DNA from: a virus
IMG/VR virus record: IMGVR_UViG_3300045941_000150
Span: 1-49,411 of that record
DNA length: 49,411 nucleotides
Reading direction: 5' to 3' (one strand)
Shown: in pieces, positions 1 to 49,411 of the stretch
Numbering within the stretch: position 1 is the stretch's first letter
Layout: the number at the start of each line of letters is the position of its first letter
The notes under the pieces: generated by a model
Databases searched by the model: none
Told to the model about the DNA's origin: nothing
What the model saw: only the letters and a program-made list of their open reading frames with translations
Program-made: the position numbers and the translations under genes

Positions 1-240
1 GCCTGGGAAGCCGCCAGGGAAGCCGCCGGGGCAGCCGCCTGGGAAGCCGCCGGGGCAGCCGCCAGGGAAGCCGCCGGGGCAGCCGCCTGGGAAGCCGCCG
101 GGGCAGCCGCCTGGGCAGCCGCCAGGGAAGCCGCCGGGGCAGCCGCCGGGGCAGCCGCCTGGGAAGCCGCCAGGGAAGCCGCCTGGGCAGCCGCCAGGGA
201 AGCCGCCGGGGCAGCCGCCAGGGAAGCCGCCGGGGCAGCA
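1..240 (+). repeat. 12-bp coding tandem repeat array, left part
   Basis: Twenty head-to-tail units of the form GCCGCC-NGG-GMA, where N is T, A or G and M is A or C; the first unit lacks its leading GCC because the window starts there. Only these two bases vary, and both change the amino acid (W/R/G and E/A). GGG units always carry GCA, never GAA. The array ends at about base 240, where the tail changes to GCA CAA. Confidence 0.95.
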
Positions 241-339
241 CAAGCCGCGATCATCAGGCGATACCTCCTACCTGATAGCACTCCTGCATCAGAAAACATC
301 GCAATAACGCTGGAAGATCTTCAGGAGCGTGTGGCGTGA
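1..339 (+). CDS. C-terminal part of Ala-rich repeat protein (continues from window end)
   Basis: The frame is open from base 1 to a TGA at 337-339. Residues from about 1 to 80 are a four-residue repeat (Ala-Ala, then Trp/Arg/Gly, then Glu/Ala), followed by a non-repetitive tail of about 32 residues ending in QERVA. The same repeat in the same frame closes the window at 49160-49411, after an N-terminal domain starting at 48806. The two pieces are therefore most simply the halves of one gene cut by the linear representation of a circular genome. The stop overlaps the next gene's GTG start (GTGA). Function unknown. Long Ala/Arg/Trp repeats after a helical N-domain occur in phage proteins sometimes labelled putative immunity protein, but I cannot confirm that family here. 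Confidence 0.75.
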   Translation, partial: AWEAAREAAGAAAWEAAGAAAREAAGAAAWEAAGAAAWAAAREAAGAAAGAAAWEAAREAAWAAAREAAGAAAREAAGAAQAAIIRRYLLPDSTPASENIAITLEDLQERVA

Positions 340-692
340 TCCCAGATTACGACGCATACGGGAACCGCATCGAGCCTACGGCCGAGAGGCGCTCGTCTGT
401 ATTCAGCGCTTCGGACGAACTCTGGCTGCGTGATGGGCATATCACCCTGACTCCGCGATCTGATCGCTACGCCGAATACCGCGAGAGGATTGCGCTCCTG
501 GGCGATGCCAGCGCGCGGGCCCGGGAGATTGAGCATCTGACAACCGAGGTCGTCGATAACCGCGACACCATTGAGTGTCTGCTGTGGAAACTCGTCCGTC
601 GTGAACAGTCCATCGGCTGGCTGATCATCGTTATTGGCTGCCTGCTCCCGGCGAATTTCATTTTACTGATCTTTTGGGGAGCGTCCCGGTGA
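336..692 (+). CDS. Small membrane-anchored hypothetical protein
   Basis: 118 residues starting at a GTG that overlaps the previous stop (GTGA). An acidic and basic soluble N-terminal part with helix-forming sequence (about residues 40-85) is followed by one hydrophobic segment near the C-terminus (about residues 92-115, WLIIVIGCLLPANFILLIF). This predicts a C-terminally anchored inner-membrane protein with the soluble part in the cytoplasm. It is the second gene of the early operon, directly before the methyltransferase. No family recognised. Real gene status rests on the overlapped start and stop and the absence of a better frame. Confidence 0.65.
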   Translation: MIPDYDAYGNRIEPTAERRSSVFSASDELWLRDGHITLTPRSDRYAEYRERIALLGDASARAREIEHLTTEVVDNRDTIECLLWKLVRREQSIGWLIIVIGCLLPANFILLIFWGASR

Positions 693-1312
693 AGAAGCCG
701 CTGTGTATTGATCTTTTTGCGGGTTGTTCCGGCTGGGGAGAAGGTTTTGTGGCGGAAGGCTTTCGCGTGGTGGGGTTCGACATCGTACACGAGCCATATC
801 ACGGCGAAGTGCCGGATGGCTGCACGCTGGTTCTCCAAGACGTGCTGACGCTTAATGGCGCCCAGTTCAAGAATGCGACGTGCATCATGGCCAGCCCGCC
901 TTGTCAGGAGTACAGCTACCGGGCGATGCCGTGGAAGCGCGCGAAGGCGCTTCCGCCTCCGGGTAACGAACTTTTCGATGCCTGTTTCCGGATTCAGCGC
1001 GAGGCGTGCGAGGCGGCAGGCAGGTACATCCCGATGGTGGTGGAGAACGTGAATGGAGCGCAGCGGTGGGTTGGGCGTGCGGTGTCGCATTACGGGTCGC
1101 AGTACCTGTGGGGTGATGTCCCGGCTCTTTTGCCGGTATCTGTCGAAACGAAGGGATTCAGGCGGCGCTTTGAGAATACGCCGATGGCGTGGCACTCCTC
1201 GCGCAGCCATGCACGAAAAGCAGCATCCGCACAAATAGCCCGCATCCCTTTTGCACTCGCGAACCACATCGCCAAGTGCTTCAAGCCGCGTGAAAGCGAG
1301 GTTGCCGCATGA
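689..1312 (+). CDS. Small C5-cytosine DNA methyltransferase-like protein
   Basis: The N-terminus has the SAM-binding motif I (DLFAGCSGWGEG, residues about 6-17). The catalytic Pro-Cys motif follows (SPPCQE, Cys about 72), then the ENV motif (VVENVNG, about 117-123) and a YLWGD motif. These are hallmarks of the Dcm/HhaI fold, in which the Cys attacks C6 of cytosine and the Glu of ENV assists. At about 207 residues it is much shorter than typical enzymes and shows no obvious target-recognition domain. GTG 689 is chosen over TTG 674 because it overlaps the preceding stop (GTGA) and has GGGGAG upstream. It probably protects phage DNA from host restriction; specificity unknown. Confidence 0.85.
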   Translation: MKKPLCIDLFAGCSGWGEGFVAEGFRVVGFDIVHEPYHGEVPDGCTLVLQDVLTLNGAQFKNATCIMASPPCQEYSYRAMPWKRAKALPPPGNELFDACFRIQREACEAAGRYIPMVVENVNGAQRWVGRAVSHYGSQYLWGDVPALLPVSVETKGFRRRFENTPMAWHSSRSHARKAASAQIARIPFALANHIAKCFKPRESEVAA

Positions 1313-1629
1313 GGCTTCCGCTCCTCGCTCTTCTCGCCGTCTCAGCGCACGCCTGCCTCTGGGACGAGAAGGACGAGCGGCTATTCTGTGGGTTCACCGA
1401 AATTCAACCGACGTGGGCGATCCGCTGCAATCCGCCGACGCCGGAGCCAGCCAGGTCGGACACGGGCACGGTGTACTGCGGCGAAAAGACGTTAGGTTCG
1501 TCGTCTGAATTAAACCTGGATTGCAATGTTATCAAGGCCGCTGAAAACTTTAGATCGACGGACGGCACTTCCAGCATGAAATTGAAATGCGCGGTGGTTC
1601 CTATGAGCAAAATGGAGACCGTGAAGTGA
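1309..1629 (+). CDS. Small secreted Cys-rich hypothetical protein
   Basis: 106 residues. A short hydrophobic Sec signal (MRLPLLALLAVSAHA, cleavage likely after AHA) precedes a mature part with six cysteines, consistent with disulfides in an oxidising compartment. ATG overlaps the methyltransferase stop (ATGA). The location is odd: an exported protein among DNA-metabolism genes. It might act in the periplasm, for example as an entry or exclusion factor, but that is a guess. No family recognised. Confidence 0.65.
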   Translation: MRLPLLALLAVSAHACLWDEKDERLFCGFTEIQPTWAIRCNPPTPEPARSDTGTVYCGEKTLGSSSELNLDCNVIKAAENFRSTDGTSSMKLKCAVVPMSKMETVK

Positions 1630-1871
1630 GCGAACAATCAACAGCAGTAGACACAGCGCTGGACATCCTGATGACGGTGCCGGCACAGTACAGGCCGACA
1701 GTCATGTCATTGGCGAATGGGATCGCCGATATGGAGCAAGTCGACCGCGACGAGCTCGGGCGCTCCCTAGCCAGGGTCGAACGATACGCGGCGAAACGTC
1801 AACGGCAAGCACCACAGTTGAGCACTCCGAAGCGCCGCGGCCGGCCGCGCAAGCAGGAGGAAGCCGCGTGA
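1626..1871 (+). CDS. Small basic protein with AT-hook-like tail
   Basis: 81 residues from the GTG that overlaps the previous stop (GTGA). The helical N-terminal part is followed by a basic tail containing KRRGRPRK, which fits the GRP core of an AT-hook minor-groove DNA-binding motif. Probably a nucleic-acid-binding accessory protein; no family identified. An upstream in-frame ATG at 1587 lies inside the preceding gene and is less likely. Confidence 0.6.
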   Translation: MSEQSTAVDTALDILMTVPAQYRPTVMSLANGIADMEQVDRDELGRSLARVERYAAKRQRQAPQLSTPKRRGRPRKQEEAA

Positions 1872-2107
1872 GGCCATTCTGCGCGAAGTGCTGCCGCGAG
1901 ATGCACCCGACTCGGAACAATCGCGCCGTCGAGATCCGGGAGCAGATCTACCTGGGCGATGAGTATACCTGCGACGGGTGCGGCGCGAAGATCGTCACGG
2001 GGTTTGGAGATCGCCCGATAGCTTGCTCTTGGGACACGAGGCGCGATTACGCCGCAGTCCGAACGCATGAAATTGCGCACCGTAATCTTCTGGTGGAGGC
2101 AGCGTAA
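1868..2107 (+). CDS. Zinc-ribbon-like hypothetical protein
   Basis: 79 residues from GTG (GTGA overlap). CAKC near the N-terminus and CDGC at about residues 35-38 give two CxxC knuckles, expected to bind one zinc. The rest has no recognised domain. It lies just upstream of the exonuclease gene with a TAATG junction, so it is probably translated together with the recombination genes. Confidence 0.65.
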   Translation: MRPFCAKCCREMHPTRNNRAVEIREQIYLGDEYTCDGCGAKIVTGFGDRPIACSWDTRRDYAAVRTHEIAHRNLLVEAA

Positions 2108-3117
2108 TGGGTGTCGCGGCACAGATCGAAGCGCGGCGTATGTCGGCGGCTGAGTACTTCGATGCGCCAGGTCTATCGTACTCGCAGATGAAAGATCTCG
2201 CTGTCTCGCCGTTACGTTTCTGGTTTCGCTGGATCAACCCTGAGCGCGTGATCGAGGAGCCTACGCCAGAAATGCGGCTTGGTTCAGCGCTCCACTGTGC
2301 GGTGCTCGAGCCGGATGTGTTTCTGGACCGTTACGCCTCCAAGATCGGGCCGGAAGATTTCGACGGCTGCCTGGAAACTATCGAAGACATCCGTTTGTGG
2401 ATCAGGAGCAAAGGGCAAACTCCAAAAGGCACGCGAAAGGCAGATGTCATCGAGCAGGCTGTCTCCATTGATGCCAGCGTGCCGATCTTCGACGTTCTGG
2501 AGCGCCGTCACTTCGCGCAGCATAACGGTAAGGTCATGTTGCCGCGCGATGACTGGGACCGCGTGTACGCGGCTGCGAAGGCCCTGCAAGCTGAACCAAA
2601 GTTGCAGGCAATCCTATCCGAAGGCGGACAGTCCGAATTCTGCATTCTCGTGCGAGATCCAGAGACAGGCGTCCGGCTGAAGGGCCGTCTCGATTGGGTG
2701 ACAGAAAAGACAATCCTCGACCTGAAGACCTTCAGCCAGAAGCGCGGCAAGTCGATCGATAAGACTGTCACCGACGCTATCTACTGGGAGCAATATCATT
2801 TGCAGGGCTACTTCTATAGCCTCCTGATGGCGCTGTTTGCTGGCCTTGATCCAACGTCAGGACCGCAGAAAGTACAGCGCTACGTGCTGGCCTTTGTCGA
2901 GTCAGAACAGCCGCATGAGGTGCGAATTCGCTCATTGCTTCCCAAAGCGGCCGCCCAGGTCAACATGCTTTGGGAGACGGCGCGCATTGAGGTGCGTAAT
3001 CTGATTCGGCTGTACGCAGCCTGCTCAGAAAAGTACGGCACAAAACCCTGGCGTGATCCGAGTGATGTTGAGCCGCTCGTGGATGAAGAATTCCCAGCGT
3101 TGGCCTATGGGGTCTAG
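2107..3117 (+). CDS. PD-(D/E)XK exonuclease, RecE/exodeoxyribonuclease VIII-like
   Basis: 336 residues. The opening YSQMKDLAVSPLRFWFRW, then GSALHCAVLEP (about 57-67), and the nuclease core GRLDWV...ILDLKT (about 194-208, with Asp and the D-x-K signature) match the phage PDDEXK exonuclease family related to RecE (DUF3799 type). Such enzymes digest dsDNA 5' to 3' to expose single strands for annealing or strand invasion. The next gene encodes a RecA-like ATPase, which makes a two-component phage recombination module. The start is ATG at a TAATG junction. Confidence 0.85.
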   Translation: MGVAAQIEARRMSAAEYFDAPGLSYSQMKDLAVSPLRFWFRWINPERVIEEPTPEMRLGSALHCAVLEPDVFLDRYASKIGPEDFDGCLETIEDIRLWIRSKGQTPKGTRKADVIEQAVSIDASVPIFDVLERRHFAQHNGKVMLPRDDWDRVYAAAKALQAEPKLQAILSEGGQSEFCILVRDPETGVRLKGRLDWVTEKTILDLKTFSQKRGKSIDKTVTDAIYWEQYHLQGYFYSLLMALFAGLDPTSGPQKVQRYVLAFVESEQPHEVRIRSLLPKAAAQVNMLWETARIEVRNLIRLYAACSEKYGTKPWRDPSDVEPLVDEEFPALAYGV

Positions 3118-3120
3118 ACG

Positions 3121-4326
3121 ATGCAAGTAAGACATGCTGTCCGTCGATCCCTTTCCTTGCAACTAGCTTTTTATGGGCCCGCGGGATCAGGAAAAACTTT
3201 CAGTGCGCTGCTATTCGCGGCCGGCTTGGCACCGGACGGAAAGGTTGTCGTCATCGATTCGGAGCGCGGTCGGGCGTCTCTTTACGCCGATAACAAAAAA
3301 ATCCTCTCAGCGCTACCTCAAGGATTCGACGTTATAGAGCTTGAGCCACCGTATCATCCGAAACGATACGTGGAAGCGATCGACATCGCTGAGAGCAGCG
3401 GGTATAAGGTCTGCCTAATTGACAGCGGTTCTGATTCTTGGGACGGTCCCGGTGGCTGTACTGACATCGCGGAAGCTGCGAAGGGGATGTGGGCTGGAGC
3501 AAAGCTTGCGAATAAGAGGATGATGGCGCGCGTCGCCAATTCGGATATGCACGTCATCTGGTGTCTGAAGGCGCAAGCTAAAACCAAGATCATCGACAAG
3601 ACTAAATCTGAGTCAGGCAAACAGGAATACATCGACCTCGGAGTTTTGCCGATCTGGGAAAAGAACAATTTTTACCCTCAATTGCTGGCTTTCTCGGTTG
3701 ATCCCGAGACGCACCTGTCCACCGTAAAGAAGTGCCACGACGATCTCTGGGCGTTCTTCCCTGAACCGAAACTGATCACAAAGGTCGACGGTGAGCGTAT
3801 CCGTCGGTGGAACGAAAGCGGGCAGCCGCTGGAAGCGAACGAGCAACTTATCAAGCGATCGAAGGCTGCGGCGGAACAGGGCATGGATGCGTACAAGCAG
3901 TTCTTTGGGCGCCTGACTGCTGCCCAAAGAAAGACGCTTGAGCCGTACCACGCAGAGAACAAGGCGACGGCCGAAAAATCAGACCGAGATGCGAACGCAA
4001 CGGAAACCCCACGCGACGAAGACAGCAACGGGGTAGTAAACGGCGGGAATGCATTGCGATCCGGCCAGTCTGAAGCTGGTGCGGATCTGGCGACAACTTC
4101 AGTGAACGCAAGCAATGCTCCCGCCGTTCCGGTCAATGGATTCCCTGATATTGCCGAGTCGAAAGACGGTGACCGCATCACGTTCCAGGGACTCGAGTAC
4201 GTCTTCCGCGCTGACGTCAGCGCCTGGCGTCCAGCTAAAGCGGAGCCGACGCTGTTCCCAGAACCGGAACTCGCTTATGCCGGCGATCCCGGCGACCAAC
4301 CGAGCAAGAGGTCACGACGGAAATGA
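3121..4326 (+). CDS. RecA-like P-loop ATPase, Sak4-type recombinase
   Basis: 401 residues. Walker A GPAGSGKT at residues 19-26, the VVVIDSERG strand at about 41-49, a Walker B-like VCLIDSGSDSWDG at about 97-109 and HVIWCLKAQ at about 142 fit the phage AAA_24/Sak4 group of single-strand annealing ATPases. From about residue 260 the sequence becomes acidic and low in complexity, probably a disordered tail, with a short ordered end (ITFQGLEYVFRADVSAWRP). It lies directly after the RecE-like nuclease, so joint action in recombination or replication restart is likely. Confidence 0.8.
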   Translation: MQVRHAVRRSLSLQLAFYGPAGSGKTFSALLFAAGLAPDGKVVVIDSERGRASLYADNKKILSALPQGFDVIELEPPYHPKRYVEAIDIAESSGYKVCLIDSGSDSWDGPGGCTDIAEAAKGMWAGAKLANKRMMARVANSDMHVIWCLKAQAKTKIIDKTKSESGKQEYIDLGVLPIWEKNNFYPQLLAFSVDPETHLSTVKKCHDDLWAFFPEPKLITKVDGERIRRWNESGQPLEANEQLIKRSKAAAEQGMDAYKQFFGRLTAAQRKTLEPYHAENKATAEKSDRDANATETPRDEDSNGVVNGGNALRSGQSEAGADLATTSVNASNAPAVPVNGFPDIAESKDGDRITFQGLEYVFRADVSAWRPAKAEPTLFPEPELAYAGDPGDQPSKRSRRK

Positions 4327-4589
4327 GCAACCTGCAACCAGGTACGTGGCCTTCCGATGTGGATGCCACTGTTGCTGACGATATCCCCGCTTGGGAAGAG
4401 CCGGGGGAGATCGTCATGCGATTAGGCGACTTCGTCTGGATCAGGGAAGGCAACGCCAAGCCGGTGCTTGTCCAGATCACCGCGGTGCAGCGCTGCTGGC
4501 AGGGCTACAAGCTCGCTGCCCAGGATGTGGAGAGAGGCGCGCCGACCTCAACGCAGGTCGAAAAACAGGAAGTGGGGGAGGTCGCGTGA
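4323..4589 (+). CDS. Hypothetical protein
   Basis: 88 residues, ATG overlapping the previous stop (ATGA). An acidic N-terminus is followed by a beta-rich stretch (GDFVWIREGNAKPVLVQITAV) that resembles a small SH3-like or KOW-like barrel. No family recognised. Its position between the recombinase and a nuclease gene suggests a DNA-metabolism accessory role, but nothing in the sequence proves it. Confidence 0.6.
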   Translation: MSNLQPGTWPSDVDATVADDIPAWEEPGEIVMRLGDFVWIREGNAKPVLVQITAVQRCWQGYKLAAQDVERGAPTSTQVEKQEVGEVA

Positions 4590-4592
4590 AGC

Positions 4593-5555
4593 ATGCCTAA
4601 CCTGTCAGTCGTTCCGTTCGGGAAATACAAAGGCCAGCCTGTTGAAGTAATGGCACAGGATCAGGAGTACTGCGAGTGGCTTACTGAACAGGATTGGTTC
4701 AGAACACGTTACACCGCGATCCACACGCTCATCGTCAACAATTTTTCCCAGCCGCACGAGACTCCGGAACACAACGCTCTACAGGTGCGGTTCACCGATA
4801 AGGAATGGTGCAAAGTTTTCCTGTGGGCATTTCTGGGCGAACGATACTGGCAGAACTTGTTACGACAGGAACAAATGCGCGCGATATCTCGACGTGAAAA
4901 AGATATACAAGCGTGCCAGAGCATTATTCAGAAGAATACTGATCGACTTGTGAACATTGGGGATAAGCCGGACTCGCAGGCGTACGAGAGGTACAGAAAA
5001 AAGTTCGTGTATGATCACGCCAATGAAGTTTTTATTGCCCCGCTGACAGAAGAAGACTGGCTAAAATCAACGACCAATCACTGGAACCTTTCTATTCGTT
5101 CACCTACAAGGGAAATAACAGACGCGCAAAGCGAATTGGCGCGGCTCAATCTGGCATATAAGGCGCGATTGGATTGGCTGGAATCATCACCAGTACCGGT
5201 ACTTGAGATTTTGGAGTTGCTATTCGAGGTAGAAGGAGCTGATGTCCAATTTCGCTTTAATGTAAGTACGGACATGCCGGACAACTGCCGCTTTAAGAGT
5301 TATTTCAATTGGAATGACCATTCATGCGTGACATTTAGTCACATCTCCAATAACTATCATCTCCGAATTGAATGCAAGCCTGTTATAGGTGATGACTATC
5401 CCGCCGTACTCCGACAAATGAAAGCTAATTCCTGTGATGTCCTTCTGATCGGACATGGCGGCTATCGCGGCGTGGGCGCGACATCTAAACAAATGGAGCA
5501 GATCTTCGCTGCCTCGGGAATTAAGGTGATGCTGCTTTCGCAAATCAACGATTAA
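4593..5555 (+). CDS. ExoX C-terminal-like domain fused to a putative PDDEXK nuclease
   Basis: 320 residues. Residues about 8-35 (FGKYKGQPVEVMAQDQEYCEWL) match the small domain found at the C-terminus of ExoX-like exonucleases and in other phage proteins. A long charged helical middle (about 95-200) follows. The C-terminal 90 residues contain IECKP followed by GDDYPAVLRQMK, typical of a compact PDDEXK nuclease core in phage proteins, with E-x-K as the metal site. It is probably a DNA nuclease acting with the neighbouring recombination genes. The exact reaction is not determinable. Confidence 0.65.
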   Translation: MPNLSVVPFGKYKGQPVEVMAQDQEYCEWLTEQDWFRTRYTAIHTLIVNNFSQPHETPEHNALQVRFTDKEWCKVFLWAFLGERYWQNLLRQEQMRAISRREKDIQACQSIIQKNTDRLVNIGDKPDSQAYERYRKKFVYDHANEVFIAPLTEEDWLKSTTNHWNLSIRSPTREITDAQSELARLNLAYKARLDWLESSPVPVLEILELLFEVEGADVQFRFNVSTDMPDNCRFKSYFNWNDHSCVTFSHISNNYHLRIECKPVIGDDYPAVLRQMKANSCDVLLIGHGGYRGVGATSKQMEQIFAASGIKVMLLSQIND

Positions 5556-5559
5556 AGCC

Positions 5560-5793
5560 ATGGCCACATCGGTTCCAAATTTACAGCAGCGCATCGAAGC
5601 CCTGCTCGCCAACGTGGCCGAGGAGATCCGGCCGTGTAAAGCCTGCGGTATGCAGTTGGCCTTCGTTCGTCACAAGAAGACCGGCAGGATCGCGCCGTAT
5701 GTGCTATACGGCGAGCACGCCGGCGTAAACCATTTCATCGATTGTCCGTGTGTCCAGACCTTCAAAAAACAAAGGGAAATTGTAAATGCCTAA
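5560..5793 (+). CDS. Zinc-binding hypothetical protein
   Basis: 77 residues. CKACG at about 26-30 and a C-terminal HFIDCPC (about 57-63) form a probable zinc site around the strands LAFVRHKKTGRIAPYVL. Similar small proteins are common in phage early operons, with unknown function. It overlaps the next gene by 8 bases. Confidence 0.65.
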   Translation: MATSVPNLQQRIEALLANVAEEIRPCKACGMQLAFVRHKKTGRIAPYVLYGEHAGVNHFIDCPCVQTFKKQREIVNA

Positions 5794-6337
5794 ACTGAAC
5801 TTTCTCGGAGCACACATACTACACTTCGACGTCCGCCCGCAGGACAACGACTGGCTCCTGCGCATCGACATTGCCTGCGACCTGACCAGGCCGCTGGCGG
5901 AGAAATTGAACTGCGAAGATGTGCTCGCCATCGAATCCGCCAAACGGATTCCGCTGACCATCGAAGACAAAACCGCCACAGAGCTGCGGATGACGTGCGC
6001 CGGCCTCGAGCAGCATGACCTCGAGATGCTCGCTCACCGCATCGGCGATTTCCGGGTTATCCGGCACGAGGAAGACGGTGTCGTCGAGCGTACCTTGCGC
6101 TTTCACGTCTATGCGCCGGCTTCTGTTGTTCCGCTTGTTAATGAGTACGTCAAAGCCATCGGACAGGGCAAAGCCAAACTCACCGTGAACGTGCTCCAAC
6201 AGGACAAATTCGAGGAAGCGGAGGAGGCCGAAGAGGACGAGCCTGCTGAACCCGGGCCCAAGGAAAAGCCGAAGCGCGGCCGCCGCGTGGCGCCATTCGG
6301 CCAGGCCTCAGCCCAGGAGACTACCGCACAGGTTTAG
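5786..6337 (+). CDS. Hypothetical protein with acidic tail
   Basis: 183 residues. About 135 ordered residues with alternating strands and helices (VRPQDNDWLLRIDIACDLTRPLAEKL) are followed by a Glu-rich tract (about 140-155) and then a basic Lys/Arg patch (about 158-168). An ordered core with a charged flexible tail recalls single-strand-binding-type proteins in layout only. No real similarity is recognised. The start is ATG with GGGAAA upstream. Confidence 0.6.
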   Translation: MPKLNFLGAHILHFDVRPQDNDWLLRIDIACDLTRPLAEKLNCEDVLAIESAKRIPLTIEDKTATELRMTCAGLEQHDLEMLAHRIGDFRVIRHEEDGVVERTLRFHVYAPASVVPLVNEYVKAIGQGKAKLTVNVLQQDKFEEAEEAEEDEPAEPGPKEKPKRGRRVAPFGQASAQETTAQV

Positions 6338-6341
6338 AACG

Positions 6342-7130
6342 ATGATCGGCACGGTGTTCGGGCGCTTAACAGTTGTCTCTCTGGGGCGGGCCAATGGTAG
6401 AAAGACGGCCCTGTGCCGGTGTACATGCGGTAATGAGAAAAGCGTCCAACCATCTGACCTGCGGCGTGGATTTGTTCAGTCATGTGGCTGCCTGTCACGC
6501 GAAATAACCATCGCGCGAAACAAACGATCGGCAACACACGGAATGAGCCGGACATCCGAGCACAAGATCTGGGCAGGCATGTTGGCTCGTTGCCTTACTC
6601 CATCCGATAAGTATTATCCGAGATACGGAGGACGCGGAATTACGGTCTGTCCTGAATGGCGCGAGTTTCTCAACTTCTATCACGACATGGGACCGCGCCC
6701 ATCCAAGGGTCACAGTATCGACCGCATCGACAATAACGGCCCCTACGAACCGGGCAACTGCCGATGGGCAACATGGACCGAGCAGGAGAGAAATCGCCGC
6801 AATAACAGGCTGTTGACAATAAATGGAGAGACGCTGCCAGTCTCTGCGTGGGCAGAAAAAACAGGCGTCCCGGCGGGCAAAATTTATTTACGTTTACGCT
6901 ACGGAATACCGCCCGAGAAAGCCATCCAGGCCCAATCCCTAAGAACTCCCGCTAGGAGCACCAACCGGCTTTTAACCATTAACGGAGAAACACACCCTGT
7001 TTCCGAGTGGGCGAAACTTGTCGGTATTCCAGCTCCGACAATCTACACGCGCCTGTATCACGGCAGAACACCATCCGAAGCTATCCAAACCGCACATTTC
7101 AGGAGATCAGATGCCGCTTCTCGAACGTGA
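6342..7130 (+). CDS. HNH homing-type endonuclease with duplicated DNA-binding module
   Basis: 262 residues. An N-terminal zinc-binding region (CRCTCG ... SCGC, about residues 26-50) precedes a degenerate HNH core (YGGRGITVCPEW, SIDRIDNNGPYEPGNCRWAT, about 90-148). Two copies of a roughly 40-residue module follow (LLTINGETLPVSAWAEKTG and LLTINGETHPVSEWAKLVG, about 160 and 212). These look like small helix-turn-helix target-recognition units. Free-standing genes like this are typically selfish homing endonucleases. The last 20 bases overlap the next gene. Confidence 0.8.
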   Translation: MIGTVFGRLTVVSLGRANGRKTALCRCTCGNEKSVQPSDLRRGFVQSCGCLSREITIARNKRSATHGMSRTSEHKIWAGMLARCLTPSDKYYPRYGGRGITVCPEWREFLNFYHDMGPRPSKGHSIDRIDNNGPYEPGNCRWATWTEQERNRRNNRLLTINGETLPVSAWAEKTGVPAGKIYLRLRYGIPPEKAIQAQSLRTPARSTNRLLTINGETHPVSEWAKLVGIPAPTIYTRLYHGRTPSEAIQTAHFRRSDAASRT

Positions 7131-7506
7131 TGTCTATCTCCAGACAAAGCACTTCTTGGAGTTTCGTGGCTGGCGTACTGTACGGATGCAGCGCACAGTC
7201 GTTCCAGGCCAATTTCAGACTGGTGAGCCTGGTATTTGTGATGCGCTCTTTATTTTTTACTTTGAGAAGCCTCTTGGTGCCAGCGCCTCGCTATGGTTGG
7301 AAACAAAATCCCCGAGGCCCGGCAGCAAACGCAGCGCACAGCAGAAGAAGTGGCAGGCCCGCGAAGCGGCTCGAGGCGCTCTCGTGGTCACCGTCTACGA
7401 CTTCAACCAATTCGAGGCGTGGTACCGCGAGACATTCGGCTGGCTGCATGCGATGACCGGGCAGCAGGAGCTTGCGCTTGCCGGGTCCGCCGAGGAGAAG
7501 TGGTGA
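7111..7506 (+). CDS. VRR-NUC domain nuclease
   Basis: 131 residues. TGEPGICDALFIF (Asp about 40), SLWLETKSPRPGSK (E-x-K about 60) and AQQKKW fit the VRR-NUC branch of PD-(D/E)XK nucleases, which includes junction-resolving phage enzymes. The start at 7111 is set by AGGAG ten bases upstream; the longer frame from 7018 would lie deep in the homing endonuclease gene. Probably resolves branched DNA during phage replication or packaging. Confidence 0.8.
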   Translation: MPLLERDVYLQTKHFLEFRGWRTVRMQRTVVPGQFQTGEPGICDALFIFYFEKPLGASASLWLETKSPRPGSKRSAQQKKWQAREAARGALVVTVYDFNQFEAWYRETFGWLHAMTGQQELALAGSAEEKW

Positions 7507-7682
7507 TTGAGGTCCACACATTGGTGTGCGAGAAGTGCAACCGGACCTATGTCTCGGCCGACGCGGATAGTATGTACTGCGGGCTTTGCCGGCTTGCCAT
7601 GCGCCGTGAGGCCGCGCAGGAGCGCCTGGACAATATCAATGCGCGGCTGGACGTAGTCGTGCTGCCGGAGGATGCGGCGTGA
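7503..7682 (+). CDS. Small zinc-ribbon protein
   Basis: 59 residues from GTG overlapping the preceding stop (GTGA). CEKC at about 9-12 and CGLC at about 25-28 form a two-knuckle zinc ribbon, followed by a short helical tail. The role is unknown. It is placed between the nuclease and the replication initiator with overlapping start and stop on both sides. Confidence 0.65.
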   Translation: MIEVHTLVCEKCNRTYVSADADSMYCGLCRLAMRREAAQERLDNINARLDVVVLPEDAA

Positions 7683-8458
7683 AGCGTGGTGCTCCTCGTC
7701 ACCGTAAAATGCGCGACCTGGCTGCCAAACTCGGTGTCCCGCTCTCACACGCCGTCGGCATCATGGAGATGCTTTGGCACTATGCCGGCATAGAAACACC
7801 CCAGGGTGACATCGGAACAGCGAAGGACATTGAGATCGCCGTGGCTGTCGACTGGAGCAAAAAGCCTTCAATTCTCATAGAAGCTCTGATTGAAACGGGC
7901 TGGCTCGATCGAGACGAGAAATATCGACTGATAGTCCACGATTGGCCAGACCACGCAGAGCAAGCCGTAAAGAAATGGTTGGAGAGAAACAGAAAGGAGT
8001 TTCTTCCGGTGTACGCGCAGATGTCTGGAAATTCGTCCAGACAAACGTCCGGACAAAATACAGACACGCGTCCGCCCTCGCGGGAGGCTAGGCTAGGCGA
8101 GGAAGATGTTTGTACAAACAACGAAAAGTTGACAAACGGGAACCGCGCCGCGAAATTCGATGCCGGATTCCTCGAATTGCGAGCAGCCGTTGCGGAAGCT
8201 GGCATCTCGTGGAGCGATGCTGACTGGCGCCAAGCCTACTCTAAGTGCTGGAATAACTTGGCGTTAGAGGAACGAATCGCTGCTGTAAATGGTATCCGCG
8301 ACCGCATAGGAACAGGGGATTTTGTCCTCAAAGCGAAGCCGGAAAACTACCTGGCGAACCACCTGTGGGAGCGGTCTTTGCCATCTGAAGGCAGGCAAAT
8401 TTCAGCCACTGAGCGCGAGTTTTACCGCATGAAACGCGATCGGGAGGCCCAAAGTTGA
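7679..8458 (+). CDS. Phage replication initiator-like protein
   Basis: 259 residues from GTG (GTGA overlap). The N-terminal 110 residues look like a winged-helix domain (KMRDLAAKLGVPLSHAVGIMEMLWHYA; then LIETGWLDRD and LIVHDWPDHAE). This pattern is common in phage replication proteins of the lambda O/DnaD-like type. A polar linker (about 120-160) and a helical C-terminal region follow. Iteron-type origins often lie inside such genes, but I did not find clear repeats here. The zinc-finger partner follows immediately. Confidence 0.7.
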   Translation: MKRGAPRHRKMRDLAAKLGVPLSHAVGIMEMLWHYAGIETPQGDIGTAKDIEIAVAVDWSKKPSILIEALIETGWLDRDEKYRLIVHDWPDHAEQAVKKWLERNRKEFLPVYAQMSGNSSRQTSGQNTDTRPPSREARLGEEDVCTNNEKLTNGNRAAKFDAGFLELRAAVAEAGISWSDADWRQAYSKCWNNLALEERIAAVNGIRDRIGTGDFVLKAKPENYLANHLWERSLPSEGRQISATEREFYRMKRDREAQS

Positions 8459-8967
8459 CCATGTGCAGCGAGAAAAAGTCGCTCGAAATAGCCGACAAAT
8501 TGGACGTGCTGCAGCACTATCCGGCACCCGGAAAAGCGCGCGCCGCGATCGCGGAAATGGTGCGGGAAATCTGCCCGACAGATAAGGCGGCCGACGTACT
8601 GTTCCGCCAGATTGTGGAGGCTTACAACACTTGGCCTGGTCCGCAGGAATTCACGCAGTTTGCACGCGGCAAGATGAGGCCGCAGGCGCAACGGGCTGAG
8701 CTGCAGGAGTGGGATCCGGACCAGTGGCGGCACCAGGTGGAATGCTCGCGCTGCGGCGACGATGGCTATATCCGTGGCGCCGGCGAGTTCGCGCGGTGCA
8801 ACTGTGACGCCGGCAGAAACATCGATTCTCGCTTCCTGAAGCTGCTCAACGAAACGGCGCAGGCCGCGGCCGACCCGGTTCGTTCGGTGCGGACCGATGC
8901 GCCAATTAAGCCAAGCGTGTCCGAAATTGCGAAAGTGATGCGGCAGAAGAGTGCACGGACGCAGTGA
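8455..8967 (+). CDS. Replication-associated zinc-finger protein
   Basis: 170 residues from TTG, which overlaps the initiator stop (TTGA) and lies 8 bases after GGGAGG; ATG 8461 is an alternative start. The helical N-terminal half is followed by a CSRCGDDGYI ... CNCD zinc site (about residues 84-108) and a tail. Its position after an initiator suggests a helicase-loader or adaptor role like lambda P or DnaC N-domains. There is no P-loop, so it is not a canonical DnaC ATPase. Confidence 0.6.
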   Translation: MTMCSEKKSLEIADKLDVLQHYPAPGKARAAIAEMVREICPTDKAADVLFRQIVEAYNTWPGPQEFTQFARGKMRPQAQRAELQEWDPDQWRHQVECSRCGDDGYIRGAGEFARCNCDAGRNIDSRFLKLLNETAQAAADPVRSVRTDAPIKPSVSEIAKVMRQKSARTQ

Positions 8968-9245
8968 ATCGTGCTGGGATAAGCCACTTCGTTCATTTAT
9001 TCAAGATTCTGCCAGAGCGGTTTATGGAATGGGAAGTTGAAGAACGAAATACAGCAGAAGAATTCAGATCTCGCGGCATTGAACCGCTCTCGATTTTGAA
9101 AGACAGGCGCGGCGGGCAAATAAAAAATCTGTATCTCTGGCAACTTCGGGAACGAATACAGTCTGGCGATACGTTCCCTCGTGATGAGTGGGGAGGATGC
9201 GGGTGCGGTGGCGCAACGCAGGATAGGCAAGGAGCTGTATCATGA
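8964..9245 (+). CDS. Hypothetical protein
   Basis: 93 residues from GTG overlapping the previous stop (GTGA). Charged and helical, with a CGCG cluster near the C-terminus. No recognised family. Supported mainly by the start and stop overlaps on both sides. Confidence 0.5.
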   Translation: MNRAGISHFVHLFKILPERFMEWEVEERNTAEEFRSRGIEPLSILKDRRGGQIKNLYLWQLRERIQSGDTFPRDEWGGCGCGGATQDRQGAVS

Positions 9246-9496
9246 CGTACCAGCAAGAGCAGCGCGCAGCAAAAATGCGCGCGAGGAATGCATCTCTGAT
9301 CCGGACACGGCAACGCGCACGCCGGCAGCCGCGCAGCGCGAACGGGCAGCGGTTCGCCAGGTCCGTCTGGTGTGTGATGTACACCGACAGGACCACCGCA
9401 TGCCTGTTGTGCGGCGTTGTCTTGGAACCCGAGCAGCGGCACGAATGCTATGGAAAAGGGCTGGAGGCCGAGCCGCAAGTGAGTAAATGCGTGTAG
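9242..9496 (+). CDS. Basic zinc-knuckle hypothetical protein
   Basis: 84 residues, ATGA overlap with the previous gene. A very basic N-terminus (about residues 1-40) is followed by CLLCG and a downstream HEC, a possible zinc site. It may bind nucleic acid. An alternative longer frame at 9181-9486 is rejected because it lacks this junction and motif. Confidence 0.5.
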   Translation: MTYQQEQRAAKMRARNASLIRTRQRARRQPRSANGQRFARSVWCVMYTDRTTACLLCGVVLEPEQRHECYGKGLEAEPQVSKCV

Positions 9497-9666
9497 CAAG
9501 GCTACTGAAGACTTGGCGGGTGATTGCTAACTTAGGCATCCGCGAAGTGGCCAAAGAAATTGGTGTCTCGCCCGCTACCCTCTCAAGGATAGAACGCGGT
9601 GAAGAGATGAATGGACAGACGCTCGCCAAGGTGATCATGTGGATGCTTGGGCAGCCGAAATCATGA
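9487..9666 (+). CDS. XRE-family helix-turn-helix protein (Cro/repressor-like)
   Basis: 59 residues. The helix-turn-helix LGIREVAKEIGVSPATLSRI is a textbook XRE/Cro fold core (residues about 16-35), followed by ERGEEMNGQTLAKVI. It overlaps the preceding gene by ten bases and lies shortly upstream of the integrase, so it may regulate lysogeny or integration. It is the only XRE-type regulator in the window and has no sensor or cleavage domain. Confidence 0.75.
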   Translation: MRVARLLKTWRVIANLGIREVAKEIGVSPATLSRIERGEEMNGQTLAKVIMWMLGQPKS

Positions 9667-9756
9667 CGCTGGACACCAAGAGGCTCAGGCCGGAAAGGGA
9701 GATTTAGCCCATGTCAACCCAGCTAATACGCACGGAGCCGATTCGCGATAGAATGT

Positions 9757-9777
9757 TGTCCCTTCGAGGAGGGGACA
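9757..9777 (+). promoter_or_regulatory. Hairpin overlapping the integrase ribosome-binding site
   Basis: TGTCCC (9757-9762) can pair with GGGACA (9772-9777) across a nine-base loop that contains GAGGAG. The 3' arm covers the end of the Shine-Dalgarno run (9766-9774) and the A of the ATG at 9777. It could limit integrase translation; regulatory role inferred only. Confidence 0.4.
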
Positions 9778-11000
9778 TGGGACGTCGGCGCGGACAGAGA
9801 AAGGGCTGGCTACGCGAGCAGAGCGGGCAATGGCGGCTCACGTACAGACTCTACGACGTGCTCGGCAGACCGAAGCGCGAGGACGTGTATATCGGGCCGG
9901 CCGAAGGGCCCGGTAAACTCACGGCGAAGCAGGCCGAGCGACGGGCCTGGGACGACTACCTAAGCAAAGCAGACGACATTTCGCGTAAGCCAAAAGCGAC
10001 TATTACGGTCACAGAATTTTGGGATTCGAAGTACTGGCCACAAGCGGAGCTCAGGCTCCGCAAGAGCACGCGCGGGCAGTACTCGTCGCTGTGGGGCCAC
10101 TGGCTCAAGCCGCGGATCGGGAGCACTTCAGTTGCACTCGTGACGGTTGAACACATCGAGCAGACACTCGCCGAGATCGCCAGTGCCGGAAAGTCGCCAG
10201 CAACCGTAAAGCATGCGCGCAAGGTGCTTTCGGCTCTCTTCACCCGGGCAAAGAGGCTCGGATACTTCACGGGAGACAACCCAGCCGGACTCGTAGAATT
10301 GCAGCCTGCGACAAGCGTCAGGAAACCGTATGCGCTCTCTGTGGCGCAAGCGAGGGCGATACTGGCAGGAAAACCTAAAGGCGCCCAGAATGGCTCTCTT
10401 GCCACGCCAAATCGATTCCTGCACATGATTCGCGCGGCGTTGCTGACCGGCATGAATGCGGCCGAACTCTGCGGGCTGCGGTGGTCTCAAGTGAACTTGA
10501 CGGACGCTCCGGCGGGCGACATTCCGGCGAAGTGCATCGGTGTCCGCGAGCACTGGTACCGCGGTGAGGCCGGCGCACTAAAGACCGGCAACCGGTACCG
10601 CAACATCCCGATTTGCGGCGCGCTCGCAAAGCTTCTCGAGGAGATCCGGGCCCGCGGCGTGTTCCTCACGGGCGCAGACCGCGTGTTCTGCTCGCGCAAT
10701 GGGAAGCCGCTAACCGAGAACAATATTCGCCGACGCCATCTTGCGCCGCTTGCCGAATCGCTCGGGCTTCCATATCTCGGCTGGCACATCTTTCGCCACA
10801 CGGTGGCCAGCTGGTGCGCCGAACTCGGGATGCACGAGGTTGACCGACAAGTGCTCCTCGGGCATGCGCCGGCCACGATGACACAGCGCTACACACACGC
10901 TGAGCTTGAGCGGATACGCGGCGTGCTCGATCAGTTGGCGGCGCGGATTGAACCGGCGAAGACTGGTTCGAACGTGGTGGAGATCAGGAGAATTGGTTGA
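9777..11000 (+). CDS. int: Tyrosine recombinase (phage integrase)
   Basis: About 407 residues. The basic N-terminus (MGRRRGQRKGWL) is a likely arm-binding domain, followed by a SAM-like core-binding domain (about 75-160) and the catalytic domain. Catalytic positions seen: Lys about 269, His 337, Arg 340 (HIFRHT), His 363 (LLGHA) and the nucleophile Tyr 372 (TQRYTH). The first catalytic Arg position is Asn 227 (TGMNAAEL). ATG 9777 is preferred for its strong GAGGAGG site and standard start sequence; ATG 9711 is a longer option. It should integrate at the tRNA-Arg segment at 12790-12839. Confidence 0.93.
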   Translation: MGRRRGQRKGWLREQSGQWRLTYRLYDVLGRPKREDVYIGPAEGPGKLTAKQAERRAWDDYLSKADDISRKPKATITVTEFWDSKYWPQAELRLRKSTRGQYSSLWGHWLKPRIGSTSVALVTVEHIEQTLAEIASAGKSPATVKHARKVLSALFTRAKRLGYFTGDNPAGLVELQPATSVRKPYALSVAQARAILAGKPKGAQNGSLATPNRFLHMIRAALLTGMNAAELCGLRWSQVNLTDAPAGDIPAKCIGVREHWYRGEAGALKTGNRYRNIPICGALAKLLEEIRARGVFLTGADRVFCSRNGKPLTENNIRRRHLAPLAESLGLPYLGWHIFRHTVASWCAELGMHEVDRQVLLGHAPATMTQRYTHAELERIRGVLDQLAARIEPAKTGSNVVEIRRIG

Positions 11001-11965
11001 CGACGGAGCAAAAAAGGCTCGCAGCAATTGAGCGAATCCTGACCTACCTCAGCCTTTGCGATGAGCTTGAATTGCGATTTAGCGAAGACGAAGACGAAGA
11101 CGAAGACGAAGAAAAAATCCGCTTTCGCATGTTACCACTGACCTACTTCAATCGCTGTGAGCCAATATCACATTGCGAAGAACTTGGGAATTTACCCAAA
11201 TCGTATCAGCGCTTCATCCCGGCGGATGCGGCGCCGCGCGATGTGGACCACGACGAATGGGATGTCTCCTGGTTCACAAACAGAATCACTGGGAACGACA
11301 CCAATCCGACGGCTGAACTGTGGAAGGATAAAAAGGCCATTTATGGTGTTCAGCGCATACGACGTGTCGCACTGAGCGAGATTCGCGGGAGGTTCAAACT
11401 AAAAAGCGGAATGGTAATCGAATTAGCGGCTGCCTTAATTCATAGTGATGGAACGTACACGAGTTCTCGCTTTTACGCCGAACAATGGGGATCTAGCGGA
11501 TGGTATGTAATTGGGCAACCCGGCCCTGTTATCCCAGAGTTGCTTTTAGATCATGAGCGGCGGCAAGTAGAAATCTCACTAGGGTACGCTTACGCACGCC
11601 ATTTCGACTGGCAAGTAGAAATCGGCTACACAAAAATGCCGACCATCGCCCTCACGGTCGATCCACCTGCCGCACGAACAGTTTTTAAACTCCGCGATCT
11701 CCCGCCTGGAAAGGACAGACGCGAAGCTCTTAAACATTGGGTCGGTGAACACTATAGGCATCAATCGTCAGGTGACAGCACGGAAGAGTTGATTAAGATC
11801 TGGCCGTACCTGAGGGGCGGCAATCAATTCAAGTGGCATGGCATGGAGTGCCGAATTCATCCCAGCAGACATGACCTGATCAGGGCCAAGAAATACGAAG
11901 AGTACCGGGCGATCCAGCGGCAGCAGAACCAACAAACGGCGGCGAATAGGAGGAAGCGAAAATGA
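10997..11965 (+). CDS. Hypothetical protein with acidic hexamer-repeat tract
   Basis: 322 residues from TTG, overlapping the integrase stop (TTGA) with AGGAG six bases upstream. Residues about 29-38 are an alternating Glu/Asp run encoded by a GAAGAC hexamer repeat. The rest is mixed alpha/beta with a basic C-terminus (about 300-322). No family recognised. Its position after int and before attP may mean an accessory or moron function. Confidence 0.6.
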   Translation: MTTEQKRLAAIERILTYLSLCDELELRFSEDEDEDEDEEKIRFRMLPLTYFNRCEPISHCEELGNLPKSYQRFIPADAAPRDVDHDEWDVSWFTNRITGNDTNPTAELWKDKKAIYGVQRIRRVALSEIRGRFKLKSGMVIELAAALIHSDGTYTSSRFYAEQWGSSGWYVIGQPGPVIPELLLDHERRQVEISLGYAYARHFDWQVEIGYTKMPTIALTVDPPAARTVFKLRDLPPGKDRREALKHWVGEHYRHQSSGDSTEELIKIWPYLRGGNQFKWHGMECRIHPSRHDLIRAKKYEEYRAIQRQQNQQTAANRRKRK

Positions 11966-12063
11966 AAGGAAAAACGTGCCAATCATGTAGGAACGTCTAC
12001 CCGCCGTGGTTCTCTCGCTGCCCGGTTTGCCAAAAGGTCGGTAGTGCGCTAAAAGTTGGTTGA
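11962..12063 (+). CDS. Tiny zinc-ribbon protein
   Basis: 33 residues, ATGA overlap with the previous gene and GGAGG ten bases upstream. CQSC and CPVC form a rubredoxin-like zinc knuckle pair in a protein of minimal size. Phage genomes often carry such single-ribbon proteins; function unknown. Confidence 0.6.
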   Translation: MKGKTCQSCRNVYPPWFSRCPVCQKVGSALKVG

Positions 12064-12064
12064 T

Positions 12065-12092
12065 AAAAAAAAGGCCCCGGACACCCGGGGCT
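12065..12092 (-). terminator. Intrinsic terminator, minus-strand orientation
   Basis: Stem GCCCCGG/CCGGGGC (12074-12080 with 12085-12091) with a four-base loop. Eight A residues at 12065-12072 on the plus strand become a U tract after the hairpin on the minus strand. It would stop minus-strand transcripts, such as readthrough from a host tRNA restored at attP. It may also act weakly for the plus strand, where the 3' side has no U run. Confidence 0.7.
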
Positions 12093-12108
12093 CTCAAGCA
12101 ACAGATTG

Positions 12109-12372
12109 ATGCTCATTAGTATATTCCTATCGCGGATAGCCATCATTGCCACAATTGTGATTGTAGGTGGTGTTGTTTACTGGGCTGCCACGGTCCAGTC
12201 TGATGTGAACTATCTGAAGTCTGACATGGCATCGATCAAGGGGACACTCACTGAGATTCAGGCTCAACTAATAGAGCTGAGACTGAAGGCGATGGAGAAA
12301 GGCAAGCAGACTAACCCAGGCAATCAAGAAGAAGCCAAGAAAATTTCTGCGGATATCAGAGCAGGAGGCTGA
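12109..12372 (+). CDS. Small single-pass membrane protein with coiled coil
   Basis: About 87 residues. One hydrophobic helix (about residues 5-28, FLSRIAIIATIVIVGGVVYWAA) precedes an amphipathic helix that looks like a coiled coil (about 30-65). Start ATG 12109 (TTG 12106 is possible). The layout recalls haemolysin XhlA-type or small holin-accessory proteins, with the order of segments reversed. Function unproven. Confidence 0.6.
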   Translation: MLISIFLSRIAIIATIVIVGGVVYWAATVQSDVNYLKSDMASIKGTLTEIQAQLIELRLKAMEKGKQTNPGNQEEAKKISADIRAGG

Positions 12373-12379
12373 TGAAGCC

Positions 12380-12616
12380 ATGCCTGAACCCCAAGCGCGA
12401 GCGTCTTCCGTTCATAGCAATATTCTGAATACGCCAGCAGCCAGCAAATTGCCGGATGCGGTGATGATCTTCAGTTGGCCGCTTTCCAAGGAGATCATGG
12501 CAGAGGTCAAGCTCACTGGAAGCGGCATTCGCTCTGTCCATTTAGAAAGACTCCGACAATACCTTGAGCTTGCTAAAGACGCCGTCGATTCTGACGATGG
12601 AGACGGGGGTAAATGA
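12380..12616 (+). CDS. Hypothetical protein
   Basis: 78 residues, ATG 12380 with GGAGG eleven bases upstream. The conserved-looking centre (MIFSWPLSKEIMAEVKLTG) and an amphipathic helix (LERLRQYLELAKDAV) precede an acidic tail. No family recognised. Its stop codon lies inside a strong stem-loop and it is the last gene before the attP region. Confidence 0.55.
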   Translation: MPEPQARASSVHSNILNTPAASKLPDAVMIFSWPLSKEIMAEVKLTGSGIRSVHLERLRQYLELAKDAVDSDDGDGGK

Positions 12617-12659
12617 TCCACTGGCGGCCCGTACTCGCGAGGCCGCCACCAAGGGATCA
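12614..12659 (+). other. Large stem-loop at end of early operon
   Basis: An eight-base perfect arm pair TGGCGGCC/GGCCGCCA (12622-12629 with 12641-12648) has an outer six-base pair TGATCC/GGATCA (12614-12619 with 12654-12659) that includes the stop codon. No U tract follows, so it is either a Rho-type or RNA-stabilising structure rather than a classic terminator. Confidence 0.55.
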
Positions 12660-12669
12660 ACCAGAAATT

Positions 12670-12690
12670 AGTCAAATAGCAGTCAGAAAA
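12670..12690 (+). repeat. Candidate integrase arm-type site 1
   Basis: AGTCAAAT followed by AGCAGTCAGAAAA. It matches 12847-12867 at 18 of 21 positions in the same orientation, and lies on the other side of the tRNA core. Direct repeats flanking a core are the expected layout of integrase arm sites. Related shorter copy at 12920. Confidence 0.5.
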
Positions 12691-12789
12691 ATACAGATTC
12701 GACATCAAGGCAAACTGTCGCTCAGGATGTTAAGAGTTCAACTGTAACTTAATGTGGCTTATATCATACTGAAAAATAAGGCAGTTAAG

Positions 12790-12839
12790 TGGTACGCCCG
12801 AGAGGATTCGAACCTCTGACCTCTTGCTCCGGAGGCAAG
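12790..12839 (-). other. attP: attP core: 3' half of tRNA-Arg(CCG)
   Basis: On the minus strand this segment has an anticodon arm (stem CTTGC/GCAAG, loop CTCCGGA, anticodon CCG), a five-base variable loop, a T arm (AGAGG-TTCGAAT-CCTCT) and the acceptor 3' strand CGGGCGT-A-CCA. The D arm and 5' acceptor strand are missing: upstream sequence does not fold as a tRNA. A 50-base 3' tRNA fragment next to an integrase gene is the classic phage attachment site, which restores the host tRNA on integration. Phage-like DNA on both sides shows an unintegrated form. Confidence 0.85.
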
Positions 12840-12846
12840 CAGGCTC

Positions 12847-12867
12847 AGTCAAATGTCGGTCAGAAAA
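12847..12867 (+). repeat. Candidate integrase arm-type site 2
   Basis: AGTCAAAT followed by GTCGGTCAGAAAA, 18 of 21 positions identical to the copy at 12670, spaced 177 bases apart with the tRNA core between them. A third partial copy, TAGCAGTCAAAA, is at 12920-12931. Confidence 0.5.
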
Positions 12868-13112
12868 TGATTGAGAATATAGGCACTTAGATGCCTGTAG
12901 CAAGGTATCAGCAGTTACGTAGCAGTCAAAATCACCGGATTTCTGGCCGAGGCAAGCGGTCTATACCCCCACATTTGACAAGATTCCAGATTTGTTGCAG
13001 ACTGACAACTGAGTGTTTGTAAGCTCTTGGGCAATACTTGTTGCCCCACCGTACCGACGGACCCTTTTGAGTCCTTTCGTCTAAACCACCAAAAACCCCG
13101 TCAAACCACGAC
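12868..13112. other. Non-coding region right of attP
   Basis: About 245 bases with no convincing gene. It holds the third arm-like repeat (12920-12931) and AT-richer sequence. A minus-strand frame at 12932-13162 has no ribosome-binding site or recognisable content. Part of the attP regulatory region is the likely role. Confidence 0.5.
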
Positions 13113-13388
13113 ATGAGAGTCCTCATCGAGAACTCGTCAGGTAATGGGTCTACCTCGATCAAACGGGCCCGCAGTTACGTTCGGCGCAAGCGTGCGGAGT
13201 GGGTAGAGGAAGCCACCGTACCCACAATCTGTTTCACAAAAAACATAAACCATCACCACTACGAAACGGTACTTACTCCAGGTGCTCTCTACTCAGCCGG
13301 CCGCGACACACTCGCTCGCTACGACCAGGCGCGGCGTATCCCGATGGTCGGCGATGTCAGGCGCCTGTTCACGACGAAATCGCCATGA
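13113..13388 (+). CDS. Possible hypothetical protein
   Basis: 91 residues. Centre SIKRARSYVRRKRAEWVEE is basic and helix-forming, and the C-terminus ARYDQARRIPMVGDVRRLF looks like ordered protein. The ATG has no good ribosome-binding site, so the start is uncertain. No family recognised. It may be a short accessory gene between attP and the late operon. Confidence 0.4.
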   Translation: MRVLIENSSGNGSTSIKRARSYVRRKRAEWVEEATVPTICFTKNINHHHYETVLTPGALYSAGRDTLARYDQARRIPMVGDVRRLFTTKSP

Positions 13389-13416
13389 GCCCAAATGCGG
13401 GTATGAACTTACCCAA

Positions 13417-13488
13417 ATGCGAGGTGCGCTATTTCTGCTGCTGCTGGTGGTTGTTCTGTGGCTCCTGAGTCGATACGGACTGCTCTGA
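13417..13488 (+). CDS. Possible 23-residue membrane peptide
   Basis: A tiny frame encoding one hydrophobic helix (GALFLLLLVVVLWLLSRYGLL). It ends in a TGATG junction with the next gene, which suggests coupling, but there is no ribosome-binding site and a competing 27-residue frame starts at 13385. Low confidence. Confidence 0.25.
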   Translation: MRGALFLLLLVVVLWLLSRYGLL

Positions 13489-13790
13489 TGGAGATGTTGA
13501 TGGGCTTCTGTTGGGGCGCCGTGCTGGTCTTGATCTTTATCGCGATGATTCTTGTGTGGGAAGAGCCTGCACCGAAGCCCTGCTACCAGTCCGAACCTCG
13601 TTCCGCGTGGAACTTCGTAGAGCCGATGAAGCCCACGCGCGAGCGCTGCCTACCGGTTACTGGCGTCGTTGGGGTCTGTCACGCATGCGGCCAGTTCGTG
13701 CACTCGGATGCGCACGTGCCGAACGAATCGCTGGGGATTTTCCACGAGGCTTGCTGTCCCGCGTGTCATCCAGAGCCGGAGCCTGTTTGA
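13488..13790 (+). CDS. Membrane-anchored zinc-binding hypothetical protein
   Basis: 100 residues from ATG 13488. An N-terminal hydrophobic helix (about 4-24, GFCWGAVLVLIFIAMILVW) is followed by a soluble part with CHACG (about 64-68) and a C-terminal CCPACH (about 90-95), a probable zinc site. Lies between attP and the packaging genes. Lysis or entry roles are possible but unsupported. Confidence 0.6.
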   Translation: MEMLMGFCWGAVLVLIFIAMILVWEEPAPKPCYQSEPRSAWNFVEPMKPTRERCLPVTGVVGVCHACGQFVHSDAHVPNESLGIFHEACCPACHPEPEPV

Positions 13791-13894
13791 AAAATATCAC
13801 TTTGCGGGTCCTTCCAGGACGTACACCACGGGCGGGTGTAACTATTGCGTAAAATCAGTAGTTTAGCGTCCATGGTTAGGTTATAGGTGTCAAA
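13791..13894. promoter_or_regulatory. Gap before late operon with inverted repeat
   Basis: The inverted repeat TACACC/GGTGTA (13822-13827 with 13835-13840) and a smaller GTCC/GGAC pair just upstream (13809-13821) sit in the last gap before the packaging genes. A late-promoter operator is plausible. No good -35/-10 pair is seen. Confidence 0.3.
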
Positions 13895-14032
13895 ATGATC
13901 TCACCTGGGATGATCTGTTTGCTTCTAGCGTTGGTGTGTTTTGTACTGGCGACGATCAATGCAATAATTCCGAGGATCAACGTGATGGCGCTCGGGTTCT
14001 GTTTCTGGGTGCTTTCGATACTGCTCAAATGA
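13895..14032 (+). CDS. Small two-helix membrane protein
   Basis: 45 residues with two hydrophobic segments (about 6-21 and 29-44) separated by a short INAIIPRIN turn. Its stop overlaps the terminase small-subunit ATG (ATGA). The size and topology would fit a minimal holin or membrane peptide, but the position upstream of the terminase is unusual for lysis genes. Confidence 0.5.
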   Translation: MISPGMICLLLALVCFVLATINAIIPRINVMALGFCFWVLSILLK

Positions 14033-14508
14033 CCGTAAGCACTCGACAATTGGCGGCGATGCTCGGGCTAAGCTTAGCCCGTGTCTACACGCTTGGCCGC
14101 CTGGGAAAAATTCAGCCAGAGGCCCCTAATTCCTGGGACGTCGACAAAGTCGCTGCCGCGCTCGGGCGGGATCTAGACAGGTCAATCATACACACGGAGT
14201 CGCCATCTGATGACCATGTTCCCGTATCTCCTCGCCAAGGGAGTCAAGCCTACGAGAGCTGGCGCCTGACAAGGGAGAAGGCAGCGCGCGCAGAACTGGA
14301 GCGGCAGAAGCTCGAGGGCTCGCTGCTCGATGTACGCGAAGTTAGAACTGCCTGGGCTGGAATGATTTCAATCGCTCGCTCAAGACTGTTGCTCGTCGGA
14401 GAGCAGGTCAGCGATACCGTGGCGGCCGAGGCCGATCCCATACGCTGTCGGGAAATCATCACTGGTTCGATACACGACGCCCTTTCATCGCTCTGTGAAT
14501 CGCGCTAA
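14029..14508 (+). CDS. Terminase small subunit
   Basis: 159 residues from the ATG overlapping the previous stop. The N-terminal helix-turn-helix (TRQLAAMLGLSLARVYTLGRLG, about 4-25) would bind the packaging site. A linker and a helical region (YESWRLTREKAARAELERQKLEG ... VREVRTAWAGM) follow, as in lambda Nu1-type subunits, where it mediates oligomerisation and contact with the large subunit. The large subunit follows with a 14-base overlap. Confidence 0.8.
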   Translation: MTVSTRQLAAMLGLSLARVYTLGRLGKIQPEAPNSWDVDKVAAALGRDLDRSIIHTESPSDDHVPVSPRQGSQAYESWRLTREKAARAELERQKLEGSLLDVREVRTAWAGMISIARSRLLLVGEQVSDTVAAEADPIRCREIITGSIHDALSSLCESR

Positions 14509-16429
14509 ACAATTACTCAAGGAATGCTGCCGGCTTTGGGCGCCGCCAGTCCGAGAATCGCTCTCGCAATGGGCAGAAGCGAACTTCCGGCTCAGTTCGG
14601 AGTATTCGGCGTATGAAGGCCCGCTCAGGCTTTACCAGTTCCAGCGCGGCATCCTGGATGCTTACAGCGACATTTACACCCGCGAGCTCGTGGTGATGAG
14701 CGCAACCCAGATGGTGAAGACGCTACTTCTGCAATGCATCATCGCCCACACGATCGCCCGGGATCCGGGCCCGATCCTACTGGCTCAACCTACCGAAACG
14801 GATGCCGAAACGTTCTCAAAGGAACGTCTCGACCCAATGATCCGTGACATGGAATGCCTCAGAAAGCTCATCGCACCGGCGAAAAAGACGAGCAGCGCGA
14901 ATACGGTCCTGCATAAAGTATTCCGCGGTGGCTCGCTATCGCTCATCGGCGCCCAAACGCCTGGCAATTTCGCGCGCCGGTCTATTCGTGTGTTCCTGGC
15001 GGATGAGCGTGACAAATGGAAGCGGAATGTTGGCAGGGAAGGCGACGGCTATTCCCTTGGGGTGAAGCGCACGGCCACATTTCGGAGCCGGGCGAAACTG
15101 GTTCAGGTATGCTCTCCTACAATCGAGGGCGCCTCGCAGATAGCAGAAGCCTACCAGGGCAGCGATCAGCGTAAATTTTGGGTGCCATGCCCGTCCTGTG
15201 GCCATTCCCAGGTTCTTCGCTGGTCACAAGTAGTCTGGGAAGCCGCAGCTCCGCGCGAAACGGCCAGGTACAAGTGCGAAAACGAGGATTGTGGCGCACC
15301 CTGGAACGATTTCGAGCGCTGGGGCGCGTGTAGCCGCGGAGAATGGAGAGCCGATCGCCCTTTTCAGGGTATTGCTGGATTCTGGATCTCTGAACTTGCC
15401 AGTCCGTGGAAGACACTGGGCGACATGGTTGCGGATTTCCTGTCGAAGAAAGACGATCCTGCGCTTCTGCAGACCTTCGTCAACACTTCGCTTGCTGAAA
15501 CATGGAAAGAACGCGGCGATGCTCCGGATTACGAGAAGTTGATGGCGCGGAGAGAGCCGGATTACCGTCTCGGTCAGGTTCCGGCGCCTGTTCTGTTCCT
15601 CACGGCCGGCGTCGACGTCCAGAAGACCTGGCTCGAGGGTTATGTCTGGGGCTGGGGCCGCGGTAAAGAACGCTGGATTATCGACCATTGGCGGATCGAA
15701 CACAACCCGTATGATCAGGCGGCGTGGGATGCACTGACAACCAGGCTGAATTCTACCTATAGGCATTCGTCCGGAGCCGATCTCGCCATCATGCGGATGG
15801 GAGTCGATACAGGATATGCCACTCAGGAAGTTTACCGGTGGGCCAGGGAACAGGGCGGCGGCAGAGTCATAGCGACGGACGGACGGCCTTCAGGTGCGGC
15901 GTTATTGGGGCTTCCGACGCAGGTCGACGTCACAATAGCCGGACGAAAAATCAAGCATGGCTCGAAGCTCTGGCCGGTCAATGTTTCGATGGGAAAGTCG
16001 GAACTGTACGGTCTGCTCGGCAAAGAGCGACCGGCAGCCGGCGAACCGTATCCGCCAGGCTGGGTCCATTTCCCCTCGGATCTCCAGGAAGAGACCTTCA
16101 GGCAATTAACAGCCGAAGTTCTGGTTACCAGGATCGTCAAAGGCTACCGGAAAACGGAATGGGTCAAGATCCGTGAGCGCAATGAGGCTCTCGACTGCGC
16201 GATCATCAACCGTGCCTGTGCCGCGCACATCGGTATTGACAGATTCGGCGAGCGCCGATGGCATGAGTTCGAAACAGCTCTCAGGTATGCCGATATTAAA
16301 GAACTCGAGCCGGAACCGGGAATAAAACCCGCGGTTGAAATCGCTCAGCGGTCCCCTGAGATTGGCGTGGTGCGCGAACGCACCCAAAGTTGGCTGGGCG
16401 GCCGCGGCGAGAACTGGTTTTCACGATGA
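14495..16429 (+). CDS. Terminase large subunit, lambda gpA family
   Basis: 644 residues from GTG. The ATPase part shows a variant Walker A (SATQMVKT, about 70-77), the following LLAQPTETDAETFS and a Walker B-like IRVFLADERDKW (about 166-177). A zinc site is visible (CPSCGHSQ, CENEDCG, about 231-265). The nuclease domain starts around AGVDVQKTWLEGYVWG (about 370) and includes GVDTGY and DCAIINRACA. The enzyme cuts concatemeric DNA and pumps it into proheads. Walker A is degenerate, as in lambda gpA itself. Confidence 0.92.
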   Translation: MNRAKQLLKECCRLWAPPVRESLSQWAEANFRLSSEYSAYEGPLRLYQFQRGILDAYSDIYTRELVVMSATQMVKTLLLQCIIAHTIARDPGPILLAQPTETDAETFSKERLDPMIRDMECLRKLIAPAKKTSSANTVLHKVFRGGSLSLIGAQTPGNFARRSIRVFLADERDKWKRNVGREGDGYSLGVKRTATFRSRAKLVQVCSPTIEGASQIAEAYQGSDQRKFWVPCPSCGHSQVLRWSQVVWEAAAPRETARYKCENEDCGAPWNDFERWGACSRGEWRADRPFQGIAGFWISELASPWKTLGDMVADFLSKKDDPALLQTFVNTSLAETWKERGDAPDYEKLMARREPDYRLGQVPAPVLFLTAGVDVQKTWLEGYVWGWGRGKERWIIDHWRIEHNPYDQAAWDALTTRLNSTYRHSSGADLAIMRMGVDTGYATQEVYRWAREQGGGRVIATDGRPSGAALLGLPTQVDVTIAGRKIKHGSKLWPVNVSMGKSELYGLLGKERPAAGEPYPPGWVHFPSDLQEETFRQLTAEVLVTRIVKGYRKTEWVKIRERNEALDCAIINRACAAHIGIDRFGERRWHEFETALRYADIKELEPEPGIKPAVEIAQRSPEIGVVRERTQSWLGGRGENWFSR

Positions 16430-16605
16430 GAGTACAGGAACCGGGCATCGGCGAGGAACGGCGTGCACAGTACGAATATCGAACGTCTGTGCTGGATATC
16501 GACACGGACCTCAGTAAATGGGGCGACGAAGGCTGGATATGCTTTGCGATCGTTCCGCTCGAATACAATTCCAAGGCTGTTTTTCACTTCCGCAGAAATA
16601 AATAA
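16426..16605 (+). CDS. Hypothetical protein
   Basis: 59 residues, ATGA overlap with terminase and TAATG junction with gpW. Sequence is mostly beta (YEYRTSVLDIDTDLSKWGDEGWICFAI). No recognised family. Context suggests a small head or packaging accessory protein. Confidence 0.6.
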   Translation: MRVQEPGIGEERRAQYEYRTSVLDIDTDLSKWGDEGWICFAIVPLEYNSKAVFHFRRNK

Positions 16606-16808
16606 TGCCCTGGTTACCCTCGGACCTCGAAGCGTTGGAAGCAGCCATCAAGACCGGTGTGAGCGAAGTGCGCTATGCAGACCGGAGCGTCCGTTACCAA
16701 TCGCTCGAGGAAATGCTTGCGCTTCGCCAGATCATGCGGGAATCGATCGAAGGCGGCAGTTCAAGCGGCCAGGTTCGGACCACGCTCGCTTCGTACACCA
16801 AAGGCTGA
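16605..16808 (+). CDS. gpW-like head-tail joining protein
   Basis: 67 residues, the usual size of lambda gpW. LEALEAAIKTGVSEVRYADR followed by a strand and VRYQSLEEMLALRQIMRES has the helix-hairpin-helix pattern of the gpW fold. The protein sits between terminase and portal genes, as in lambda. It would plug the portal and form the platform for tail joining. Confidence 0.8.
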   Translation: MPWLPSDLEALEAAIKTGVSEVRYADRSVRYQSLEEMLALRQIMRESIEGGSSSGQVRTTLASYTKG

Positions 16809-16811
16809 GAT

Positions 16812-18272
16812 TTGAATTGGCTTGATCGAGCGATCGACTGGCTGTCGCCGGCCATGGGTCTCAAGCGCGCCCGGGCCAGGCACATTCAAGAGGTTTTGCT
16901 CGGATATGAAGGCGTTCGCAGTACACGGCGCCAGGGCGGCTGGAACACGGCGCAGAACAGCGGCAACGCCGAAATGGGCGTTGCGCTCACGAAACTCCGT
17001 GATAACGCCCGTGACCTTGTTCGTAATAACGCCTACGCAAAAAAGGCGGTGCGCGAATGGTCGAAGCGCGTCGTCGGATGGGGTATCACACCACAGGCCG
17101 ATACCGGCAGCGCCTCGCTTAACGAGATTATCGATCAGTACTGGGAACAGTGGGTTCCGCAGTGCATGTCTGACAGGCGGCTCGGGTTCTACGCGGCGCA
17201 AAAGCTCATTTGCCGGGCAGCTTTCGAGTCCGGAGAGTGCCTTGTCAGGATCTGGGATAGGCGAATTCAAGATCAGCTCGCCGTCCCGTTTCAAATTCAG
17301 ATTCTTGAGTCTGATTATTTGGATATCAACCAAACAAAGACGCTCGAGACCGGCTACATTCTCCATGGCATCGAGTTCGACCCTATCGGCCGTATCCGCG
17401 GCTACTGGCTCTTTGGGCAGCATCCAGGGGATGTTGTCAACACGAGGCTCGGGAGAAATCTAGCTAGCAGATTCGTACCAGCCGAGGTTATTCTGCACCA
17501 TGCCGAAATCGAGCGGCCGGGCGATGTCAGGGCAGTAACCCGGTTTGCGCCGGTCATGAACAAGCTGCGAGACGTCGATGAATACGCCGATGCCGAGATT
17601 GTGCGTAAGAAAATCGAGGCGTGCCTAACGGCCATGATTACGCAGCCCGAGGGCGCCGACGGTCCAACGATGGGTTCCCTGGTAACGGATGCGGACGGCA
17701 ACAAGGTAGAGAAATTCCAACCCGGTATGATAATGTACGGCGCCCAGGGAGTCAGCGCGGAGTTCTTCGCTCCGTCGAGCTCCGGCGACTTCGCCTCACA
17801 TAAGAAAACTGAACTACGGGAGGTCTCCACCGGCCTTGGAATTCCTTATGTGACGCTCGCGGACGACCTCAGCGATGTCAATTACTCGAGCTATCGCGGC
17901 GGCGCGGTCGCTTACCGGGATGACATCGACGAATACCGGTGGAATTGGTTTATCCCGCAGGTCCTCGACCCCATCTGGCGTAAGTTTGTCGACACTCTGT
18001 ATCTGATGGGCGGCATTCCGGAGGCAAATTACGGCGTGAAGTGGAATCCTCCGCCATTCGATCTGCTCGACCGTGAATCAGAGAGCAAGGCCGATATGAC
18101 CGAGTTACTCATCGGTAAAAAGACATGGCCACAAATGTTGGGCGAGCAAGGCAGAGACCCGGAAAAACAATTCACGGAAATTGCGGCATGGAAGCCCAGG
18201 CTGGACTCTGTCGGAGTCTCATTCAATCCGAAAGGAAACAAAAATGGCGAAGCTCAGAATTCCGCGGCCTAG
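16812..18272 (+). CDS. Portal protein, lambda gpB family
   Basis: 486 residues from TTG 16812. Residues about 38-85 (TRRQGGWNTAQNSGNAEMGV, LRDNARDLVRNNAYAKKAVRE) and the body (YAAQKLICRAAFESGECLVRIWD, IQILESDYLD, GIEFDPIGRIRGYWLF, VNYSSYRGG) match the lambda-like portal family. It forms the dodecameric ring through which DNA enters the capsid. The last 29 bases overlap the capsid gene. Confidence 0.92.
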   Translation: MNWLDRAIDWLSPAMGLKRARARHIQEVLLGYEGVRSTRRQGGWNTAQNSGNAEMGVALTKLRDNARDLVRNNAYAKKAVREWSKRVVGWGITPQADTGSASLNEIIDQYWEQWVPQCMSDRRLGFYAAQKLICRAAFESGECLVRIWDRRIQDQLAVPFQIQILESDYLDINQTKTLETGYILHGIEFDPIGRIRGYWLFGQHPGDVVNTRLGRNLASRFVPAEVILHHAEIERPGDVRAVTRFAPVMNKLRDVDEYADAEIVRKKIEACLTAMITQPEGADGPTMGSLVTDADGNKVEKFQPGMIMYGAQGVSAEFFAPSSSGDFASHKKTELREVSTGLGIPYVTLADDLSDVNYSSYRGGAVAYRDDIDEYRWNWFIPQVLDPIWRKFVDTLYLMGGIPEANYGVKWNPPPFDLLDRESESKADMTELLIGKKTWPQMLGEQGRDPEKQFTEIAAWKPRLDSVGVSFNPKGNKNGEAQNSAA

Positions 18273-20133
18273 CATTATTGCGACCCTCGCGCCGGAATCG
18301 CTCAACGGCGAGGAACGCACAATCGACGCTACATTTTACAGTGGCGCCGAAGTACCTCGGTTTTCGTGGCTCCGCGGCGAATACATGCTCACGCTGGAGA
18401 CCAAGCCAGGCGCAGTGCGGCTCGGTCAGTTGAACACCGGCTCTGCCCCAGTGCTCGAGGCACACAACGATTGGAGGACAAGTGATGTCCTTGGTGTCGT
18501 GGAAAAAGGCTGGCTCGAGAATGGTTCGGCCAAAGCGAGTCTGCGTTTCGCCAAGAACGATGAATCCGCCGATCGCGTCTGGAACAAGATCGAGCAGAAG
18601 ATCCTGCGCAACGTTTCGATGGGTGTCCGGATTCACAAGATGAAAGAGACCTCGACAGCCGAGGACAAAATCAAGTCGTACCTTGCGACAGACTGGGAGC
18701 CATTCGAAATTTCCATCGTCCCGATCGGGGCTGATCCTGGAGCCCATCTTGAACTCGCCGGCGATACCGGCGAGCAGGAAATCGAAGTCGAAGAGTTTTC
18801 GCGGGCAACTAGCCCAAAGGAGGCACACATGCCTGAACAGACGGGCGAAACTGCCCACAATTCGGATGCGGTGGCAGCGGCGCAAGCCGCGGAGCGTACC
18901 AGAGTCCTGGAAATTACCAAAAAGGGCGCACTGGCCAAGCTGGAGCCGGCTTTCGTCACTCAACACATCGAGGCTGGCACGTCGGTTGAGGAATTCATCC
19001 GGCTGGGATTCGACCGGATGGCGGCGCGCAGCGAAGCGATTCCGACACGGGAACATCACGAGATTACGCGCGATGAACGCGAAACCAGGCGCGCACTGGC
19101 CGAGTCAGCCATTCTCAATCTGGTCCTGCCGAGCAAATTCAAAGTGGAACCGGAGAATGACTTCCGCGGCATGCGGATTTCCAGGCTGGCCGAGGAGTTG
19201 CTCACACGCTCGGGCGTCAGCGTTCGCGGCAAAAACATGGCGGAAATCGTGAATCTCACCATGCACGCGACGGCCGACTTTCCGTACATCCTCGAAAACA
19301 GCGCGCGCAAGATGCTGCTGGCCGCCTATGAATACGCTTCTCCAACATACAGGACTTGGACCAAGCGCTCGACAACTCCGGATTTCAAAACGATGAGCCG
19401 GTTACGACTCAGTGAGACCCCGGCGTTCATCGTGGTTCCGGAAGGCGGACAGATCCAGCTCGGGCCGATGACGGAATCGCGCGAACAGTACGCGATCGCC
19501 ACATACGGCCGCGGCGTATCGTTCACTCGGCAGATGCTGATCAATGACGACCTCGGAGCGTTCAACGATTTGATCTCCGCGTTCGGCATTCAGGCCTCCC
19601 GGCTGGAGAATAAGACCGTTTACGCGATCCTGACGGCGAATGCTGCCATGGCCGATACAGTCGCGTTGTTCCATGCCACGCACAACAACCTGGGATCCGG
19701 GGCCCTTGGTAATCCAGGGCTGGATTCGATGTTTACGGCGATGGGAACACAAAAGGGGCTCGATGGTCTGACGGTTCTTAATTTGCGACCGCAGTATCTG
19801 ATTGTCCCGATGGCGAAGGCTGCTACCGCTCAAAGCGTGATGACTCCGGTGGGACCGTCTGTCAAGATCACCGATCAGAACTGGTTCGCCGGCCGGCTGA
19901 CCATCGTCGCGGATGGGGAACTTGACGCCAATTCAACCAGCGTGTGGTATGGCGCCGCAGATCCGAGTACTGCACCCGGCATCGAATACTCTCACCTCGA
20001 GGGAGCGGAAGGTCCGCAAATCATCCGCAAAGAGAACGAAGGCGCGATTCTTGGCGTGCAGCTCTATGCGTACCTCGATTTCGGAGCGAAAGCCATCGAC
20101 TGGCGCCCGCTCTACAAGAGCACAGGCGTATAA
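18244..20133 (+). CDS. Prohead protease-major capsid protein fusion
   Basis: 629 residues. Residues about 20-170 form an HK97-type prohead protease domain with likely catalytic His 74 (APVLEAHN) and Ser 125 (RNVSMGVR), then the family-typical WEPFEISIVPIGADPGA. A linker and helical region (about 175-290) leads to a Mu gpT/HK97-fold capsid body (SETPAFIVVPEGGQ, YGRGVSFTRQMLINDDLGAF, VALFHATHNNLG). Start ATG 18244 has AAAGGA upstream; the longer frame from 18181 lies in the portal gene. An internal strong ribosome site at residue 196 may give a capsid-only product. Confidence 0.88.
   Translation: MAKLRIPRPSIIATLAPESLNGEERTIDATFYSGAEVPRFSWLRGEYMLTLETKPGAVRLGQLNTGSAPVLEAHNDWRTSDVLGVVEKGWLENGSAKASLRFAKNDESADRVWNKIEQKILRNVSMGVRIHKMKETSTAEDKIKSYLATDWEPFEISIVPIGADPGAHLELAGDTGEQEIEVEEFSRATSPKEAHMPEQTGETAHNSDAVAAAQAAERTRVLEITKKGALAKLEPAFVTQHIEAGTSVEEFIRLGFDRMAARSEAIPTREHHEITRDERETRRALAESAILNLVLPSKFKVEPENDFRGMRISRLAEELLTRSGVSVRGKNMAEIVNLTMHATADFPYILENSARKMLLAAYEYASPTYRTWTKRSTTPDFKTMSRLRLSETPAFIVVPEGGQIQLGPMTESREQYAIATYGRGVSFTRQMLINDDLGAFNDLISAFGIQASRLENKTVYAILTANAAMADTVALFHATHNNLGSGALGNPGLDSMFTAMGTQKGLDGLTVLNLRPQYLIVPMAKAATAQSVMTPVGPSVKITDQNWFAGRLTIVADGELDANSTSVWYGAADPSTAPGIEYSHLEGAEGPQIIRKENEGAILGVQLYAYLDFGAKAIDWRPLYKSTGV
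18816..18831 (+). promoter_or_regulatory. Internal ribosome-binding site and start within the capsid gene
   Basis: AAAGGAGG at 18816-18823 followed by five bases and an in-frame ATG at 18829 (Met 196 of the fusion, MPEQTGE). This is the best Shine-Dalgarno match in the head region. It lies exactly between the protease and capsid parts, so a nested 434-residue capsid product is likely. Confidence 0.65.
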
Positions 20134-20157
20134 CCGTTTTTAAGAGGAGAAAACAAC

Positions 20158-20535
20158 ATGCCTACTGGATATCTTGTTCCTGCGCCACCGCAAATCAGCC
20201 CGAAGGCCACGGTCGTGGCTCATGCTGCTAGCGCTACGTTAACCGTTGCAGACTTCGGTAAAATTCACACCAATACTGGAGCCTCCGGAGCGACTATCTA
20301 TACATTGCCGGCGCCGGCAGATGCCGCGGGAGTCACTCTGCGAGTCCAGTTGACAGTAGCTCAAACTGTCCAACTGCTGCCACCGTCTGGCAAGTCGGTA
20401 TACCTCGGTGGTTCCGGAGTTGCTTCGAAATATGCGTTGCTTGCTGGGGTCATCGGCAATTACGTCGATCTCTTCAGCGATGGCGAGGCTTATTTGATAA
20501 CGGGCTATAGCGGAGTGGTCACAAAAGAGGCCTAA
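20158..20535 (+). CDS. Putative head decoration or small structural protein
   Basis: 125 residues, AGAGGAG upstream of ATG. Beta-rich Thr/Ser/Ala/Val sequence (ASATLTVADFGKIHTNTGAS, TIYTLPAPADAAGVTLRVQL, YVDLFSDGEAYLITGYSG). The fold pattern occurs in phage structural and decoration modules. The position right after the capsid gene supports head decoration; the assignment is from context. Confidence 0.55.
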   Translation: MPTGYLVPAPPQISPKATVVAHAASATLTVADFGKIHTNTGASGATIYTLPAPADAAGVTLRVQLTVAQTVQLLPPSGKSVYLGGSGVASKYALLAGVIGNYVDLFSDGEAYLITGYSGVVTKEA

Positions 20536-20537
20536 CC

Positions 20538-20828
20538 GTGGCCTTTGATTTTGGGCCACTCAATGATGCTGTAACCAGCATCTACGGTCAAACTGTGACA
20601 CACATCCCCAACGCCGGGCCGAACCAGGAACTGCAAGCGACACTCCTGGATCCGGCGCGGCTCGGGGAAGTATCGCCTGGTGTTTTGCTTGTGGCAGCCG
20701 CTCCGCCTTTACACTTTGTCACGCAGCCGGCAAAGGGTGACCAGATACAAATTGGCAGCGTGGAGTACCGTGTTTTCGCGATTTCCACCGATGCCGGCGG
20801 AATGGCGCAACTCTCGTTGACTCTGTGA
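20538..20828 (+). CDS. Head-tail attachment protein, lambda gpFII-like
   Basis: 96 residues from GTG. A small beta-rich protein (VTHIPNAGPNQELQATLLDP, GDQIQIGSVEYRVFAISTD) in the position and size of lambda gpFII, which binds gpW to form the tail attachment surface. Family assignment rests on size, pattern and context. Confidence 0.65.
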   Translation: MAFDFGPLNDAVTSIYGQTVTHIPNAGPNQELQATLLDPARLGEVSPGVLLVAAAPPLHFVTQPAKGDQIQIGSVEYRVFAISTDAGGMAQLSLTL

Positions 20829-21280
20829 CCAATCCGGATATCCTGCGGGCGAACCTTGTGACAAAGCTCCGCGACATTCCATCGCTGGTAGCGCTGCTCG
20901 GCGGAGACCCGGCCAATATCGTCGAGTTCATTGAGCAAGCGGAGGGCGATTCTTTCGGGACCATCGCAAAGCTAAGTCCTCCAAAGCTCTTGGTCATGTA
21001 CACCGGTTCGGTTCCACGCACGCAGATGGAGTACAGGCAGCACAATTTCTCGTTGATTCCTCGCGTATCCGGGAGCCCGGTTGCGATCTACGAGCAAATC
21101 GAGGACGGCATACCAGTCAGCGGCACTGGTCTGAAAATGCTGTACGAGCCAATACACTTTGCCGTGCATCCGATGGAAGTTACATCGATGCAGCGTCGCG
21201 TGATCCCAGTGAGCGAGCAGTCCAGCTTTGATTACTGGGAGATCTTGACTTCATTCGTTGAAAACAGAGTAGGAGGGTAA
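20825..21280 (+). CDS. Putative tail terminator/minor tail protein
   Basis: 151 residues from GTG overlapping the previous stop (GTGA). Helical start (NPDILRANLVTKLRDIPSLVALLGG) followed by alternating strands (KLLVMYTGSVPRTQMEYRQHNFSL). This layout and position between the head-tail joiner and the tube protein match tail terminator proteins such as lambda gpU. Function inferred from context. Confidence 0.6.
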   Translation: MTNPDILRANLVTKLRDIPSLVALLGGDPANIVEFIEQAEGDSFGTIAKLSPPKLLVMYTGSVPRTQMEYRQHNFSLIPRVSGSPVAIYEQIEDGIPVSGTGLKMLYEPIHFAVHPMEVTSMQRRVIPVSEQSSFDYWEILTSFVENRVGG

Positions 21281-21284
21281 GAAA

Positions 21285-22343
21285 ATGCCTGCACGCGAAC
21301 AGGAACTCGCAACCGGGATTGGATTTAAAAAGCAGGGTGCTCTGCAAACCGCATTGACGGCTGCGGATCTCTGGACGCTCCGATCGACAAGTTTCAATCC
21401 CAGTTTTCCGGAGCACGTCAACGAAACAGACGCCGATGATTTCAACAAGGGCGACGAGTTCGTTACGCAGGTGTTTCCGTCTCACATAAACTTCCCCTGG
21501 GAGTGGCCGTACTATCTCACATCGCAGAATGCAGCCCAGGTATTCACGTTTGGGTTCGGCAAGTCCGTGGAGTCAACACCCGGTGCCGGAGCTTTCCAAT
21601 ACGTCTGCACGCTGATGGATCCCGTAACTGACGGCGTAAACCTTCCTGCTACTACGATCGTTTCCGGACTGCGGGCCGGTACTGGCGGCGAGATGCTGGA
21701 TATGGCACTCATCGGAGCCATCCTGGACTCGTTCGAAATCAAATTGTCGTCTGGGCCTGGCCGCCAAAACGCCACGATGACCTCGCGCTGGTTCGGATGT
21801 GGCAAGTACCTGAACAATTCCGGGATCGCGATACCGGCTGTTACCTCAGAGAATCTCCTGCAGAGCGGTGGGGCGACGGTCATCACCATTAACGGAGTCG
21901 ATTATTTCGCAGCGGCTACGTTTGTAGAAACGACTTTCGGCTATCAAAACAACGTGCCTCCGGATGGCGGATTTTTCGCTGGTTCCGGCGTGATGGCATC
22001 GGCGGGAGGAAATTATGGTATCCGCGGCCGCATGCGGCAGGGCCGCCGGACATTTTCATTGACGCACACCGCAGAACTGGAATCCAGTTCAACGGAACTC
22101 GCATTATTGCTCGCCGGCACAGAAGGCACAGCAACGATCACTATTGAGGGTGCTGTAATAGCAGGCGCCGTCAAGCATAAACTGATTCTCACCTTCCATC
22201 GAATTCGATTCAGCGCGATATCCCTCGGCGAATCTAATGAGGGATTCACGACGGTAGTCGTAGGGTCTCAGATCATGAAACACCCATCGAATGGGGTGAT
22301 GACGGCGACCATCGTCACGGACAAAACCGGGATCTGCCAATGA
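21285..22343 (+). CDS. Major tail tube protein
   Basis: 352 residues, GGAGGG upstream of the ATG. Beta-rich with repeated strand patterns (ALQTALTAADLWTLRSTSF, DSFEIKLSSGPGRQNATMTSRW, AFTLTH-like blocks), as expected for stacked hexameric tube subunits. It is the large beta protein immediately before the tail assembly chaperones and tape measure. No sheath gene is present, so the tail should be non-contractile. Confidence 0.75.
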   Translation: MPAREQELATGIGFKKQGALQTALTAADLWTLRSTSFNPSFPEHVNETDADDFNKGDEFVTQVFPSHINFPWEWPYYLTSQNAAQVFTFGFGKSVESTPGAGAFQYVCTLMDPVTDGVNLPATTIVSGLRAGTGGEMLDMALIGAILDSFEIKLSSGPGRQNATMTSRWFGCGKYLNNSGIAIPAVTSENLLQSGGATVITINGVDYFAAATFVETTFGYQNNVPPDGGFFAGSGVMASAGGNYGIRGRMRQGRRTFSLTHTAELESSSTELALLLAGTEGTATITIEGAVIAGAVKHKLILTFHRIRFSAISLGESNEGFTTVVVGSQIMKHPSNGVMTATIVTDKTGICQ

Positions 22344-22612
22344 CCTACCAGGAAGGGGATCGGATCAAAGTCAAGGCGACGGGCAAATCCGGTGTAGTAC
22401 GCACGGCCAGCTTCCACGTCAAGCGGAGCGTCGGAACGGCCGAGGTCATCGAGACGCAGGCCGTGATGGTAACGCTCGACAATGGCGGCGAATCCGCTGA
22501 AGTGCTATTTACCCACGAAGAAATCGAAAAATCAGAGATAAAGAAGGACAAGCACGAGCATGTTCAGCCTGAACGAGAGCATCGAGGGAAGTCCTCGACC
22601 CATAAACGTTAA
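22340..22612 (+). CDS. Small hypothetical tail-region protein
   Basis: 90 residues, ATGA overlap with the tube gene. The opening GDRIKVKATGKSGVVRTASF resembles a KOW or small SH3-like barrel; the C-terminus is highly charged (about 60-90). Its last 53 bases overlap the chaperone start in another frame. Role unknown. Confidence 0.55.
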   Translation: MTYQEGDRIKVKATGKSGVVRTASFHVKRSVGTAEVIETQAVMVTLDNGGESAEVLFTHEEIEKSEIKKDKHEHVQPEREHRGKSSTHKR

Positions 22613-23189
22613 ATTGCCGCCTGGTAGTAGTGCGGAGAGCGTAGATGTTCGCTATCCGACGGATGCGGAGTGGTGCGAACGAATTAGAAACTTCCGCATC
22701 GTGCATGCAGCGTCCGGCAGGAACTACAAGCGTGTTGGAGATAACAGGCCGGCAGTTTCTCAGGAACTCTTCAAAAAAATCTGCCTGAATGGTCATGGCG
22801 AGACTATCGATGAAGCCGAAGCCTTCTACGTTATCGATCGGCTTGAGCGGTCGCAATGCATCGGGGTTGAGCGGAGTGGAGATCTGTTCCAAGTTCAACT
22901 CAGGGTGCAAGGTGGCATAACTGTTCATGTTCTAAAGGCTCCAACGCAGAAGCGAGTACTCGAATATAAACGCGCCGTCAGCCCTGAGCCGACTGTGCGT
23001 AACGGGAAAATCGAATCCCGCGGGAGGCTCGAACCAGCCGGGCAACTCTACGATGACCTGATCCAGATGCGAGCCCAAGGTTATTCGGCCGGTGTGCCGA
23101 TAATCCACAAGGACCAGGTTCTATCGGCGTTGCTGCTCGAGATGGACGCGATTGCCAATGACGAAGAAGACGACTTCCCGGAAGACTGA
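22560..23189 (+). CDS. Tail assembly chaperone, gpG-like
   Basis: 209 residues. A soluble helical protein with N-terminal strands (VKLPPGSSAESVDVRYP), the segment DAEWCERIRNFRI and an acidic C-terminus (NDEEDDFPED). It lies between tube and tape measure, as lambda gpG does. A second frame without a standard start opens near its stop, which is the usual sign of a frameshifted G-T chaperone pair. It would coat the tape measure during assembly. Confidence 0.75.
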   Translation: MFSLNESIEGSPRPINVKLPPGSSAESVDVRYPTDAEWCERIRNFRIVHAASGRNYKRVGDNRPAVSQELFKKICLNGHGETIDEAEAFYVIDRLERSQCIGVERSGDLFQVQLRVQGGITVHVLKAPTQKRVLEYKRAVSPEPTVRNGKIESRGRLEPAGQLYDDLIQMRAQGYSAGVPIIHKDQVLSALLLEMDAIANDEEDDFPED

Positions 23190-23464
23190 ACCCCGGCCAG
23201 GAGCCGGGGGGATTCAGGGACGCGATCGCCGGGTGGATTCGAGGCCGCGACGTCGATGAAATTTACCGGCCTCTGCTCGATCGCGTCTCGATCATCGATG
23301 CAGCACTTCAGATGCAATTCCACGTGAGCTTGGACGATGTGACGCCCGAGGAGTTCCGGGCGCTGCCCATACTCCGCGCTGAACGTGATCGTTGGCGAGA
23401 CGAGGAAGAGAAGAAGCAGGCTGCTATCGCCGAGATGAGACGGAAGTCCACGAGCAGTTTCTGA
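23186..23464 (+). CDS. Tail chaperone second part (gpT-like), frame opened by -1 shift or CTG start
   Basis: The open frame spans 23162-23464 and encodes about 92 residues (GFRDAIAGWIRGRDVDEIYR, SLDDVTPEEFRALPIL, then a charged EEEKKQ helix). It has no ATG, GTG or TTG start. A CTG at 23186 overlaps the upstream stop (CTGA). The frame is -1 relative to the upstream gene. Expression as a GT fusion or by re-initiation is possible. Composition fits a tail chaperone C-terminal part. Confidence 0.6.
   Translation: MNPGQEPGGFRDAIAGWIRGRDVDEIYRPLLDRVSIIDAALQMQFHVSLDDVTPEEFRALPILRAERDRWRDEEEKKQAAIAEMRRKSTSSF
23191..23209 (+). other. GC-rich stem-loop at the chaperone frame junction
   Basis: CCCCGGC (23191-23197) pairs perfectly with GCCGGGG (23203-23209) across a five-base loop. 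It starts one base after the upstream stop codon, close enough to a slip site in 23162-23187 to act as a frameshift stimulator, or as a re-initiation aid. Confidence 0.55.
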
Positions 23465-23926
23465 ATGGCGGCGAAGTTCGAAACCAAGATCAGGAAGGCC
23501 CGGTTCGTAGTCTCGCCCTACACGGCCCAGGAAATGATCAGGTACGGGCAAGTCGTAATCGATTCCAACTTAGCCAGGTGGGACCGCGCCGTCGATGCCA
23601 ACGATGGAGTGGCGCCTCCGCTGAGGCCTCGCTATGCCGCTTTCAAGTCCAAGCGATACGGCAGCACGCTACGCGATCTGAAACTCACCGGACGTCTGCG
23701 GCGCTCTCTGAAGGTGCTTACCGCGAGCGTGTACCGCGCAACGATGGGGCCTATGGATGGCATCCACACACGCAGCCAGAAGCGCCGGAGCCTGACCTTC
23801 GGGGATGTCCTGGCCATTCTCAATCGCCGCTGGCGCATGTGGGGCGTGTCGCCGCTGGACCAAACCACCGTCGTCCACAAGATGATGGAACGCCCGATCA
23901 TTCAGGCGAAGAACGTAGCAGCGTAA
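23465..23926 (+). CDS. Putative virion morphogenesis/tail completion protein
   Basis: 153 residues, start directly at the previous stop (TGAATG). Helical N-terminus then LKLTGRLRRSLKVLTASVYRATMG and VLAILNRRWRMWGVSPLD. The LTGxLRxSL pattern resembles HK97 gp10/Mu-type virion morphogenesis proteins that act at the head-tail junction or tail end. Its location before the tape measure supports a tail role. Confidence 0.55.
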   Translation: MAAKFETKIRKARFVVSPYTAQEMIRYGQVVIDSNLARWDRAVDANDGVAPPLRPRYAAFKSKRYGSTLRDLKLTGRLRRSLKVLTASVYRATMGPMDGIHTRSQKRRSLTFGDVLAILNRRWRMWGVSPLDQTTVVHKMMERPIIQAKNVAA

Positions 23927-23927
23927 C

Positions 23928-26900
23928 ATGGCGGCGCAGGAAGTCATCGTTCTCGAGGTTGACCCGACGAGTGCGCTCAAGGCGCAGCAGGCGACGGCGA
24001 AGGGCTTCGCTGAGACTGAAGCCCGGGCAAAACAGGCAACGGCCGCGATCGCCGAGACAGCCGAACAGGCCGGTCAGCAGACAATTCGCCTCATCGATCG
24101 GAGTAAGAATTCCATCGACCGCATCGCTGCATCAGCTGAGAAGCGGGCTTCACAAATCGGCAGGAGCGCACTGGAGCGACTCGAGTCTCAGCGCACTTTT
24201 GATTTAAACCGCGTGGCTGGCGATCCGCGGGCCATCGAGCGTGTGGCGCAGGCTTATTCCAGGCTGATTGCTGAGCAGAAAAAGGCCGATGCTGCGGCCG
24301 GTGGGTTCGGAGACAGACTGCGGCATGCACTCGAGAACCCGCGTGGCGCGCTCGATGCGTTGATCGGCGGACTTACAGGATTGCCTGGGCTTATCGCGGC
24401 CGGAGCAACCGCGGCTATAGGGCTCGGTGTCGGAGTATTCAAAGTCGTCAGTGGCATGGCGGACTGGGTCGAAAAATTAGATCAGGTCGCTATGCAAACC
24501 GGACTGACGACCGAGCAAGTTCAGCTATTGACAGCGGCTGCAAAAACCCAAGGTGTTCAGGCAGACATCATAACCGGAATAATGCGCGGGCTCTCCAAAA
24601 CGATGACAGAGAGCACGGCAGACGCGATTAAGTTGCGTAAGGAATTGGCCGCAATGGGCGTCAGCGGCAAAGATCCCTTCGAAGTATTTCTGAGTATCGG
24701 AGAGGCGCTCAGTAAAATCCAAGATCCATTCGAACGTTTTAATAAGGCCAACGAAATCCTCGGGCGGTCGGGCGGCGAAGCTCTGAAATTGTTTAACGGG
24801 CAACTGCGCCAAACGGTAGAGGGAATCAAGGAGATGGGCGCGGCGCTCGATGAGAACGCGCTGGCAGCCATGCGCCGAATGGACCAGCGGCTCGATGAAG
24901 CCGGCGTTCGATGGGATACCTGGCTCAAAAAGGGAAAGGCTGCAATCGTCGATCTTGTCGATGCATGGATTACACAATCAGACCGTCTGCAATCGTTAGC
25001 TCCAGTAGGCGGAGATCCCTTTTCGGAAGTAGCCAAGCGACTTTCTCCAACCGAGCTTGAAGAGCGCGTAAGGCGCGACGCAGCGACCAGGGAACAGCGT
25101 GATATCGCGGCCGGAAGGGCGGTCGTAGCCGAATTCGAACGGAAACGCGGACAGGGCTTAGCCGGACTCCAGGCCAGCCAAGCCGCACTTACGCAGCAGC
25201 GTCAGGACGCGTTAGGTCGAGTCGGACGGCTCGGCATCGGCGAAGCAGCAGCACGTACCGCGGTGGCCGATGTCCAGCGGCTGGACAAGGAAATAGCCAG
25301 TGTGCAGGCTCGCATCAAGGCTATCCAGGAAGCACCGGCAAAGGCGGAAGCAGAGCGGCGTCAGGCGGAAGCACTGGATAAGGCGCTGCACGGTAAGCGA
25401 CTGGAGATGATCCGGCAATCCGAAAAAGAAGCTCTTGATTCTGCAGCCAGGCAAGCGGAAGAAATGATTGCGCTCGATGGGCGCGTAGCTCAAGCCAGGA
25501 CCGAATATCAGCGCGAAACCGGAGAGATGCAGGACCGTATCCGGCAAACCAATTTTGACCAGCAGATGGTCATGCTCGAGCGCAGCCGCGACGAGCAGCT
25601 TCGCAGCCTGGAAGCTGTCACGGCGCGGACGGTATCAGAAAAGATTGCACTTGAGCAACAGAAACTCGAGATTGAACTGGAATATCTGAAGCGGGCTGAA
25701 GAATTGAATCTCGCCAGCGTGCAGCGTCAGAACCAGTCCGAAATCGACCAGGCTTATCGGCTGGCGCAGACGAAAGAGGACCTGGAGAATCGGCTCACCA
25801 TTCTTCAGCAGGAATCCGCGCAACGCGTGGCAATCGCGCGTGATGATGCGGAGGCACGGATTAGGGCGACACAACAGGAATCCGTGAACCGTCAAGCTGC
25901 CACCATGCAGACCGAATATGAAAGGGCCTTCGACCGTATCCAGAACGGCTTCGAGGGCCTGTTCGACGCACTGCTAACGCGATCCCGGTCGTTTGGCCAG
26001 GCGTTGCTCGGTATGCTCCAGGCTGTGCTGCTGACTCCGCTGAAACAGGCAATGTCCGCAACCGTGGCCGGCGTGCTGACAGGTCGCGGCGGCGGGGCGC
26101 TTGGCGGGCTATTCGGTGGACTCCCAGGGCTCGGAGGAATTGGCATACCCGGGGCGCCCGGCGGTACTCCTGGGTTTGCCGGACCAGTCGGAGGTCTCGG
26201 TTCGATCGGCAACGCGGCCGGGCTCCTGGGGCTCTCCGGTATCGGCTCGCTGGCTCTCGGAGGCGGGATGCTCGGCGGGCTCGGAGCCTTCAAACTTGGG
26301 CAGCGCGGCGGTATCGGCGGTGCACTCGCACCCGGGCTGGGCGCTTTGAGCGGGATGCTCGGATTCGGCGGACTTACAGCTATGTTCCCAGCACTGGCTG
26401 CCGCTGGGCCTTTCGGGCTCATCGCGGCTGGCGGCATTGGTGCGTTCGCCGGCATACTCGGGTTGCTCCGCGGGAAATCTACCGATAAGATCCGCGAGAA
26501 AATCCGAGGGGCTTACGGCATCGACATCCGCGAGAAGAACATCCTTGAGCAAATCGCCGGAATTACCAAGCAGAACTTCGGCGGCAACATCGATATGGCG
26601 ATTAGCTCGCAGCCCATCCGCGAATTGATCAATCTCTACTCGATGGCTTTCGGCGGCCGTAGCATGGGTCTCTCGAACGTGGCGAGGCCGGTGAGCGTGT
26701 TCCAGTCCGGCGGCCAGATCACGCAGGCGCCATCGGCTTACTCTGCAGCGCCGCCAGCGGGAAGCCGCGGAATGACCGTCGTGATGCCTGTGCAGGTCGT
26801 CGGGGCGCGTGAATTCCTCACCCAGGAAACGACGACGGTAATCGCGCGCAGCGGAAACGTCGTGCAAGGCGCGGTGCTATCCGCGCAGCGGGCCAATGTC

Positions 26901-26954
26901 GGGCGCCGGAAATCCGCAACCAACATGCTGGCACCAAACTTAATCACTTCGTAA
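23928..26954 (+). CDS. Tape measure protein
   Basis: 1008 residues, the longest helical protein of the tail block. Coiled-coil sequence covers about 1-130 and 380-680, with a hydrophobic stretch about 140-190 (LIGGLTGLPGLIAAGATAAIGLGVG) and a long Gly-rich hydrophobic region about 700-850. These are typical of tape measures, which set tail length and help form a channel in the host membrane. By lambda scaling the length predicts a tail of roughly 150 nm. No lytic or peptidase motif was seen. Confidence 0.9.
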   Translation: MAAQEVIVLEVDPTSALKAQQATAKGFAETEARAKQATAAIAETAEQAGQQTIRLIDRSKNSIDRIAASAEKRASQIGRSALERLESQRTFDLNRVAGDPRAIERVAQAYSRLIAEQKKADAAAGGFGDRLRHALENPRGALDALIGGLTGLPGLIAAGATAAIGLGVGVFKVVSGMADWVEKLDQVAMQTGLTTEQVQLLTAAAKTQGVQADIITGIMRGLSKTMTESTADAIKLRKELAAMGVSGKDPFEVFLSIGEALSKIQDPFERFNKANEILGRSGGEALKLFNGQLRQTVEGIKEMGAALDENALAAMRRMDQRLDEAGVRWDTWLKKGKAAIVDLVDAWITQSDRLQSLAPVGGDPFSEVAKRLSPTELEERVRRDAATREQRDIAAGRAVVAEFERKRGQGLAGLQASQAALTQQRQDALGRVGRLGIGEAAARTAVADVQRLDKEIASVQARIKAIQEAPAKAEAERRQAEALDKALHGKRLEMIRQSEKEALDSAARQAEEMIALDGRVAQARTEYQRETGEMQDRIRQTNFDQQMVMLERSRDEQLRSLEAVTARTVSEKIALEQQKLEIELEYLKRAEELNLASVQRQNQSEIDQAYRLAQTKEDLENRLTILQQESAQRVAIARDDAEARIRATQQESVNRQAATMQTEYERAFDRIQNGFEGLFDALLTRSRSFGQALLGMLQAVLLTPLKQAMSATVAGVLTGRGGGALGGLFGGLPGLGGIGIPGAPGGTPGFAGPVGGLGSIGNAAGLLGLSGIGSLALGGGMLGGLGAFKLGQRGGIGGALAPGLGALSGMLGFGGLTAMFPALAAAGPFGLIAAGGIGAFAGILGLLRGKSTDKIREKIRGAYGIDIREKNILEQIAGITKQNFGGNIDMAISSQPIRELINLYSMAFGGRSMGLSNVARPVSVFQSGGQITQAPSAYSAAPPAGSRGMTVVMPVQVVGAREFLTQETTTVIARSGNVVQGAVLSAQRANVGRRKSATNMLAPNLITS

Positions 26955-26971
26955 AGAAGAAAGGTAAAAGA

Positions 26972-27268
26972 ATGCCATACGAAAACCCAATCTGGTCGCT
27001 GACAGCGGCCGAAGCTGACGAACAAGTGGTCTGGCTGAATGCCAATGGCATGGCTACTGCCGGTTCGATCTATGACATGTACAAGGCTGATTACCGGGAG
27101 CCAAACCACGGACAGCAAATTCCTCCCGACGAAAGCGGGGAATGGCTGACTGATTTTGCCAACAAAACTACCGGCTACAGCCTGGGAATGATCAAAGACC
27201 GACGCGGGAAGTACGAAGAGGCAGTCGCCGTTCAAATGACCAAGGACGATACGGGACACAAGCAGTAA
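26972..27268 (+). CDS. Hypothetical tail-region protein
   Basis: 98 residues with GAAAGG upstream of ATG. Mixed sequence (IWSLTAAEADEQVVWLNANG, NKTTGYSLGMIKDRRGKYEEA). No recognised family. Between tape measure and distal tail-like gene, so probably a small tail component. Confidence 0.6.
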   Translation: MPYENPIWSLTAAEADEQVVWLNANGMATAGSIYDMYKADYREPNHGQQIPPDESGEWLTDFANKTTGYSLGMIKDRRGKYEEAVAVQMTKDDTGHKQ

Positions 27269-27273
27269 CCTGA

Positions 27274-27669
27274 ATGCCAGGTTCCGTCCAGAACGCCGCT
27301 CCCGTGGCTGTGATGCCGCGGTTTCTTGCCTCGCAGTTCACGCACTCGCGCGAGGTATGGGTCCAGCAGAATTTTTACCGCGACGGTGAGCGGCAGACCG
27401 GGCTACTGGCCAATACGAGCCGCAAACGATTTAATGCAACCTTCATCGGCCCAGCGTCGGAACTCACAGCCATGCGCGAGTTTTATATGGCCCGCAAAGC
27501 AGGGACAGAACCGTTTTGGTTTTACTACCTGCCCGAGACCGGCTATGTGTATGATCCAAGCGGTATCAGTTCTACAGGCCGCTACGCTGTCGTTTTCGCG
27601 AACACCTGGGAGCAGATGGTTGGAATAGCCCGTTCACAGGTCCAGATCCAACTCCTCGAGGTGAACTGA
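27274..27669 (+). CDS. Distal tail-like protein (gpM/DIT type)
   Basis: 131 residues. The pattern HSREVWVQQNFYRDGERQTG, RFNATFIGP and MREFYMARKAGTEPFWFY resembles the N-terminal region of the tail hub at 39408 (RFYLGDGRKRHSFRRSRL, LRDFWEDRTGPYQPFTY). It probably forms a distal ring at the tail tip. The overlap with the next gene is one base. Confidence 0.6.
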   Translation: MPGSVQNAAPVAVMPRFLASQFTHSREVWVQQNFYRDGERQTGLLANTSRKRFNATFIGPASELTAMREFYMARKAGTEPFWFYYLPETGYVYDPSGISSTGRYAVVFANTWEQMVGIARSQVQIQLLEVN

Positions 27670-28076
27670 TGGCTAATACGTTCTACCCGAAGGCCAAGAA
27701 AGCCTGGGCCAAAGGTCAAGTCAACTGGGAAGGCGACACCATCAAAGTCCAACTCGTGGATACTGCGGCCTATACCTACTCGGCAGCGCACGAGTTCCTC
27801 TCCGAATTGCCGATCGGCGCCCGTGTTGGAGCCGCAATAACGCTTGCTAATAAAACCGCTGCAGACGGTGGAGTACTCGACGCCGACGATGGCAGCTTTG
27901 TAGCGCTGGCCGGACCACAATTAGAAGCTATCGTCATCTATCAATACACCGGCGTGGAATCGACATCACGGCTGCTCTTGTACCTCGACTTCGGCGTGGG
28001 GATTCCTTATACTCCGAACTCGTCAACCGTCCCTCTGATCTGGGACAACGGCTCCTCAAAAATTGCTAGATTGTGA
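27669..28076 (+). CDS. Conserved-looking phage structural protein
   Basis: 135 residues, ATG at a TGATG junction. KAKKAWAKGQVNWEGDTIKV, LVDTAAYTYSAAHEFLSELP and a C-terminal YLDFGVGIPYTPN are beta-rich and occur as a block in phage structural proteins of unknown role. Positioned directly upstream of the fibre genes. Confidence 0.6.
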   Translation: MANTFYPKAKKAWAKGQVNWEGDTIKVQLVDTAAYTYSAAHEFLSELPIGARVGAAITLANKTAADGGVLDADDGSFVALAGPQLEAIVIYQYTGVESTSRLLLYLDFGVGIPYTPNSSTVPLIWDNGSSKIARL

Positions 28077-29956
28077 CACGATTATCTTTAATTGCGCTGT
28101 TCTTTGCGGCCTCGTTATCTGCACAGAACCCGAATACCGCCGTGTTCCCGGGCGCGATCCTCACAGATGCAGTTTCCACGGTAGCGAAAGACCGCGCCGT
28201 CTCAGTTCTTGATGCTTCCATCGATGCCGATGATCTTACACTCCAGGTCGATACCGGGCATGGCGTAAGGTTCAACCGCGCGTTCATGCTAATCACAATC
28301 GAAGACGAGCAAATGATGGTCTGCTCTGTCGCGGGAGATACTCTCACTATCTGTCCTGGGACTCGTGGCTTCTCGTGGACTAACGCAGCCAGTCATTCCA
28401 ACGGCTCTGACGTGAGCGGCAATTACGTGGAATGGATTATGAACCAAAGCCTTGCAGAAATAAAAGCTGTTCAGACATTCCTCGGTATTAACGGCCTCAA
28501 TATACTACGCACGAACGCTGACAACATCACCACCGCGGAAACTACGACGACATTTCAGCCAGGCACAACGAAGCCCGGGTTCCGCGTGGGGTGCGGACCG
28601 TTGCCGACAACTCCCGGGACCGGCGGCGTGCTTCATTGCAACTCAGCCAGCGCGAACGATCCGTACTGGAACGACGGCACGGCCTGGCGCAACCTCGCAC
28701 AAAGCTTCACCGGCATAGCGAACCGCGGCTTCGAACGCACCGGCACTAACTTTTCTATAGACTCTACTGTTCATGGTTACGACCACGGCAACCTCATCGT
28801 AACGGTCTACGATTACGACACCAGCAATCAAATCCTGGCCGCGGTGCATGTTGCCAGGACCGCGCCGTTCGCCATAAGCCTCGCTGGCAATCTCCCATCG
28901 TCCCGGCACATGTGGGTGACGATCGCTGGCTGGGGCGGACCGAGCGGCGCCGGCACGGGCGACGTGACGGGAGGCGCCGTGTTGACGACGAATAACTCTC
29001 TCGTGAAGGTCGGCACGACGGACGGAGGCCTCGTAGAAGCTGCAGCTTCCGACGTCGTAGCGGAGTTCGGCGGCGGGAGCTGCTCGGGCTACCTGAAGAG
29101 CGACGGTAGCTGCGATACACCGTCCGGCGGCATCAGCGACGGCGACAAAGGTGAGATTACAGTTTCTGCTGGTGGTGGTACTTGGACGATCGACAACGGA
29201 GTGATTACAAACGTTAAGGTAGCAACCGGGATCGACGCGGCGAAGATCGCCGACGGCAGTGTGGCAAACGCAGCCTTCCAGCGTATTTCCGACCTGACTT
29301 CACCCGTCCAAGCGCAGCTCGACGGCAAAGTTGGCGGCGCTGCCGGCCTGACGGCAGATAACTCGCTCGTCAAGATCAGCACGACGGACGGGCAGATCAT
29401 CGCAGCCGGTTACGCGGACGTGGTTGCGGAATGGACCGCTTGCAGCAGTGGTTACCTGAAATTCGATGGCACCTGCGACACGCCGGCGGCCGGGGCGAGC
29501 CTGGAAACGGCTGGATCAAACGGAACGAACACGACGAACGCCGGAGACAACACGACCGCTGCGCGCAGTGACCACGAGCACTTAATAATCTGGGCTCGCG
29601 GTTGGCCGTTCGAATCTACTCCAGCAACAGGCGAATACTCACTCAACATGAGAGCGCCAGCGCAATGCGGCGGGTCAATCAGTGTAGAAACCATCGTGGT
29701 GACGGCCAAAACCAGAGGATCTGCATTTACATTCAACATTACGAAGTACGCGAACAGCACATCTCTAGCCAGCGGCGCCAATTTGTTCTCATCCACGCAG
29801 ACCTACAACACGAGCGGAAATCTCAGCCAGGAGTTTACTCCCAACCAAAACAACACCTCACTGAACACCAGCGACATTTTTGCACTGAACATCGTATCCA
29901 TTACTGGCACGAATGATTTCTCAGTAGTCATCGAGGGACGATGCAAAAACAGATAA
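28073..29956 (+). CDS. Secreted-looking fibre/virion protein with duplicated Cys-loop unit
   Basis: 627 residues from GTG (GTGA overlap). A clear Sec signal (LSLIALFFAASLSAQ, cleavage before Gln 18) precedes a beta domain (VSVLDASIDADDLTLQVDTGHG) seen in fibre proteins. About residues 300-475 hold two copies of a unit ending in CSGYLKSDGSCDTP and CSSGYLKFDGTCDTP. A C-terminal beta domain follows. Phage fibres normally lack signal peptides, so this is either a fibre with an exported form or a host-surface protein. Confidence 0.7.
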   Translation: MTRLSLIALFFAASLSAQNPNTAVFPGAILTDAVSTVAKDRAVSVLDASIDADDLTLQVDTGHGVRFNRAFMLITIEDEQMMVCSVAGDTLTICPGTRGFSWTNAASHSNGSDVSGNYVEWIMNQSLAEIKAVQTFLGINGLNILRTNADNITTAETTTTFQPGTTKPGFRVGCGPLPTTPGTGGVLHCNSASANDPYWNDGTAWRNLAQSFTGIANRGFERTGTNFSIDSTVHGYDHGNLIVTVYDYDTSNQILAAVHVARTAPFAISLAGNLPSSRHMWVTIAGWGGPSGAGTGDVTGGAVLTTNNSLVKVGTTDGGLVEAAASDVVAEFGGGSCSGYLKSDGSCDTPSGGISDGDKGEITVSAGGGTWTIDNGVITNVKVATGIDAAKIADGSVANAAFQRISDLTSPVQAQLDGKVGGAAGLTADNSLVKISTTDGQIIAAGYADVVAEWTACSSGYLKFDGTCDTPAAGASLETAGSNGTNTTNAGDNTTAARSDHEHLIIWARGWPFESTPATGEYSLNMRAPAQCGGSISVETIVVTAKTRGSAFTFNITKYANSTSLASGANLFSSTQTYNTSGNLSQEFTPNQNNTSLNTSDIFALNIVSITGTNDFSVVIEGRCKNR

Positions 29957-31257
29957 CGACAAAGGTTCTATTATTGTTGCTCGCTGGCTCTACGTGCTTC
30001 GCTTCGAAGTCCGGGTTAAAACTCTCCTATGGGGTGCTGACAATCACCGGTTCCACCGGAAACAAATCCGTCACTGGTTTAGACTTCACGCCAAAAGCGG
30101 GCCTGTTCATAATCAATTCTCAGGCTTCGCAGAACGCGGCCGGCACTTCGTCAGGCATAGGCTGGGGAGTCTCCATATCAACCAGTAAGCGCGTAACAAA
30201 TTTCGTCCGTCGGGTGAACGCCAGCACGACGTACTTCGGCAGACACTCGGAAGGCGCCACTCTCGTAACATTAGATACAACAGGCGCCATAAACTTCGAA
30301 GCTGACTTTGTTTCCTGGAACAGTGACGGGTTCACACTCAATGTGTCGACATCGCCAGCAGTAAGCTTCTATGCCCAGTGGTGGGTGTGGGACGGGATAG
30401 AGGTCCAAGGTAATCTCGTACAGTTTGATTCTCGTACCTCTCCCGGTTCGCAACCATACACGGGAATGGGGTTCAAGTCTGACGTGCTCATTGTTCTATC
30501 AATGGGGATGACAGCAACTATCCCGACGACCGATGGTAATTCGCGTCCAGGGTTCGGATTCGCTACACATGACGCCGATGGCACTATCAGACAGGCAGGC
30601 CTCGGCAATAAGCATGTCAGCGGGGCGAACTCCGCGCGACGAGCGCAAAGTACTTCCAGTCTGATCTACATACCAGATACCAGTGCGATGTGGCTGGAGG
30701 GCGCCCTCACGTCCTTTGACGCGGACGGCTTTACCGTCAACTATTCGACTGTGCAGGCAAGTGCTGTAAAGTTGTGGGCGCTCGGACTGACAGGCCTACG
30801 TGGATACGTCAGCTCGTTCAACCAGAACACCAGCACAGGCAGTCAGCCAATTACAGCAGTAGGAAGGCAACCGCAAGCTATTATCATGGCCAGCTTCTGC
30901 CGGGCGACCGCAACGGCACAGCAGACCGACGGCACGGTATCGATCGGCGGTGCATCTGGCTCCAATCAGGGAAACAATGCGTTCACTTGCACGAGCGGCT
31001 CTAACAATAATGGGCACGCGAACTACAACAATCAGATCCTTACCTGCCTAACAGGGGGAACCCCCACTGTTAACAGCCAAGCCTCCTTTACATCGTTCGA
31101 TTCTACTGGCTTCACCATCAACAACGGCACGGCCGATGCTACTTCTCGCGAGGTAATCTACCTGACCATGAGCCCATTGCCATTGTCAAGATTTCTGATA
31201 ACAAGAGGTCCTACGCTGAGAAACATGCTATGGCAATTACCGCAATATACCGATTGA
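29941..31257 (+). CDS. Secreted-looking fibre protein with tandem beta domains
   Basis: 438 residues, GAGGGA upstream of ATG. Signal-like start (KVLLLLLAGSTCFA) then two clear copies, with traces of a third, of a domain with GLDFTPKAG or AVGRQPQAI and SFDADGFTVNYS or SWNSDGFTLNVS. This repeated beta domain occurs in phage tail proteins. It probably forms an adhesin part. Overlaps the preceding gene by 16 bases and the next by 28. Confidence 0.7.
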   Translation: MQKQITTKVLLLLLAGSTCFASKSGLKLSYGVLTITGSTGNKSVTGLDFTPKAGLFIINSQASQNAAGTSSGIGWGVSISTSKRVTNFVRRVNASTTYFGRHSEGATLVTLDTTGAINFEADFVSWNSDGFTLNVSTSPAVSFYAQWWVWDGIEVQGNLVQFDSRTSPGSQPYTGMGFKSDVLIVLSMGMTATIPTTDGNSRPGFGFATHDADGTIRQAGLGNKHVSGANSARRAQSTSSLIYIPDTSAMWLEGALTSFDADGFTVNYSTVQASAVKLWALGLTGLRGYVSSFNQNTSTGSQPITAVGRQPQAIIMASFCRATATAQQTDGTVSIGGASGSNQGNNAFTCTSGSNNNGHANYNNQILTCLTGGTPTVNSQASFTSFDSTGFTINNGTADATSREVIYLTMSPLPLSRFLITRGPTLRNMLWQLPQYTD

Positions 31258-31604
31258 CAAATCGCGTTATCAAACGCACGACTTCGGACGCTGTCCCTTC
31301 CTATGACCCCAATCTGGAGGGGGCGCACCCAGAAACGGATGACTTCAACACTGATAACGGTCCGTGGAAATATGACGCTGCCTGGAATAAGGTTCCAGCT
31401 ACTCAGCAGGAGTGGGAAGACGCGCAGAAAGATCCCGAGCAGGAGAAATTAAAGGCGGCTCTTGTCGAGTTCGACGCTGCGTGCCAGGCGATGCAAGCCG
31501 CTAACCCGCAGACTTATGGCGCGTTCTACAACCTCTTCAAGCCGTTTGCGAACAGCTTGCGAGATGCCATGAAGCAGATTTACAAATCCCTCCAAAACAC
31601 ATGA
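31230..31604 (+). CDS. Hypothetical protein
   Basis: 124 residues. Mostly helical and charged (WEDAQKDPEQEKLKAALVEF, NLFKPFANSLRDAMKQIYK). It is the only gene in the fibre block without a signal sequence. Could be a small fibre chaperone or a structural protein; no family recognised. Confidence 0.6.
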   Translation: MAITAIYRLTNRVIKRTTSDAVPSYDPNLEGAHPETDDFNTDNGPWKYDAAWNKVPATQQEWEDAQKDPEQEKLKAALVEFDAACQAMQAANPQTYGAFYNLFKPFANSLRDAMKQIYKSLQNT

Positions 31605-32275
31605 TCAAAATAATACCGTTGACTCTTTTGGCGATCAGCACACTGCGCGCGCAAGGGCCAACCATTACGACAGAAACACCCTTGACGGCGTGGCTTGGAA
31701 GTGCTGCGGCAACCATTGCGCCTCCTCCACCTGTCTATAACGCTGGTCCGACAGCTTGTACGCTCGGGCCTAATCTGTTTGCAGTCGTGGGAGCCTCGAA
31801 CCCTTTCTGCAGGCTCAGTTCAGCAGCCGGACCAATCCGTTACGCTTCACTGTGGCTTCCTCCAACAGGGCTAACGTGTTTCACTGTCGCGCTGACTCAG
31901 CCATTCAATGTGGATTCCAGCCGGGCACTCAATCTGCGCTTCGCGTATACCAGGATCGGTGGAGGTACAGGCTCGGCTTCCGGGGTAACGTGCACCGGGG
32001 AATGCGCACAGTTGCGTATCAAGGTTGCGGCGCTGCGGGACTTTGATCCGATCATCACGCCCAGTTATGGATCGAGTTATCCGGTCTACCTGCCGAACGG
32101 CGGGCCGCAGTCGCGGGGCCATAAAATGACCGCTACAGCGCGCATCTTGTTCACGGCCGCTCCACTCGAACCGTTGATGGCCGAAATCTGCCGTCACGAG
32201 GATAACCAGTTCGATACATCGTCAGGCTACACCCTACTGCTCAGTCCTCTTGTTGCTGTCTGGCCCGTCCGGTAA
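31601..32275 (+). CDS. Secreted-looking adhesin-like protein
   Basis: 224 residues, ATGA overlap. Signal peptide (IIPLTLLAISTLRAQ, cleavage before Gln-Gly) followed by a beta-rich body with Cys pairs (TACTLGPNL ... FCRLSS, TCTGECAQLRI). The ending LRIKVAALRDFDPI and TARILFTAAP is like the ends of the domains in the next gene. Function unknown; exported or fibre-associated. Confidence 0.65.
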   Translation: MIKIIPLTLLAISTLRAQGPTITTETPLTAWLGSAAATIAPPPPVYNAGPTACTLGPNLFAVVGASNPFCRLSSAAGPIRYASLWLPPTGLTCFTVALTQPFNVDSSRALNLRFAYTRIGGGTGSASGVTCTGECAQLRIKVAALRDFDPIITPSYGSSYPVYLPNGGPQSRGHKMTATARILFTAAPLEPLMAEICRHEDNQFDTSSGYTLLLSPLVAVWPVR

Positions 32276-32307
32276 ATCACCTCATCCCAAAATAAAGGAA
32301 CTCTCCT

Positions 32308-34386
32308 ATGCCTGCTATCCGCGGCATTGTAATCACTCTTGTGCTCCTCGCCTGGCGGTGTCTCGGCCAGACCGATCATCCGCAGCCGATGACGGTCGGG
32401 GGTGGCGTCAATCCCGTTACGTTGACGGCCAACGGTACAGATTCCTATGTCGGGAATCTACCCAGGCCGATATTGAGCTACCAGGCGCGCGTCTGTTATA
32501 CCTTCACGCCGGACGTAGACAACACGGGCGCGGCTACATTGGCGCTCGATGGACTGGCCGCCAAGTCCCTGGTGCGCCGCGATGGTTCTGCGCTCGAGGA
32601 TGGAGACTTCAAGGCGGACCAGCCTTATGTGGTGTGTTACGCCTCGACCGGAGATAACCTCGTCGGCATCGGCGTGGGGGCCTCGGGCGGTGGCGGTGGT
32701 GGAGGTGGTGATCCGGGCGGCAGCAACGGAAACCTGCAATACAAGAACGGCGATGCGTTCGGCGGCGTATCCGGGACCTCGGTCAGCGGCTCGCGCATTA
32801 CTCACGGTGGAAAACTCGATCTGGGAACGGGCTCGCTCAAGCATCCGAATGGCACGGTTTTTCCGACGAGCTGTGAGGTAGGAGACACGTTTATAAAAAC
32901 AAATGAGCCGCAAGGAAAGAACTCATTCGCTTGTCTCTCGCCCGATACCTGGACGCTGCAGGGTGATGGCGGAGGCGTAGCTGGTGGTGGCTGTGCGTCC
33001 GGGCCCGGGATCCATATCCCAGATACTGGCGGGCCAACGTGCGCCCGCGGAACGGCCACCGACCCATGGGCCTGGGGCGGATTGGACTTCCCAAATCCGG
33101 TTGCAGCAGGGACGACTTGCCTGAATTTAGAGACACACGCGCCGACAGGCTGGAACGGCACATCGGCTCCGGACTTGCAGATGACATATTCCAGATCCGA
33201 TAGCACGTTCACGGCCGGCAACAAATTCCTGATGAGTGCGAAGACTTGGTACTTGCCAGATGACGCGGTGGTCGGAGCCGAGTCGGATTTTTCCACGCCT
33301 GCCTGGAACACCGAGGTCCTCAACGATGTGTCTCCTACTGGGTCGGATGTGTTAGGGCTGAACCAGAAATATACAACCACGATTCGTGGCTTGAACCTCG
33401 GTACATCGCCGAACCACGCGGACCCGAAACGCAAGATGATGATTCAGGTGTGCCGGCAATCCACCGGCGCGGGCGGACGTACGGACTCGTTGCCGGCGAC
33501 CATTCGAATAACGGATGCGATGCTGCGTTGGACTACAGGCAGTCGCGTTACGAGCACGGTTGGCACAACTGCTGCGGGTACGTCGGTTACGGTCGCGACA
33601 GTGCACGGAGCCGTGAACAACTCAAACCAGAAAATCATCATTCTGGGTGCGGGTGCGGCGGGTGCTAATTACGTCGGCACAGTCGCGAGTTTCAGCGGCA
33701 CGACTTTAACTGTGTCGCCAGCTACAGTAACATCGGTTCCTGCCGACACGCTGGTGGCTTTCGAAGCGTCTCTGTTCGATTTCACCTGGAATTTTACTGG
33801 CACGGGTCCGGACGCCGCGAACGGTACGGGCGGCGGGAGTGGAGCATCGCAACTCTGGGACGACGTCAGAGAGTGGACTGCCACGAATGGAACGGCCTGT
33901 AATATATCGGGAGTCAACCTTCCGGTAAGCTCCGTAGCCACATGCTCGGTGAACGCAGGCGCAGACCCGGAGAGCGGCATTCAGTTTCCCGATAATTCCT
34001 CGGCGGCGAACTGCGTTTACCTGCGAACGAAGGGGCCGCCGACGTGGGACTCGAGTACCGCGCCTTCATTGCTTCTGACTGCGGCGCAGATTGGAGCCGG
34101 AACTGGCAACATACTGTTTAGAGCATCGACGTGGAGCATTCAGGAGGGAGTCACCTACAACAGCCCATCCTATGTTCAGACCGATTGCACCGTGGCGACC
34201 GGCGCCGGCGACCTCAAAAAACAAACCATCGTCTGTCCTGATCTGAGCATCACGGGGGCCGCGGCAGGGCGAGCGATGAAGATTCGAATTTGCCGTGCCG
34301 GCACATCCGATTCGATAACCGTGCCGGTCAAGATCTTTGAGTCGGCAATGCGGTGGACGATCACGAATGCTTGCCCAGCGCCATGA
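32308..34386 (+). CDS. Secreted-looking fibre protein with Gly hinge and two related domains
   Basis: 692 residues. A hydrophobic signal-like start (GIVITLVLLAWRCLGQ) is followed by an N-domain common to fibres (ARVCYTFTPDVDNTGAATLALDG) and a poly-Gly hinge at about 129-140. Two related domains follow (about 265-400 and 540-690), each opening with CLNLETHAPTGWN- or CVYLRTKGPPTWD-type sequence. Looks like a modular receptor-binding protein. Ends in an ATGA overlap with the next gene. Confidence 0.7.
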   Translation: MPAIRGIVITLVLLAWRCLGQTDHPQPMTVGGGVNPVTLTANGTDSYVGNLPRPILSYQARVCYTFTPDVDNTGAATLALDGLAAKSLVRRDGSALEDGDFKADQPYVVCYASTGDNLVGIGVGASGGGGGGGGDPGGSNGNLQYKNGDAFGGVSGTSVSGSRITHGGKLDLGTGSLKHPNGTVFPTSCEVGDTFIKTNEPQGKNSFACLSPDTWTLQGDGGGVAGGGCASGPGIHIPDTGGPTCARGTATDPWAWGGLDFPNPVAAGTTCLNLETHAPTGWNGTSAPDLQMTYSRSDSTFTAGNKFLMSAKTWYLPDDAVVGAESDFSTPAWNTEVLNDVSPTGSDVLGLNQKYTTTIRGLNLGTSPNHADPKRKMMIQVCRQSTGAGGRTDSLPATIRITDAMLRWTTGSRVTSTVGTTAAGTSVTVATVHGAVNNSNQKIIILGAGAAGANYVGTVASFSGTTLTVSPATVTSVPADTLVAFEASLFDFTWNFTGTGPDAANGTGGGSGASQLWDDVREWTATNGTACNISGVNLPVSSVATCSVNAGADPESGIQFPDNSSAANCVYLRTKGPPTWDSSTAPSLLLTAAQIGAGTGNILFRASTWSIQEGVTYNSPSYVQTDCTVATGAGDLKKQTIVCPDLSITGAAAGRAMKIRICRAGTSDSITVPVKIFESAMRWTITNACPAP

Positions 34387-37300
34387 AGCTACTCATACTA
34401 ATTGCTGCTGCGGCCACGTCGCTGGCTGCGCAGACCTGCCCCACTCAGGCTGTCACCCTCTCACAAGTGTCAATCCCCATCGGTTCTAATTCTGTAGTCA
34501 AGGTTCCGCCTGGCTGGTGGGGCGGAACGTTCACATCATCGAACACGACAGTTGCGCCTCTACACGCGCATACCCCCACGCTGTGGAACATGGCGACCGG
34601 CGTTACGGCTGGAGTAACGGCCATTACCGGGACTGGTTGGACAGCGCCGAACGATGCCACGGGCTGCTCGCTGTCTGCCGCTCAGCTAACGGTGACTGCG
34701 CTTTCGGCAACCGCAAAAGAGGTACTCGTTTTTGACTGGAATAAAGGTATCGCTGCCGAATCCAACAGGTACACGGAAGGACCTCTCGGCAACACCAACG
34801 CCAGCCAAAACAAAGTAGTCCGCTACAACGTAGATCGAATAAACCCTATTGATTTTGCGAACGGCGGTATTTACTATATCCGTGTGAAGATGGGGGCAAT
34901 GTCCACAAATGACATATTCACGTGGCAGATCAATCACTGGAAAGGGAACCTGGGACAGGAGGGAGAAATTTACAGCCACATTAACACCACAGATCTGAAT
35001 TTCAACTGGACTGGTACTCCGATCACAAGAACGTTTACACTTCCGATCGACGATCTGGTATCGCTTCTCGGCAGACCAGTCTGGGATTGGTCAACAAGTA
35101 TGCCCATGACAATTATGGGATTTCTCAGCAACGATTCTGTCACCGCAGATAAGAAGCTTGACCCATCGGCGATCCCGCTCGACATGCGAATGACTATTGT
35201 TAATGTCGGCGCAGGCGGTACGTTCTCTGGTTGGCCTTACTGGATTGACCATGGCCTCGGAGAGCGTACTTACGACAAAGATTTTCCAACACCATTAACA
35301 ATCGATTCTCCCAGCGCAGGCGCGACGATATCCGGCCCGGTGGACATCAACGTCACAGCCAAGGACAACGTTGGCGTTACCAAAGTAGAAATATCAATCG
35401 ATTCCGGGCCAGGCTCTCTCAAGAAAGTGGATACGCTAGCTCCTTACAGTTGGCGATGGAATCCGGCAGGGTACGCAAACGGCACGCACCGAATAACGGT
35501 TAAAGCCTACGATATGGCTGCGCACACGAACAGCACTTTTATAGATGTTCAAGTAGGAACTGACGATCCCAACCCGCCGACTTATCCCAACCCTCCAAAC
35601 CCGAGCTATTACGCCGAGCTGAACGCGGACCTTCCGTATACGCCGGGAGTCTGCAACATTACAGCTACCAATTCTGCGGAACTGACAGCGGCTCTTAACT
35701 CTGTCTCGTGCGGGCAAACGATCTGCGTTATTGCTGGCACTACTTATTCTGCCGGACAATTTGTATTCAACAAAGACTGTGGCAGGAATTATGTCACGCT
35801 GCGGCCATCAAACCTGAGCGAGACCACCCTGCCAGCTAAGACGCGTGTCACTCCTAAGGACGTTGCCAAGCTCGCCAAGATCTCCAAGCCGAATGCAGGC
35901 GCCGGACCCATTATCGTAAGGCCTAATTCCTCCGGGTTTAGGATGATCGGGCTTGAGGTAACTTCGGAAGCTGGTAACAATAACTTTATCGTTTTGGGCT
36001 CTAATAACAGCAAGCCAGAGAACGGGCCGCTGCAAACAACCCCTGCATCCGTCCCGCACCATCTCATCGTGGATAGATCCTATATCCACTGCCGCGACAA
36101 AGCCACGAAATGCAGTGCCGGTATCCGCGTGGACGCCAACTTCGTCTCTATTGTCAATAGCTACATCGACGAAATTCACGACGCCAGCGGAGACGACCAG
36201 GCCATTCTCGTCATCAACGGCTTGGGTCCGTTTCTTATTCGGAACAACTTCCTGCACTCTGCCGGCGAGAACCTTATGTACGGCGGCGGTGATCCAGCTA
36301 TCCGTCACGTACCTAGCGATTCCTGGCTCGAAGGTAATTACTTCTGGAAAGACCCGAGCCGTAAATTCGGCGACCCACTCTACAAGGTCAAGAATCTTTT
36401 CGAACTCAAGACCGGGCGCCGGATGAAAATCATGGGTAACGTCTTTGAGAACGATTGGAGCGGCGTATCCAGCCAGTATTATGCTATTGTCTGGAAATCC
36501 TCGAACCAGAACTACTGTGGGGCAAATAATGAAATCGACACGGTTGGCAAGAACGGCTATTACCAGCAGACCTCTGATATAGAATTTGCCTATAACAGAA
36601 TCAGTAATATCCCGCAGGGGTTCGTGTTCCAGCGCCGCGCTGTTTGCAGCATAGAAGTAGGCACCGACAGGCTATGGGTCCACGATAACCTCATTACAGG
36701 GCTTGGCAGCGGACATGCAAAAGACAATAATCCACAGTTGGTTTTCTGGGCATACCCACAACAAATAAACCACCAGGGTGAAGTGCTGTATCCCCGCGAC
36801 GTTATTTTTATGCACAACACCGTGGGCAGCATCGCGGGCGGATTTGGAATAGATTCCTATCAATATTCGCATCTTGAAACACGAGGTAACTACACTCGTA
36901 ATTTCTACATACATTCGAACATTTACCCAGGAAAGTGGTTTGCTGCCCAAGATGCCGGTGGAGGGACGAATAATAATGAGGTTGTCATCAAAGACAGGCA
37001 CAGGCCAACTTTGGTAGTGCAGCATAACCTGAATATTGCTTCAAGCACAGTATTCGGATCTAACCCGAATTACTCTCGCACGAGTTACAGCGGATTACTC
37101 GATTCTACCTTCAGGCTCGTGAACCCAAGCCAGTACCCTGGCTTCGACGGACGCCCTGTAGGCGCTAACATTACCGCGCTTGAGAACTGCATTGCGGGCG
37201 CGACCTCATCCTGGGTAGGGAATTGCGCTGGCGGTCCGCCTGGCACATCCGTGAGACTGGAAGCGAACGGTTCGCCCGGTCCTATCACGGTTGCTCCAGG

Positions 37301-38090
37301 AGCGTCTGTCAAGATGGAATGGTTCGTTACGGGCGCGACGGGCTGTACCGCAGATGCCTCTACGGCTGCCGCGCGAGCCCTATGGAACGGAGCCAAATCC
37401 ACCAGCGGTGGCAGCCAGGTAATCAATCCTACCTCCAGTGCGAGCTACACGCTTGAATGTGTTGGACCAAGTGCCAAAGTGCAATCGACAGTAACAGTTA
37501 ATACCTCCACGGTGGGAATCTCCGCTGAACTCAAAGCCAACGGCTCGACAGGCACAATTACAATCGCGCCAGGCGCGGCGGTACTCATGGCGTGGGTTAT
37601 CAGCGGGGCGACCGGCTGCACTGGTACAGCATCGACTCCGGATGCTACTGCTATTTGGGCTGGCGCAAAGGCACCGAGCGGCGGATCTCAGACAATCAAC
37701 CCGAAATCCGACGCATCTTACACAATCGACTGCACCAACTCCTCCACCGGAAAGACAGCATCGTCAACCGTCGAGATCAGAATACAGAGCATCAACCTCT
37801 CTGCGAGGCTGGAGGCTAACGGCTCTGTGAATCCGATCACCGTCGTAGCCTTGACTCCTGTAAAGCTGGAGTGGTTTGTTCAGGGTGCGACTGCCTGTGA
37901 GGCAAGCGCATCGACACCAGCAGGTACAGCTCTTTGGAATGGGGCGAAGTCGGCGACTGGCGGCAGTCAGACGATCAACCCGGCGTCAACCGCAACGTAC
38001 TTTATTCGGTGCTCCAACGCTGATGGAAAGACGGTCGATGCTCCGGCGACCGTGAATATTGCGGGAGTGTGCGCCTGGCCGCCGTTCTAA
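34383..38090 (+). CDS. Secreted beta-helix protein with Ig-like domain and three C-terminal repeats (putative depolymerase/adhesin)
   Basis: 1235 residues from ATG overlapping the previous stop. Signal peptide (LLILIAAAATSLAAQ), a beta domain, a lectin-like region (about 115-290), a Big_7 Ig-like domain (SPSAGATISGPVDINVTAKD, about 305-395), then a long right-handed beta-helix (about 440-890) with repeated Asn/His-rich turns. From about residue 955 three units of about 92 residues follow (LEANGSPGPITVAPGASVKM, LKANGSTGTITIAPG, LEANGSVNPITV). It looks like a polysaccharide-binding or -degrading tailspike/adhesin. No catalytic residues could be confirmed. Confidence 0.75.
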   Translation: MKLLILIAAAATSLAAQTCPTQAVTLSQVSIPIGSNSVVKVPPGWWGGTFTSSNTTVAPLHAHTPTLWNMATGVTAGVTAITGTGWTAPNDATGCSLSAAQLTVTALSATAKEVLVFDWNKGIAAESNRYTEGPLGNTNASQNKVVRYNVDRINPIDFANGGIYYIRVKMGAMSTNDIFTWQINHWKGNLGQEGEIYSHINTTDLNFNWTGTPITRTFTLPIDDLVSLLGRPVWDWSTSMPMTIMGFLSNDSVTADKKLDPSAIPLDMRMTIVNVGAGGTFSGWPYWIDHGLGERTYDKDFPTPLTIDSPSAGATISGPVDINVTAKDNVGVTKVEISIDSGPGSLKKVDTLAPYSWRWNPAGYANGTHRITVKAYDMAAHTNSTFIDVQVGTDDPNPPTYPNPPNPSYYAELNADLPYTPGVCNITATNSAELTAALNSVSCGQTICVIAGTTYSAGQFVFNKDCGRNYVTLRPSNLSETTLPAKTRVTPKDVAKLAKISKPNAGAGPIIVRPNSSGFRMIGLEVTSEAGNNNFIVLGSNNSKPENGPLQTTPASVPHHLIVDRSYIHCRDKATKCSAGIRVDANFVSIVNSYIDEIHDASGDDQAILVINGLGPFLIRNNFLHSAGENLMYGGGDPAIRHVPSDSWLEGNYFWKDPSRKFGDPLYKVKNLFELKTGRRMKIMGNVFENDWSGVSSQYYAIVWKSSNQNYCGANNEIDTVGKNGYYQQTSDIEFAYNRISNIPQGFVFQRRAVCSIEVGTDRLWVHDNLITGLGSGHAKDNNPQLVFWAYPQQINHQGEVLYPRDVIFMHNTVGSIAGGFGIDSYQYSHLETRGNYTRNFYIHSNIYPGKWFAAQDAGGGTNNNEVVIKDRHRPTLVVQHNLNIASSTVFGSNPNYSRTSYSGLLDSTFRLVNPSQYPGFDGRPVGANITALENCIAGATSSWVGNCAGGPPGTSVRLEANGSPGPITVAPGASVKMEWFVTGATGCTADASTAAARALWNGAKSTSGGSQVINPTSSASYTLECVGPSAKVQSTVTVNTSTVGISAELKANGSTGTITIAPGAAVLMAWVISGATGCTGTASTPDATAIWAGAKAPSGGSQTINPKSDASYTIDCTNSSTGKTASSTVEIRIQSINLSARLEANGSVNPITVVALTPVKLEWFVQGATACEASASTPAGTALWNGAKSATGGSQTINPASTATYFIRCSNADGKTVDAPATVNIAGVCAWPPF

Positions 38091-38566
38091 TTTGCTCTGT
38101 AGTTGAGGATCCAATCGTAGACGTAGGCGCTGCCGTTGCTGTCGTCCCCATCGAAACAGAAACCGAAATGCTCCTGCTCCGCGGTGGTAGCATTGACGTT
38201 CTCGAAAGTAGAAACAGTTTTCTTCATCTTCCCTTCCGGCACTGCAAGTACATCGCGCTGAAAATCCTTGAGCCTGAGAGACCACTTAGCCGACTTCACA
38301 TCATCAGAAGGCGTTGACCATGTAAACGACACGCTATCCACGCGCCGTGAAATCTCATCCGGCATACGGATTCCGATGCAAGCCTCTCGCGGAAAGACGA
38401 GTGCTGGAAAGTTTTCGCAGTTTGGAAAAACCGGCGAATCCGCATTGATTGAAATGCCGTTTGATACATTGCATGGTTCGCCGATAGCTGGGAGCGCGCG
38501 TTGGAGCACTTTCTGCTGACAGGCGGCGGCCAGGAGACAAAACGCAAGCGCCAGACTTCTTTGCAT
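38087..38566 (-). CDS. Minus-strand lipoprotein (moron candidate)
   Basis: 159 residues. N-terminus RSLALAFCLLAAACQQ is a lipobox (LAAAC), so the mature protein would be lipidated at Cys 16 in the periplasm or on the outer membrane. The body has Cys pairs and no recognised domain. It opposes the late operon and its stop overlaps the upstream gene's stop. Phage lipoproteins of this kind often block superinfection; that role is inferred. Confidence 0.7.
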   Translation of the reverse strand: MQRSLALAFCLLAAACQQKVLQRALPAIGEPCNVSNGISINADSPVFPNCENFPALVFPREACIGIRMPDEISRRVDSVSFTWSTPSDDVKSAKWSLRLKDFQRDVLAVPEGKMKKTVSTFENVNATTAEQEHFGFCFDGDDSNGSAYVYDWILNYRAN

Positions 38567-38597
38567 TTCAATGTGATTTTATCATGAGGAAATCGTA

Positions 38598-38942
38598 ATG
38601 CCGGCCGATTCTGGCGCCTGGGATGACGGGCTATACGACGAGAATGGAGATCCGCTCTACCCGGACAGGATCTACGTCCCCGCGGTCGCCGATCCCTGCA
38701 TAAATGTCCTGCGGCCTGGCTCTGTCCCAGATGAGATCCTCGGCGAGTTCGGCCAGTTCGAGTTGCAGAGCTCCATTTCTGTCTTCAGCGTGGGGCCAAC
38801 CGACCGCTACGGCAGGTTTCGTTTAGTCGCGAGCATTATGGTCAGCTCTGTGGATGACGGCGATGAGTTTGGCACGCCTACGCTTATCGTTGGTATTACG
38901 GAGATCCGTCCGGCGAGCGTTGAGGGGGATTTGTGTGATTAG
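38598..38942 (+). CDS. Hypothetical protein
   Basis: 114 residues, GAGGAAAT upstream of ATG. Acidic, beta-rich (GEFGQFELQSSISVFSVGPT, RFRLVASIMVSSVDDGDEFG). No recognised domain and no signal. Sits between two minus-strand genes. Possibly a tail component. Confidence 0.55.
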   Translation: MPADSGAWDDGLYDENGDPLYPDRIYVPAVADPCINVLRPGSVPDEILGEFGQFELQSSISVFSVGPTDRYGRFRLVASIMVSSVDDGDEFGTPTLIVGITEIRPASVEGDLCD

Positions 38943-38943
38943 G

Positions 38944-38995
38944 AAGTGGGAAAAGTGGGAAAAGTGGGAAATTCCCATGGGAAGATTGGAATTCC
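38944..38995. repeat. Tandem and inverted GGGAA repeats between convergent genes
   Basis: Three tandem copies of AAGTGGGAA (38944-38970) are followed by the perfect palindrome TTCCCATGGGAA (38972-38983) and GGAATTCC (38988-38995). The cluster lies between genes that converge here. It could be a protein-binding operator cluster or a termination structure. Confidence 0.7.
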
Positions 38996-39018
38996 CTTGA
39001 CTTCCCCGTGTGAGTAAG

Positions 39019-39393
39019 CTAGGCACCGCTCGTGTTTTTGGACCAATATTCAGCAGCGTCTTTGAGTTGAGGGAGCCACCTATCGCTCAAAGGCGAACTG
39101 ATGTAGGTTGATAAAAAAGGCATGAGTGTTTTGTACCTGGGATTTTCTGGCGGAATTGTTTTCACCCGAAAATTCCCTAATCTCCTAATGTCTTCCCATT
39201 TCTTAATCCATCGGCCGCCCCTAGAACGACTCAACAGAAAGATGCGATTGTGACCATTGCCTGGATTCACATCCACGACGTAACACAACGCTCCGGCAGC
39301 AGCGGTTTTTGTTGCAATCGTGTAATTGCAGGCGATCACCCGTAGCTCAGGATCTGGCATCGCTAGTATTCCATAAACCTCATCCAATCTCAT
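39019..39393 (-). CDS. Minus-strand hypothetical protein (moron candidate)
   Basis: 124 residues, GAGGGG upstream of its ATG. The sequence has Trp-rich basic stretches (GGRWIKKWEDIRRLGNFRV) and a C-terminal YWSKN. No signal and no family recognised. It starts only 14 bases from the divergent tail-hub gene, which leaves little room for separate promoters. Confidence 0.6.
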   Translation of the reverse strand: MRLDEVYGILAMPDPELRVIACNYTIATKTAAAGALCYVVDVNPGNGHNRIFLLSRSRGGRWIKKWEDIRRLGNFRVKTIPPENPRYKTLMPFLSTYISSPLSDRWLPQLKDAAEYWSKNTSGA

Positions 39394-39407
39394 TTCCCCT
39401 CATTCTA

Positions 39408-42400
39408 ATGCCTGATCAGATAGGCTTCATCGACGTTCCTGAAGTCGCGGTCGAGGGCACGTTTCCGCTCGTCAGCGACTTCGGCTATGGCTACACGCTC
39501 GAGCCGGAAATCGTCTCCCACCAGTTCTTTTCGGCAAACGCCAAAATCACGCAGCGCTTCTATCTGGGCGATGGACGCAAACGGCATTCGTTTCGCCGCA
39601 GCCGGCTGTTCCAGCCGGAATGGGAGGCGTTGCGGGACTTCTGGGAAGACCGCACGGGACCATACCAGCCGTTCACTTACAATGCTCCGAGCGACGATGG
39701 GCAGAGCACGCGCGAGGTAGTCGTTGCGTTCGAGGCCGCTCCGCTTACGCTCGACCATTTGACGAATGCCGTTTCCACCGGCATCACGTTCGTCGAGATT
39801 CCCGATCCGCTACTCGCGCCGGCGTACTTCGTTACATCGACCTCGGGCAGGTTCCCATCGAATACGCTGCAGGAAGCTCTTACCTCGCAGGTCCAAGAAG
39901 TCATCCCACTACTGAAGATCAACGTGCGCGAGCCGGGTTACCCAAATCTTCTGCTCAGCGATCGCCGGGTGCAGATTGCCGGGGAACAGTATCTGCCGCG
40001 GCTGCTTCGGTGGGACGGCATCGCGCAGGGGATGAACGGAGAGGCCGACGAGGCCACGTTCGTGCTCGGGAATGCGGATCGCGTGATGCGCGATGTTTCA
40101 TTCCAGACGGAGCTGAAATACGCGCGCGTCGATTTCTCGATTTATCATGTCGGGACCGGCATCCTGCTCAATCTTTGGACAGGCCGTATCATGAGTGCGA
40201 CCTACGACGAAGGACCGGAGTTCACGATCCGGGCGAGCGATTTCCTCTATGAGCTTTCGCTCGTTTACCCGTCGCGCGTGATCAGCCATCAGTGCTGGAA
40301 GAATTTCAACGACGACATCACCTGTCCTTATGCGTTCTTCGGGACTCCTGGCTTCACAGAATGTCCGCGCGCGTTCGCGGATTGCGAAGAACGCGGGATG
40401 TCAAGGTTCTTCGGCGGCATCCAAATCAACCGGCAACAGGTAAAAATCAAAGACAATTCCACGGGCACGTGGGGATTCGGGCGCCGGATGCTCTCACCTA
40501 TTTCGATCGTCAACGAAGGCGCGCAGGGGCAGGTGCTTCAGGAGATTTACACGGATCGCGAGATGCCGGTCAACTGCCTCGTTGTCGCCGGACGGGATGA
40601 GAGCGAGTATTTCACGGCATTGGGAATCGTCGGCGCCGGGCCGATTACCGCGTACTCGCGCGATTTCATGGCGCACACGCTGGACGGACAATCGGCGCAT
40701 GGGCCACCACCGCGGGGGCTCCGCCGGTCTCACGGTCACGACCCAGCGCTTAATAACGACCCCGACGGTGACTCTCACCAGTTCGGCCTCGGCCAGGTCA
40801 ACCCGCTCGATCCGAATTCGTCCATCTACCCGGAGGCCACACAAGCCGCGGGCGTGGCATTCGTCGAGATCCGGCGGTCTGACGAAAAGGACATTCAGCT
40901 CACTCAAATCACAGAACACCAGATGCAGGTCTGGGTCGAGCGGGGCATGTCCGGCTTCGTATGGGAAGCGCCGGGCGTGCGGGTTACCGATGCCTGGCTA
41001 ACCAATCCTGTCTGGGTAAAGGCCAATGCCATTCTCCGCGCGACTGGCTTGCACCTGGGAACAGCCGAACAACAGGAAGAACTGATTGATATTCCGTCAG
41101 CGATTGCTTGCGCCGATATCTGCAATCTGGAAGTTAACCGGTCTGATGCCGTCCCAGAACTCAACGGCACAGAGAAGCAGTTCACATTCCGCGGCGTCAT
41201 TGCAGACCAGCGAGCGCTCCGAGATTGGCTCAACGATATCGACAGGTGCCATCTCGGCTTCTATGTACAGTCGGGAGGCAAGATAAAATTCGGCATCCGT
41301 GTGAACAGTTCCGCGGTGGCCGCTTTCACGGCGGGCAACGTTATCGCGCAGACTGTCCGGATTCAGTACCGATCTCCGGAGTTCAATTCCGTCACTGTGA
41401 CCTTCGGCGACGCGGATTACGAATGGCAGCCGCGGGCCTACACGATCGACGATTTTACCAATCAGCGGCAAATCGGAACCGTGTATCCGCAGAAGCTGAA
41501 TTCGGCCATGAACCTGGTCGGGGTCTCCACCATCGCACAGGCGGGACGTATAGCGATCACGAGACTGCGGGAGGAGCTAGGCGGCATCAACGCTGCCGAG
41601 TGGCGCAAATCCTGCACCGTTAGCCTAACCACGACCATTCTAGGACTCGACTGCGAGGTGGGCCAGGTCGTATCACTCACACACGAGCATGCGCCGGGAG
41701 GCCGGGTAGAGTTCCGCGTGGAACGCTGGACGCTCAACAGCGACTGGTCCCTTACCCTCGAGGGCCGCTCGACGACGGATTCCATGTACGACCTGCTCGT
41801 TGGGCCGAAGCCGGCGGATGTGATGCCGTCGCCCGTTCCGGCCGAGCGTCACTGGGACACGCTGCCACCGCAGCCATGGTTCCCATCTTTCGAGCAGCCG
41901 AATGCGCAGGACCCGCTCTACGATGAGACGGACTGGTCATTTGGCCTGACCCAGGTTTACGAGACGGCGGCCGACGGTACGGCGCTTGCGAAACTGGTCA
42001 TCGCCGGCCAGTACCCGATCCTGAAAACGATCCCGGGCGACGGGCCGCGCATTGGGTTCTTTGCCACATCGGCCGACGAGGGCAGCATCGCGTCTGGCAA
42101 ATACGTTGTGGTTGCGCTCACGGCGGTTGACAGCGCCGGCAATGAGACCCAATCGTCACAGCCAGCGGCCATTCCGGTCGACGTCGGCACGGATACGAAC
42201 AAAATCACGCTGGGCGCGATTCAATGGCCGGGAGGCACGACGGGTTACCGGCTCTATGCGGGCGAAGATCACAACAGGCTTTCGCTCCAGGCTGAAAATT
42301 TCGAGGAACAGCCATTCACACTCGACATCACCGGGTATCCGAACATCCGCACAAAGGGACTACCGCGGCCGGACCTCGACTCTCTGCTGGTGCGCGTGAA

Positions 42401-43115
42401 AGTTTCCGAGCACGCTGGCGTGGTGGGCGTGGACATCACCGAGGTGATAACCGGCGGTCTCCGTGTCGCCGATATCGGATGGATCGATGACGAATGGATA
42501 GGGCGTGTCGTCTCTGTGATCACGGACCGGTCAGATGGTTCGGCGCAACTCTGGCACTTTCTCGTCGTCGGCAATAACCTGGACACGCTGCATTGCTTCC
42601 CGGATCCACAGGCTGCGGGAGTAGAGGCGCTCGACACCCTTATTATCAGGACTCGGGCAACCTACTTTTCTGAGAACACTATCGGCGACGCAAAATTCAG
42701 GAACTCGCAATATCCAAACGGCGCCAATCCGCACGAGGAAACAGGGCGCATCGTGCGGATCATTGCAGGCACCGGAGCCGGGCAGGAACGCCGCATTGCT
42801 GACAATGACGACACAGTTATGCTCCTGGATAGTGACTGGGGCACGATTCCGGACCAAACATCTATATTCGTTATCGAACGCGCTGCCTGGGAGTATGCCT
42901 CATCAGTCGGGCGGCTCGCGAATGAAATCATTGATGGCCGAATCACATTCTCTGTGCCGATTGACAACTTCCTTTTAAAAACTGTTGTCGTCGAAGTGGT
43001 CGCCGTTACACGAGACGGCCGGCAGCCGGCACGTCGGTACAATCCGTGGCGTGAGATCTACGTATATGGCGGCCGCGGGAGCCTTGGCGACAATCAAATG
43101 CAGATTGAATACTGA
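39408..43115 (+). CDS. Tail hub protein combining gpM-, gpL- and gpJ-like parts
   Basis: 1235 residues. Residues about 1-120 resemble a distal tail protein (RFYLGDGRKRHSFRRSRL). A middle domain (about 160-325) contains four Cys spaced as HQCWK, TCPY, ECPRAF, DCEERG, typical of the gpL/DUF2163 metal or Fe-S site. The long remainder includes the hub (VWVERGMSGFVWEAPGV ... FYVQSGGKIKFGIRV) and an Fn3-like part (GGTTGYRLYAGEDHNR, about 945). It would form the tail tip and anchor fibres. The start has no visible ribosome-binding site. Confidence 0.85.
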   Translation: MPDQIGFIDVPEVAVEGTFPLVSDFGYGYTLEPEIVSHQFFSANAKITQRFYLGDGRKRHSFRRSRLFQPEWEALRDFWEDRTGPYQPFTYNAPSDDGQSTREVVVAFEAAPLTLDHLTNAVSTGITFVEIPDPLLAPAYFVTSTSGRFPSNTLQEALTSQVQEVIPLLKINVREPGYPNLLLSDRRVQIAGEQYLPRLLRWDGIAQGMNGEADEATFVLGNADRVMRDVSFQTELKYARVDFSIYHVGTGILLNLWTGRIMSATYDEGPEFTIRASDFLYELSLVYPSRVISHQCWKNFNDDITCPYAFFGTPGFTECPRAFADCEERGMSRFFGGIQINRQQVKIKDNSTGTWGFGRRMLSPISIVNEGAQGQVLQEIYTDREMPVNCLVVAGRDESEYFTALGIVGAGPITAYSRDFMAHTLDGQSAHGPPPRGLRRSHGHDPALNNDPDGDSHQFGLGQVNPLDPNSSIYPEATQAAGVAFVEIRRSDEKDIQLTQITEHQMQVWVERGMSGFVWEAPGVRVTDAWLTNPVWVKANAILRATGLHLGTAEQQEELIDIPSAIACADICNLEVNRSDAVPELNGTEKQFTFRGVIADQRALRDWLNDIDRCHLGFYVQSGGKIKFGIRVNSSAVAAFTAGNVIAQTVRIQYRSPEFNSVTVTFGDADYEWQPRAYTIDDFTNQRQIGTVYPQKLNSAMNLVGVSTIAQAGRIAITRLREELGGINAAEWRKSCTVSLTTTILGLDCEVGQVVSLTHEHAPGGRVEFRVERWTLNSDWSLTLEGRSTTDSMYDLLVGPKPADVMPSPVPAERHWDTLPPQPWFPSFEQPNAQDPLYDETDWSFGLTQVYETAADGTALAKLVIAGQYPILKTIPGDGPRIGFFATSADEGSIASGKYVVVALTAVDSAGNETQSSQPAAIPVDVGTDTNKITLGAIQWPGGTTGYRLYAGEDHNRLSLQAENFEEQPFTLDITGYPNIRTKGLPRPDLDSLLVRVKVSEHAGVVGVDITEVITGGLRVADIGWIDDEWIGRVVSVITDRSDGSAQLWHFLVVGNNLDTLHCFPDPQAAGVEALDTLIIRTRATYFSENTIGDAKFRNSQYPNGANPHEETGRIVRIIAGTGAGQERRIADNDDTVMLLDSDWGTIPDQTSIFVIERAAWEYASSVGRLANEIIDGRITFSVPIDNFLLKTVVVEVVAVTRDGRQPARRYNPWREIYVYGGRGSLGDNQMQIEY

Positions 43116-43125
43116 GTACTGACCA

Positions 43126-46100
43126 ATGTTTTATCCGAATTCAATTACCAGACGACTCCCTACTGACCATGACTTCATGGCAGGGATTAACCGGAAGTTT
43201 GGGGAAATTCCGAGCGTGAATGATTTCGACCGCGGTGATGGGATAGCGGCTGTCGGCGACTGTAAATTCGAGGTTTTTCTTTCCACTGCGGCAGGATCAA
43301 CAACTGTCAGCATTGATTACGGACCAGGTACAGGGACAATCTCCTCATCGGGGACTTTGGTTAATGGTTCTGGCACGATATTCTTACGTGAGGCCAGTAC
43401 AGAGCGAGCACTTGTTGTCGGCGGTGAGAGTCGCGTTATTGTCGGAGTTATCAATGATTCCACGCTGGTGCTCGGGTCGCCATTCCCGTTCCCGCTAGCA
43501 GACGAAGCATACAGCATCTCGCCTACAGTGTTCAAGCCAGGCGACGGCGGAAAAATCATCGGAATATTCGGGGCTGGGTCTTCCGGCACTATTGTTCCCA
43601 TTATTACGATGCCACAAACGGCCGAGGCATCTATCTCTAATGAGTGGCAGTGGCTGAATATCTACGGCACTCTAAACATTGCCGTGATGGATACACTGGG
43701 AGCGCTCAGCGCGCGCTTCACGGTAACCTGCCGGGCCGGTAACATTGAGTGGGAATTGTACGGGGCAAATTCACCTGATTTCGCGGCCGAGACCTTGGTC
43801 TACTCATCAACAGTAACCATTGTCGATGGCGAAAAGGGTGGCCGCGACATTTATACTGAAGCAACCACCCCACCATTCCGCTACTACAGAAGCAGATACA
43901 GGGGCGCTGTTGCCGGCGTGCGCGCTGAGGGATACGGCTGCATGGCCTGTTACGGCTACCTGCACCACACCACAATTGCCTCGGTCACGTCCGCGATTCG
44001 TGCAGAAATGGCGGCGCCGGCAGCCATTACCATTGCTCACGCTCAATCCTATTGGGGGTGGCACGAGGACAAGGCCATAACCAACGGACTCCAGGCTCTC
44101 AAATCTGTAGTCAGAGGCAGCGATAGGGGTGGAGCTTTATTAATACCAGGAGCGTATCTAACCTCCCAAACCATCAAAGTGCCTAATAAAGTAAAGTTGG
44201 TTGGCGATGGCCTGGTGTCTACTATTGTTCCTGATCCTGGAGTGTTTGCTTCCGTGTCTATAGATGGTGGCCCGTACGGTATCCCGGTAACAGGCCCGAT
44301 TGTTACTCAGATCGGAGAGGACGACGACTCTTTTGGAGCCTACAGCACAAGAATCGAGAGCGTGCATATTTACTGCAATGAGATGCCAGATTCTATCGCA
44401 GTATATAGTCAGTGGTGTCAGGAAAGCAGCGGATTATCACATGTCCATGTTACTCGTTTTGGGCAGAAAGGAATTTTCTTTAACGGGTTTGGTTGTCAGA
44501 ACTGGTCCATGCAGGATATCGGTGCGAATGCTGCCGGTAATTCGCTCGGTGATGATGATGCTGTTGCTATTCACCTTTATAGGAGTGTAAGCCGGAATTC
44601 TATCACTGGAGCCAGTATCAGCGGTAGCTCGGCTATATCCGGATATGGGGATGCGGTAAGGCTGGAGGAATCCACAGTTACCATAGACTATTTACACACC
44701 GAATCCTCCTACAATGCCTTAAAAGCAACTGATTCTCTAATTGTACTTGGGACACACATCACCGGTCCTGGAGTGATTCGTAGCAATGTTTTCTCACCTG
44801 GGAATTCAATACGGTTATGGCGACCAGGCGATCACGTTTACATTGAGGAATACGACAAGAACTATGCCGGCTTTGACCAGGGGATGCTCTGTTATGGTTC
44901 TGAGGTCCATCGCTTTATCGGGCGCTCGGGACAGGGCGGGGATGTTATCAATTTCCAGAATCAAGGCCGGACAGTAAGAGTAAACCGTCAGGGCTATCTT
45001 GAGCTGGATGGTGGAGGTCGAAGAGATAGCCCGAATATTATTCTTATCGGAAGCGGCCCGAATCTTGGTGGTGGCAACCAGGGCGGTTGGATGACTGTAA
45101 ATGCCCAGTTTGGAGCCAATGGAAAATTTATACAAGTCAGCGATAAACACACTTGCTCAGCATCGTCAGCAACCGACAAACTAACACTTACCTATGACTG
45201 GCCAACAGACGGCCGGCTGAGAACCGATTACTTAGGGGAGCACTGGAACTGGACTCTGGCAGACGGCTATATATTCTACGCTGTTGGAACGGATGGAGCG
45301 GACGAAGACCTGCCAACCGGGCTGGTATCAGGTACCCCTTATTATGTTGTTGGCTCTGATCCCGCAACTAAAACCTTCTCATTATCCCTGACAGAAGCCG
45401 GAAGCCCAATAGACCTCACTACCGACAGCGCCGAAATGTATGTTACCAAGTGGCCGTATGCGGGATATTACCGCATGGGTACGGACTATTTCGAGTTCAG
45501 GCGCGGACGAGCAAACCTAACAACAGACATCGGGGATATTACTAACCCAGGCGAAATGATTCTTCAGGCTCGGGCTGATTACGGCTGCCATTTCTCGCGC
45601 TTGTTCTTCTACGCCGGTGATGGGTACGAGCAGCGAATTGGCAATCCATTCGGTGTAAATCGCGCCAGATTGAGCCATGGAGCATCCAGCCAATCAGAAC
45701 TCAGAATCGAGCGGAGCACCGACAGCGAGGCAACGTGGACAGAAGGCTACGTCTTCCACCTGGAGCTAGGTCACCTTATCATTCCCAGTGCGTTGTTTGT
45801 TGGCGGCCAACGGTTCGCTGGTGACTACGCTGGTAACGGATCGCCGAATGGCGCCGTAACGGCATTCAAAGGCTCAACCTACCGTGACGGCACGAATGGC
45901 AATTTCTACGTCAAACTAACCGGCTCTGGAGCTACGAATACCGGTTGGGTCAGCGTTTCGGACGTGTTCTGGACAGCGATCGACGCGCACAATATCAACA
46001 CTGTCTACCGGGTCCACATCGAAGACACTACAAATTCCCGGCCACTTGGAATAACGATCGTAGACACTTCTCACATCGACCAGGCAGCAACACCATTAAT

Positions 46101-46539
46101 CACCGCCAACGCTTTTGTTGTTGATTACCGCGGCCGTGTCAGGGCTCGTTCAATGGCTGTGGATGCCACTCCATCTACGACCGATGGTTATCTCCAGGTT
46201 AACGCCTTTCTCGGAATTGGGTCTGGTGCAACATCTCCTACTGGCAGCGAACAATTGCGAAACAGCGGCGCGAGCAGGCTGGAAGGCGCCGTCGCGCTAC
46301 CCGGGCTTAGCTCGGCAAGCCGGGCGCTGGTGGCCAACGCCAGCAAAGAAATCGAGGCGTCGTCAGTTACAGCGACCGAGCTCGGCTATTTGTCCGGCGT
46401 GACATCCGCCCTTCAGACCCAAATTGCTAACCTTCAATCGCAAATCACATCTTTGAGCAGTCTTTACAGCTCTCTTGCATCAGCGTACAATTCCCACACT
46501 CATCCACCGGCTACCGATGGGCCGGACCCGACTGTATAA
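43126..46539 (+). CDS. Tail spike/fibre with pectate-lyase-like beta-helix
   Basis: 1137 residues. N-terminal beta domain (about 1-290), then ALKSVVRGSDRGGALLIPGA and TIKVPNKVKLVGDGLVSTIV (about 325-370), the standard opening of phage pectate-lyase-superfamily beta-helices, running to about 650. The C-terminus (SALQTQIANLQSQITSLSS, about 1095-1115) is a coiled coil suited to trimerisation. Likely the receptor-binding or depolymerising spike; no signal peptide, unlike the fibre block before the hub. Codon use appears more AT-rich than its neighbours. Confidence 0.82.
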   Translation: MFYPNSITRRLPTDHDFMAGINRKFGEIPSVNDFDRGDGIAAVGDCKFEVFLSTAAGSTTVSIDYGPGTGTISSSGTLVNGSGTIFLREASTERALVVGGESRVIVGVINDSTLVLGSPFPFPLADEAYSISPTVFKPGDGGKIIGIFGAGSSGTIVPIITMPQTAEASISNEWQWLNIYGTLNIAVMDTLGALSARFTVTCRAGNIEWELYGANSPDFAAETLVYSSTVTIVDGEKGGRDIYTEATTPPFRYYRSRYRGAVAGVRAEGYGCMACYGYLHHTTIASVTSAIRAEMAAPAAITIAHAQSYWGWHEDKAITNGLQALKSVVRGSDRGGALLIPGAYLTSQTIKVPNKVKLVGDGLVSTIVPDPGVFASVSIDGGPYGIPVTGPIVTQIGEDDDSFGAYSTRIESVHIYCNEMPDSIAVYSQWCQESSGLSHVHVTRFGQKGIFFNGFGCQNWSMQDIGANAAGNSLGDDDAVAIHLYRSVSRNSITGASISGSSAISGYGDAVRLEESTVTIDYLHTESSYNALKATDSLIVLGTHITGPGVIRSNVFSPGNSIRLWRPGDHVYIEEYDKNYAGFDQGMLCYGSEVHRFIGRSGQGGDVINFQNQGRTVRVNRQGYLELDGGGRRDSPNIILIGSGPNLGGGNQGGWMTVNAQFGANGKFIQVSDKHTCSASSATDKLTLTYDWPTDGRLRTDYLGEHWNWTLADGYIFYAVGTDGADEDLPTGLVSGTPYYVVGSDPATKTFSLSLTEAGSPIDLTTDSAEMYVTKWPYAGYYRMGTDYFEFRRGRANLTTDIGDITNPGEMILQARADYGCHFSRLFFYAGDGYEQRIGNPFGVNRARLSHGASSQSELRIERSTDSEATWTEGYVFHLELGHLIIPSALFVGGQRFAGDYAGNGSPNGAVTAFKGSTYRDGTNGNFYVKLTGSGATNTGWVSVSDVFWTAIDAHNINTVYRVHIEDTTNSRPLGITIVDTSHIDQAATPLITANAFVVDYRGRVRARSMAVDATPSTTDGYLQVNAFLGIGSGATSPTGSEQLRNSGASRLEGAVALPGLSSASRALVANASKEIEASSVTATELGYLSGVTSALQTQIANLQSQITSLSSLYSSLASAYNSHTHPPATDGPDPTV

Positions 46540-46582
46540 TGGTAAGCGCAACTGCTTTCAACCTTCCTTGAAATAGGGAGGA

Positions 46583-47224
46583 ATGTTGAAATTGAAGATC
46601 GGAATCCTGCTGGCGGCCACCGTCAGCACATGCCTGGCAACACGAATCGACCTACCCTTTGCCGGGAAGCTCCAGGACATCGGACGCATCGAGCAGCGGA
46701 TTACACCGCTGGACCTGGCCGGCGTCCGCGTGCGAGTCCATTTCGGCTCGATCGACGTGGCCTGCTTTTGGGGCGGCATCGTGGCCGGCGCCTGCAGCGA
46801 GTGGTTCACCGCGAAAATGGGCACGAACGCGCCGAACTGGAATATGTTCCAGATTCAGAACACGTCTGGCCGCGCGCTTACTCGAGTTGAGTTCGACTTG
46901 CTCACTATCCGCAACATCCGCAGACAGAAAGAGCAGATGTTCGGGCATCTCGCTATCGACCTGGCCGGTGGCCGCGGCACATGGGGCTCCGGCGCCGGGC
47001 ATGACATCGACGGCGCGCGCATCCTCGGCTACACGCTGACGCGGCAATTATCAGAGGACCTGTATGGCGGCGTGGACCTTCGGACGAACCTCTCGGCCGG
47101 ACAGACGCTGCGGTTTCGGCTTGACGCGGATAAGCTCGTCGCTTCGCCCGAGCCTGCCAGCATGCTGCTTGTCGGAGGCGGCCTGGTCGGTTTGGCCTGG
47201 TGGAGGCGACGGCGGGCGTCGTGA
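46583..47224 (+). CDS. PEP-CTERM exosortase substrate protein
   Basis: 213 residues. N-terminal Sec signal (KIGILLAATVSTCLA), beta-rich body, and a C-terminal tail with SPEPAS (189-191), a hydrophobic run (MLLVGGGLVGLAWW) and RRRR. This tripartite tail is the PEP-CTERM sorting signal cut and handled by exosortase, which the phage does not encode. The start is uncertain: GGGAGG is only a few bases from ATG 46583, so TTG 46586 or 46592 may be used. A lysogen surface modification is the likeliest role. Confidence 0.82.
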   Translation: MLKLKIGILLAATVSTCLATRIDLPFAGKLQDIGRIEQRITPLDLAGVRVRVHFGSIDVACFWGGIVAGACSEWFTAKMGTNAPNWNMFQIQNTSGRALTRVEFDLLTIRNIRRQKEQMFGHLAIDLAGGRGTWGSGAGHDIDGARILGYTLTRQLSEDLYGGVDLRTNLSAGQTLRFRLDADKLVASPEPASMLLVGGGLVGLAWWRRRRAS

Positions 47225-47239
47225 GAGAATTGGCCAGAG

Positions 47240-47428
47240 ATGAGAATCTTCTGGTGGCAAGCCGGGCTCCACATGGAACCGGAAAATCAGGAAGACTTGG
47301 ATATGTTGAAATACCTGATGAGCAATACTACGTTAGGAAGATCCGAGGAACCCGCTACGCTTGTTCCCGGTGAGCAAATTGCGGAAGGCTATATCCCCAG
47401 AAAGCCTGGAAACAAACAGCCGGCCTGA
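47240..47428 (+). CDS. Possible small hypothetical protein
   Basis: 62 residues. Sequence LVPGEQIAEGYIPRKPG looks protein-like, but its 3' third overlaps the convergent minus-strand gene by 96 bases and its ribosome site is weak. One of the two overlapping frames may be wrong; the minus one is preferred. Confidence 0.35.
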   Translation: MRIFWWQAGLHMEPENQEDLDMLKYLMSNTTLGRSEEPATLVPGEQIAEGYIPRKPGNKQPA

Positions 47429-47608
47429 ACTTCCAATGTAGGGCGCAAGGGATTCGCGGACTGAATCCGCGTTGCCTTCCCTGGTCAGAACCCACACCGA
47501 TTTCATTACCTCGAGGGCTCCCATTGATCGCAGCGAGGCCGTCAAGCTCAGTTGGTCCGGCGGCTCCGTCAGGTCATAGGCGATGAGGAAAGAGGCCATG
47601 CAGTTCAT
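47333..47608 (-). CDS. Cas2/SinR-like small protein
   Basis: 91 residues starting at the ATG that overlaps the upstream stop (ATGA, minus). SFLIAYDL, the segment GALEVMKSVWVLTREGN, VRESLAPYI and the final FVSRLSGDIAFRNLL show the beta-alpha-beta ferredoxin-like pattern of the Cas2/SinR/VapD-type superfamily, with an Asp in the first strand. Members include nucleases and regulators. No CRISPR array or other cas genes are present, so adaptation is unlikely; a toxin or regulator role is possible. Confidence 0.5.
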   Translation of the reverse strand: MNCMASFLIAYDLTEPPDQLSLTASLRSMGALEVMKSVWVLTREGNADSVRESLAPYIGSSGRLFVSRLSGDIAFRNLLTGNKRSGFLGSS

Positions 47609-47802
47609 GGAGCCAGTTTGGGCCCGGTCGAGAATAAGAGAAACACCATGAGCCCGGCCGTCCAGAGCCAGGTGAGAACGGCGCAAACACGCATAAAATT
47701 ACGGCTGCCGCTGGAATCGAACTGATCCGGCGCGCGGCAGAGAATATCGATACACCGCAGCAGGATGTATCCGCCGATCATGAAGCCGATGATTTGGAGC
47801 AT
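47605..47802 (-). CDS. Small membrane protein
   Basis: 65 residues. Two hydrophobic segments (IIGFMIGGYILLRCIDIL and FMRVCAVLTWLWTAGLMVFLLF) flank a short polar loop. ATGA overlaps on both sides tie it to the flanking minus-strand genes. An inner membrane role; function unknown. Confidence 0.65.
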   Translation of the reverse strand: MLQIIGFMIGGYILLRCIDILCRAPDQFDSSGSRNFMRVCAVLTWLWTAGLMVFLLFSTGPKLAP

Positions 47803-48173
47803 CAGTTTTCATCCGTCTTCTTGGCTTTTTCCACAAAGCGCTTGAGGCTCTCATAGCGCCTGCCCTCAGCTACAGAGACACCTACCACAAGGCTTTCTTT
47901 GACTTCTCTTTTTGTGATTTCCCGGTCGACTCTATCCACGACTTCAGTCAGTGTTTTAATGTCTTCCGCAGTTCCGCTGAGAAAGATTTTCTTGATCTTC
48001 TTCCCCGTGTCGCTGAGTTCTTGATCGAGCAAGGATAGCAATTCACGCAGCAGAGTATCAGATGATACCTTCTTCTTCGTCAATTTGAAGCGCCTATGTT
48101 TTTCGTCCTCGAAGAGTTCCCAGGCCTCAGGCGAGACCTTTAGGGAACCTCTATTTTTTTCAGAATCAGCCAT
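47802..48173 (-). CDS. Possible RHH-type or helical DNA-binding protein
   Basis: 123 residues. The first 50 (SLKVSPEAWELFEDEKHRRF then VSSDTLLRELLSLL) look like a beta strand followed by helices as in ribbon-helix-helix proteins. The remainder is highly charged and helical. It begins the three-gene minus operon and its start abuts the repeat-rich divergent region, so it may repress its own promoter. Fold assignment is tentative. Confidence 0.5.
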   Translation of the reverse strand: MADSEKNRGSLKVSPEAWELFEDEKHRRFKLTKKKVSSDTLLRELLSLLDQELSDTGKKIKKIFLSGTAEDIKTLTEVVDRVDREITKREVKESLVVGVSVAEGRRYESLKRFVEKAKKTDEN

Positions 48174-48252
48174 TTAAGTCCAAGTGTCCAAAATTCCAGT
48201 TGACAAAAAGTCCAAAAGTGGACATACTGAACACGTTAAGAATGAAAAACAC
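48174..48252 (+). promoter_or_regulatory. Divergent promoter/operator region with GTCCAA repeats
   Basis: The plus strand shows TTGACA (48200-48205), a 17-base spacer and CATACT (48223-48228), a plausible promoter for the early operon. GTCCAA recurs at 48178, 48186 and 48210. The last copy forms the inverted repeat GTCCA-AAAG-TGGAC (48210-48223) over the promoter spacer. ACACGTTAA occurs at 48231 and 48258 around the next start codon. This layout is what an operator for a divergently encoded repressor would look like. Confidence 0.55.
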
Positions 48253-48468
48253 ATGACACACGTTAACACAGAGGCAGAGGTTCCGGAGACTCTGCGGACC
48301 AACATCACTGTGCCTGTAGAACTTTGGAATCGGGCAAGGGTTCAAGCAGCCCGCAAGACCCAAAATCTTCAGGAGTTCGCCGCTTCCGCGATCGAATTCT
48401 TTGTTAGCCATCTAGAAGAGGAATGGAAGAGTGAGGTCCGCGCAGAACCACGAAAGAAGGCCTCCTAG
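48253..48468 (+). CDS. Small RHH-like protein, first gene of the early operon
   Basis: 71 residues from ATG 48253; GTG 48184 would start upstream of the promoter. LRTNITVPVELWNRARVQAAR and KTQNLQEFAASAIEFFVSHLE show the strand-helix-helix pattern of ribbon-helix-helix regulators. It probably binds the repeats just upstream. Its position at the head of the operon supports an early regulator. Confidence 0.55.
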   Translation: MTHVNTEAEVPETLRTNITVPVELWNRARVQAARKTQNLQEFAASAIEFFVSHLEEEWKSEVRAEPRKKAS

Positions 48469-48470
48469 CC

Positions 48471-48809
48471 ATGCCCACCAATTCTGCCCCAGCTCCGAGG
48501 AAGCCGCCCGCGTCAGCAGCACAACCCGCTGAAAAAATGGTGACTGTTTGCGCGAAGGTCCGAGCAATGGCGGTCGGCCATCTAGAGCGGCTGCTGTTCA
48601 CTGGCGAGCCCGCTCAGGACTTCAGCGAACAGGTCGCGCGGATACTACGGATTCCAGCGTTGGAGGCGGAGCGGATTTGCAACGAGCACCTACAGATCCT
48701 CGCCCGGCAACACAAGAACCTCCGCAACGGCGTGCGGTGGGCGCTTAACGAGGCGGAGCGGCTCGGGGAGCAGATGCTGCAGGAGTTCGACGAGGAGCGC
48801 GTGGCGTGA
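48471..48809 (+). CDS. Hypothetical protein
   Basis: 112 residues. An Ala/Pro-rich N-terminus (about 1-22) then a helical body (MAVGHLERLLFTGEPAQDFS, EQVARILRIPALEAERICNE). The stop overlaps the Ala-rich repeat gene's GTG start (GTGA). No family recognised. Confidence 0.55.
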   Translation: MPTNSAPAPRKPPASAAQPAEKMVTVCAKVRAMAVGHLERLLFTGEPAQDFSEQVARILRIPALEAERICNEHLQILARQHKNLRNGVRWALNEAERLGEQMLQEFDEERVA

Positions 48810-49411
48810 ACATCCTTGGCGTAGAGGTTCAGCCGATCCTGCTCACGACAAGCCTGTATCGGTTGCGCAAGTATGGCGCTTGCAGCGCGCGATACGCCCA
48901 CCTGCGGAACAAGCTCGGGAGTGAATATTGGGACAAGACTCCAATTAATCTGCTGACGATTCTTACCCACAACGGCGTGGAAGACGCGCTATGGGCGCTC
49001 TGTGCTGTTGAGCAGGATTGTGAGCAAATCGCGCGGCTGATGGCTGCGGATTTTGCTGAGTCCGTGCTGCATTTCTACGAGGCGAAGTATCCGAATGATA
49101 ACCGCCCACGGCTAGCTATCGCGGCAACGCGTGCTTTCGCGGTGGGCAAAACAGATGCAGCCGCCAGGGCAGCCGCCAGGGAAGCCGCCGGGGCAGCCGC
49201 CTGGGCAGCCGCCTGGGCAGCCGCCAGGGAAGCCGCCGGGGCAGCCGCCGGGGCAGCCGCCTGGGAAGCCGCCAGGGAAGCCGCCGGGGCAGCCGCCTGG
49301 GAAGCCGCCGGGGCAGCCGCCAGGGAAGCCGCCGGGGCAGCCGCCTGGGAAGCCGCCAGGGCAGCCGCCTGGGCAGCCGCCAGGGAAGCCGCCGGGGCAG
49401 CCGCCGGGGCA
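48806..49411 (+). CDS. Ala-rich repeat protein, N-terminal part
   Basis: From GTG 48806 (GTGA overlap), about 118 residues form a helical domain (SLYRLRKYGACSARYAHLRN, IARLMAADFAESVLHFYEAKYP, RLAIAATRAFAVGKTDA) followed by the AA-[W/R/G]-[E/A] repeat, 21 units to the window end. The gene continues at window base 1 and ends at 339. The helix (DRPRLAIAATRAF) leading into an Ala/Arg/Trp repeat is a known phage pattern of unknown function; the immunity-protein label used in databases is not verified here. Confidence 0.75.
   Translation, partial: MNILGVEVQPILLTTSLYRLRKYGACSARYAHLRNKLGSEYWDKTPINLLTILTHNGVEDALWALCAVEQDCEQIARLMAADFAESVLHFYEAKYPNDNRPRLAIAATRAFAVGKTDAAARAAAREAAGAAAWAAAWAAAREAAGAAAGAAAWEAAREAAGAAAWEAAGAAAREAAGAAAWEAARAAAWAAAREAAGAAAGA
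49160..49411 (+). repeat. 12-bp coding tandem repeat array, right part
   Basis: 21 units of GCCGCC-NGG-GMA with the same two variable bases as the left part. Bases 49259-49411 match bases 1-153 except A at 49358 versus G at 100. Unit order also shows a 13-unit (156-bp) higher-order repeat. Confidence 0.95.

Follow-up and report, generated by a model that had tools for sequence, protein, structure and literature searches.

A temperate siphovirus that probably infects Acidobacteriota carries, directly behind its tail fibre genes, an accessory gene of the moron type whose product, P0001, is probably (with a probability of about two in three) carried to the cell surface by the exosortase of the host, where it would alter that surface. 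The window, i.e. the whole stretch of DNA that was analysed, is a virus record of 49,411 bp (Table 1). The protein ends in a PEP-CTERM tail. Its gene follows a tail fibre gene in a phage genome that closes on itself and encodes no exosortase, it is absent from the relatives of the phage, and exosortases are present in the family of the probable host. Counted against the reading are the atypical body of the protein, its moderately hydrophobic stretch at residues 54–73, its want of homologs, a promoter that is a match to the consensus only and the lack of a direct host link.

The route of P0001 can be envisaged in this way: the N-terminal signal would take the protein into the Sec pathway and be cleaved, the C-terminal PEP-CTERM helix would hold it in the inner membrane, and the host exosortase would recognise it, cut it at the PEP motif and deliver it either to the cell surface or to the layer of exopolysaccharide. 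Once in place, it would alter the surface of an infected cell or a lysogen, most likely with the benefit that other phages adsorb or enter less, or that the lysogen adheres and binds matrix differently. The model proposed for PEP-CTERM proteins comprises a signal peptide, retention in the inner membrane by the tail and exosortase-dependent delivery outside (PMC1569441, PMC12188702). A single gene of this kind can alter an envelope, as over-expression of a PEP-CTERM protein moves polysaccharide from the free to the cell-bound state (PMC9850573), and superinfection exclusion is a frequent effect of prophage surface changes (PMC11436027).

Table 1. Features of the window relevant to the PEP-CTERM gene
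Feature	Coordinates	Strand	Basis
Left-end remainder of the 314-codon Imm5-like ORF, by which the map closes	1..339	+	
48/12-bp tandem repeat, left copy, sharing 99 identical bp with the right copy	1..239		
Integrase (temperate phage)	9711..11000	+	PHROG 1
Terminase large subunit, used for placing phage and host	14495..16429	+	Relatives
J-like central tail fibre	39402..43115	+	PHROG 31; relatives
Putative tail-fibre gene	43126..46539	+	Lies behind J; weak match to a structural PHROG
Promoter-like site TTTACA-17-TACAAT, in the terminal part of the tail-fibre gene	46463..46491	+	Consensus match only
Shine-Dalgarno-like GGGAGG	46576..46581	+	Sequence
Gene for phage PEP-CTERM protein P0001, 213 aa	46583..47224	+	Profile matches, tail HMM, codon usage
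Signal-peptide-like N-terminus, residues 1-19	46583..46639	+	Hydropathy
Orphan putative mature body, residues 20-186, basic, S/T/N-poor	46640..47140	+	No relatives; composition
PEP-CTERM tail, residues 188-213	47144..47221	+	PF07589, TIGR02595, host-tail HMM
Tail, PEP	47147..47155	+	
Tail, hydrophobic segment	47162..47203	+	
Tail, RRRR	47204..47215	+	
First part of the 314-codon ORF (Imm5-like, phrog_18326), runs off the right end	48806..49411	+	
48/12-bp tandem repeat, right copy, where the contig breaks	49157..49411		

The ORF starts and stops exactly where the initial annotation had placed it, and the SPEPAS motif, hydrophobic run and four Arg that this annotation took for the exosortase layout (residues 188–213: S-PEPAS-MLLVGGGLVGLAWW-RRRR-AS; C-terminal sequence PEPASMLLVGGGLVGLAWWRRRRAS) are recognised as such by curated profiles. 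PF07589 from Pfam matches residues 189–210 with 28.6 bits (cut-off 20.7, E 1.4e-6) and TIGR02595 from NCBIfam scores 20.8 bits (cut-off 16), so that PEP motif, hydrophobic helix and basic cluster are found together above the curated cut-offs. A tail model was also trained on 23 sequences from the PEP-CTERM genes of two Acidobacteriota genomes, the window being left out; a few non-tail sequences were included in this set and should only dilute the model. It gives 34.6 bits to P0001 and 7.7 bits to the runner-up among the 533 ORFs of the window, while the reversed window reaches 7.8 bits and the top of 40 triplet shuffles 15.5 bits. PEP-CTERM tails are located at the extreme C-terminus, usually with fewer than 10 residues behind them (PMC1569441), and only two residues lie beyond the final Arg of P0001. 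Judged by sequence, the C-terminus of P0001 is thus a genuine PEP-CTERM tail, indistinguishable from those of the hosts. Codon usage is phage-like in its frame over nearly the whole gene and flat only in the last interval scored, which overruns the stop. Just 1 nt separates GGAGG (46577–46581) from the annotated start (ATG 46583); the TTG at 46586 may be the real start, which leaves the argument unaffected.

By hydropathy and charge only, the N-terminus (MLKLKIGILLAATVSTCLA) is signal-peptide-like, and residues 54–73, between this segment and the tail, are moderately hydrophobic. The body is atypical. PEP-CTERM bodies generally have few basic residues and are rich in S, T and N (Haft et al. 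2006, PMC1569441), as in seven Acidobacteriota proteins (mean K+R 2.5%, S+T+N 27.8%) and in the other phage PEP-CTERM bodies among the matches listed (averages of 2.5% and 26.2%), whereas that of P0001 has 11.9% K+R and 14.3% S+T+N, with a pI of 9.2. Its composition runs opposite to this bias, which is a tendency and not strictly defining. No homolog of the body was found in viral contigs, phage records or genome contigs, and the 396 Acidobacteriota genomes searched gave only weak matches (best E 8e-4) in ORFs without PEP tails. Searches with P0001 gave no significant match in PHROGs and, in family searches, no similarity to any named exclusion protein. A structure-based reading was dropped, the AlphaFold2 model being unusable (pLDDT 30). 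The initial annotation had tied this surface protein to exopolysaccharide; the tail on which it relied is real, but the link itself is weakened and can only be held loosely, because the body is basic, S/T/N-poor, orphan and without a usable model. It may be speculated that a basic surface protein binds acidic polysaccharide.

The PEP-CTERM gene lies on the same strand as the putative tail-fibre gene, 43 bp behind its end, and no + strand terminator was recognised, including between the two. Other genes of the window include one upstream of J (34353–38090) whose 1245-aa product contains a bacterial Ig domain (Big_7) and has no PHROG match, one for a short, perhaps truncated C5 DNA methylase-like protein of 212 aa (674–1312) and, at 47336–47686 (-), one for a small protein that matches PHROG 1090, a family with no assigned function, and is Cas2/SinR-like by eye only. 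The arrangement around the PEP-CTERM gene would also suit expression late in infection with the tail operon, in which case the exported protein would loosen or coat the matrix, or mask receptors against re-adsorption of the progeny, at lysis and release and would not serve the lysogen. Comparable placements in other viral contigs point the same way: in L180, a PEP-CTERM gene is found about 100 bp behind large tail-module-like genes, and those of L162, L184, L224, L282, L351 and L372 are near capsid, protease, connector or portal genes. However, late neighbours are also the usual sites of morons that are expressed in the lysogen, of which lambda lom, beside the late genes after J, is an example, and sorting to the surface may take too long for a protein needed late. 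Action at this late stage is considered the less likely of the two readings, and the gene may be expressed at either time.

The phage is related to elements of Acidobacteriota. Among named genomes, the terminases closest to its own come from MAGs of Acidobacteriales (49%) and Ca. Sulfopaludibacter (41%), and the nearest prophage, in the Acidobacteriota genome G293, shares 65% identity in the portal, 47% in the capsid and 40% in J. In the family of Ca. Sulfopaludibacter (Solibacteraceae in the NCBI taxonomy), 31 of 150 genomes match the right-hand 19 kb of the window at the DNA level, nearly all of these matches being inside J, and the PEP-CTERM gene has no DNA match in any of the 150. Related J genes are common in this family, to which one of the two genomes used for the tail model (G002) also belongs, e.g. 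in G509, G531, G462 and G576, and they point to a large, little-described prophage group. The host is thus probably a Solibacteraceae-like Acidobacteriota of soil; neither an identical prophage nor a spacer links the exact phage of the window to a host.

As the initial annotation had stated, the phage record contains no exosortase (PF09721), and the proposed dependence on the host agrees at the family level with what was found in candidate hosts: at a threshold of E <= 1e-20, 137 of the 150 genomes from the probable host family encode PF09721, among them 26 of the 31 that match in J. Among 12 terminase-bearing genomes, the eight that have an exosortase are the eight that have PEP-CTERM genes. 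Terminase-bearing genomes have exosortases more often (7/11) than the phylum as a whole (144/396, with a laxer threshold), but this enrichment is no more than suggestive; the count within the family is the stronger result.

The gene is an addition that the relatives of the phage lack. No PEP-CTERM tail was found in the stretches fetched from 55 viral contigs with a related J (27 of which had at least 5 kb beyond J), in 20 J-bearing prophage regions of the host family (some of them short), in the G293 prophage or in 17 virus records reached through the terminase, three of which are partial copies of the window phage. The gene is thus an extra at a place where these relatives have none, which is one of the marks of a moron.

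The initial annotation had also proposed a search for the same tail in related phages. It was not found in the stretches read from the relatives defined by J, as just described, but PEP-CTERM genes occur in other viral contigs: two pattern scans of IMG/VR returned at least about 240 stretches, from which at least 21 other viral contigs carrying such genes, several of them with two in tandem, were kept after filtering. Among the matches listed, nine of ten tested phage genes pass the PF07589 cut-off, the tenth being short of it by 0.2 bits, and all 21 viral records with PEP-CTERM genes lack an exosortase. At a distance of a few kilobases or less, at least 14 of these contigs have a gene of phage type (for capsid, protease, portal, connector, terminase, tape measure, tail fibre, DNA polymerase or exonuclease). 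Some bodies are common to several contigs (L209/L227/L270/L224/L372/L282; L278/L302; L162/L268); the first six form one body family, with 43–61% identity to L227 over the full alignment, and this family is predicted to be all-beta, with signal and tail helices, and has a partial, sub-threshold likeness to the models of floc PepA and EDSAP-1. Of the tandem PEP-CTERM genes of L332 (4595–5474), which adjoin a head maturation protease and whose bodies are 70% identical, the one tested encodes a member of the Npun_F0296 exosortase-dependent family (147 bits). The structure predicted for relatives in the phage family designated A, which is not a structure of P0001, is all-beta with signal and tail helices (pLDDT 74). 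A fold search with it gives generic jelly rolls, carbohydrate-binding modules included, whose TM-scores (query length) of about 0.2–0.35 are too low for a function to be assigned. Whole queries of families A and B gave no match in cultured phages; a tail-only tblastn against these phages also gave none and is uninformative, the query being masked by the low-complexity filter. When 34 proteins of the window phage were compared with the stretches of those contigs, no likeness was found except for the PEP-CTERM protein itself, whose matches in L180, L372, L224 and L353 centre on its C-terminal part. Since the carrier phages are unlike the window phage in their other proteins, the tail has probably been gained more than once.

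These data bear on whether the gene might be neutral cargo, i.e. a host PEP-CTERM gene captured by recombination, whose product is sorted and has no function for the phage. Its presence as a single copy missing from all relatives read, and its GC content of 63% (56% for the phage), would agree with such an origin. Against it, the body has no convincing homolog in the 396 Acidobacteriota genomes and the gene no DNA match in the 150 of the host family, its codon usage fits the phage, and PEP-CTERM genes recur in unrelated phages with some bodies shared between contigs. Neutral cargo is therefore improbable.

It is more improbable still that the tail serves as a mere membrane anchor of a periplasmic protein of the inner membrane (blocking entry or acting in lysis) and resembles PEP-CTERM fortuitously. 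The basic, atypical body and the fact that no lysis gene was recognised elsewhere in the window could be cited in its favour, but PEP motif, spacing, helix and Arg cluster together score more than twice the bits of the top shuffle, and two curated cut-offs are passed.

The PEP-CTERM gene is located between the tail module and genes matching PHROGs 1090 and 18326. The 314-codon ORF reads from 48806 over the end of the record to 339, through a repeat that both ends share; the 49-kb map therefore closes, with phage genes on both sides of the PEP-CTERM gene. As the 12-bp unit keeps other frames open too inside the repeat, this argument rests on the shared repeat and on the fact that the reading frame goes on into unique sequence, where it meets a stop. 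The gene that spans the ends is Ala-rich, and the contig probably broke within its repeat. Three other metagenome records hold fragments 99.99–100% identical to the window phage over 12–19 kb; they span only 4.5–26.4 kb of the window and are thus no test of the PEP-CTERM gene. From this map, the gene lies inside the phage, with no host flank. An artefact of assembly or boundary, with bacterial DNA standing beside a prophage, could be suspected from the G293 prophage, which stops a few kilobases past its tail fibre, but is rejected as highly improbable given one ORF across both ends and downstream genes that match PHROGs.

Taken together, the interpretation first given to this gene is partly supported, and host-dependent delivery of P0001 to the surface, which it would change in the infected or lysogenic cell, is the preferred reading. 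In the literature on PEP-CTERM proteins and phages or prophages, as far as it was covered, phage-encoded substrates are apparently unreported; within that coverage, the presence of this known sorting signal in phage proteins is real and its probable use by phages seems to be undescribed, the function assigned to it being a prediction. A wider proposal, to which slightly less than even odds are given, is that phages of exosortase-positive bacteria (Acidobacteriota and, by tail types, others) recurrently encode PEP-CTERM proteins and in this way turn the exosortase of the host into a dedicated route of export, through which they remodel the envelopes of infected or lysogenic cells. If this is true, the exosortase surface pathway, which is poorly understood, plays a part in lysogenic conversion and in the conflict between phage and host, in Acidobacteriota as in other exosortase bearers. 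The phage substrates, small and apart from polysaccharide loci, would also be convenient probes of how exosortases handle their cargo.

P0001 resembles the known substrates of the PEP-CTERM/exosortase (EpsH, Xrt) systems defined by TIGR02595 and PF07589 in the layout and position of its tail, its signal-like N-terminus, its body without homologs and the exosortases of its probable host family. It differs from them in being encoded by a phage, away from any exosortase/EPS locus, and in its basic, S/T/N-poor body. In lambda, lom, which encodes an outer-membrane protein, follows J. The gene of P0001 is likewise an accessory surface-protein gene right after the tail tip or fibre genes of a temperate siphovirus, but Lom has no homology to P0001, whose export would rely on exosortase. 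Floc-associated PepA (NF033554; PMC9850573) also has a PEP-CTERM tail and illustrates that a single protein can change the binding of polysaccharide to cells; only the tail of P0001 matches its model, with 22.9 of 80 bits, far below the family cut-off. The superinfection-exclusion lipoproteins of the Ltp type, of which Ltp of phage TP-J34 is the precedent (PMC3952083), are phage-encoded, surface-exposed (as P0001 would be) and dependent on an anchoring pathway of the host. They have a lipobox anchor, Gram-positive hosts and a known activity, whereas P0001 has a PEP-CTERM tail, a Gram-negative-type host and a predicted role; if the wider proposal is true, PEP-CTERM proteins of phages would be the Gram-negative-type counterpart of phage surface lipoproteins.
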